From: an uncultured Bacteroidota bacterium
Lineage (GTDB): Bacteria > Bacteroidota > Bacteroidia > 2-12-FULL-35-15
DNA length: 35,216 nt
NCBI GenBank assembly: GCA_903847205.1
Contig: CAINDA010000014.1
Location: 1-35,216 of the forward strand
Reading direction: 5' to 3'
Shown: positions 1 to 35,216 of the stretch, piece by piece
Position numbering within the stretch: the first letter of the stretch is position 1
Layout: each line of letters begins with the position of its first letter
The notes under the pieces: generated by a model
The model's database searches: none
What the model was told of the DNA's origin: nothing
What the model saw: the letters and a program-made list of their open reading frames with translations, nothing else
Made by a program: the position numbers and the translations under genes

Positions 1-137
1 ATGAACTTTAAACGCGTAATGAACCTTTGGAAGCTGGGACTTAAAAGTATTATTGAAAATTTATTCTTATTAATAATCAGATACTGGTGCACTTTCTTTA
101 TTCAAAAATTAAAACCGACTTTTTGAGTGCCGACTAT
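1..137. other. Window edge without supported gene
   Basis: A 41-codon frame is open on the plus strand from base 1 to a TGA at 124-126. It contains mostly hydrophobic and basic residues and resembles nothing I recognise. It ends 11 bases before the convergent stop of the PorP-like gene. It may be chance or the tail of a gene. I see no hairpin terminator here; CCGACT occurs twice (115-120, 130-135) as a direct repeat only. Confidence 0.3.
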
Positions 138-2441
138 TTATTCCAAATTTAAAATCCAAATATCAGAATATTCTACTTTATATTTCGCGCGCTCTGCATC
201 GGCATCATCCTTATTATTTGTTTTCAATACATAAATATTATACACCTTGGTAAATTGATTTTGTATGATTTTTGTATTGCTGTGCCCCTTCACAATGCTG
301 GCTGCTTTAAACCTATGCGCATTATCCAGATTGCCGAATGTGCCGATTACAACATAATATCCTTTAATCAGAGGTTTACCGTTTTCGTCAACAAAATTAT
401 CACTTTGTGAAGTGCGCATTCCGTTGGTGTTTTTAGTAACAGCAGGCACAACAGTTTTTTCCTTTTCAGGTTCTGTTTTAACTTTTTCGGTTTCAGTTTT
501 TGCTTTTGCTGTTTCTGCCTTTAATTTTTCAGTTTCTGCTTTTTCCTTTTCAGCAATGGCTTTCTCTTTTTCTTTTTCAGCTTTTAATTTGTCAATTTCA
601 GCTTGATCGCTTTCGGCTTTGGCTTTTAATTGTGCAACCAAAGCATCATTCTCAGGCTTTGCTGGAACAGCGCCGGCTGTTTTTAATTTTGCCAGCTCTT
701 CTTTTAATTTATCAATCTCTATCTGATAGTCATCCGATTTTACTTTCAACTGAGTAAGCATTATTTCTGACTTATCAGAACCTGCACTGCGCTTGGTACT
801 GTCGGAAGTTTTTGCTGTATTCGGCTGAGTGGCTGCTGCTGATTTTGCTGCAGCAAGTTCTGCTTTTAGTTTATCAATTTCTTCCTGATGAAGATCTGAT
901 TTTGCTTTTAACTGGGCAAGCAAAGCTTCATTCTCTTTGCCTGTAGCATTTCGCAGCAAGCTGTCGTTAAAATTATCCGTCTTTGATGCTTTGGGTTCTG
1001 CGGTTTTTGCTTTTGCAAGCTCAGCCTTTAACCTATTTATTTCAACTTCATTGGTATCTGATTTCGCTTTTAACTTTGCTAGTAAAGCATCATTGTTAGT
1101 ATTTGAAGTCGGGCGGTTCAAACTATCATTTAGTTTTGAATTTGATGTATTTGATTCGATTAATTTTATTTTTGTCAGCTCTGTTTTTATTCTGATTATT
1201 TCAAATTGGCTGGAATCCGATTTCGCTTTAAGCTGTGTGAACAAAGCCTGATTCATGTCAAAACTTGATTTCAACTGCACTAGTATCATTTGATTGATAC
1301 TGTCAGTTTTCACTTTTAATTGATCCTGGGCAATTTTACTTGAATCGGATTTTGATTTCACCAATTCAGGTGCTGCTTTATTAATACTATCCGTTTTAAC
1401 CAATGCCAGCTTAACTTTAGCCGAATCCAATTTTGCGGTTTCAGGCGCTTTTAAAGTATCCTTTATTACCTCCTTTATTTTTTTAAGATCTTCCTGTTCT
1501 TTCTTATTTCCAAAAGTATAGCTTAATAAAAATTCGGAAGCCAACCCGGTATAGGTTCTTATTTTGCTGATCCCGATGTCATAAGCATAACCTATACTGA
1601 AACTGTGATAACGCACACCTCCGCTTATTGCAACGGCATAATTACTGTGATAGGTAGCAGCCAGCCAGCCGATTTTTTTCCAATCAATAACAGTATTTAT
1701 GTCATACTGGAATGGCGCGTCTTTCACGTAACGCAGCATTACCATCGGATAAGCCGTTATCCCTTTTTCTTTAACAACATCAAACACATATTTCGCCGAA
1801 CCTTGATAATGGCGCGCCATACTGTAATAACTATTTGCTCCGTCAACAATAGGAAAGGCAGTTCTGTTGCCTAATACCTGGGGCACTGCAAATCCAATAG
1901 TAAGTTTTTTCCAAACATATGCAACACCAAAATCGGCACTGAAAACAGTCTTATTCTGTGGCTGCTGAAAAAGAAAAGGGTCGTCAAAATCCCTTATTAC
2001 TGCTTTTGAAAAATCAATTTTATTATCTACCAGCCCCAATGCCAAACCAAAGTATAAATTATTCGAATCGCTTATTTTTAACTTGTAGGAGTAGTTGGCG
2101 AAAACACCTGTACGGCTGATCATATCGGTGACATCAGAATATAATTTTAATCCCAGTCCGACATTTTTAGTCTGCACAGGGCCGTCAATTGTTAAATATG
2201 TAGTTTGGGGAGCCCCTTGCAAACCTGTCCATTGGTAGCGGTGGGTCAAAAACGCGTTTATATCGCCGTTAGTACCGGTAAATGCAGGGTTTATAACAAA
2301 CTGATCGGTATAATACTGGCTGCTGAAAGGTACTTGCTGCGCAGATGCCTCTCCCCCTGACCCTTTCCGAAGAAGCGGACAGAAAAAAAGAAGCGCTGAA
2401 ATAAGAAGTGTGCTCTTCATGTTTTGAATTAGTCTTTTCAT
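138..2441 (-). CDS. PorP/SprF-family outer-membrane protein fused to coiled coil and SPOR-like domain
   Basis: A 767-residue protein in three parts. Residues 1 to about 315 are a PorP/SprF-type barrel: after the signal peptide come QYYTDQFVINPAFTG and many alternating aromatic strands ending in LLSYTFGNKK. PorP/SprF proteins assist T9SS export or surface attachment of particular cargo. Residues about 320-680 are Lys/Ala/Glu-rich and contain imperfect repeats of roughly 50-60 residues with a core like LLAQLKAKSD...EIDKLKAELAKAK, predicting a long periplasmic coiled coil. Residues about 690-767 (GYYVVIGTFGN...KVYNIYVLKT) look like a SPOR domain, a peptidoglycan-binding fold. The fusion could tether the outer-membrane protein to the cell wall; that is inference. 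The gene lies 124 bases downstream of the giant T9SS protein in the same direction, as in SprB-SprF pairs. The start could also be Met8. The signal peptide is odd (see 2347-2379). Confidence 0.82.
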   Translation of the reverse strand: MKRLIQNMKSTLLISALLFFCPLLRKGSGGEASAQQVPFSSQYYTDQFVINPAFTGTNGDINAFLTHRYQWTGLQGAPQTTYLTIDGPVQTKNVGLGLKLYSDVTDMISRTGVFANYSYKLKISDSNNLYFGLALGLVDNKIDFSKAVIRDFDDPFLFQQPQNKTVFSADFGVAYVWKKLTIGFAVPQVLGNRTAFPIVDGANSYYSMARHYQGSAKYVFDVVKEKGITAYPMVMLRYVKDAPFQYDINTVIDWKKIGWLAATYHSNYAVAISGGVRYHSFSIGYAYDIGISKIRTYTGLASEFLLSYTFGNKKEQEDLKKIKEVIKDTLKAPETAKLDSAKVKLALVKTDSINKAAPELVKSKSDSSKIAQDQLKVKTDSINQMILVQLKSSFDMNQALFTQLKAKSDSSQFEIIRIKTELTKIKLIESNTSNSKLNDSLNRPTSNTNNDALLAKLKAKSDTNEVEINRLKAELAKAKTAEPKASKTDNFNDSLLRNATGKENEALLAQLKAKSDLHQEEIDKLKAELAAAKSAAATQPNTAKTSDSTKRSAGSDKSEIMLTQLKVKSDDYQIEIDKLKEELAKLKTAGAVPAKPENDALVAQLKAKAESDQAEIDKLKAEKEKEKAIAEKEKAETEKLKAETAKAKTETEKVKTEPEKEKTVVPAVTKNTNGMRTSQSDNFVDENGKPLIKGYYVVIGTFGNLDNAHRFKAASIVKGHSNTKIIQNQFTKVYNIYVLKTNNKDDADAERAKYKVEYSDIWILNLE
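2347..2379 (-). repeat. GC-rich insert within the PorP signal peptide coding region
   Basis: In the signal peptide the hydrophobic core LLISALLFF is followed by CPLLRKGSGGEASAQQ. This stretch is encoded by GC-rich DNA (AGGGTCAGGGGGAGAGGC on the coding strand) unlike its AT-rich surroundings. From memory, a family of Bacteroidota intergenic repeats built on CCCTCTCC...GGAGAGGG words reads into signal peptides as PLS-type Gly/Glu-rich inserts, and this looks like a decayed copy. The inverted symmetry left here is only TCCG/CGGA. Confidence 0.35.
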
Positions 2442-2461
2442 TTTCTTTTTTTTCGGTTTCT

Positions 2462-2480
2462 ATCTCTCATACAGAGAGAT
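2462..2480. repeat. Short inverted repeat in the PorP-like gene leader
   Basis: ATCTCTC (2462-2468) and GAGAGAT (2474-2480) form a 7-bp stem with a 5-base loop. It lies between the stop of the giant protein (2566) and the PorP-like start (2441). On the minus strand it is followed by a purine-rich leader (AAACCGAAAAAAAAGAAA) and not a U-tract, so it is more likely a leader or processing hairpin than a terminator. Confidence 0.4.
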
Positions 2481-2565
2481 TACTAATTATAGAGTAACGA
2501 ATGAAACTTATTATCTTCTCTCCTGATGAACCCGATTAATAATTGCATTCGCAAGGGCCGCTCTT

Positions 2566-5500
2566 TTATTTTTCGTTTAAAATTGTTATAGCTCCTTTAT
2601 ATAATTTGTCTGAATTATAAAACTTGATAAAATAGTAATATGCGCCGTCCGGCAGAGGCTTACCGTCTTTATTGGTGCCATCCCAGCTATTATCATAAGC
2701 TAATGAAGAATACACCTGCTGCCCTTCGCGGTTAACAACAATCACCTCAGTATTGGGATAAAATTCAATATTCTTAATTATCCATTTATCATTGTAACCA
2801 TCGCCGTTTGCTGTTACTAAATTTGTAATTATCACATTATAATCAACAAGTACAGTAACAGTAACTGAATCAACATCCTTACAGCCATTAATATCTGTAC
2901 CTATTAATTCGTAAGAGGTAGTAACCTGCGGGCTTGCAATCGGGGTTGGAATGCTAGGATTATTCAAGCCGGCAGCGGGCAGCCATGTGTATGTTACGGC
3001 TCCCTGACCAAGCAATGTTGTTGAATTCCCCAGACTTATTGAAACATCGTTGCCAGCATTTACTACTGGCAGCGGGAAAACAACAACAGTAATGGATGAA
3101 GAGCTCGTGCATAAAGTAGCAGGATTTGTTACTGTTACCTGATAAACTCCGGACAATTTAGCTGTAATGCCCGGCGTTACTGCTGTTGTACTCCACAAAT
3201 AATTCATGCCGCCGGCAACAGATAAATTAACACTATCCCCCTGGCAGAAAGATAAAGGGCCGCTCGCTGTAATTACTGCACTTGGCAATGGATTTACTTT
3301 TACGTTTAGTGCAGCAGTATCCATACAGCCCAGATTGGATGTGGTCAGCAGCGTTGCAAGGTATATTCCTGCCACGCCATAAATATGTGTCGGATTTTTT
3401 GAAAATGATGAATTGTTATCTCCAAAATCCCATTGATTTAACTGAATAAATCCTCCGGCAATAGTAGAAAGATTTACAAAAGTTGTTGCGGCACCTAAAC
3501 AAACAGTATCAGCAGCAACCATTGCAATCGGCTTTGGATAAACAATTACAGAAGCCGGCGCGGAAGTATCTGCTTTACAAATGCCGCTCTTCACAATAAC
3601 CTTGTACATAGTAGTATCCATTAACCTCGAATAGACTTGAGAGGCTGCTGCATTCACTGAATCGATCCATGTTATACCATTATCAGTTGAATACTGCCAT
3701 CCGATTACACCCGAATAACCCGACACTAAAAGCGTACCGCTGATTATTCCTGCACATCCCGAAACAGCACCGCCGATGGTACCTGCAATGGATGGAGGAT
3801 TAACTGTGATAGTATCATTTGATGAATATGCAGCCCCGCAGACACTGTTTTGAACAACTGCGCGGTAAATTGTTGTCGCAGTAAGATTGTTATATATAAG
3901 GCTGCTGTCGGTGTTATTTACATATACCCATGTATGGCCGCCGTCAATTGTATATTCCCATCTTAATATTACTCCAACCCTGCCTGTTAAATTAATTGTA
4001 TCATGATTGGCGCCGCTGCAGACTGTATGGTTGGATGAAACTATTCCGCCCACGGATAGAGGATGAGAATCAACTGTTATTCTTGCTTCTACAGACAAAG
4101 CTGATGCGCAGGTTGCGCTCATTTCTGCCCTATACCAAGTTGTTGTTATTATATTAGAATATGCCTGATGAGGTGTTGTATTAACAATATCAGTCCAGCT
4201 TGTACCGCCGTTGGTAGAATACTGCCACTTTTGTATCGTTCCTGAATAACCCACAAGTGTTAACGTATCTCCATTAGCCCCGGAGCAGACAATCGCTTCA
4301 TTGCCGACAGTACCGCCTATTGCAGCAAGATTGACAACAACATCAACTGATGTTGTATCGGAACATCCGCCTACCGCCGTGCCGACAATATAATAAGTGC
4401 CGCTTGCTGTTACAGCAGAAGAATCGGAGATATGAATAGTTGCAGCGGCATTGGTAAAATAAGTGTAGGCTAAACCTCCTGGTGAACCGGCTGTAACAGC
4501 AGGCAGCGTGAGGTCAACTGTGGACGGCTGACAAACAGGACTGGGATTATGTGTTACCACAATAGGTTTTGGAACGATTGTAATAATTCTATCGGAAGTA
4601 ACTGCACCGCAGGAAGTGCCTGGGTTATTTGTTGTTAAACGCAGCGTAACTGTCTGCGGAAAACTTGCTGTCGGGGTAAAAGTCGTAGCTGCGATACCTG
4701 CATTATTCTGCTGCGCCAAACTGCTTAAGGTTCCGGTTCCAGATACAATTGACCATGCACCTGTAGATGCTGAACCGCCTACGCTTGCTCCGCCAAGCGC
4801 AAAAGCACCAGGTGTTCCAGAATCACATATGCTGTTTGGGCCGCCGGCAGCGGCAATGGCATGCTGATCAATTGTTATAGTTCTATCAGCAAAAACTACT
4901 CCGCATGCTGTTCCCGGATTATTAGTAGTCAAGCGCAATGTAACTGTTTCCGGTGTGTTCACAGCAGGTGTATAAGTAGTTGCAGCAATGCCTGCATTAT
5001 TCTGCTGTATTGTACTGCTTAATACACCGCTTCCGGCAATGATTGACCAGGCACCTGTAACTGCCGAACCGCCTACACTTGCTCCGCTTAAAGTTATTGC
5101 TGCTGGTGCCGGAGACTCACAAACACTGTTAGGCCCGCCTGCTGCAACTATCGGTGCAGGATCTACTGTAATTGTCCGGTCAGAAAAAACTGCACCGCAT
5201 GAAGTACCAGGGTGATTGGTTGTTAATCTCAGTGTAACTGTCTGCGGAAAACTTGCTGTCGGGGTAAATGTTGTAGTTACAATTCCGGCATTGTTTTGCT
5301 GCGCCAAACTGCTTAATGTCCCTGTTCCAGACACAATTGACCATGCGCCTGTTGATGCCGAACCGCCGACACTTGCACCACTCAATGTTATTGCCGCAGG
5401 TGTTGGGGAATCGCAGACATCATCCGGGCCGCCAGCAATTGCAATAGCCATAGGATCAACAGTTATTGTTCTATCGGCAGAAACCGCTCCGCAGGAAGTA

Positions 5501-8500
5501 CCCGGATTATTTGTTGTTAACCGCAGTGTTACTGTTTCCGGGGTATTGGCAGCCGGGGTATATGTTGTTGCGGCAATGCCTGCATTACCTTGCTGCGCTG
5601 TACTGCTTAATACACCGCTGCCGGCTATTATTGACCAGGCGCCTGTAACTGCCGTCCCGCCCACACTTGCTCCGCTAAGAGTGATTGCAACCGGCAATGG
5701 TGAATCACAAACTGCATCCGGTCCGCCCGCAGTTACTGTGGCTGCAGGATCTATGGTTATTGTTCTATCGGCAGAAATTGCGCCGCAGGATGTCCCAGGA
5801 TTATTCGTTGTTAATCTTAATGTAACTGTCTGCGGAAAGCTTGCTGTGGGTGTAAAAGTTGTTGAAGCAATTCCGGCATTATTTTGAAATCCAGCAGCAG
5901 GACTTAAAGTACCGGTTCCTGAAATGATTGTCCACTGCCCTGTAATTGCAGCGCCGCCTATACTTGCCCCTCCTAATGTAACAGCGCCTGGTGTTCCGGA
6001 ATCACACACATTGTCGGGTCCGCCGGCAATCACTGTTGCAATGGGATCAACCCTTATTGTTCTATCTGAAAAAACTGCTCCGCAGGAAGTGCCCGGGTCG
6101 TTGGTTGTTAATCGCAGAGTAACTGTTTCCGGAGTGTTTGCTGCAGGAGTATATGTAGTTAAGGCAATACCGGCATTGGCTTGCTGCGCTGTACTGCTTA
6201 ACACACCGCTCCCGGAGATAATTGACCAAGCGCCAGTAATTGCTGCCCCGCCTACACTTGCTCCGCCCAGGGTGATTGCAATTGGTGCCGGTGAATCGCA
6301 AACACTGTCGGGTCCGCCTGCTGTTACGGCAGCTGCAGGATCTATTGTTATTGTTCTATCTGCGAAAACAGCGCCGCAGGCTGTGCCGGGATTATTTGTT
6401 GTTAACCTTAAAGTAACAACCTGCGGAAAGCTGGCTGTAGGCGTAAAAGTTGTTGCGGCAATGCCTGCATTATTTTGAAAACCAGCTGCAGGGCTTAATG
6501 TCCCCGTTCCAGCGAAAATCGTCCATTGCCCTGTAGTCGCAGAACCGCCTACACTCGCCCCGCCTAAAGTTATTGCAGCCGGAGCAGGGGAATCACAAAC
6601 GCCGTTCGGCCCTCCTGCAATAACTGTTGCAGGAGCATCAATTCTTAAATTCATTGAGTCAGCAACAGCTGCACAAGGCCCTGCCGGATTATCAGTGGTA
6701 ATGATTAACATTACTGTGCCGTTTGTTATGTCAGTTGCCCCCGGGGTATAAACGGCGTTGACTATTGTAGGATCACTGAATAAGCCATCGCCTAAGGTAG
6801 TCCATGTAGATGAAGAAGCACCGCCTCCTCTTGTCCCTGCAAGAAGGTAGGTATTTCCAGCACATACAGAATCATCCCCCCCAGCTGAAACAGTTGCTTT
6901 AGGATTAACATTTATAGTTCTGTCAGTAATAACCGCACCGCATGATGTGCCTGGATTATTTGATGTTAACCGAAGTGTTATTGTTCCGGTAAAGTTAGGG
7001 GCAGGTGTATATGTTACAGTATCCGGAGTGTTTGTTGGTGTCAAGAGACTTAGCGACCCGCCTCCGGCAAAAATAGACCATGTGCCAACCGTTCCAAAGG
7101 GCCCGCCAATACTTGCACCGGTTAAATGAAATGGTGCCAGTTGTGCCGCCTGGCAAAAAGTATCAGGACCGCCGGCTATATCTATTACAGCAGTATCGAT
7201 TTTGATGGTTCTGTCGGAAGTAACAAATCCGCAGGGTGCACCGGGATTATCAGTTGTTAAACGCAGTGTTACCGTGCCTTTAAAATTTGCAGCAGGAGTA
7301 TATGTTACTGTGTCAGGCGTATTTGTAGACCCGACAAAGCTTAGTGAACCTCCGCCGGAAATAATTGACCAGGTGCCCACCGTTCCAAAAGGCCCTCCGA
7401 CGCTTGATCCGGCTAGCGTATATGGAATAGGGGCTGCGGATTGGCAAATGTGGTTCGGACCTCCTGCAGCAGCAAGCACTGCAGTATCAACTGTTACAGC
7501 ATAATTAGGAGATGCAGCCCCTTGCCCGCAGAAGTTTTCGGCATTAACAAATAGATTACCAGAAGTTGCTGTTGGAGAAAAAAGAATATTCGTGTTGTTA
7601 GTGCTGCTGGTAAACCCTTCCCCTGTTCCAGTATAGCTCCATTGGTACCAAGCGGCGTGAATCACTCCCGCAATAGAATATGCACCATCCATTGTACCCT
7701 GGCAAACAGGAGTTATTCCCGTAATCGGACCAGATGCAACCGGTTTTAAACTGTCTATTCTTATGGTAACAGTTTCTCCTGAGTTTGTACAGCCATTCGA
7801 AGTTGTTGTAACCCTATAAAAGGCATAATGCTCCGAACTATCGGTATTCGTGTGAAAAACATTCACTATAGGGTTCCAGTCTCCAGCAGCTGAACCCGTA
7901 TCCGCATTTACTCTAAACCAGGGATAACCTAATTTAGTCCAGGTAAAAGTAGGACTTGGGAATCCTATAGCGGCCATGGTATATGTGAAAGTGGATCCAT
8001 CACATACCCCTGTATTCAAATTGCTGCTTAAAAACGGTATGGGGGTTACTATGATTTTAGCAGGTGTGGAAGAATCTAATGCACACGCACCATGTTTTAC
8101 AATTGCGCGATAGTAAGTTGTATCAATTAAATTCAAATAGTTTTGGCTGGTTGTCAGATTTGCAATGTTCACCCATGTTGTTCCATTAAGTGATGACTGC
8201 CATTTTTGAACCGTTCCTGTTTGCCCGCTTAAGTTAAGCGTTCCGCTATTTGCACCTGCACAAACCGTAGCATTGGAGGTTACTACCCCGCCAACGGATG
8301 ATGTATTTGTAGTAGTAGAGGTTAAAGTTGTGTCATTTGTCTGATCAATATCACCAGCAAGATTTGATACATATGCTTGTAAAATATATGAACCTGGTGT
8401 AGATAAATTTGCATGAACTGTAAAAGTGTGAGATTGGAATTGAGTAGCCGGAAGAAATGGAAAGCTGACTCCAACATCAGTAATTGGTGCACCGCCATTG

Positions 8501-8700
8501 ATGGTGTAAGACAAATTAAAAGTTACGTTACTTAAATCAGTGGTTCCAGTATTTTGTATTAGAACAACAACATTTTGGCTTGCTGATAATGAACACCCAG
8601 ATGCTCCGGCAGAAACAGTTAATGCAGTTAAATCGGGCTGTGCCATTCCCAATTTTACAATAAAAAACAGCGGAAGAAATATTAGTAAAATTTTTCTCAT
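2566..8700 (-). CDS. Giant T9SS-secreted repeat protein with gliding-motility-type C-terminal domain
   Basis: A 2044-residue surface or secreted protein. Order: signal peptide (MRKILLIFLPLFFIVKLGMA); a CARDB-like beta domain up to about residue 130; one Ig-like module of about 85 residues (VCAGANSGTLNLSG..QKWQ); a unique region; ten tandem modules of about 97 residues with the signature AGGP..VCDS...GASVGG..TG.W and TVTLRLTTNNPGT.CGA..DRTI; three more Ig-like 85-residue modules; a PKD domain (QWDFGDNNSSFSKNPTHIY); two further beta modules; and a C-terminal domain (NGDGYNDKWIIKNIEFYPNT...DGTNKDGKPLPDGAYYYF) typical of type B T9SS cargo. Such cargo usually needs a PorP/SprF partner, and one lies directly downstream. 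The likely role is a cell-surface adhesin or gliding-related filament. No catalytic domain was seen. Paired Cys residues in each module could form disulphides. Antisense frames across the repeats are open because of base composition. Confidence 0.9.
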   Translation of the reverse strand: MRKILLIFLPLFFIVKLGMAQPDLTALTVSAGASGCSLSASQNVVVLIQNTGTTDLSNVTFNLSYTINGGAPITDVGVSFPFLPATQFQSHTFTVHANLSTPGSYILQAYVSNLAGDIDQTNDTTLTSTTTNTSSVGGVVTSNATVCAGANSGTLNLSGQTGTVQKWQSSLNGTTWVNIANLTTSQNYLNLIDTTYYRAIVKHGACALDSSTPAKIIVTPIPFLSSNLNTGVCDGSTFTYTMAAIGFPSPTFTWTKLGYPWFRVNADTGSAAGDWNPIVNVFHTNTDSSEHYAFYRVTTTSNGCTNSGETVTIRIDSLKPVASGPITGITPVCQGTMDGAYSIAGVIHAAWYQWSYTGTGEGFTSSTNNTNILFSPTATSGNLFVNAENFCGQGAASPNYAVTVDTAVLAAAGGPNHICQSAAPIPYTLAGSSVGGPFGTVGTWSIISGGGSLSFVGSTNTPDTVTYTPAANFKGTVTLRLTTDNPGAPCGFVTSDRTIKIDTAVIDIAGGPDTFCQAAQLAPFHLTGASIGGPFGTVGTWSIFAGGGSLSLLTPTNTPDTVTYTPAPNFTGTITLRLTSNNPGTSCGAVITDRTINVNPKATVSAGGDDSVCAGNTYLLAGTRGGGASSSTWTTLGDGLFSDPTIVNAVYTPGATDITNGTVMLIITTDNPAGPCAAVADSMNLRIDAPATVIAGGPNGVCDSPAPAAITLGGASVGGSATTGQWTIFAGTGTLSPAAGFQNNAGIAATTFTPTASFPQVVTLRLTTNNPGTACGAVFADRTITIDPAAAVTAGGPDSVCDSPAPIAITLGGASVGGAAITGAWSIISGSGVLSSTAQQANAGIALTTYTPAANTPETVTLRLTTNDPGTSCGAVFSDRTIRVDPIATVIAGGPDNVCDSGTPGAVTLGGASIGGAAITGQWTIISGTGTLSPAAGFQNNAGIASTTFTPTASFPQTVTLRLTTNNPGTSCGAISADRTITIDPAATVTAGGPDAVCDSPLPVAITLSGASVGGTAVTGAWSIIAGSGVLSSTAQQGNAGIAATTYTPAANTPETVTLRLTTNNPGTSCGAVSADRTITVDPMAIAIAGGPDDVCDSPTPAAITLSGASVGGSASTGAWSIVSGTGTLSSLAQQNNAGIVTTTFTPTASFPQTVTLRLTTNHPGTSCGAVFSDRTITVDPAPIVAAGGPNSVCESPAPAAITLSGASVGGSAVTGAWSIIAGSGVLSSTIQQNNAGIAATTYTPAVNTPETVTLRLTTNNPGTACGVVFADRTITIDQHAIAAAGGPNSICDSGTPGAFALGGASVGGSASTGAWSIVSGTGTLSSLAQQNNAGIAATTFTPTASFPQTVTLRLTTNNPGTSCGAVTSDRIITIVPKPIVVTHNPSPVCQPSTVDLTLPAVTAGSPGGLAYTYFTNAAATIHISDSSAVTASGTYYIVGTAVGGCSDTTSVDVVVNLAAIGGTVGNEAIVCSGANGDTLTLVGYSGTIQKWQYSTNGGTSWTDIVNTTPHQAYSNIITTTWYRAEMSATCASALSVEARITVDSHPLSVGGIVSSNHTVCSGANHDTINLTGRVGVILRWEYTIDGGHTWVYVNNTDSSLIYNNLTATTIYRAVVQNSVCGAAYSSNDTITVNPPSIAGTIGGAVSGCAGIISGTLLVSGYSGVIGWQYSTDNGITWIDSVNAAASQVYSRLMDTTMYKVIVKSGICKADTSAPASVIVYPKPIAMVAADTVCLGAATTFVNLSTIAGGFIQLNQWDFGDNNSSFSKNPTHIYGVAGIYLATLLTTSNLGCMDTAALNVKVNPLPSAVITASGPLSFCQGDSVNLSVAGGMNYLWSTTAVTPGITAKLSGVYQVTVTNPATLCTSSSSITVVVFPLPVVNAGNDVSISLGNSTTLLGQGAVTYTWLPAAGLNNPSIPTPIASPQVTTSYELIGTDINGCKDVDSVTVTVLVDYNVIITNLVTANGDGYNDKWIIKNIEFYPNTEVIVVNREGQQVYSSLAYDNSWDGTNKDGKPLPDGAYYYFIKFYNSDKLYKGAITILNEK
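4565..7475 (-). repeat. Ten tandem ~97-residue modules, the last seven in a two-module (588-bp) super-repeat
   Basis: Ten copies of about 291 bp (edges approximate). Copies 4-10 alternate between two subtypes. One has ..TYTPAANTPETVTLRL (copies 5, 7, 9). The other has ..TFTPTASFPQTVTLRL (copies 4, 6, 8, 10). Near-identical DNA recurs at 588-bp spacing, for example the stretches beginning near 4654, 5242 and 5830. This indicates amplification of a two-module unit by unequal recombination. Confidence 0.85.
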
Positions 8701-9130
8701 GAAATAAATTTATTTTATTTTAAATATCCGAATATACCTATTGTTAAAGGGTATTATATAAAGTCAACGTATTCATCCCTTGATGAATAAAGAAATATCA
8801 ATTATAATTATTACCAACTCAATCCCTTAACTCAGCCGATTGAAACGTTTATTTAATAAATAAGGTTTTAATTTTTGCCCGAACTACCGCAGATTAAGCC
8901 GACTACGAAATTATATAAAGCCCTCATCCAAACTTAGGAGGCAATTAAATAAAATGAACAGCGAATTGTTAATATCTAAATGCTGTGTTGAAAAAGGAGG
9001 GAGCAAGTTTGCAAAAAAGATGAGAAAGCCTGCATTCCATTTATCCAAGATTTCAAAAGGGGTACATAAGCTTGCAGAGAGGTTATGCAAGACTCTGCAA
9101 AGGGAGAGTTAATGCAAGGCTGCAAAGGAG
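8701..9130. other. AT-rich gap between the giant gene start and the 21-bp array
   Basis: No well-supported gene. The part nearest 8700 should hold the promoter and leader of the giant T9SS gene, but I find no clean TAnnTTTG box there. TATTCATC (8770-8777) and GATGAATA (8782-8789) form an 8-bp stem with a CCTT loop, 70-90 bases upstream of the giant start codon. It has no U-tract on either strand and may be a leader hairpin or operator. From about 9028 decayed copies of the neighbouring 21-bp unit begin. Confidence 0.5.
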
Positions 9131-9556
9131 TTATGCAAGATTGCACAGGAGCTGTGCAAGGTTGCACAGGAGCTGTGCAAGGTTGCACAGGAGCTGCGCA
9201 AGGTTGCACAGGAGCTGCGCAAGGTTGCACAGGAGCTGCGCAAGGTTGCACAGGAATCATCCAAGCTTGCAAAGGAGCTGCGCAAGGTTGTACAGGAGTT
9301 GTGCAAGGTTACACAGGAGCTGCGCAAGGTTGCACAGGAGCTGCGCAAGGTTGCACAGGAGGTGTGCAAGGTTGCACAGGAGCTGCGCAAGGTTGCACAG
9401 GAGTTGTGCAAGGTTGCACAGGAGTTGTGCAAGGTTGCACAGGAGCTGTACAAGATTGAAAAGTGGCTGCGCAAGATTGCAAGGAGGCTATGCAAGATTG
9501 AAAAGGGCTGTGCAAGATTGCATAGGGGCAATGTAAGCTTGCAAAGGGGTATATAA
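8954..9556 (+). pseudogene. Possible coiled-coil ORF made of heptad repeats, interrupted by an in-frame TAA
   Basis: An ATG at 8954, with AGGAGG at 8936-8941, opens a 52-residue frame that stops with TAA at 9110-9112. The same frame then runs without a stop to 9554-9556. After the TAA it reads as a chain of heptads, LCKVAQE or LRKVAQE about fifteen times, ending in LYKIEKW-LRKIARR. Hydrophobic residues fall every 3-4 positions, as in a coiled coil, and a looser version of the pattern (VHKLAER, LCKTLQR) precedes the stop. It ends three bases before the convergent rsmD stop. A 21-bp repeat without stops gives open frames on both strands by default, so a real protein is unproven. It could be a broken gene or non-coding. 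Confidence 0.22.
9028..9556. repeat. 21-bp tandem array with a palindrome in each unit (array 1)
   Basis: The core at 9131-9445 is fifteen 21-bp units close to TTGCACAGGAGCTGCGCAAGG. Decayed units flank it on both sides, with 5-base and 1-base length changes near 9105-9115. Each unit has dyad symmetry: TTGCACAG-GAG-CTGTGCAA, eight-base arms around three bases, joined by GG. The commonest variant (CTGCGCAA) breaks one pair as plus-strand RNA but leaves a G-U pair in minus-strand RNA. Adjacent units also form TGCAA-GG-TTGCA. There are no unique spacers, so this is not a CRISPR array. It lies immediately 3' of rsmD. A homogeneous centre with decayed edges suggests slippage or unequal exchange. 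Confidence 0.9.
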
Positions 9557-9559
9557 CTC

Positions 9560-10105
9560 TCAGGAATCTTTTTTAAAAAAAGAAAAATTCACATTTCCAT
9601 ATTTTCTATGTTCAAAAAAATTTGGATATTTTGAGAAATCAGTCTGCTCGCCATGCTCTATAATAAGACAGCCTTCAGGTTTCAATAGATTTTTACTGAA
9701 TACCAATTCAGGCAGCTGCTGAAACTTTTCTGCTTCCATTTCATAAGGCGGGTCAGCAAAAATAATATTGTATGTGCCTGCAGTTTTTTTAAGAAAACTA
9801 AATGCTTCGGATTTTATAACTTTTACCTGATCCATGTTAAACACTGCAATTGTTTTTTTTACAAATTCGCAGCAGTGATAATTATCGTCAACACTCGTAA
9901 TGTCATTGCTTCCGCGGGAAGCAAATTCATAAGTGATATTGCCGGTACCGCAGAATAAATCCAGCACCTTCAGGTCTTCGTAATCAAAGTGATTATTCAG
10001 GATATTAAAAAGGCTTTCCTTTGCGAAATCGGTTGTAGGCCTCACAGGCAAATTTTTAGGAGGATGAATTACTCTGCCTCTGTGTGTTCCGCTGATGATG
10101 CGCAT
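9560..10105 (-). CDS. rsmD: 16S rRNA (guanine(966)-N(2))-methyltransferase
   Basis: A 181-residue SAM-dependent methyltransferase that modifies G966 of 16S rRNA during 30S assembly. The start MRIISGTHRGR followed by RPTTDFAKESLFNIL is characteristic of RsmD. The SAM-binding loop LDLFCGTG is at about 48-55 and the catalytic DPPY at 118-121. Length matches the family. Its start overlaps the stop of the upstream DUF3822 gene by one base (TAATG), so the two are translationally coupled. This pairing is, as I recall, common in Bacteroidota. The 3' end abuts the 21-bp array. Confidence 0.95.
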   Translation of the reverse strand: MRIISGTHRGRVIHPPKNLPVRPTTDFAKESLFNILNNHFDYEDLKVLDLFCGTGNITYEFASRGSNDITSVDDNYHCCEFVKKTIAVFNMDQVKVIKSEAFSFLKKTAGTYNIIFADPPYEMEAEKFQQLPELVFSKNLLKPEGCLIIEHGEQTDFSKYPNFFEHRKYGNVNFSFFKKDS

Positions 10106-10980
10106 TATAATATAAAGCTGTTAAATAAAGTGAAATGAAAATGTTTTTGCAAAGCCTGCAACTGGTAGCTGTAATCAGCATCATCAGTACGTTCGCCAAA
10201 TTTTATATTGCGGATGTATTTTTGTGTAATTGAATAAATATCAGAATTCTTTTCAATTTCTCCGAGAAGAACAACTTCAATGTTTTCGGGATTTAGCTGT
10301 AGCTGCTCGCATACAAACAGCAGGTAGTATATAAAATCTTCTGCAGAGTGATGATTAAAAAAATTATAGAAAATTAAATTTTTACCCTCGATTACTACCG
10401 CTTCAAAATGTGATGACTCAATATGAACAAATAGCTTTTTTACCGCCTCGTTTTTATTCTGTAAAGCCAGACTGTCAATTAATCCGCTTGAAAAATGGTG
10501 AAAGCTGACGTTCTCAAATAAGAGTCCTAACCTGTCTTTCAATCCCAAAGGAAGCGCAAAAACATTTTTTACATCTAAATTTTTTAAATTATCTACTAGA
10601 ATAATCTCAGTTCCATCAAGGGAAGAATTAAATTTTAAATATGTTTTCTTTTTGTCCTGCTCAAAAAGCGGATTTGGTACCAATGTGGAAAGATTATTTA
10701 CCACCACACAGGAAACTGATTTGTATTTGTGATTAATAATCCGGCTGTCTTTAATTACCAAATCCAGCAGGTCAACAGCGGTATCAAAAGAAGGCAGCTG
10801 CAGAAAGGAATAATTTTCAAAAGCAATGTATTTATTTTTCGGCTTTTCATAAACCGCAGTGCGCAGTCCCTCTATACCTATTTGAATAATTAACTGATAA
10901 TCCGCGATTTTTTTTTCATCAAAGGATTCATCAATAAATGAATTTATTTGTGTGATTTTATATTTTAATTCAGCAGCCAT
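10105..10980 (-). CDS. DUF3822 family protein
   Basis: A 291-residue protein matching the DUF3822 family found next to rsmD in Bacteroidota. Its function is unknown to me. The fold appears to be a repeated alpha/beta arrangement, with segments such as YQLIIQIGIEGLRTAVYE and FVHIESSHFEAVVIEGKNLIFYNFF that resemble actin/hexokinase-type (ASKHA) strands; that is inference. I chose the ATG at 10980. A TTG four codons further upstream stays open but lies inside a -7 promoter box (10990-10997), so it is unlikely to start translation. The stop overlaps the rsmD start by one base. Confidence 0.8.
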   Translation of the reverse strand: MAAELKYKITQINSFIDESFDEKKIADYQLIIQIGIEGLRTAVYEKPKNKYIAFENYSFLQLPSFDTAVDLLDLVIKDSRIINHKYKSVSCVVVNNLSTLVPNPLFEQDKKKTYLKFNSSLDGTEIILVDNLKNLDVKNVFALPLGLKDRLGLLFENVSFHHFSSGLIDSLALQNKNEAVKKLFVHIESSHFEAVVIEGKNLIFYNFFNHHSAEDFIYYLLFVCEQLQLNPENIEVVLLGEIEKNSDIYSITQKYIRNIKFGERTDDADYSYQLQALQKHFHFTLFNSFIL

Positions 10981-10989
10981 AACAGAGGG

Positions 10990-10997
10990 CAAAGATA
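10990..10997 (-). promoter_or_regulatory. -7 promoter box of DUF3822-rsmD
   Basis: TATCTTTG on the minus strand fits the Bacteroidota -7 consensus TAnnTTTG exactly. It ends nine bases before the ATG at 10980, so the transcript leader would be only a few bases. No convincing -33 TTTG at 19-21 bases was found. Confidence 0.5.
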
Positions 10998-11082
10998 TAT
11001 TTTTTTACTAAGTACCAATCCTCCATGAATGGGAAATAGAAGAGGTTAAATTTCATTTGAATTATTAAACGCCGCGTTTGAC

Positions 11083-11090
11083 TATCTTTA
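11083..11090 (+). promoter_or_regulatory. -7-like promoter box of the RecD-like helicase
   Basis: TATCTTTA is one base off TAnnTTTG and ends six bases before the ATG at 11097. If used, transcription would begin at or next to the start codon. A TTTG lies 23 bases upstream, slightly beyond the usual spacing. Confidence 0.4.
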
Positions 11091-11096
11091 CAGAAT

Positions 11097-12560
11097 ATGA
11101 ATCAGCAGGAATTCAGCAGTATTTTATTAAAACATTTTCCGTTTGAAACCACCAGCGGACAGCGCCTTTTATTGAGCCGGCTCTCTGAGTTTATTACAGA
11201 AAAAAAATCGGCGCAGCTGTTTGTAATTAAAGGTTATGCAGGTACTGGAAAAACAACCATTGTATCGTCTTTAGTGCAGAGTCTCCCTGCTGTAAATGTT
11301 AAAACAATTTTGCTTGCGCCTACAGGACGTGCTGCAAAAGTACTTTCGAATTATACGAAAAAGCAGGCCTTCACAATTCATAAAAAAATCTATCATAGAA
11401 AACCTTCAGCTGATGGCGGCATGATATTTCAGAGGCAGCAGAATCTGCATGTAAACACACTTTTTATTATCGACGAAGCATCCATGATTTCTAATTCCGG
11501 CGGATTAAGCAGCGGCGGTATGTTTGGGGGCAGCAGCCTCCTTGATGACTTGGTTCAGTATGTTTTCAGCGGTATTAACTGCAAATTAATTTTCATCGGC
11601 GATACTGCCCAGCTCCCGCCTGTAGGCCTGGATGTGAGCCCTGCACTTGATACAGAATATTTAAAAGCCTGCTTTCACTTTTCAATTGATTCATTTGAAT
11701 TAACTGAAGTGGTGCGCCAAACAGAGGATTCAGGGATTCTTACAAATGCAACTGATATCCGTAATCAGATTAATCCCTCTTTATCATCCTTTGAAAACGC
11801 GGAATTTAAAAACGAAAAAAACAGCAAGCCGCATTTTAAATTAAATGGGTTTAAAGATATTATCCGTATTGACGGCTCAGAGCTGGAAGATGCACTGAAT
11901 AGCGCTTACAGCCATTATGGCGCTGAAGATTCAATGGTGATATGCCGCTCAAATAAACGTGCAAACATTTTTAATCAGCAGATACGCGCAAGGATCCGCT
12001 GGCAGGAAAATGAGTTATCATCAGGCGATTATATGATGGTTGTAAAGAACAATTATTTCTGGCTTCCTGCCGAATCAAAAGCCGGTTTTATTGCAAACGG
12101 CGATATTATACAGCTGCTGCGGGTAGGGAATATACAGGAGATGCACGGCTTTCGGTTTGCTGATGTACGCATGCGGATGATTGATTATCCAGATGAACCT
12201 GAATTAGAAACGCGTTTGTTATTGGATACTATTATGATTGAATCGCCGGCTCTCACGCAGGCTGACAATAAAAAACTGTATGATTCTGTGTCACTTGATT
12301 ACAGCGACATTGCTGACAGGCAGCAGCGTTTAAAAAAAATTAAAGAGGATGGATTTTTCAATGCCCTGCAGGTAAAGTTTGCCTATGCTGTTACCTGCCA
12401 CAAGGCACAGGGCGGTCAGTGGTCCTGTGTATTTGTTGAGCAGGGATATTTAACCGATGAGATGATTAACAAAGAATATCTCCGCTGGCTGTACACAGCT
12501 GTTTCCAGAGCTTCCCAAAAATTGTACCTGGTAAATTTTAATAAAGAATTTTTTGAATAG
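11097..12560 (+). CDS. RecD/Dda-like superfamily 1 DNA helicase
   Basis: A 487-residue ATP-dependent helicase. Walker A is GYAGTGKTT at 46-54. Motif II is IIDEAS (124-129). Motif III is GDTAQLPPVG (168-177). The C-terminal UvrD-like part has TCHKAQGGQW and YTAVSRASQKLYL (motifs V/VI). It belongs to the RecD2/Dda/Pif1-like group and is shorter than RecD2, lacking its long N-terminal region. Such enzymes act in DNA repair or replication-fork restart; the substrate cannot be deduced. A Gly/Ser-rich stretch (SGGLSSGGMFGGSS, about 134-147) follows motif II and may be a loop insertion. The gene is divergent from DUF3822-rsmD and apparently monocistronic. Confidence 0.88.
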   Translation: MNQQEFSSILLKHFPFETTSGQRLLLSRLSEFITEKKSAQLFVIKGYAGTGKTTIVSSLVQSLPAVNVKTILLAPTGRAAKVLSNYTKKQAFTIHKKIYHRKPSADGGMIFQRQQNLHVNTLFIIDEASMISNSGGLSSGGMFGGSSLLDDLVQYVFSGINCKLIFIGDTAQLPPVGLDVSPALDTEYLKACFHFSIDSFELTEVVRQTEDSGILTNATDIRNQINPSLSSFENAEFKNEKNSKPHFKLNGFKDIIRIDGSELEDALNSAYSHYGAEDSMVICRSNKRANIFNQQIRARIRWQENELSSGDYMMVVKNNYFWLPAESKAGFIANGDIIQLLRVGNIQEMHGFRFADVRMRMIDYPDEPELETRLLLDTIMIESPALTQADNKKLYDSVSLDYSDIADRQQRLKKIKEDGFFNALQVKFAYAVTCHKAQGGQWSCVFVEQGYLTDEMINKEYLRWLYTAVSRASQKLYLVNFNKEFFE

Positions 12561-12583
12561 CTTATTAACGAGTTCTCACGGCA

Positions 12584-12994
12584 TCATTCACCGCCCTCTT
12601 CAGAATAACCAAAAGTATATTGAAATTTAGGCATTTTTATTAATGTTCCATTTTTATCTTTTGCGGTTATTTCATCAAAAAATATTTTTGTAGTTTGATC
12701 ACACCTGCCCAATTGTTGAATCATTTTAAACGTGAGCTGAGGGCTGGCAGTTTTTTCGGAATAAAAAACGCCTTGAATTGTTACAGACATATTAAATTCA
12801 ACAACTGCCGAATCCAGCACATTTCCGTATAGATCGAGACCTACCAGGCGGTAGTTGATATTATCGAATAACACTTTTGAAAGCTGTCCTTTTTTTTGGA
12901 CTTTGATTGTTCCCCGATGCCCTATATCTGATTCCTGAGCAAAAACGGAGAAGGTTAAAATAAAAATAAAATATATGGAAAAGAGTTTTTTCAT
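12584..12994 (-). CDS. Small secreted protein resembling the C-terminal domain of GldM
   Basis: A 136-residue protein with a clear signal peptide (MKKLFSIYFIFILTFSVFAQ). The mature part has a beta-rich segment (VVEFNMSVTIQGVFYSEKTA) followed by LTFKMIQQL...TTKIFFDEITAKDKNGTLIKMP. This order resembles the fourth periplasmic domain of the T9SS motor protein GldM (a Ser/Thr-rich strand, then L.P.M...L..G..I.I..I.A...DG). No GldM transmembrane or coiled-coil part is present, so it would be a freestanding domain. The assignment is from memory of the motif and needs a profile search. It is convergent with the helicase and separated from the SiaC-type gene by 188 bases. Confidence 0.5.
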   Translation of the reverse strand: MKKLFSIYFIFILTFSVFAQESDIGHRGTIKVQKKGQLSKVLFDNINYRLVGLDLYGNVLDSAVVEFNMSVTIQGVFYSEKTASPQLTFKMIQQLGRCDQTTKIFFDEITAKDKNGTLIKMPKFQYTFGYSEEGGE

Positions 12995-13047
12995 TTATTT
13001 ATAAAAATAGAGGAATCCAAATTACACTTCCTGCTTCTCAATCTTAA

Positions 13048-13080
13048 CCTTTTAAAAGGATAAAGATACATCCATTGGAT
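13048..13080. promoter_or_regulatory. Two palindromes around a -7-like box upstream of the GldM-like gene
   Basis: CCTTTTAAAAGG (13048-13059) is a perfect 12-bp palindrome. ATCCA-T-TGGAT (13070-13080) is a second. Between them on the minus strand lies TATCTTTA (13068-13061), one base off the -7 consensus. The spacing suits an operator/promoter arrangement for the gene starting at 12994, with a leader of about 60 bases. Confidence 0.35.
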
Positions 13081-13182
13081 ATATAAAATATTTTACGGAA
13101 TTTTTTTTCTTGAATTTGATTGAATAGAGAAAATCAATAGGTTTTAGGATATTTTGAAATATGCCGGCTGCAGAATAAAATT

Positions 13183-13554
13183 TTAAATTTCAACCATTTT
13201 AATTGGAAGCTGCAAAAGTTTGGAATATCTCTCACCCGACGAAAGCATGTCGCTGTCAGCTTTATGATAATGCCATGAAATTACAACTTCATTATTCCTG
13301 GATAACTCTTCCAGCAGCATAAGAATTTTAAATAATTGCTTTGAACTGGAGGTATTAAAGTATTCGAGCTTAAAATTGAAGTTTGATTGCTGGTTTGGAG
13401 TTTTAGAATAATTTTTTATCCACTCAATTATCGGTAAAAAAAATCCCACTGCATCTTCTGGAAAACATCTTTGTGAAATTTCAAAAGTGCCGGAAATAGA
13501 ATCCAACCGCACTTTTGGCGTATCGCTTGTTGCTTCTATGTGTAATATTTCCAT
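13183..13554 (-). CDS. SiaC-family regulatory phosphoprotein (DUF1987)
   Basis: A 123-residue protein of the DUF1987/SiaC family. In Pseudomonas aeruginosa SiaC is phosphorylated on a threonine by the kinase SiaB and dephosphorylated by the PP2C phosphatase SiaA, and unphosphorylated SiaC activates a diguanylate cyclase. The family hallmark YFNTSSSK is at 65-72, with the candidate phospho-acceptor Thr68. The N-terminal half (ATSDTPKVRLDSISGTFEISQRCFPEDA) and PIIEWIKNY also match. The gene starts two bases after the stop of the double SiaB-like gene, clearly one operon. No diguanylate cyclase is in this window, so its target here is unknown. Confidence 0.85.
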   Translation of the reverse strand: MEILHIEATSDTPKVRLDSISGTFEISQRCFPEDAVGFFLPIIEWIKNYSKTPNQQSNFNFKLEYFNTSSSKQLFKILMLLEELSRNNEVVISWHYHKADSDMLSSGERYSKLLQLPIKMVEI

Positions 13555-13556
13555 TA

Positions 13557-14702
13557 TTAATTTAATTGTTTTTCTGATACCTTAACTTGAATTTCGAAAA
13601 AAGAGTAGTCCTTATCAACAGGGCTGAAGTGATATGACAAACTATTTCTACTTTTCATTTTTATATCTATAAAACCAAGTCCGGCACCTTTCTGCCCCTT
13701 TTTTTCATCAACCATAATGATCTTATTAAAAAGAGTTTCCAATTCGTCAAAATCAGCTTTATTTACCCTATCTAATGAAGAACTTAAAGCAGCTACTTTA
13801 TTATTTAAAATTAAGTTGCCAGTGGTGAGAGTGTATTCACCGTTTTTTTCACCAATCAAAAAAATACCGGATTTTCCTTCTTTCTCTTTGTTTGGTTCAT
13901 CTGCATGCTTATAGATGTTCTGCGAAAGTTCAACAATAATATTGAAAATTTTTTTTCTAAGAGCCAGATCATCTTTGCTCCCAATATTTCCTTCTGTCAT
14001 AGAAAGAATGCTTATTAAATTTTCCTGGGTAAAATCAACCTGGTAAATCAGGTTCAGGTTTTTTTCTAAAATCCGCTCTTCTAAACCCTCTATCCAGGTT
14101 AGTCTATCTACGTCTATATCCTGAAATGCGGGATCAGGATCAGGCACTGAAACCTTTATTTGAAAATAAAAATGCGAGAAGTCCTTGTTAATTTCTTTAA
14201 AATCGTAAGCTAATTTATTTCCCGACTTTCTGGCCATTTCAATTAATCCAAGCCCCGCACCTCCTTTTGTTGACACCTCGCCCTGTGTAAGAATTTCTTT
14301 ATAATATTGTTTCAAACTGTCCTTATCCAGACTGTTTACTTTGCTTAATTTGGAATTTAATGCTTCAATATTTTTATTCTCAACAATGTTGCCTGAAGTG
14401 ATATAATAATCGTTTACCAAACGCTGAATGACAAAAAAACTTGAATTATCAATATTCTCTTCGGTTTTAATATCCTGATGACGGGTTATATTCTGCAGAG
14501 ATTCAAGCATAATAAAATAAACCTTCTTTTTGGTAGCAGAAGATTCGCTGTGGTTTGCCATATTTGTTTCAGCAAGTGAAAGAATTTTATTTGACAGATC
14601 AATAGAAAGCCCTCCGCGATAGATATAGCTTAAGCTATAAAGATTCATTTGACGGTATAAATCAAAGATAAATGAAAAGTTGTCGTTTTCCAGCAGGTTC
14701 AC
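13557..14702 (-). CDS. Protein with two tandem SiaB-type (DUF6272) kinase domains
   Basis: A 381-residue protein made of two copies of a SiaB-like GHKL-type kinase domain. Each copy has an N-box-like helix: ESLQNITRH at 67-75 and ELSQNIYKH at 258-266, both keeping Asn and His. Each also has a glycine-rich nucleotide loop (KGGAGLGLIEMA at about 146-157 and QKGAGLGFID at about 337-346) and a SGN/TGN strand before it (TSGNIVENK, TTGNLILNN). Classical SiaB is a single domain of about 180 residues, so this is a fused duplication. Both copies look catalytically competent. It is probably the kinase for the SiaC-type protein encoded two bases downstream. Confidence 0.8.
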   Translation of the reverse strand: MNLLENDNFSFIFDLYRQMNLYSLSYIYRGGLSIDLSNKILSLAETNMANHSESSATKKKVYFIMLESLQNITRHQDIKTEENIDNSSFFVIQRLVNDYYITSGNIVENKNIEALNSKLSKVNSLDKDSLKQYYKEILTQGEVSTKGGAGLGLIEMARKSGNKLAYDFKEINKDFSHFYFQIKVSVPDPDPAFQDIDVDRLTWIEGLEERILEKNLNLIYQVDFTQENLISILSMTEGNIGSKDDLALRKKIFNIIVELSQNIYKHADEPNKEKEGKSGIFLIGEKNGEYTLTTGNLILNNKVAALSSSLDRVNKADFDELETLFNKIIMVDEKKGQKGAGLGFIDIKMKSRNSLSYHFSPVDKDYSFFEIQVKVSEKQLN

Positions 14703-15181
14703 AAATGAGGGTTTTATTAATTTACAATCAGATTTTATTTCTTTAGAAAAATTTATTATTTAGTAACAAATCTATTTAAAATAATCGAATTGAATAGCTT
14801 ATACCAAATAAAAAAATATTTTTTTTGAATGTCCCTGCCGTCATTGCGTCCTCAGCCTCTTAATGATTGATAACGGGGTTGATTGTTCTGCCTTTTTTAC
14901 CACAATAATAATTGTCAGCCCGGTGCTTTTAAAATTTTAAAATCTGCCAAATATTTAAATTAAAAAAATCATAATTGTAAAAACATAAAAACCTGATTAT
15001 AAGAATGTTTTACTTAAATCTATGTGTTTCGTAACTCATACTATTTTTAAAACAATACAAAAATACAGGATTCATCTATATTTTGAGGTTAATCATGGCT
15101 GAGGGAAGTTAAATAGTCTAAATATTTCATTATTAAGCATTTATTTAATTACCTTTACTATCCAACCAACATATAGAAATC
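14703..15181. other. AT-rich divergent intergenic region
   Basis: 479 bases without a gene I can support. On the minus strand TAGATTTG (14774-14767) matches the -7 consensus TAnnTTTG about 65 bases before the double-SiaB start, with no matching -33. On the plus strand TACCTTTA (15150-15157) is a one-off match 25 bases before the orphan gene at 15182. The middle is mostly A/T runs, with a slightly GC-richer patch at 14830-14930 that forms no tRNA or clear hairpin. Confidence 0.45.
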
Positions 15182-15634
15182 ATGTTTGAAATTTTAAAAA
15201 GTTTTGAGACAAAGTATGGTTACCTGAAGAAAAAGGGCTTAACCATTGAAGGATTGGCTATAATAGATATCAAAAAAAAGAAACATGTTATTAAAATCAG
15301 CCGTCCTCTGATATTTGATAATCGCTTAATTCCAAAGCGTTTTGAAGGGTTGGATGTAAAAACAAATATTAAACTTAATGCAGACATGCCTATAGAGTTT
15401 AGTGTTGACCGTACGTTGCCAGACTGGCATAAAACCCAGTATATTTGGGCTCCAGAGCGTTTTGAAAAATATGTTACACGTTGTGAAAAGGAAATCAAAG
15501 CAGAATTAAACGGACCTTTAATGACAAAGATGGAAGTACTGGATGCTATATGTTTCGGCAATTTTGAGGAACATAAACAAAAAAGTCTCCAGTTGGTTAA
15601 AGAAGGTAAATTACCTGCTTATCGCGCGAACTAA
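15182..15634 (+). CDS. Uncharacterised cytoplasmic protein
   Basis: A 150-residue protein I do not recognise. It has no signal peptide or membrane segment and is rich in Lys/Glu and aromatics. The N-terminal half looks beta-rich (GLTIEGLAIIDIKKKKHVIKISRPLIFDNRLIP), and the C-terminal half is helical (WAPERFEKYVTRCEKEIKAELNG..MTKMEVLDAICFGNFEEHKQKSLQLVKEGKLP). The segment PKRFEGLDVKT is followed by a conserved-looking RTLPDWHKTQYIW. It stands alone between two intergenic gaps and ends 38 bases before a strong terminator, so it is a self-contained transcription unit. Coding is supported by length, a plausible start and that terminator. Confidence 0.65.
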   Translation: MFEILKSFETKYGYLKKKGLTIEGLAIIDIKKKKHVIKISRPLIFDNRLIPKRFEGLDVKTNIKLNADMPIEFSVDRTLPDWHKTQYIWAPERFEKYVTRCEKEIKAELNGPLMTKMEVLDAICFGNFEEHKQKSLQLVKEGKLPAYRAN

Positions 15635-15672
15635 ATTACATTTGATGAGGGTTAAACTATTTTAGTTTATTT

Positions 15673-15709
15673 AAGCACTCTGAGAAATCAGGGTGCTTTT
15701 TTATTTATA
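15673..15709 (+). terminator. Rho-independent terminator
   Basis: AAGCACTCTGA (15673-15683) and TCAGGGTGCTT (15688-15698) pair over 11 bp, with one T/G wobble, around a GAAA tetraloop. The tail is TTTTTATTTAT. It terminates the orphan gene ending at 15634. Confidence 0.9.
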
Positions 15710-15757
15710 TTCGCAATCAGGTGAACTTTCAGTTTAATATTTTATCAGAAAAACACT

Positions 15758-16522
15758 ATGGATAATGGTTATGTAAAATCAACTACGGCAGGAGGTATTG
15801 CGGCTATTACATTTTTTCATCCTCAGAGCAACTCACTACCCGGCATACTGCTTAATCAATTGGCAGAAGAAATAACTAAAGCCGGAAATGACAGTACTGC
15901 AAAAGTAATTATATTAAGCAGCCAGGGAGAAAGCAGTTTCTGTGCCGGCGCATCTTTTGATGAACTTATTTCCATTAAAGATATAGAAACCGGCAAAAAA
16001 TTTTTCTCTGGTTTTGCAATGGTAATTAATGCAATACGTAAAGCTCCTAAATTTGTAATTGCACGTGTACATGGCAAAGCAGTCGGCGGCGGAGTCGGAA
16101 TTGCAGCAGCTGCTGATTATACACTAGCTGCAGATACTGCATCAGTGAAATTAAGCGAACTCGCAGTAGGAATTGGGCCTTTTGTTGTAGGTCCTGCAGT
16201 AGAACGCAAAATAGGAACTGCCGCATTTACATCATTAACAATTAATGCAGCAGCATGGCAAAGCGCTGAATGGGCAAAGGAAAAAGGGTTGTACGCTGCT
16301 ATTTTTAAAACTGCTGAAGAAATGGATGGTGAAATTACAGCTTTAGCAGACAGGCTTTCAAAATCGAATCCGGAAGCAATGGAAATGCTTAAGAAGGTAT
16401 TTTGGAAAGGGACAGAAAATTGGGATACTCTTTTAATTGAACGTGCCGAAATGAGCGGGAAATTAGTGCTTTCAGAATTTACAATAAATGCAATAAATAA
16501 ATTTAGATCGAAAGTAAAATAA
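15758..16522 (+). CDS. Enoyl-CoA hydratase/isomerase (crotonase) family protein
   Basis: A 254-residue crotonase-fold enzyme acting on an acyl-CoA. Oxyanion-hole segments are FCAGASFDE (61-69) and GKAVGGGVG (107-114 region). The glutamate matching Glu164 of crotonase is retained at Glu134 (SELAVGIGP). The position of Glu144 is Gly114 (GGGVGIA instead of GGGCELA), which occurs in isomerases and other non-classical members, so simple beta-oxidation hydratase activity is doubtful. The substrate cannot be assigned. Eleven bases after its stop the DUF3817 gene follows in the same direction. It is not the (R)-specific MaoC-type hydratase that feeds PHA synthesis. Confidence 0.85.
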   Translation: MDNGYVKSTTAGGIAAITFFHPQSNSLPGILLNQLAEEITKAGNDSTAKVIILSSQGESSFCAGASFDELISIKDIETGKKFFSGFAMVINAIRKAPKFVIARVHGKAVGGGVGIAAAADYTLAADTASVKLSELAVGIGPFVVGPAVERKIGTAAFTSLTINAAAWQSAEWAKEKGLYAAIFKTAEEMDGEITALADRLSKSNPEAMEMLKKVFWKGTENWDTLLIERAEMSGKLVLSEFTINAINKFRSKVK

Positions 16523-16532
16523 ATAATTTTAA

Positions 16533-16841
16533 ATGACAGCCCAGAATAATTCATTAAAAACTCCTATAGGAAGGTTCCTGAAAATAGGCTTCGCAGAAGG
16601 TATTTCGTTCATTGTTCTTTTAGGAATAGCAATGCCATTAAAATATCTGGCGGGAATGCCCACACCTGTGCGCATTGTAGGAATGCTTCATGGAATTTTT
16701 TTTATCGGGTATATAGCCGCGCTTTCCCAGGCAGCGCGTACTTATAAATGGTCGTCAAAAAAAGTACTGACTGCTTTTCTGCTTTCATTCCTTCCTTTCG
16801 GGACATTTTATTTAGATAGAATTTTGCAGAAACAAAATTAG
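16533..16841 (+). CDS. DUF3817 family integral membrane protein
   Basis: A 102-residue membrane protein of the DUF3817 (YdzA-like) family. Hydrophobic helices lie at about 17-38, 45-66 and 76-95. The family signature includes RFLKIGFAEGISFIVLLGIAMPLKY, followed by the conserved GMLHGIFFIGYI segment with its central His. Function unknown. It is co-directional with the crotonase gene and probably cotranscribed. It is convergent with the DEAD-box gene 21 bases away, where I see no hairpin. Confidence 0.85.
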   Translation: MTAQNNSLKTPIGRFLKIGFAEGISFIVLLGIAMPLKYLAGMPTPVRIVGMLHGIFFIGYIAALSQAARTYKWSSKKVLTAFLLSFLPFGTFYLDRILQKQN

Positions 16842-16862
16842 TATTTGCTTTTTTGAAAGTAT

Positions 16863-18173
16863 CTACTTAGAAATTTCAATCTTCACTTTTTTGTTTTTGA
16901 TTTTTTCGTTTTTGATCAATTGAACAAGAGCTTCAATTTTCCTGCTGTTAACAGCTGCATAAGAAGAATAATCCAAGACTTCAATTAATCCCAATTCCTC
17001 TTTTTGTAAATTTCCTTTTTGCAGCAGCAAACCTACAATATCCACTTTATTAATTTTATCTTTTTTTCCTGAAGCAATGTAAAGCGTTACCCACTGCGAC
17101 TTTTCAGGGAGTGTGTTTTCTAAAGAAAGTGTTTCAGCTTCCGGGGCTTCTTTTATAAATGACGGTACATATTCTGTTTCAGATAATAATAAATAGGATG
17201 TTCCTTTCGCATTCATGCGGGCTGTGCGCCCGTTTCGGTGAATAAAAATATCTTCTGTCTGCGGCAACTGATAATGCACAACATATTCGATTTCTGGAAT
17301 ATCAAGCCCGCGAGATGCAAGATCGGTAGTGACTAATATTTTATGACTTCCGTTTCTGAATTTTATTAATGCACGCTCCCTGTCTTCCTGCTCCATACCG
17401 CCGTGAAAGATGCCATGCGGAAGTCCTTTATCCCAAAGCAAACTGCTGACACGTTCAACGGCTTCCCGGTGATTACAAAAAATCAGAGAGGCTTTATTCC
17501 CCAGCTTACAAATCAATGCAAACAAGGCATCCAGCTTATCTTTTCCTTCTGCCTTCACAACTTTTAATTTTAATCCCTGGGGCTTCGCAGGAGTATTGCT
17601 CAAATAATTCAGTTCGATTGGATCTGTTACACCGGCGAATTCCGGTATTTCTTTCATCTTTGTTGCAGAAGTAAGAATCCGTTTATTTAAATTTTTCAGC
17701 TTCTGAATGATGAACGACATTTCTTCCTGGAAACCAAATTCCAAAGATTTATCAAATTCATCCAACACCAACGTATTTACAGCTGCCGTATCAAAACTAT
17801 TATTTCTGATGTGAAATGCTATTCTGCCAGGTGTCCCTACGAGCACTGCCGGCGGGTGTTCAAAGTTATTTTTTTCAGTCTTTGAAGCATGTCCGCCGTA
17901 ACAGCAGTTCACTTTAAAACCTGTCCCCATCAATTTAAAAACCTGCTCAATCTGAAGTGCGAGCTCACGCGATGGAACCAAGATCAGCGCTTGAACTCCT
18001 TTTTTTTCAGCGTCAAGATTATTTAAAACAGGAAGCAGAAAACCAAGTGTTTTTCCAGAACCTGTCGGGGAAAGAAGAATAAGATCATTCGCTTTTTTAA
18101 CTGCATCAATAGAAGCCGACTGCATCTCATTAAGCGAAGCAATTTTTAAATTCTCCAGTATTTTTTTTATCAT
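16863..18173 (-). CDS. DEAD-box-type RNA helicase (DEFD variant)
   Basis: A 436-residue superfamily 2 helicase. Motif I is SPTGSGKT (35-42), Ia PSREL (67-71), Ib TPGR (114-117), II DEFD (138-141) instead of DEAD, III SAT (169-171), and VI HRNGRTAR in the second RecA domain. The Q motif LNEMQ is at the N-terminus. The C-terminal 70 residues (SQWVTLYIASGKKDKINKVDIVGLLLQKG) resemble the DbpA RNA-binding domain, so a ribosome-assembly role is likely. In the leader, TACCTTTA (18199-18192, minus) is one base off the -7 consensus, 18 bases before the start codon. Confidence 0.88.
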   Translation of the reverse strand: MIKKILENLKIASLNEMQSASIDAVKKANDLILLSPTGSGKTLGFLLPVLNNLDAEKKGVQALILVPSRELALQIEQVFKLMGTGFKVNCCYGGHASKTEKNNFEHPPAVLVGTPGRIAFHIRNNSFDTAAVNTLVLDEFDKSLEFGFQEEMSFIIQKLKNLNKRILTSATKMKEIPEFAGVTDPIELNYLSNTPAKPQGLKLKVVKAEGKDKLDALFALICKLGNKASLIFCNHREAVERVSSLLWDKGLPHGIFHGGMEQEDRERALIKFRNGSHKILVTTDLASRGLDIPEIEYVVHYQLPQTEDIFIHRNGRTARMNAKGTSYLLLSETEYVPSFIKEAPEAETLSLENTLPEKSQWVTLYIASGKKDKINKVDIVGLLLQKGNLQKEELGLIEVLDYSSYAAVNSRKIEALVQLIKNEKIKNKKVKIEISK

Positions 18174-18300
18174 TATAATTTTATTGAAGCCTAAAGGTAC
18201 AGTATTTATTGGGCGGGAGAAGGATGTTATATTTTGTTTTTATTTTAATGACATGAGTAATTCTAACAAAAAAAAGTGAAGAAAATTATTTTTAATTTGA
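18174..18300. promoter_or_regulatory. Promoter region of the DEAD-box gene and 3' region of the PHA operon
   Basis: The region holds TACCTTTA (minus strand, 18199-18192) as the probable -7 element for the helicase. The 3-hydroxybutyrate dehydrogenase stop lies at 18301 in the same direction. I see no strong terminator hairpin, so readthrough from the PHA operon is possible. Confidence 0.35.
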
Positions 18301-19074
18301 TTACTGAGCAGTCCAGCCGCCGTCAATAGGAATAGAGGCACCAGTAATCATTGATGCAGTTTCCGAAGCCAAAAACAACGCTAAAGCGCCGATAGATGCC
18401 GCACTTACAAATTCTTTGACAGGATGTTTCACCAGCATAATTTTACGTATCACCTCTTCTTCCGGAATATGATGGGATTTAGCCTGTTCAGCAATTTGTT
18501 TTTCAACCAAAGGTGTTTTTACATAACCGGGACAAATTGCATTTGCAGTTATTCCGACAACAGCACCTTCCAAAGCAAGCACCTTGGTTAAGCCTATCAA
18601 TCCATGCTTTGAAGCCACATAAGCAGCTTTATATTCTGAGGCAGTTAATCCGTGAGCAGAAGAAATATTAATAATTCTTCCGAATTTTTTTTCCTTCATC
18701 GTCTGCCAGACCGCTTTTGAAGTATGAAATGCGGCTGTCAAATTTACGCCGATAATATCATTCCATTTTTCAGCAGGAAAATCTTCAATGGGCGAAACAT
18801 ACTGTATTCCCGCGTTGTTTATCAATACATCAATACCGCCGAATTTTGATTTACCTTCTTTTACCATCGCTTCAATTTCTGATGGTTTAAGCATATCAGC
18901 AGGAGAATAAAAGGTGCTTACATTATTTTCACGGGCGACAGTTGCAGCTATTTCCGGCCCGTCTTTTTCTAATCCGTTAAAAACAATGTTATATCCGGCC
19001 TTTGCAAACTCAATTGCAATAGCTAATCCAAGCCCGCTGGTGCTCCCTGTTATTAAAACTGTTTTAGATTTCAT
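18301..19074 (-). CDS. bdhA: D-3-hydroxybutyrate dehydrogenase
   Basis: A 257-residue short-chain dehydrogenase oxidising (R)-3-hydroxybutyrate to acetoacetate with NAD, the step that makes PHB monomer usable. The cofactor motif TGSTSGLG is at 9-16 and NNAG at 86-89. The catalytic residues are Ser139, Tyr152 and Lys156. All substrate-binding residues known from the Pseudomonas fragi enzyme are conserved with a constant offset of three: Gln91, His141, Lys149 and Gln193. The C-terminus PIDGGWTAQ is typical. It is the last gene of the PHA operon, 28 bases after the alpha/beta hydrolase. Confidence 0.93.
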   Translation of the reverse strand: MKSKTVLITGSTSGLGLAIAIEFAKAGYNIVFNGLEKDGPEIAATVARENNVSTFYSPADMLKPSEIEAMVKEGKSKFGGIDVLINNAGIQYVSPIEDFPAEKWNDIIGVNLTAAFHTSKAVWQTMKEKKFGRIINISSAHGLTASEYKAAYVASKHGLIGLTKVLALEGAVVGITANAICPGYVKTPLVEKQIAEQAKSHHIPEEEVIRKIMLVKHPVKEFVSAASIGALALFLASETASMITGASIPIDGGWTAQ

Positions 19075-19102
19075 GATGCAAAAAAGAGAGTCGCGGTCTG
19101 CT

Positions 19103-19897
19103 TTAAATAAATTCTTTTATCAATTTTACTGTCTGCGGAATTGCTTCTAAATTGAGTGTGTGGCCGGCACCGTAAATAATTTCAAATTTACTTCCAGTTA
19201 TGGAATCGGCAACTGCTTTTCCCATGTGCACAGGCAGCAGCGAATCTTTTTCCCCGTGAATAATAAGTGACGGTGTTTTTATCGCCTTGAGTTTTTCGCG
19301 GTAATCGCCCCTTTGATAAGTCGCTTCCATTAATTTATTTAAAGATGATGCATCGGGACTCATACCTTTTCTTGTGCTCTTAAGCACATTGATAGGTATC
19401 AGCGGATTATCGAAATAATTTTCACTCAGCACTGTCGGGAGCATTACATCCAGCATCAGCGAGTAGCCTCCAGTTTCTAAAGCTCTCTTCCAAGCTGATG
19501 AAATGGCCTCAAAATAGGATGTTTTATGAGCGAATGAAGAAAGAAGAGTCAGCGTTTTAACTTTTTCAGGATAGTTAAGTACGAAATGCTGGGCGGCTAA
19601 ACTGCCGTATGATATTCCGGCAATATCAATTTTTTTAATATTCAAAGAATCAATAAGCCCGTAAACATCAGCTGCATGCTGATCAAAATCACGAAAATCA
19701 CCAACGGCATCTGACTGTCCCTGAAAAATAAAATCACATAAAATTATTTTATAATCATTTTGAAAAGCGGGGAGCATCAAACTCCATGCAACGGTAGTCT
19801 GAGATAATCCATTGAGAAAAATTATGGCTTTACTCGAACTGGTGTTTCCATGCACCTCGTAATACAGGTTTAAATTATCGGAGGTTTTGAAATACAT
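19103..19897 (-). CDS. Alpha/beta hydrolase, possible PHA depolymerase or oligomer hydrolase
   Basis: A 264-residue alpha/beta hydrolase. The nucleophile elbow GISYGS gives Ser96, the acid is Asp218 (HGEKDSLLP) and the base His246 (GAGHTLNLE), with oxyanion strand FLNGLSQ at 27-33. It has no signal peptide, so it is cytoplasmic. The family alone does not give a substrate. Its place between phaB and 3-hydroxybutyrate dehydrogenase suggests a role in mobilising PHB or hydrolysing 3-hydroxybutyrate oligomers or thioesters; that is inference from context. The spacer to the upstream phaB is occupied by a long inverted repeat. Confidence 0.82.
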   Translation of the reverse strand: MYFKTSDNLNLYYEVHGNTSSSKAIIFLNGLSQTTVAWSLMLPAFQNDYKIILCDFIFQGQSDAVGDFRDFDQHAADVYGLIDSLNIKKIDIAGISYGSLAAQHFVLNYPEKVKTLTLLSSFAHKTSYFEAISSAWKRALETGGYSLMLDVMLPTVLSENYFDNPLIPINVLKSTRKGMSPDASSLNKLMEATYQRGDYREKLKAIKTPSLIIHGEKDSLLPVHMGKAVADSITGSKFEIIYGAGHTLNLEAIPQTVKLIKEFI

Positions 19898-19923
19898 TTT
19901 TTAAAATGAGTTGAATTTAGAAA

Positions 19924-20001
19924 GTTTATAGTTAGAAAGTTTAAAGTTGTAAAGTTGGGGGAATAAAAAAACTATGGACTTTAAACTTTCTAACTTTAAA
20001 C
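19924..20001. repeat. Long inverted repeat between phaB and the hydrolase gene
   Basis: Arms 19924-19948 and 19977-20001 match at 23 of 25 positions when one is reverse-complemented. The core word is AGTTAGAAAGTTTAAAG, and 28 bases separate the arms. The arms themselves contain direct repeats of AACTTTAAAC/TTTCT. On the minus strand no U-tract follows, so it is not a classical terminator. It could be an mRNA-processing or stability hairpin that adjusts expression of downstream genes. Confidence 0.85.
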
Positions 20002-20006
20002 TGATT

Positions 20007-20774
20007 TTAGAACATGTGTAATCCGCCATTTATGGCAATGTTGGCGCCGGTAATATAACGCGCTTCCTCAGAAGCTAAATAAGCCACAGCACCTGCAATC
20101 TCTGCAGGAGTACCCAAGCGCCCCTGCGGAACCTGGGCAATTATTTTGTTGCGAATATCTTCCTGTATAGCCATTACCATTGCAGTACCTACGTATCCCG
20201 GAGAAACGGTATTAACGGTAATTCCTTTTTTAGCTACTTCCAAAGCAAGCGATTTTGAGAAGCCGTACATACCTGCTTTAGTTGCGGCATAATTAGACTG
20301 TCCGAACTGCCCTTTTTGGCCGTTTACTGAAGAAATACTGATAACCCTGCCCCAGCCTTTTGCTATCATACCTTCAATAACAAGACGTGTGCAGATAAAT
20401 ACACTATTAAGATTAGTATCAATCACCTCATACCATTGCTGGGGTGACATTTTGTGAAGAGCTGAATCCCTTGTAATACCTGCGTTGTTAACCAAAACAT
20501 CAACAGGTCCTATTTCATCTGCTATCTGCTTCATCATTTTTTCAGCAGATTTAAAATTTGCAATATCACCCTGAACAATTTTTAAATCAAAGCCCATTTT
20601 CATCTGATCTTCCCGCCAATGCTTTGCTTCTTCTCTCCATTTCATTGCTTTTGTAAAATCCTTATAATTCGCAACAACTGTGTATCCGTCTTTGTATAAT
20701 CGTTCACAGATAGCTGTACCCATTCCGCCTGTACCGCCTGTTACCAAGGCAACTTTATTGTTTTTTTCTCTCAT
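20007..20774 (-). CDS. phaB: Acetoacetyl-CoA reductase
   Basis: A 255-residue short-chain dehydrogenase that reduces acetoacetyl-CoA to (R)-3-hydroxybutyryl-CoA, the substrate of PHA synthase. The cofactor motif is TGGTGGMG (12-19), NNAGITRD is at 96-103, and the catalytic residues are Ser149, Tyr162 and Lys166. The segment SVNGQKGQFGQSNYAATKAG and the C-terminus NGGLHMF are typical of PhaB rather than FabG. It lies between phaC and the hydrolase in one direction. Its ATG follows a run of T (in the mRNA sense) that closes the inverted repeat at 20787-20867, so expression may depend on readthrough of that hairpin. Confidence 0.94.
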   Translation of the reverse strand: MREKNNKVALVTGGTGGMGTAICERLYKDGYTVVANYKDFTKAMKWREEAKHWREDQMKMGFDLKIVQGDIANFKSAEKMMKQIADEIGPVDVLVNNAGITRDSALHKMSPQQWYEVIDTNLNSVFICTRLVIEGMIAKGWGRVISISSVNGQKGQFGQSNYAATKAGMYGFSKSLALEVAKKGITVNTVSPGYVGTAMVMAIQEDIRNKIIAQVPQGRLGTPAEIAGAVAYLASEEARYITGANIAINGGLHMF

Positions 20775-20786
20775 AAAAAATTAATT

Positions 20787-20867
20787 AATTTGTTTATTTG
20801 TTAATTCGATAATCTGCTAATTAAATAAGTTCATTTTCAAATTATCGAATTAACAAATTATCAAATT
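20787..20867. repeat. Long inverted repeat between phaC and phaB
   Basis: Arms 20787-20813 and 20841-20867 match at 25 of 27 positions, with a perfect 17-base part (ATTTGTTAATTCGATAAT region) and a 27-base spacer. On the minus strand the repeat is followed after an AT-rich stretch by six U residues directly before the phaB start codon. It could act as a partial terminator or attenuator, lowering phaB relative to phaC, or as a processing hairpin. Size and geometry match the repeat on the other side of phaB, but the sequence is different. Confidence 0.85.
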
Positions 20868-20873
20868 GTATTT

Positions 20874-22727
20874 TTATTTTACAGCCTTAGATTTGTGCGA
20901 TTTAGTAACGCATTTTTCTTTTACATATCTTCCCGGAGCAGGCTCTATTTCTTTATATTTAGAATTGCCTAAGGCTTTAGGAGCAGGAATTTTCTTACCA
21001 GATTTTTTAAGAAGACTTTCGCTCCAGTATGACCACCAGCTTCCTTCAAAAAATTCAGATCCTTCCTTCCAAGCTTCAAACCCTTCATTTAACTTACCAT
21101 TGACATGATAACCATATTTCTTTTTTGACGGAGGATTTGCAACACCCATTACGTGTCCTGATCCGCCAAGAATAAATTCAACGGGTCCGCTAACAAGTTC
21201 GGTTGTTGTGAAATTTGTCTGAGGCGGAGAAATATGATCATCATTCAATCCGATCACATAAACAGGAACCTCAATTTTACCAATATCAATAGGAGTATTA
21301 CAAATTCTTAATGCATTTTTTCTGCTTAATTTATTTTGAAAAACCATGTTTTTCAAATAATACAAATACATTTTTGCAGGCAGGTTTGTGTTATCATTTG
21401 TCCAGAAGAAAGCATCAAATGGAGTAGGCGTTTTTCCTTTCAAATAATTATTCACAACAAAGCTCCACACCAAATCATTTGCTCTGATCAGGTTGAAAGC
21501 TTTTTCCATATCATGACCGTGCATAAGGCCATTTTCTAATATTTCGCCGCGTTCCATTTTTTTGATCAATGCATTGTCGATAACATCGCCCATAGGACCT
21601 ACATCAGAAAAATCAATCATTGCAGCAAGCAGAGTTGCCGAGTTAACCGGATTTTCTTCAGCTGCTTTGCCATCCGCTCCTGCTTTGCCGGTTTTTGCGG
21701 CTAAGATCGCAAGAGTTGTTCCAAGCAATGTTCCGCCAAGGCAATAACCTAATGTGTTTACTTTTTTTGATTTTGTAACAGCCTGCGCTATTTCAATTGC
21801 TTTTAATGCAGCTTTTTCAACATAGTCATCAAAAATAATATTTCCCATTTCAGGTGTAGGATTTTTCCAGGAAATGATAAAGGTTGTAATTCCCTGATCA
21901 ACACAATATTTTACAAAAGAGTTTTCAGGACGAAGGTCAAGAATGTAGTATTTGTTAATCCAAGGAGGTACAATAACTAAAGGTATTTCAGATACATTTT
22001 TAGTTGAGGGAGTATATTGAATAAGCTGAATTAATTCATTTTCATAAATAACAGCACCGGGTGTAACAGCGAGATTGCGACCGACCTCAAATGCAGTCAT
22101 ATCAGTCTGGGTAATTTTTCCTTTATCAATATCAGCAAGCAGATTTTTAAACCCGTCTATTAAACTCTGTCCGTTTGTTTCCTGCGCTAATTTAAGTGCT
22201 TCAGGATTGGTAGCAATAAAATTGGATGGAGAAAAAGCATCAATATATTGCTTAGTATAAAAACTTAATTTGTTTTTGGTTTTTTCATCTATTTCCGAAG
22301 TCTCAATAATTTGATTCATCAGTTTAGAAACCAAAAGATAATTTTGTTTTACAAAATCAAAATAATAAGGAGCTTCGTCCCATTCCGGTGCTTTGAAACG
22401 TTTATCGCCATCAGCTGGTTTAATTACCGGCTTGTAATCTTCCGGCTTTAAATGTCTTTCACCAATACGTTTCCATAATTCCTGCTGACTCTTAAAAAAA
22501 TCTTTATATAGATCCTGCACCTTTGCAGTTTCTTTAGGGTCATTTAATAACTTAGTACCAAATTCGGTATATGTAAGAGCAATATCTCTGTTATCATGAT
22601 TAGAACCAGACTTGTTATCAAAGTAATTTTCGAGCATTTTCTGACTCGCTTTTGTTATACTTTCCGTTAGTTCTTCGAGATTTGTTTTTTCTTTCTTTTC
22701 CATCAGTTCATTTATTAATTGGTTCAT
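20874..22727 (-). CDS. phaC: Class I polyhydroxyalkanoate synthase
   Basis: A 617-residue PHA synthase that polymerises (R)-3-hydroxyacyl-CoA on the granule surface. The lipase-box-like motif GYCLGG gives the catalytic Cys329; Asp497 (NDDHISP) and His525 (GSGHVMG) complete the triad. The Asp-His spacing of 28 equals that of Cupriavidus necator PhaC. Conserved PPWINKYYILDLRPENSF and FWTNDNTNLP segments and the length point to class I, which needs no PhaE partner. There is an insertion after the Cys motif (KTGKAGADGKAAEENP), and the C-terminus is Lys-rich. Its first codons (ATGAACCAAT) overlap the ATG-rich repeat word described under findings; Met9 is an alternative start. It is part of the fabH-to-dehydrogenase operon. 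Confidence 0.95.
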   Translation of the reverse strand: MNQLINELMEKKEKTNLEELTESITKASQKMLENYFDNKSGSNHDNRDIALTYTEFGTKLLNDPKETAKVQDLYKDFFKSQQELWKRIGERHLKPEDYKPVIKPADGDKRFKAPEWDEAPYYFDFVKQNYLLVSKLMNQIIETSEIDEKTKNKLSFYTKQYIDAFSPSNFIATNPEALKLAQETNGQSLIDGFKNLLADIDKGKITQTDMTAFEVGRNLAVTPGAVIYENELIQLIQYTPSTKNVSEIPLVIVPPWINKYYILDLRPENSFVKYCVDQGITTFIISWKNPTPEMGNIIFDDYVEKAALKAIEIAQAVTKSKKVNTLGYCLGGTLLGTTLAILAAKTGKAGADGKAAEENPVNSATLLAAMIDFSDVGPMGDVIDNALIKKMERGEILENGLMHGHDMEKAFNLIRANDLVWSFVVNNYLKGKTPTPFDAFFWTNDNTNLPAKMYLYYLKNMVFQNKLSRKNALRICNTPIDIGKIEVPVYVIGLNDDHISPPQTNFTTTELVSGPVEFILGGSGHVMGVANPPSKKKYGYHVNGKLNEGFEAWKEGSEFFEGSWWSYWSESLLKKSGKKIPAPKALGNSKYKEIEPAPGRYVKEKCVTKSHKSKAVK

Positions 22728-22770
22728 TGGCTTTGTTGTTGAATTGTTATATGGCTATATTGTTAAATTG
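22728..22770 (-). repeat. AACAATTTA direct repeats in the phaC leader
   Basis: On the minus strand the 43-base gap between the LytTR stop and phaC is built from AACAATTTA-type 9-base words repeated four to five times, with TATAG-CC-ATATA inside. This is a locus-specific low-complexity spacer like others in the cluster. Confidence 0.55.
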
Positions 22771-23187
22771 TTAAATTGTTTTATTGCTTGTTGGGATTTT
22801 TTTTCTGTTGTGATATACTCCGGCTAATATTGTTAAGCTTGCTAATAAATCTTTCCGAAATCTAGAGCCGAATGGTATTTTTTTTTCATTTATAATACAA
22901 TGATTTTCTTTCAGGGTTATTTTGGTAATTTTATCTAAGCGGACGATATAACCCCTATGAACCCTCAAAAAATCGCCTTTAGGAAGCAGAGGCATAATAT
23001 CTGTCATAGTTAAATGTATTTTATCATAAATTTTATTGCTGGTATTAATTATAACATAATCTTTGTCTGCTTCAATAAATAAAATATCCTGAGGATTTAT
23101 TTTTATTAAATCATATTCATCTTTTATAAAAAAAAGCTTTTCAGATATTTGATTTAGTGGCTCCTTAGTCATTGGTTCATTGATCAT
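22771..23187 (-). CDS. LytTR-family DNA-binding regulator
   Basis: A 138-residue protein consisting almost entirely of a LytTR DNA-binding domain: FFIKDEYDLIKINPQDILFIEADKDYVIINT, then MTDIMPLLPKGDFLRVHRGYIVRLDKI and KKIPFGSRFRKDLL. There is no receiver domain, so its signal must come from another protein, perhaps the membrane protein encoded just upstream, whose gene overlaps it by 11 bases. The first residues MINEPMTKEP are encoded by the CAATGAACCAATGAC repeat, and Met6 (23172) is an alternative start. The location directly before phaC makes it a candidate regulator of the PHA operon. Confidence 0.88.
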   Translation of the reverse strand: MINEPMTKEPLNQISEKLFFIKDEYDLIKINPQDILFIEADKDYVIINTSNKIYDKIHLTMTDIMPLLPKGDFLRVHRGYIVRLDKITKITLKENHCIINEKKIPFGSRFRKDLLASLTILAGVYHNRKKIPTSNKTI

Positions 23188-23205
23188 TGGTCATTGGGCA
23201 ATTTT
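23166..23205 (-). repeat. ATG-rich repeat word at the LytTR gene start
   Basis: The minus strand reads CCCAATGACCAATGATCAA then TGAACCAATGACTAAGG: four ATG triplets at 8-10-base spacing. It encodes the last six residues of the membrane protein (PMTNDQ) in one frame and the first ten of the LytTR protein in another. Confidence 0.75.
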
Positions 23206-23653
23206 GGGTAATGCATTTTGAATTTTTTGCCAGAATTAAATATTGTAATATGGATATTTCTCTGGATAATGGCTTTGGAACAAACATTATTTCTTTTGCC
23301 TGATTATTATTATCAAAATATTTTACTTTCCAAATATTTTTATAATTTATTCCTTTAATGTATTGCTTAATAAAATTGATGTTTTGCAATGGAATTATCT
23401 CAATATTGTCCTCACGTTTGATATAAATATTACGGTCGTCAAAGTTAATAGTTTTCAATGTTAAAAGAAAGATAATATAATAACAGGCGAAACCATAAAT
23501 AAGAAGTAAGGGAAAAATAACATTCGCAAAGTCAAAAGGATGCGAAAAGTTATAAATCATAGCTGTAATTAAAACACAAATGCCTAAAATTCCGAGAATT
23601 TCAAAAGCCATATTTGCGGTAAGCCGTGTTTTTTTCATAATGGCTCTTACCAT
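23177..23653 (-). CDS. Two-helix membrane protein with soluble C-terminal domain
   Basis: A 158-residue protein I cannot name. Two hydrophobic helices lie at about 16-37 (AFEILGILGICVLITAMIY) and 45-67 (FPLLLIYGFACYYIIFLLTL). They are followed by a beta-rich cytoplasmic domain (INFDDRNIYIKREDNIEIIPLQNINFIKQY...NIWKVKYFDN) resembling PH-like domains of small bacterial membrane proteins. The start overlaps the fabH-like stop by seven bases; Met6 (MKKTRL, 23638) is an equally good start. The last residues derive from the ATG-rich repeat, and the end overlaps the LytTR start by 11 bases. Membrane protein plus LytTR pairs often form anti-activator/activator modules, so a regulatory role is plausible. 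Confidence 0.75.
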   Translation of the reverse strand: MVRAIMKKTRLTANMAFEILGILGICVLITAMIYNFSHPFDFANVIFPLLLIYGFACYYIIFLLTLKTINFDDRNIYIKREDNIEIIPLQNINFIKQYIKGINYKNIWKVKYFDNNNQAKEIMFVPKPLSREISILQYLILAKNSKCITQNCPMTNDQ

Positions 23654-24666
23654 TTTAATATCATAGCTCCCCAGGCCATGCCAGAACCAACGGCTGCAAA
23701 TAATAAATAATCGCCGCGGGTTAATTTTCCCGCTTTATTTGTTTCGTCCAATAAAATAGGGATTGTCGCGGCTGATGTATTGCCGTATTTATCCATATTG
23801 GTTAATACTTTATTAAAATCGAAATTTAATATTTCGGCTGTTTTTTTTAGGATGCCGATGCTTGGCTGATGCGGTATTACGTATTTTATATCTTCTACTT
23901 TTAATCCTGAATCAATAAATACTTCGCGGATGACTTTGGGCAGTACTTTTGTTGCGAAATCATAGATGCCTTTGCCATCCATCTGCCAGAACTGCTGACG
24001 ATCTTTGGCGGTATTTTCATTTATTGGGTTTTTTGATCCTCCGGCAGGGATATGCCATATCATTTTGCCGCGGCCGTCGGCTCCTACTTTGGAAACAACG
24101 AAGCCTGTTTTTTTATCATCACGTGAAAGTATGATTGCTCCGGCCCCATCGCCAAAAAATACTGAATCACGGCGTGTCCAGTCGGTTATGGTTGAAAAGG
24201 TATCGGCGCCGACAACGAGTATATGCTTATAATTACCGCTTGCTAAACAGTCGGATGCAAGACTGATAGCATATAAAAACCCGGTACATACGGCGGATAC
24301 ATCAAAGGCGCCGGCATTAAAAGCTCCTATTTTTTCTTGTATAAAGCAGGCGGCAGAAGGGGCCCTCATATCGGGAGTGGTAGTAGCGCAGATAATTAAA
24401 TCAATATCCTGAGGTTTTAATTTGGCATCGGCAATGGCTTCAAGGGCTGCTATTGCTCCAAGATCAGAGGTGGTTTCACCTTTTGCAGCTATGCGCCGCT
24501 GTTTGATGCCGAGATGATCAAAAATCCAATGGGCTTTGGTATCTACAATAGTTTCGAGATATTCATTGGTATAAACGCGCATTGGGGTATATGAACCTGT
24601 TCCTGAAATTTTTACATTCTTTAAAATTTTTTTCTTGGCTGGTTCAATCATTGGTTCATTAGGCAT
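23647..24666 (-). CDS. fabH: Beta-ketoacyl-ACP synthase III-like enzyme (KAS III)
   Basis: A 339-residue thiolase-fold condensing enzyme. The catalytic triad is Cys127 (SAVCTGF), His266 (IPHQPS) and Asn296 (KYGNTSAA); the His-Asn spacing of 30 equals that of E. coli FabH. FabH joins acetyl-CoA to malonyl-ACP to start fatty acid synthesis. Related KAS III enzymes such as NphT7 make acetoacetyl-CoA from acetyl-CoA and malonyl-CoA. As the first gene of an operon ending in phaC-phaB and with no thiolase visible, it could supply acetoacetyl-CoA for PHA; that is inference. The N-terminus MPNEPMIEPAKKK is repeat-derived: most FabH proteins begin close to KISGTGSYTP. Met6 (24651) is an alternative start. 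Confidence 0.87.
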   Translation of the reverse strand: MPNEPMIEPAKKKILKNVKISGTGSYTPMRVYTNEYLETIVDTKAHWIFDHLGIKQRRIAAKGETTSDLGAIAALEAIADAKLKPQDIDLIICATTTPDMRAPSAACFIQEKIGAFNAGAFDVSAVCTGFLYAISLASDCLASGNYKHILVVGADTFSTITDWTRRDSVFFGDGAGAIILSRDDKKTGFVVSKVGADGRGKMIWHIPAGGSKNPINENTAKDRQQFWQMDGKGIYDFATKVLPKVIREVFIDSGLKVEDIKYVIPHQPSIGILKKTAEILNFDFNKVLTNMDKYGNTSAATIPILLDETNKAGKLTRGDYLLFAAVGSGMAWGAMILKW

Positions 24667-24712
24667 TAGTCATTGGTTCATTGGGCATTGGTTATTGTTT
24701 TATTATCTATTG
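24640..24712 (-). repeat. ATG-rich repeat word at the KAS III gene start
   Basis: On the minus strand the word AATGAACCAATGA occurs twice, within a run of CCAATGCCCAATGAACC and ACTAATGCC words, giving seven ATG triplets in about 50 bases. It encodes the first nine residues of the KAS III protein, and the upstream protein ends in a similar PNEK. Confidence 0.75.
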
Positions 24713-24713
24713 C

Positions 24714-25007
24714 CTATTTTTCATTGGGTTTTGCAGGCTTTTTATTTTTTTGCTTTAATACTGAATCATTGCGCTTTTTTGATAATGATACTGTATTTAT
24801 TGCTTCAAGTTCATTAATTTCTGTCTGCACTGCTTCAATCATTTCTTTTAATTGATTTTTTTGCTGCGGATGCAAAAGATGCAGGTTTTTTGTAAGAACT
24901 AATTGTAATTTATCGAGATGACTGATACAGTAAGACAGCCGGGATTCTATAGGCAATTTACTAATTGTGCTGTTATATAAAGGGTCAATATCTATAAATT
25001 CCGGCAT
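24714..25007 (-). CDS. Small uncharacterised helical protein
   Basis: A 97-residue protein I do not recognise. It has a short N-terminal part (MPEFIDIDPLYNST) and a predicted amphipathic coiled helix (LSYCISHLDKLQLVLTKNLHLLHPQQKNQLKEMIEAVQTEINELEA). The tail is Lys/Asn-rich and runs into the ATG-rich repeat (KPAKPNEK). It has no signal peptide. It sits 28 bases after the 79-residue protein and 47 before the KAS III gene, all in one direction. A granule-associated role is possible only from context. Confidence 0.6.
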   Translation of the reverse strand: MPEFIDIDPLYNSTISKLPIESRLSYCISHLDKLQLVLTKNLHLLHPQQKNQLKEMIEAVQTEINELEAINTVSLSKKRNDSVLKQKNKKPAKPNEK

Positions 25008-25035
25008 TTTTAATTTAATAATTTATTTTGCATTC

Positions 25036-25275
25036 TTAATTAGAAAAAGCGGCTATTTCTTCCCGTAAATTTTTAACCGCCAATTTTATATATTCTTTTA
25101 AATCTTCAAATTTTAATTGGCTTATTTCTTTTTCTGTAAATATTGTTCGCATAATTTTAGCTGTTGAGTCTGAAATTTTATTTGTTTTTTTCATTATTAC
25201 TAACTCTTTTTCAAGCATTATTAATAATTCTAAATTTACAGCTGAAATTTGGCCGGGGGTAAAACTCTTTTTCAT
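25036..25275 (-). CDS. Small uncharacterised helical protein
   Basis: A 79-residue protein beginning MKKSFTPGQISAVNLELLIMLEKELVIMKKT and ending KFEDLKEYIKLAVKNLREEIAAFSN. It is all-helical and charged, with no signal peptide; function unknown. The frame extends 22 codons upstream to 25341, but that part is encoded by the inverted repeat and spacer before it, and the ATG at 25275 gives a normal protein start, so I chose it. Co-directional with its neighbours. Confidence 0.6.
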   Translation of the reverse strand: MKKSFTPGQISAVNLELLIMLEKELVIMKKTNKISDSTAKIMRTIFTEKEISQLKFEDLKEYIKLAVKNLREEIAAFSN

Positions 25276-25325
25276 GATTAAACCGTTTATAGGTATGATT
25301 TGATAATTTATTATTTTAAAAATTG

Positions 25326-25421
25326 GCAGAGAGCGCAACACAGAAAACTACAACCGTGCAGGTTAGCATAAATTGAAAGTAAAACCTATGAAAGCTTTAT
25401 GCGCCTTTCTGCGCTCTCTGC
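25326..25421 (-). terminator. Inverted repeat with U-tract, probable terminator
   Basis: TGCGCTCTCTGC (25410-25421) and GCAGAGAGCGCA (25326-25337) are perfect 12-base reverse complements. Inner AGGTTTTAC/TAACCT words add pairing in the loop. On the minus strand the second arm is followed by CAATTTTTAA. The long loop (72 bases) is unusual. It lies after the gene ending at 25442 and would separate it from the two small genes and the PHA operon. Confidence 0.55.
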
Positions 25422-25441
25422 ATATCTTTAATTAATTTAAT

Positions 25442-25822
25442 TTAGTAATCATCTTTATGCTGGTGGTAGTTAGTGTCTTCTTTCCAGAAATTGATACATT
25501 CATTTAATTTTTCCTTTTCGAAAGAAGGATTTTTTTTTAATTGCTCCATATTGATGCCGAAAATATTTTTGCATAATTTAGCAAAGCTCCTGCTTTTTTT
25601 TATTTCAAAACCTCTTTTTTCTTTTATCATTGCACTAAGCAGGGGGCGTTTTTTTGAATGCTCATGCAATGATATTTCGGCTAATATTTCTTCTACTATT
25701 TGGTTATGTGCATTTGACGAAATATGAAACCCATAAAATAAATCTTGATTTAATTGTTTTAAACTAATTGTTGTTTTTAATCTTGCCTGTTCAATTAATT
25801 TATTTCTGATTTCTCTTTTCAT
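25442..25822 (-). CDS. Uncharacterised protein with EH...RPLLSA motif
   Basis: A 126-residue soluble protein. The region SLKQLNQDLFYGFHISSNAHNQIVEEILAEISLHEHSKKRPLLSAMIKEK recalls a family of small bacterial proteins with an EI...EH...RPLLSA(V) signature, often with HxxxG-type ends, whose function I cannot name. The C-terminal half is basic and helical. No signal peptide or membrane segment. It is flanked by an ATCGAT-centred inverted repeat at its start and a probable terminator at its end. Confidence 0.6.
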   Translation of the reverse strand: MKREIRNKLIEQARLKTTISLKQLNQDLFYGFHISSNAHNQIVEEILAEISLHEHSKKRPLLSAMIKEKRGFEIKKSRSFAKLCKNIFGINMEQLKKNPSFEKEKLNECINFWKEDTNYHQHKDDY

Positions 25823-25838
25823 TTATTTGAAAATAATT

Positions 25839-25869
25839 ACATCGATTATTAAAATGATTATATCGATGT
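25839..25869. promoter_or_regulatory. ACATCGAT inverted repeat upstream of the 126-residue protein
   Basis: ACATCGAT (25839-25846) and ATCGATGT (25862-25869) are perfect reverse complements 15 bases apart. Each contains the self-complementary ATCGAT. They lie 17-47 bases before the start codon at 25822. This could be an operator or a hairpin ending the upstream unit. Confidence 0.45.
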
Positions 25870-25881
25870 TGTTTGCTGCAT

Positions 25882-25915
25882 ATTGCCTAATGCCTATTGC
25901 CTAATACCTATTGCC
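25882..25915. repeat. 14-base direct repeats
   Basis: ATTGCCTAATGCCT (25882-25895), ATTGCCTAATACCT (25896-25909) and a partial ATTGCC (25910-25915) sit head to tail, three bases beyond the stop of the 215-residue gene. This is another locus-specific low-complexity spacer. Confidence 0.8.
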
Positions 25916-25918
25916 TCT

Positions 25919-26566
25919 TTATGCTATTATTGTTGAAATAACATCGCTGTATGGGCCTTTTTCACCGCGGGTATTTACATAGCATGTTCTAAAATGTGCT
26001 CTTTTGCCCAAATCTGCATCTGTAAAGGGAACAGTTTCCAGAAATTTATGAACTTCCAAAAGGCGCAAAATATCCCATATAATAGGGGATCCGGGTGTAT
26101 CCTGAATACCAACATGTACATGGGTATGCTGCCCTGCGGGCATTGCTTTGGTAGTTGGGAAATTAGGATCGATGATGCGCAGTTTTATCTGCAAATGTGT
26201 TGTTTCCTCAATATGAAGACTGGGTGCATGATCGGCCGGAGCTGAATGGGTACGCGAAGCACCCAGTGCTATATTAAGTGTAGAGCCATCAGTACTGGTT
26301 AAAACTGAGTTTGGAAAGTCATTATAAACAGAACTTAATAAAGTTTTCCAATCCTTGATCATATTGGTTATATTGGTTCTGACCTGCGAAGTTACCAATG
26401 CCGGATCAATATATTTTGCCCATTCTGTATCCCAGATGGTCTTTTTAGCATTTATTGCAGTTAGGTTTGCTGCAGCTATTGCCAAACGTATGGCATTTGT
26501 ATTTAAATAGGTTACTGCATTTCCAATATAAGTATGGAAAGCATCATGTTTTGTTGGGAATGACAT
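25919..26566 (-). CDS. Uncharacterised 215-residue protein with C-terminal beta domain
   Basis: I do not recognise this protein. Residues 1 to about 75 are helical (HDAFHTYIGNAVTYLNTNAIRLAIAAANLTAINAKKTIWDTEW). The middle contains TDGSTLNIALGASRTHSAPADHAPSLHIEE, then a beta-rich domain (HLQIKLRIIDPNFPTTKAMPAGQHTHVHVGI) ending in CYVNTRGEKGPYSDVISTIIA, which resembles a fibronectin type III-like edge. There is no signal peptide, but the His-rich loop QHTHVHV is notable and might bind metal. It sits downstream of the second 21-bp array and a secreted protein in the PHA region. Confidence 0.65.
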   Translation of the reverse strand: MSFPTKHDAFHTYIGNAVTYLNTNAIRLAIAAANLTAINAKKTIWDTEWAKYIDPALVTSQVRTNITNMIKDWKTLLSSVYNDFPNSVLTSTDGSTLNIALGASRTHSAPADHAPSLHIEETTHLQIKLRIIDPNFPTTKAMPAGQHTHVHVGIQDTPGSPIIWDILRLLEVHKFLETVPFTDADLGKRAHFRTCYVNTRGEKGPYSDVISTIIA

Positions 26567-26906
26567 AATTTATTGATTTTTAAATGTTTGTAAAGTATTA
26601 TGAATTACTAATTTAAACGAAGCCGCCTATTTTACAAGCTGCGGATGACAAATATTGCTTAAATCTTCATTCTTCATTTCTGCTTAAGCAAGATTCATTA
26701 AGCCTTAACAGAAGTTCATTAAGCCTTAAGAAGAATATATTAAGCCTTAAGAGAAGTTCATTAGGCCTTAAGAAGAATAAATTAAGCCTCAAGAGAAGTT
26801 CATTAGGCCTTAAGAAGAATATATTAAGCCTCAAGAGAAGTTCATTAAGCCTTAAGAAGAATATATTAAGCCTTAAGAGAAGTTCAGCAGCCCAAATGAA
26901 CAAATT
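26567..26906. other. Gap holding the second 21-bp array
   Basis: 340 bases between the secreted-protein stop (26907) and the 215-residue start (26566). Apart from the array at 26698-26886 I see no gene and no clean promoter box. Frames through the array are open only because the unit lacks stops. Confidence 0.6.
26698..26886. repeat. 21-bp tandem array, nine units in a 42-bp dimer pattern (array 2)
   Basis: Nine contiguous 21-bp units begin TTAAGCCTTAAG or close variants. Each contains the dyad TTAAG-C-CTTAA. The linkers alternate strictly: odd units end AGAAGTTCA, even units end AAGAATATA or AAGAATAAA, so the true unit is a 42-bp dimer. Units 4 and 6 carry TTAGGCC and units 5 and 7 carry CCTCAAG, showing that the dimer has been copied as a block. 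The array starts 20 bases beyond the stop of the secreted-protein gene. Period and palindrome-in-unit design match array 1, but the sequence is unrelated. Confidence 0.92.
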
Positions 26907-27389
26907 CTAATCTTCTTTCTTTTTCTTAGCTGCTTTCGGGTCTTTTTTAGATCCTGTAAAGGTATATTCCTTTTTAGTTTTGCCTTTTTTATTAGTCCAG
27001 GTAGCAGTACCTTCAATATCATCTTTGGTAATGGTACCTTTCCAGGCTAAAACTTCATCGCTGGGGTTTTTCATTTCACTTTCAAAAGAGAGTGTTTTGC
27101 CAGCTTCAGCAGACGAATCAGCTTCAACAGTATAAGGTCCGGGCTTAAATTCATTTTCTTTTTTCATTAAATTTGAAGTAAAAACACCGCCTTTAAAACT
27201 TATTTCGTCAGCTTCCGGGTCTCCGGCTTTTTTACCCTGTCCTACAAGTTCAATTGTAAATATTTTGCCTGCCAAAAGTTTATCAGGCGGACCTTTTTTT
27301 GCGGGGGCCTCCTTTTTCTGGGCATAAATATTATTGGAGAGTGTAAATAAAACACAAATACTAAGAAGAGATAAAATAGTTTTTTTCAT
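26907..27389 (-). CDS. Small secreted Lys-rich protein
   Basis: A 160-residue protein with a signal peptide (MKKTILSLLSICVLFTLSNNIYAQ). The mature part starts with a Lys/Pro-rich stretch (KKEAPAKKGPPDK) and continues as a beta-rich domain (KIFTIELVGQGKKAGDPEADEISFKGGVFTSNLM, LAWKGTITKDDIEGTATWTNKKGKTKKEYTFTGSKKD). The strand pattern recalls lipocalin-like or META-like small secreted domains in which a variant of the measured substance is expressed as text F.G....G.W; I cannot assign one. It ends in a KKKKED tail. No lipobox. Its link with PHA metabolism is only positional. Confidence 0.7.
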   Translation of the reverse strand: MKKTILSLLSICVLFTLSNNIYAQKKEAPAKKGPPDKLLAGKIFTIELVGQGKKAGDPEADEISFKGGVFTSNLMKKENEFKPGPYTVEADSSAEAGKTLSFESEMKNPSDEVLAWKGTITKDDIEGTATWTNKKGKTKKEYTFTGSKKDPKAAKKKKED

Positions 27390-27465
27390 GTTATTAATTA
27401 TTTAATTGTTTAATTATGGGTTTTCAAGCTTTTTAATTCCGTTTTTGATTTAAATAACCGATATC

Positions 27466-27501
27466 CGCGCCTGTTAATTCACGTGTAAAATAACAGGCGC
27501 G
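27466..27501. repeat. GC-rich hairpin downstream of the second phasin-like gene
   Basis: CGCGCCTGTTA (27466-27476) and TAACAGGCGCG (27491-27501) are perfect 11-base arms with a 14-base loop; outer ATAT words extend the pairing. It lies 57 bases after the stop at 27558. Neither strand has a U-tract directly after it, so it is a strong hairpin but not a textbook terminator. It probably protects or ends the phasin mRNA. Confidence 0.65.
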
Positions 27502-27557
27502 AATATAGATATTCGCAGTCAATCTCCAAAAAAATTTGAATTAATTTTAAATGGAAA

Positions 27558-28160
27558 TTAAGCTTTTGCTTTACTGGTTTCCTCTTGTTTCCACCATTCA
27601 GATGCCCAGCTTGTAAATTTATTCAAGCCTTTGTTTTGTAAACTGAATAATGATTCAATTTGGGTGTTGATGCTCTCGCCGAATTTTTGATTAAAATTTA
27701 CAGCAAGGTTAGTATGCTTATTATAGAAATCAAGAATTTCTTTTGTATTTCTGATTTGCAATTGGTGCGATGCTTCAAAATTTTCGTGAATCAACTGCAA
27801 TACTTTTTCAGGATGATCAATTTTTGATTCTTTGATTGCATCAACTAATTTTGTATTAAAATCCACATTCATTTCCATTTGACGGGTATATGAATTAATG
27901 ATACTGTCAAGCGCATCTTCTGCAAGTTCAACAGATTTTCCGAAAGTTGTTTTTAATGTATCTGTAACAGAATCTTCAATTTCCTGCTGATTCAATTTTT
28001 CTTTAATAGAATCAACAATTTTTTTATTAGAATCTAAAGCATCACCAATATATTTGGTGTTAGAAGTAATAATTTCTCTGATTGTTTCTTTTGATTTTTC
28101 AGCAGTACCCTTTATACTGTTTTTAATCTTTTCTGATTTCTCGTTTAATGTTGTGTTCAT
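27558..28160 (-). CDS. Phasin-like PHA granule protein
   Basis: A 200-residue, fully helical, highly charged protein with no signal peptide. It shows the phasin pattern of long amphipathic helices with regular hydrophobic spacing (NTKYIGDALDSNKKIVDSIKEKL, DFNTKLVDAIKESK, KEILDFYNKHTNLAVNFNQKFGESINTQIESLFSLQ) and a Trp-containing end (FTSWASEWWKQEE). Phasins coat PHA granules and control their size and number. It shares repeated words such as SYTRQMEMNVDFN with the neighbouring 248-residue protein (SYSKQMETITAAN), so the two are probably diverged paralogues. The mRNA leader is strongly A-rich (ACAAAAAACAAAATC type), typical of well-translated Bacteroidota genes. Confidence 0.72.
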   Translation of the reverse strand: MNTTLNEKSEKIKNSIKGTAEKSKETIREIITSNTKYIGDALDSNKKIVDSIKEKLNQQEIEDSVTDTLKTTFGKSVELAEDALDSIINSYTRQMEMNVDFNTKLVDAIKESKIDHPEKVLQLIHENFEASHQLQIRNTKEILDFYNKHTNLAVNFNQKFGESINTQIESLFSLQNKGLNKFTSWASEWWKQEETSKAKA

Positions 28161-28200
28161 TTTGTTTTGTTTTTTGATTTTGTTTTTTGTTACTATATTA
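28161..28200 (-). promoter_or_regulatory. A-rich leader of the second phasin-like gene
   Basis: The minus strand immediately before the start codon is almost only A and C with a few T and G (AAAACAAAATCAAAAAACAA). There is no Shine-Dalgarno word; A-rich leaders support translation in Bacteroidota. The 248-residue gene has the same type of leader at 29063-29100. Confidence 0.5.
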
Positions 28201-28242
28201 TTCGCCTAATCTTTTTATTGCTTTAACGATTATAGTGCTATT

Positions 28243-28308
28243 AAAAAAGTTCAGGTTTCAGATTTCAAATTTGCTGGTATAGCCAGAACCTGAAACCCGA
28301 AACCTGAA
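28243..28308 (-). terminator. Terminator between the two phasin-like genes
   Basis: Arms 28283-28308 and 28250-28277 pair imperfectly over about 26 bp. The ends are perfect (TTCAGGTTTC/GAAACCTGAA and CTGG/CCAG), and the loop is five bases (TATAG). On the minus strand it is followed by CTTTTTTAA. It starts eight bases after the stop at 28316. The arms are made of CCTGAAACC words repeated head to tail. The second phasin-like gene would therefore need its own promoter or readthrough. Confidence 0.75.
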
Positions 28309-28315
28309 ACAATTT

Positions 28316-29062
28316 TTATGCTTTAGCTGTTTGTGTTTTTTTAGTAAAATTTGCAGCTTCAGTTTTTAAGAAGTCTGTTGTTTTTTTTGTAGTTTCAGTA
28401 GTTTTAGCAGTGTATTCAGCAATTAAATCCGACCAAAATTTAAGATTTGTGTTAACACTTGTATTCATTTGAGTGTTCAATTTGCTGAACAACTCTTTGT
28501 TTGATTCAAGAGTAGGTGTAACAATTTTTTTATAAGTATCAATAATTGCCTCCATTTTTTCTTTAGAAGCTATAACATTAGTTTCAAGTTCTTTCTTGAA
28601 TTTTTCTGCTAAAGGAGCAAAAGTAGTTTTAGTTGTATCAAACTGTTTTGTAATAGACTCAAAAGATTTTTGATTAGCAGCAGTAATTGTTTCCATTTGT
28701 TTGCTGTATGAATCAAAAATTTGTTTTACAGTTTCTTTTGCAGAGGCAGCAGTTTCAGCTTGTTTTCCAAAATCCATAGCAGTTTTCATTGCTGTTTTTG
28801 ACAAATTTGAAATATTCTCAATATTTTTCTGCATAATTTCAACAACCTTTTCAGATGTGCCAAAAGAGCTGGTAAAATTATCTTTATTAATACCGCCGAA
28901 AGTTTCAGTGATCGCCTTGTTGTACATTTCGCTGGCAGTTTTAATCTGCTTGCTCTGTGTTTCAATAATGGCTGCGGTAGTATCCTGTAACCATTTCATA
29001 GTGCTGTTTACATTTTCTTTGAATGTTTCAGCTGCATCTGTAAATTTTTTTTCTGTTGTCAT
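28316..29062 (-). CDS. Phasin-like PHA granule protein
   Basis: A 248-residue, Ala/Thr/Lys-rich, all-helical protein with no signal peptide. Repeated helices (NSTMKWLQDTTAAIIETQSKQIKTASEMY, VVEIMQKNIENISNLSKTAMKTAMDF, VKQIFDSYSKQMETITAANQKSFESITKQFD) and the Lys/Thr/Ala-rich C-terminus (AANFTKKTQTAKA) are those of phasin-family proteins, which cover PHA granules. Together with phaC and phaB about 6-8 kb downstream on the same strand, this supports granule formation. It is the first gene of this leftward block. A TATCTTTG -7 box lies 107 bases upstream, and the leader next to the ATG is A-rich. Confidence 0.78.
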   Translation of the reverse strand: MTTEKKFTDAAETFKENVNSTMKWLQDTTAAIIETQSKQIKTASEMYNKAITETFGGINKDNFTSSFGTSEKVVEIMQKNIENISNLSKTAMKTAMDFGKQAETAASAKETVKQIFDSYSKQMETITAANQKSFESITKQFDTTKTTFAPLAEKFKKELETNVIASKEKMEAIIDTYKKIVTPTLESNKELFSKLNTQMNTSVNTNLKFWSDLIAEYTAKTTETTKKTTDFLKTEAANFTKKTQTAKA

Positions 29063-29420
29063 TTTTTTGATTTTTTTGTTGATTTTTTTAATTATTAAAT
29101 TAATTGAAAGAACGTTTTTTTAAAGATTATGTTTTGTTTATGACAGACTAAACCTTTTTTTTGCGGTACAAAGATATAATAAAATAATTTACACACACTG
29201 CAATTGTTAATAACTTTTTAATAACCTTGTGAAATATTTATTACATACCGTGATGTTTTTTTATTATACAGCGTAATTTTTATTCCGCAAATGTATTTCA
29301 GTATTTAATAAGTAATGCTATGCAAAAATTAAGTTTATATTAATTAATTTGATACTTTGGCAATCTCGATTTGATAATTTGGTAATGGCTATTCGCCAAT
29401 GACCAATGAACCAATAACTA
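29063..29420. promoter_or_regulatory. Divergent promoter region between phasin-like and MFS genes
   Basis: 358 bases without a gene. On the minus strand TATCTTTG (29176-29169) matches the -7 consensus for the phasin-like gene; the nearest TTG upstream is 24 bases away, so the -33 is uncertain. The leader from there to 29062 ends in an A-rich stretch. On the plus strand the last 30 bases before the MFS start hold another copy of the ATG-rich word (CCAATGACCAATGAACCAAT). The rest is A/T-rich with no clear hairpin. Confidence 0.55.
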
Positions 29421-30644
29421 ATGGACAAACAAGGGCATACAAATCCGATTAATATAGTAGTAATAGTAGCTGCGCTGGGTTACTTTGTTGACATTTATGA
29501 TTTAATTCTATTCAGCATAGTACGTGTTCCAAGCCTTCAGGCAATTGGGGTTCCAGTTGATCAAATTAAAGATTCAGGTATCTTTTTGATTAATATGCAG
29601 ATGGGAGGCATGCTGCTTGGAGGAATAGTGTGGGGCATCTTAGGAGATAAAAAAGGCAGGCTGTCAACACTTTTTCTTACCATCTTACTATACTCTCTTG
29701 CAAATATTGCTAATGGTTTTGTACAAAACATAAATCAATACGCCTGCCTCAGGCTGATTGCCGGTTTTGGGCTCGCAGGAGAATTAGGCATCGGGATAAC
29801 GCTAGTATCTGAAGTAATGACAAAGGAAACACGCGGCTGGGCAACCAGTATTGTTGCCGGAATCGGCATTACCGGAGCAGCATTGGCATATCTGGTTTCG
29901 GAATGGGGATGGAAAGAAGCCTATTGGACCGGCGGCATTTTAGGCTTAATGCTTCTTGGCCTGAGAGTTTATGTTCATGAATCAGGCATGTTTGACAAAG
30001 TAAAAAAATCTGAAGCAAAACGTGGCAATTTTCTCAGCCTTTTTAAAGACCGAAAAAAGTTTTTTAAATATTTCTGCTGTATCTTAACAGGCACACCAGT
30101 ATGGTTTACCATTGGAATACTCATCACTTTTTCAAATGAATTTGGCGAGGCTTTGGGGATTATTGGTTCTGTGAGCCCGGGCAAGGCCGTTATGTTTCAT
30201 TATTTAGGTGCCTCCGTCGGAAGCATGATTACCGGTTTTATCAGCCAAAAGTTAAAATCCAGAAAAAAAGCACTTCTGATTGCAATTGCTTTTCTGGGAC
30301 TATTGAGTTTCTGGTACTTTGGATCATTCGGAATTTCTGCACAATTATTTTACTTCATAATTTTTCTTCTTGGAATTGCACAAGGTTACTGGGCTGTTTT
30401 TATTACAACCGCTTCGGAGCAATTCGGTACCAACATCCGCTCAACGGTTACCACAACTGTTCCTAATTTTGTGAGAGGTGCTACAGTACTGATGATTATA
30501 TGGTGGAGACACATGACTGAAGGAATGGGAATAGTACAGTCGGCTATGATTGTAGGGGCTGTAGTAATAGTGATTGCTTTTGTATCAGTATTTTTTCTGG
30601 AAGAAAGCTATGGGAAAGATTTAGATTATTTGGAAGTAGATTGA
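29421..30644 (+). CDS. MFS transporter
   Basis: A 407-residue major facilitator with about twelve hydrophobic helices. The cytoplasmic loop 2-3 signature GILGDKKGR is at 72-80, and two Asp residues in helix 1 (YFVDIYDLILFS, Asp24 and Asp27) suggest proton coupling, as in the metabolite:H+ symporter and aromatic-acid symporter groups. A basic central loop (KKSEAKRGNFLSLFKDRKKFFKY) separates the halves. The end is hydrophilic (YGKDLDYLEVD). The substrate is unknown; an organic acid is likely from the group. The start codon lies at the end of an ATG-rich repeat. Not obviously part of the PHA operon, from which it is divergent. Confidence 0.88.
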   Translation: MDKQGHTNPINIVVIVAALGYFVDIYDLILFSIVRVPSLQAIGVPVDQIKDSGIFLINMQMGGMLLGGIVWGILGDKKGRLSTLFLTILLYSLANIANGFVQNINQYACLRLIAGFGLAGELGIGITLVSEVMTKETRGWATSIVAGIGITGAALAYLVSEWGWKEAYWTGGILGLMLLGLRVYVHESGMFDKVKKSEAKRGNFLSLFKDRKKFFKYFCCILTGTPVWFTIGILITFSNEFGEALGIIGSVSPGKAVMFHYLGASVGSMITGFISQKLKSRKKALLIAIAFLGLLSFWYFGSFGISAQLFYFIIFLLGIAQGYWAVFITTASEQFGTNIRSTVTTTVPNFVRGATVLMIIWWRHMTEGMGIVQSAMIVGAVVIVIAFVSVFFLEESYGKDLDYLEVD

Positions 30645-30749
30645 GACTATGTTTAGTGAACATTCGAAAAAATATAATAAAATCTACCGTAAAATTAACT
30701 GCTGAAAAAATAAATTAGAAAAACACAGATTTTGAGCTGAGCAGGCGCA

Positions 30750-30911
30750 ATGGCAATTATTAATTTGTTTGCAAAAGAAAATTTAATTGGGATTATGATA
30801 AATGCAGGTTATAAAACCGATGGATATGTTGAAGGCGAAAAACTAAGCAAAAGACCTGTAATACGCATCGGTCTTGCATTTACTGAAGGAAATAAACTAA
30901 CTGCTAACTAA
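30750..30911 (+). CDS. Possible small protein of 53 residues
   Basis: An ATG at 30750 opens a frame of 53 codons (MAIINLFAKENLIGIMINAG ... GLAFTEGNKLTAN) that stops one base before the start of the CoA-binding gene. The tight junction suggests translational coupling, and the composition looks protein-like (GYKTDGYVEGEKLSKRPVIR). I recognise no family. It could also be the remnant of a longer gene, since the 105 bases before it contain nothing else. Confidence 0.4.
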   Translation: MAIINLFAKENLIGIMINAGYKTDGYVEGEKLSKRPVIRIGLAFTEGNKLTAN

Positions 30912-30912
30912 A

Positions 30913-31275
30913 ATGAGCAAAAAAACTATTGTAATCGGTGCATCCGAAAACCCGGAAAGGTATGCCTACAAAGCAACTCTGGCTTTACAAAAGCATAATC
31001 ATGAGGTAATTCCTGTTGGGATAAAAGAGGGATTAATAAATGGTATAAAAATTATCACAGGCAAACCAGTTGTTAATGATGTTGATACCGTGACGCTGTA
31101 TGTAGGTATGAAAAATCAATCAGAATGGTACAACTATATAATCGGGCTGAAACCTAAAAGAGTAGTATTTAATCCGGGCACCGAAAATCCTGAATTTGAA
31201 AAGAATTTGCAGCAAAATAAAATTGAAGCCTTGGAAGCCTGCACCCTGGTAATGCTGTCGATTGGGAACTATTAA
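30913..31275 (+). CDS. CoA-binding domain protein
   Basis: A 120-residue Rossmann-fold protein of the small CoA-binding (YccU-like) family. The N-terminus KKTIVIGASENPERYAYKATLALQKHNHEVIPVG carries the nucleotide-binding glycine loop, and the C-terminal half has KRVVFNPGTENPEFE and EACTLVML, as in the family. These stand-alone domains resemble the CoA-binding domain of succinyl-CoA synthetase alpha; their physiological role is not well defined. It follows the 53-residue ORF by one base and is convergent with the aminotransferase 30 bases away. Confidence 0.85.
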   Translation: MSKKTIVIGASENPERYAYKATLALQKHNHEVIPVGIKEGLINGIKIITGKPVVNDVDTVTLYVGMKNQSEWYNYIIGLKPKRVVFNPGTENPEFEKNLQQNKIEALEACTLVMLSIGNY

Positions 31276-31305
31276 TTATACTGACAATTTAAAAAGGCCC
31301 TGCGA

Positions 31306-32493
31306 TTAAATTGCTTCATCGATACAATTGAGGACAATTTGACAAGCCTTTTTAATTTCTTCTTCAGTAATAGTTAGCGGCGGTGCAATTCGCATGGAGT
31401 GAGAATTAAACAAAAACCAATCGGCAATTACACCCTTTTCGATACACTTATCAATTATTATTTTGTTTTGTTCATAGCTTTCAAATTCCACAGCAAGCAA
31501 TAATCCTTTTCCATTCACAGATTTAATTTTGGGATGCTTTAATAAGCTGCGGAATAATTTTTCTTTATTCTCAATCTGCTCAATTAATTTTTCTTCAATC
31601 AGAATAGTTAACACAGCCATACTTGCAGCACAGCATACCGGATGCCCGCCAAATGTGGTAATATGGCCCAGTATCGGATTATTAGAAAGCGACTGCATAA
31701 TTTTTTTGGAAGAAATAAAAGCGCCGATCGGCATTCCGCCTCCCATGCCTTTTGCAAGGCAGATAATATCAGGAATAAAATCAAAATGTTCAAAGGCAAA
31801 TAATTTCCCTGTTCGGCCGAAACCGCACTGCACCTCATCTGCTATAAGCATTGTACCTGTTGCATTACAGCGCTCGCGTAACTGTTTTAAAAAATTATTT
31901 TCGGGAACAACAGCACCGGCTTCTCCTTGAATTGTTTCAACAACTGCGCATGCAGTGCGGTTTGTGATGTGAATTAAATCGTTTGTGTTATTGAATCTAA
32001 TCTGGCTTACATCAGGCAGCAGCGGGCGGAAAGCATTTTTAAATTCTTCATTCCCCATTATGCTTAAACTGCCATGAGTACTGCCATGATAGCCATTTTT
32101 AAAAGATACAATTTCTGCTCTTCCTGTAAAACGTTTTGCTAATTTCATTGCACCTTCAATTGCTTCGCTTCCTGAGTTAACAAAATAAACTGAACTTAAA
32201 TTTTCTGGAAGATTTTCTGCCAGCATCTTTGCAAGCAATACCTGCGGGCTTTGTATATATTCGCCATACACCATCAGGTGCATGTATTTATTTAATTGAT
32301 TTTGAATTGCGGCTAACACTTTTGGATGACGGTGCCCAACATTGCTGACCGAAATTCCAGAAATTAAATCCAGGTAACGTTTGCCGGAAGTATCATATAA
32401 ATAGATGCCTTCCGCCTTTTCAATTTCCAAAGCTAAAGGGGTTTCGCTTGTCTGCGCAAGATGATTAAAAAAAAGCTGGCGTTCTGTTGACAC
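31306..32493 (-). CDS. Class III (acetylornithine-type) PLP-dependent aminotransferase
   Basis: A 395-residue PLP enzyme. The phosphate-binding VNSGSEAIEGAMKLA is at about 105-119, the ring-stacking NGYHGSTHG at 133-141, the Asp contacting the PLP nitrogen at Asp219 (IADEVQCGFGRTG), and the Schiff-base Lys248 in LAKGMGGGMPIGAF. It belongs to the acetylornithine/ornithine/4-aminobutyrate group; no arginine-pathway neighbours are present to fix the substrate. The length is normal. It is transcribed alone, convergent with the CoA-binding gene, and lies 85 bases downstream of the TPR-SpoIIE gene in the same direction. Confidence 0.88.
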   Translation of the reverse strand: MSTERQLFFNHLAQTSETPLALEIEKAEGIYLYDTSGKRYLDLISGISVSNVGHRHPKVLAAIQNQLNKYMHLMVYGEYIQSPQVLLAKMLAENLPENLSSVYFVNSGSEAIEGAMKLAKRFTGRAEIVSFKNGYHGSTHGSLSIMGNEEFKNAFRPLLPDVSQIRFNNTNDLIHITNRTACAVVETIQGEAGAVVPENNFLKQLRERCNATGTMLIADEVQCGFGRTGKLFAFEHFDFIPDIICLAKGMGGGMPIGAFISSKKIMQSLSNNPILGHITTFGGHPVCCAASMAVLTILIEEKLIEQIENKEKLFRSLLKHPKIKSVNGKGLLLAVEFESYEQNKIIIDKCIEKGVIADWFLFNSHSMRIAPPLTITEEEIKKACQIVLNCIDEAI

Positions 32494-32578
32494 AGTTTGA
32501 AAGATTTATAATTTATAACTAACGAAAGAAACAATAAATTGAAGCAATTACGATTTAAACCCATTGATTGTACCTCAT

Positions 32579-34738
32579 TTATATTCTAATACCAATCACC
32601 AAAATATCATCTATCTGCGGTGAGCTCCCTTTCCATTCAATGTGAGCAGATTTAATGAGTTCCTTTTGATTCTGCATGCTTCGATGCCGGTTGTTCAGCA
32701 ATAATTCTTTAAACTTCTGCGTTCCGAATTTTTTTCTCTTATCACCGCCAAACTGATCCATATAACCATCTGAAAAGAGATAAATACTCATATTTTTTTT
32801 TATCGGAATAACATGGTTGGCGAATTCTTTTTTAAGCTGGTTATGAAGCTTGGCAATCGCACCTCTTCCACCAATGCCATATATATCACCCTTAATAACC
32901 TCCATTTGATCGTTTGATAATAAATACAAAGGATTTTGACCTGCATACTGAAGTTCATTGTTTTTGTAATCAATACAGCAAAGTGCCGTGTCCATGCCAT
33001 CATCGGATAATGCGTCGACTTTCTGCTGGTGCAAGACTTCATAAACCCCAAGGTTTAATAATCGCAGTATTTCAGAAGGTTTGGTAATGCGTTTTTCATT
33101 TACAATCTGATTCAATAACGTGTTGCCTATCATGCTCATGAAAGCGCCGGGAACACCATGTCCGGTACAGTCAACAGCTGCTATAATAATTTTATCATCT
33201 ATTTTAGAGCACCAATAAAAATCACCGCTAACAATATCTTTTGGCTGAAAATAAATAAAACATTCAGATAAATAACTCTGCACTTCACTTTCTTCGATCA
33301 AAATGCTCTGCTGGATGCGCTGGGCATAAGTGATACTGTCAACAATTTTTTCTTTCTGCCTTTCCACTATTTCTTTTTGTATGGATACTTCATTTTTCTG
33401 CAGTTCAATTATTTGTTTTTGTTTACGGGTTATCCGCAGAGAGCGGAAAACAAAACCTGCAAATACAATAACTAAAAGCAAACCGCAGATTACCGACCAT
33501 ATAATAATTTTTTGTTTGTTACTTTCTGCCATTGCAACCGCCTGCTGTTTGTCATTCTCCGTTTTTGTTGCTGATTCCTTTTTATCAAATTCATAATTCA
33601 TTTCTTTGCGGATGAGTTGCTTTTTATTTTCCTGACTAAAAAGAGTATCCTTTAACGCTATTGATTTTTTGTAATGAATAAGCGCAAGTTTATGCTCGCC
33701 AATAGTATCGTATAGACGTGAGAGATGGTCTTCAATTTGTAATAAATTATCCATAGCATGTATACTGTCATCAATGGCGTAAGCTCTTATTAGATACTTC
33801 CCAGCTTCTTTAAATTTTCCAGTTTTAGTATATAGTGAACCGATGTTACCAAGAGTGTTTGCTATTCCATTTTTGTCACATATTTTTTCCTTCATTTTCA
33901 ATGCCTTAAAATAATGGTTCAATGCCTTGGAGTAATTGCCTTGGTTTAAATAGACATTTCCGATGTTGCCAAGTAAGATTGCAATTAAGCTTTTATCTCC
34001 CAGTTCTTCGGCATTTTTTAAAGCTTTGAAAAAATAGACCAAAGCTTTGGTGTGATCGCCAATATTCCCATAAACAATTCCAATGTTTCCGAGGTCTGCT
34101 GCAATTCCATTTTTATATCCAAGTTCTTCCGCCATTTTCAATGCCTTGAAATAATAATTCAATGCTTTGGGGTAATTATCTTGTTCAGAATAAACAAGCC
34201 CTATATTGCCAATGTCAGTGGCAATTCCACCTTTATCTCGAAGCTCTTCGTCCATCTTCAATGCCTCAAAATAATAGTCCAAGGCTTTGGGGTAATTACC
34301 TAGTTCCTTATATACAATTCCAATATTGCACGACCGGGCGGCTATTCCTTTTTTATTTCTTACTTCTTTATCTATATTTAATGCTTTTCGATAATAATCA
34401 AGGGCATGATAATAGTCGGCTTGTTTTAAATAAATGTTTCCGTTATTATTAGTTGACTGCGCCATTCCTTTTTTGAAATCCAGGATAATAGCAAGATCTA
34501 ATGCTTCTGTTCCATAGTTCAACCCTTTTTGGTAATCCCCGGTTAATTGAAACTCTCTCGTTAATTGATAAAGGTGAATCACTTTGTTTGTATCTGGTTT
34601 ATCGTTTTTGAGAAGAACAAGAAGGGAATCAATGGTTCGATTTAGCTCACCACTTGTGTTTCTGTTTTGGGCAGAACAAAACAAATTACAAATTAAGAAT
34701 ACTATATTGAGAATTATAAAGAGGCAACATTTTTTCAT
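32579..34738 (-). CDS. TPR sensor protein with SpoIIE/PP2C phosphatase domain
   Basis: A 719-residue membrane protein. Signal peptide 1-23; about seven TPR units of 40 residues (periplasmic, about 60-370), many with the near-identical core NYPKALNYYFKALKMAEELG; transmembrane helix about 411-431; a coiled-coil linker (RKQKQIIELQKNEVSIQKEIVERQKEKI); then a cytoplasmic SpoIIE-type PP2C serine/threonine phosphatase with metal-binding SGDFYW (Asp506) and DCTGHGVPGAFMS (Asp523), ending in DGYMDQFGG and PQIDDILVIGIRI. This layout is common in Bacteroidota. PP2C/SpoIIE phosphatases reset partner-switching proteins, and SiaA is one. It could act on the SiaC-type protein at 13183, though the distance leaves this as inference. 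A C9 tract lies 50 bases before the start. Confidence 0.88.
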   Translation of the reverse strand: MKKCCLFIILNIVFLICNLFCSAQNRNTSGELNRTIDSLLVLLKNDKPDTNKVIHLYQLTREFQLTGDYQKGLNYGTEALDLAIILDFKKGMAQSTNNNGNIYLKQADYYHALDYYRKALNIDKEVRNKKGIAARSCNIGIVYKELGNYPKALDYYFEALKMDEELRDKGGIATDIGNIGLVYSEQDNYPKALNYYFKALKMAEELGYKNGIAADLGNIGIVYGNIGDHTKALVYFFKALKNAEELGDKSLIAILLGNIGNVYLNQGNYSKALNHYFKALKMKEKICDKNGIANTLGNIGSLYTKTGKFKEAGKYLIRAYAIDDSIHAMDNLLQIEDHLSRLYDTIGEHKLALIHYKKSIALKDTLFSQENKKQLIRKEMNYEFDKKESATKTENDKQQAVAMAESNKQKIIIWSVICGLLLVIVFAGFVFRSLRITRKQKQIIELQKNEVSIQKEIVERQKEKIVDSITYAQRIQQSILIEESEVQSYLSECFIYFQPKDIVSGDFYWCSKIDDKIIIAAVDCTGHGVPGAFMSMIGNTLLNQIVNEKRITKPSEILRLLNLGVYEVLHQQKVDALSDDGMDTALCCIDYKNNELQYAGQNPLYLLSNDQMEVIKGDIYGIGGRGAIAKLHNQLKKEFANHVIPIKKNMSIYLFSDGYMDQFGGDKRKKFGTQKFKELLLNNRHRSMQNQKELIKSAHIEWKGSSPQIDDILVIGIRI

Positions 34739-35216
34739 TTGTTTATAATTCGATTGTCTGGTGCAATTTTTTATTATTTATCCATAACCCCCCCCCTTAA
34801 AAAGAACCAGAAAGAATAAAACCAATAAAAAAAACAAAAGAGAAGTTTAAGTAATTAAATTTTCATCTTCATGCTTCCTCAAACTGTTTCTAATTTGATT
34901 TTCGACATCTGCTTTGTGGTTCTCTTTTAAAACCTATTTCAAAAGCGGGATCTAATTGTCCCCGAAAAAATACCAAGTTTTTGTTTGTTCAAAGTTACGG
35001 GTATTTATTCATTTCTGTTTGAGGTCCAATCCGCTCATGCTATTTCATAATTTGAGCCCACTGCAAAACTCACGTTTAAGAAAATCCGCCATTTTTTATA
35101 ATGATTTTGGGATCACATTTTAAATTTCAACTTCAATTTCGGAACTTTTTTCTTAGGTTTTTCTCTAAGAAGTTCTTTTTGGGCGAACTCATTTCATTTT
35201 TAACTATACAACATCC
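34739..35216. other. Upstream region of the TPR-SpoIIE gene and window edge
   Basis: 478 bases without a supported gene. A run of nine C at 34788-34796 is striking in this AT-rich DNA. On the minus strand TAACTTTG (34997-34990) matches the -7 consensus and would give a leader of about 250 bases for the gene at 34738. TTCTTAG (35150-35156) and CTAAGAA (35165-35171) form a 7-bp hairpin followed on the plus strand by TTCTTTTT. On the minus strand a 27-codon Lys-rich frame runs in from the window edge and stops at 35133-35135; it might be the end of a truncated gene. Confidence 0.45.
34788..34796. repeat. Nine-base poly-C tract
   Basis: An uninterrupted C9 lies 50-58 bases upstream of the TPR-SpoIIE start codon. 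Homopolymers of this length are prone to slippage, and in this position length change would alter leader or promoter spacing, not a reading frame. Confidence 0.8.

Follow-up and report, generated by a model that had tools for sequence, protein, structure and literature searches.

An ATG-rich word at gene junctions of an uncultured Bacteroidota bacterium and the strand polarity of short intergenic tandem units

Genes, tracts and the ATG-rich word in the window

The window, i.e. the whole stretch of 35,216 nt that was analysed, comprises 35 kb out of the 5.49-Mb genome (G000) of an uncultured Bacteroidota bacterium. The minus strand encodes phaC for a PHA synthase (20874..22727; Pfam PhaC_N, 2.7e-69), a LytTR gene (22771..23187; Pfam LytTR, 1.6e-17) and a KAS III gene (23647..24666 when called from the first ATG; Pfam ACP_syn_III and ACP_syn_III_C). 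An MFS transporter gene is located on the plus strand (29421..30644; Pfam MFS_1, 4.3e-28). The KAS III start is abutted by a CCAATGA-type tract of C-type (24640..24718, −), on whose far side a short G-type partner, ATAGGCAATAG, overlaps the stop of a 97-aa ORF. Another CCAATGA-type tract (23166..23199, −) carries the stop of hyp158 (PMTNDQ*) as well as both candidate ATGs of LytTR. The C-type tract that abuts the phaC start (22715..22789, −) is composed of AACAATTT with period 8 and CAATGAACCAAT. On the plus strand, the last ATG of a CCAATGA-type tract (29383..29423) is the conserved MFS start, and a G-type stretch, TTTGGTAATGGC, lies directly upstream.

Further tracts are found on the minus strand. 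The G-type tract TAGGCAATAGGCAT (25877..25919) adjoins the stop of a 215-aa ORF (25919-26566). A G-first palindrome of period-8 tracts (20774..20867; RNA fold z −6.32) separates the phaC stop from the following start, and a second one, AGTTTAAAGTTAG / CTAACTATAAACT (19898..20006; RNA fold z −7.89), lies between two genes. Two period-7 tracts, GGTTTCAG / CTGAAACC (28250..28310), can be read by eye as a G-first pair between a phasin-like ORF and a 200-aa ORF. RNA hairpins at the four junctions reported in the earlier note were not supported against shuffles (z −0.76, −1.88, +1.06 and +1.54); the value for KAS III (−1.88) is weak and that for MFS (−0.76) no better than shuffles. For lytTR, hyp158 and four ORFs upstream of KAS III, no match was found in the stretches of three relatives. 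Tracts lie at several junctions of these missing ORFs.

The earlier note had described an ATG-rich word at the starts of KAS III, LytTR, phaC and MFS. Its unit in the window is CCAATGA or CTAATGA. With up to three mismatches, CAATGAACCAATGACTAATG has three matches in the window (23163-23182, −; 24664-24683, −; 29404-29423, +), compared to a maximum of 0 in any of 100 dinucleotide shuffles of the window. Across G000, CCAATGACCAATGA with at most one mismatch occurs at 19 places and its reversed control at 0. Since both controls gave 0, a chance origin was rejected, and the word is real. The window is rich in it because 4 of the 19 places fall into these 35 kb. Near-copies are present at KAS III, LytTR and MFS; the phaC site (22715-22727) holds the CAATGAACCAAT part alone, preceded on the sense strand by the different, period-8 tract AACAATTT. 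The ATGs are spaced by 7 or 8 bases (AATGAACC, 8; AATGACT and AATGCCT, 7) and not, as had been stated, by 8-10. When the first ATG is taken, the opening residues had been read correctly (KAS III MPNEPMIEP, LytTR MINEPMTKEP, phaC MNQLINEL), and the tails PNEK and PMTNDQ of the upstream proteins are readable in the sequence. The word is indeed a repeat lying across gene junctions and creates tight overlaps: The hyp158 stop and the LytTR start are both within it. Its proposed unit-wise expansion is supported in other genomes, where unit number differs between relatives at two cyanobacterial junctions; in the window it is putative.

Position of the word at gene edges and start codons

In G000, edge counts were performed with a looser two-unit pattern. 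Gene edges were set by a simple ORF caller that takes the first ATG, rather than by curated annotation. The public set comprises 117 stretches, of which 80 were used first and the other 37 examined last, as a held-out check. Like the G015 and G000 word-locus sets, it was picked by presence of the word and not by orientation. The sets overlap in origin because L125 lies in G047 and L159 in G041; L178 and G015:C14 show the same array on contigs of identical length (109,293) and are probably one record.

In the 80 public loci, 57 of 58 CYAATGA arrays at most 30 nt from a gene edge point into that gene, be it at the start or at the stop (27 start-sense, 30 stop-antisense, 1 stop-sense, 0 start-antisense). 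At any distance, 80/90 arrays follow this rule, 15 of the 90 lacking a called gene on one side. G015 has 6 start-sense, 22 stop-antisense, 1 stop-sense and 0 start-antisense arrays. Outside the window, G000 contains 15 word places in 13 stretches (243,589 bases); 4 non-ORF matches are start-sense, 2 stop-antisense, 1 stop-sense and 3 further away, and 6 further matches lie inside ORFs. The window adds 3 start-sense arrays with the same looser pattern. In the 37 held-out loci, the rule was followed in 22/23 cases within 30 nt and in 30/43 at all distances; arrays more than 30 nt from an edge did not follow it (8/20). Of the two array ends, the one at 3' is closer to a gene in 66/72 public gaps, 21/23 in G015, 10/13 in G000 and 25/32 in the held-out loci, with wide gaps (3 public, 8 G015) and in-ORF matches (14 G015, 6 G000) set aside. 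A 480-kb G000 sample selected blind to the word showed no array at any gene edge: 17 matches are in ORFs, 1 lies in antisense close to a start and 1 at a greater distance (reversed control: 6, 1 and 1, respectively). This means, the association with gene starts that had been proposed holds as one with gene edges, and not just with starts.

Does the word supply start codons? Two relatives that lack the word start MFS at the same ATG. KAS III orthologues in relatives (82-86%) open with MSAAKKK or MSTAAKKR where the window has MIEPAKKK, so that MPNEP represents an upstream extension and the true start is probably at codon 6. In the relative G013, phaC aligns from window residue 9 onward (MEKKEKTN vs. 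MINKEKRS). Judged by these alignments, the starts of MFS and KAS III are ancestral, with the word merely ending on or before them, and the phaC start is probably ancestral, too. In the relatives, the word is absent from the KAS III and MFS junctions; in the G013 stretch, a run of 100 N lies close upstream of KAS III. LytTR is the exception, since here the word contains not only the stop of the preceding gene but also the two candidate ATGs. The best 28 listed LytTR matches (self excluded) begin at residue 12 or beyond, a few weaker ones at 4-11.

A perfect array of 7-base units, each containing one ATG, must by simple arithmetic offer an in-frame ATG ahead of a gene in two of three frames; therefore, starts called at the first ATG will appear to derive from the word. 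Among 38 array-abutting starts, the first ATG is inside the array in 22, 14 of which have another in-frame ATG beyond it, and the array holds the sole ATG within 30 codons in 8 (GTG and TTG left out). The earlier note had suggested that the repeat expands over junctions, donates starts and thus generates alternative N-termini. LytTR together with the hyp158 stop, and the 8 ORFs without another ATG within 30 codons, speak for this suggestion; the starts of MFS, KAS III and probably phaC are older than the word. As a general account it fails, because the word is at least as common, in reversed orientation, after stops, and words without an ATG are placed alike. Start donation is consequently a minority side effect, given the orthologue starts, the placement at stops, the ATG-less words, the frame arithmetic and the array-start counts. 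As the main cause it was rejected based on orthologue starts, stop-side arrays and the 38-start tally, and we consider it highly improbable.

Equally improbable is that the tracts stem from a mobile element or from gene cassettes, as their ends or relics, with inverted repeats around inserted genes. The ORFs missing in three relatives and the tracts at several of their junctions agree with such an origin. However, the sequence is not fixed: The words differ from gap to gap. REP and MITE palindromes, with which the tracts might be compared, constitute a fixed family spread by a transposase.

Polarity of tandem units and paired arms

The ATG-rich word represents one of 124 period-7/8 unit families seen. 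In 480 kb (82% coding), 23/36 period-7 and 22/31 period-8 tracts are noncoding, compared to 3/38, 5/35, 9/13 and 4/10 for periods 6, 9, 10 and 11. With tandem units of about 7 bases (7 and 8) and a mostly intergenic location, the tracts belong to the heptameric simple sequence repeats (STRR-like). A looser tract finder was used since a strict one (mismatch −2, score 12) found 9 period-7 and 6 period-8 tracts in 480 kb. Low-complexity tracts, gaps beyond the length limits of the script and C/G ties were left out before counting.

On either strand, C-skewed units are located at the 3' side of the gap and G-skewed units at the 5' side in 181/230 skewed-unit tracts, against a background of 1012/1886 for gap edges without tracts. 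AATGACT alone follows this rule 54:4, and so do words without ATG (AAAATCT and AAAATCC 23:4, AATTACC 5:0). In convergent gaps, 32/35 tracts conform, compared to 135/266 untracted convergent edges. The held-out convergent gaps split 3:3 (3/6 follow), which weakens this part of the rule. In the word-blind G000 sample plus window, the left/right rule is weak (27/42). In word-blind G000, start-proximal tracts are strongly C-type (11:0); 16 other families have few start-side tracts, which are divided 1:2. A pure start effect was dropped because stop-side arrays and convergent gaps obey the strand rule.

Where arms are paired, the G-arm comes first in 83:9 cases with 11 ties; the ratio is 15:1 in >< gaps, 8:1 in <>, 25:4 in << and 23:3 in >>; held-out palindromes are G-first 15:3 with 2 ties. 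Plain hairpins are G-first 49:70, tandem hairpins processed with the same script 24:6. The polarity contrast is clearest in G000 and G015, since cyanobacterial plain hairpins also lean G-first (25:15), and first arms have more T than A. Ratios for other periods are 3:0 (5-6), 5:1 (9), 7:5 (10-11) and 60:9 (12-14), the last group probably consisting of double units. Over the pooled 124 families, polarity is present in every gene arrangement and absent from untracted edges and pooled plain hairpins. What had been noticed in the window were the C-type ends of polar gaps at gene starts.

Selection on the transcript could produce this pattern if arrays arose without polarity and only the right ones survived. 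With little Shine-Dalgarno use, leaders poor in G and rich in A/C would aid initiation, and behind stops, G/U-rich trailers would prevent new ATGs or the loading of Rho. The 11:0 bias at starts in word-blind G000 agrees with this, and untracted leaders lean alike (C>G in 154 vs. G>C in 84). In addition, ATG-bearing words in sense orientation seldom follow a stop close to the edge (1/58), the held-out convergent gaps are 3:3, and held-out arrays far from edges break the rule. By contrast, untracted sequence after stops leans the opposite way (C>G in 100, G>C in 80), untracted convergent edges show no such rule, and the ATG-less words comply with it. Palindromes more than 60 nt from both edges are G-first 16:4, though the ORF caller may have overlooked small genes in their vicinity; this ratio was too weak to serve as decisive proof of mechanism. 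We regard selection as possible but rather unlikely.

A complement within the own gap ranked ≤0.05 against other gaps for 10/45, 7/34 and 10/55 tracts, at most 5% being expected; in the class set, where 11 other gaps per tract are too few for 0.05, it was 3/14 at rank 0.1. In public loci, the complementary arm is on the 5' side in 17/75 and on the 3' side in 0/75. For the roughly four-fifths of tracts where no partner could be detected in the own gap, fold-back copying is undemonstrable. One orthologous junction was compared between six cyanobacterial genomes (spacer 244-412 nt). In G052, both arms consist of a different word pair, still matching each other: The arm-to-arm match is 38, that of its left arm to the right arms of the others 11-18, and its right arm also matches the left arms of two other genomes at 32-36. 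This concerted word change of both arms is one case, in one genome at one junction.

Origin of the polarity and comparison with known repeats

Our tentative reading, to which we assign a probability of about 0.45, is that degenerate 7-8-base tandem units of preferred polarity grow by slippage and that the second arm is made by fold-back copying. In the 5' to 3' direction of either strand, the preferred layout has G-skewed units first, beside the left gene end, and C-skewed units last, beside the right one; part of such gaps are palindromes with one local word shared by both arms. Arrays would grow by slippage of about one unit. A 3' end with the G-skewed strand could fold back and prime itself, so that the first arm would serve as template for the second (template switching). 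The gap would fill up to the coding sequence, where only versions keeping the start or stop would survive and an ATG or a stop codon might come from the word. A 3' end bearing G/T might prime itself more readily; G arms fold slightly better alone (−0.064 vs. −0.023 kcal/mol/nt, RNA parameters). To our knowledge, the polarity is not accounted for by established biochemistry, and its origin in such priming is putative. The held-out loci slightly weaken this slippage and fold-back reading and slightly strengthen selection.

A DNA-end process shared by several phyla, in which a gap is broken or stalled, G-skewed heptamers are written outward from each of its ends prior to closure and the word is set locally by self-copying, appears improbable. 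Telomere repeats are likewise added to 3' ends, and head-to-head telomere fusion has G-type then C-type polarity. If such a process existed, (G-type)n-(C-type)n between genes would display the polarity of this fusion. Should the slippage and fold-back reading hold, spacers in these genomes would be no neutral leftovers but a trace of directional DNA synthesis readable in sequence, and heptamers hugging starts and stops in distant phyla could be explained without a regulator. Annotators would be warned that first-ATG starts beside arrays can be wrong, and convergent as well as long gaps would separate mutation from selection.

Cyanobacterial STRRs are short tandem heptamers dispersed between genes. 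We know of no polarity rule for them. The window tracts resemble them as intergenic tandem heptamers, but the phylum differs; CYAATGA is abundant in Cyanobacteria. The P6b stem-loop of the Nostoc tRNA-Leu intron is a repeat-motif hairpin whose repeat number and motif class vary among relatives (PMC4476775). As described there, it is confined to one intron, whereas the present class is genome-wide and intergenic.

TAACTGA arrays abut start codons in forward orientation in a Beggiatoaceae genome and occur in Cyanobacteria and five Bacteroidetes (MacGregor, 2015; PMC4679880). Between two Cyanothece strains, they differ mostly by 7-nt indels, and in Microcystis, 8/24 mapped sets are reversed relative to the start. 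TAACTGA is a different word than that of the window, located mostly at starts in one genome and otherwise in Microcystis; the available text of that report describes one inverted repeat and otherwise no partner arm or general polarity rule. Forward arrays just upstream of starts, the TAACTGA trait, are found here, too, yet stops are used about equally. As proposed for TAACTGA, the heptamers might be RNA- or DNA-protein-binding sites, operators for a post-transcriptional regulator, and their abutment to starts resembles that case. With stops used about as often as starts, a placement common to many unrelated units and words replaced wholesale at one orthologous junction in one genome, we judge this very improbable.

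Similar, too, are the G-rich heptamers GGGAATC and GGGGA(C/T)T, described in Xanthomonas and Nostoc (Rehm et al., 2015; PMC4692102). According to that study, these intergenic tandem units lie, with hardly an exception, closer to the neighbouring ORF on the 5' side than to the one downstream, whatever the ORF orientation, and an inverted pair appears in one figure legend. The same polarity rule is found in the present tracts, with the held-out convergent gaps at 3:3. There, the words, from three genomes, form G-quadruplexes, are discussed as such and prefer four units; TCATTGG/TCATTAG contain at most GG and thus lack G runs of this type. In the present data, the rule is also observed for many words without G runs, for C-type ends and for paired arms, both in Cyanobacteria and in genomes inferred to be Bacteroidota. 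Polarity of G-rich heptamers was therefore already known, and its extension to other words, C-type ends and paired arms is new within the literature searched.

The repeat and the gene starts it touches

The ATG-rich repeat, of the CCAATGA/CTAATGA type (seven-base unit CYAATGA), was claimed in an earlier note to lie at four gene starts and to place an ATG every 8-10 bases. Its 20-base form (up to 3 mismatches) is found three times in the window and in 0 of 100 shuffles. This confirms three sites; the fourth, at phaC, carries the word in part only, and the measured ATG spacing is 7 or 8 bases. A 14-base form (up to 1 mismatch) occurs at 19 places in the window's genome, G000 (5.49 Mb), 4 of them within the window; a reversed control has none in the whole genome. 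Among 41 genomes, G000 plus 40 relatives, 36 contain at least one match, mostly few per genome and close to control counts. G015, from the genus of G000, has 162. A Mucilaginibacter genome contains an array of more than 80 CCAATGA-type units (locus L263, G047:C7:13963-14564).

The proposal that the word donates start codons fits LytTR, where both in-frame ATGs fall within it. The best 28 LytTR matches listed, besides the protein itself, start at residue 12 or later and a few weaker ones at 4-11. The tail PMTNDQ of the preceding ORF, hyp158, is encoded by the word as the note had stated. LytTR, hyp158 and four queried ORFs upstream of KAS III have 0 matches in the fetched stretches of three relatives (G002, G013, G018). 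The proposal does not fit KAS III and MFS, whose relatives have matching starts without the word. KAS III orthologues (82-86% identity) were found in all three genomes, phaC in 3/3 stretches and MFS in 2/3. In this comparison, which the note had suggested, the word was not found at the KAS III, phaC and MFS junctions; G002 has a different G-skewed (G-type) repeat, TTGGTTGATAGTTG, directly after the KAS III stop, ahead of phaC. Relatives start KAS III with MSAAKKK or MSTAAKKR versus MIEPAKKK in the window; therefore, the five residues MPNEP ahead of the latter are an extension. MFS starts with MLKQG or MLKNG in relatives versus MDKQG in the window, its start ATG being the end of the word. In phaC, the window has a leucine in place of the conserved MEEL methionine of relatives, and alignment with the G013 protein begins at window residue 9 (MEKKEKTNLEEL against MINKEKRSMEEL); from these alignments, its ancestral start appears less clear than those of KAS III and MFS. 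Among array-abutting starts, the first ATG lies inside the array in 22/38, and in 8 no other ATG is nearby; at array-abutting stops, the stop codon lies inside in 16/51.

The genes belong to a PHA-type cluster (window 20874-30644) with phaC, a KAS III-like gene, a weakly phasin-like ORF and MFS. KAS III and phaC occur together again in relatives; the window has extra ORFs between and beside them. Between ORFs of 160 and 215 aa, a tandem array (26683-26886) comprises 4.5 copies (95% matches) of a 42-base unit composed of ATTAAGCCTTAAGAGAAGTTC plus a slightly altered copy of it. At 9042-9549 a 21-base unit, TGCAAGGTTGCACAGGAGCTG, is repeated about 21-24 times, with several frames open. Six 294-base repeats (4600-6405) within a 2044-aa ORF may correspond to domain repeats in a surface protein.

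Direction of tracts at gene edges

In 480 kb of G000 chosen blind to the word, tracts of many words are noncoding in 23/36 cases at period 7 and 22/31 at period 8. Only 3/38 period-6 and 5/35 period-9 tracts lie between genes; period-10 tracts are rare, yet mostly intergenic (9/13). Orientation was scored for tracts no more than 25 nt from a gene edge, with the closest edge as reference. C-skewed to G-skewed tracts number 11:0 on the start side and 7:10 on the stop side in word-blind G000, 2:1 and 1:2 in the window, 12:3 and 3:9 at G000 word loci, 12:4 and 11:26 in G015, 1:0 and 0:3 in four genus stretches, and 1:2 and 1:4 in 16 other families of the class, where tracts are scarcer (11 in 318 kb).

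A public genome collection queried with three CYAATGA units returned at least 117 stretches. Eighty were listed (by title 71 cyanobacterial, 6 Bacteroidota, 2 Planctomycetes, 1 Victivallales); the other 37 were held out. In the 80 loci, arrays up to 30 nt from a gene edge point into the adjoining gene at 27 starts and 30 stops, with one stop in sense as sole exception. At any distance, 80/90 arrays obey this rule. The held-out stretches yield 22/23 within 30 nt and 30/43 at any distance; therefore, the rule concerns abutting arrays. The 3' end of the array lies closer to a gene than the 5' end does in 66/72 gaps of the listed loci, 21/23 in G015, 10/13 in G000 and 25/32 held out; for convergent gaps the ratios are 10:1 (public), 10:1 (G015), 1:0 (G000) and 3:3 (held out).

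In a pooled test of 321 tracts and 124 unit families, over most fetched loci but excluding the held-out 37 and small early loci, C/G-skewed units obey the rule (C-type units closer to the gene on the right, G-type units closer to the gene on the left) in 181/230 cases (convergent gaps 32/35), and AATGACT, which has no skew, holds to one orientation 54:4. When tracts containing at least two YAATGA words are removed, 144/202 summed over samples still obey: 59/86 at cyanobacterial loci, 4/7 in public Bacteroidota, 25/40 in word-blind G000 plus window, 19/23 at G000 word loci, 27/34 in G015 and 10/12 in the class plus genus sample. Selection at starts combined with selection for composition at stops, both acting on abutting arrays, is a possible cause, favoured by the distant held-out arrays that do not obey. 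Start selection alone leaves the stop-side arrays unexplained, and composition selection at stops, taken alone, shows no sign in the tract-free background, where 30-base gap edges obey in 1012/1886 cases (convergent 135/266).

Inverted pairs, turnover and a proposed origin

With G-type units at the left and C-type units at the right, a gap tends to read from G-type to C-type on both strands, and the same word in both halves thus makes an inverted repeat. About one fifth of the tracts are more complementary to the gap in which they lie than to other gaps (rank ≤0.05 in 10/45, 7/34 and 10/55 tracts of three samples; 3/14 at 0.1 in the class sample, too small for 0.05). Among 103 non-ORF pairs, 83 are G-first, 9 C-first and 11 tied; held-out pairs give 15, 3 and 2. 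Two listed C-first pairs are really GTCATTAG-first arms with C-leaning letter counts. Using a separate script, plain intergenic hairpins were G-first in 49 and C-first in 70 cases (G000 5:17, G015 1:22, class plus genus sample 4:5, cyanobacterial stretches 25:15, public loci 14:11), whereas the same script gave 24:6 for tandem hairpins. Therefore, the polarity is a trait of tandem tracts, clearest in G000 and G015. The skew is chiefly one of G against C: first arms are balanced in A and T in G000 and G015 pairs, with T somewhat above A in cyanobacterial pairs. Good examples are window 19898-20006 (RNA fold z -7.89) and 20774-20867 (z -6.32); a shorter pair at 28250-28310 was read by eye. The four gene-start sites are mainly C-type ends with partners weak at best.

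Two G000 gaps (L076:8201-8330 and L041:11333-11442) hold inverted pairs of CGCAGATTTCGCAGATT and CGCAAAGGCGCAAAG words; words resembling these are common in other phyla. A convergent gap at L047:14055-14296 carries a 43-base GC-rich inverted repeat with core CCCCTCTCCTTGAAAAAGGAGAGGGG, outside the heptamer class.

One cyanobacterial junction was traced in 6/7 searched genomes; the flanks share 87-100% identity with the query, the spacers measure 244-412 nt and unit numbers vary. In one of them, G052, both arms are another word (GGGCATT-type left, AATGCCC-type right); they pair mutually at score 38, and matching its left arm to the right arms of the other genomes gives scores of 11-18. At a second junction, both flanks occur together in 5/8 genomes; four of these vary in word and length, and no array is present in the fifth.

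For the established layout, polarity and turnover we propose that arrays would arise by unit slippage and then by fold-back copying, in which the 3' end of the G-skewed strand would act as primer; coding sequence would set the limit. At a start, the ATG of an array could then serve; at a stop, the TAG of a reversed array could. Arm-to-arm copying predicts the change of word in both arms of G052 and the junction turnover, which selection for pairing could yield as well.

Relation to known heptamer repeats

The literature searched contained no report of a polarity across many words or of its link with paired arms. For one kind of word, polarity is already known: Rehm et al. (2015, PMC4692102) reported that G-rich heptamers lie almost always closer to the 5' ORF than to the downstream one, whichever way the ORFs run. 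For TAACTGA repeats, MacGregor (2015, PMC4679880) describes arrays that reach start codons, a preference absent from a Microcystis sample.
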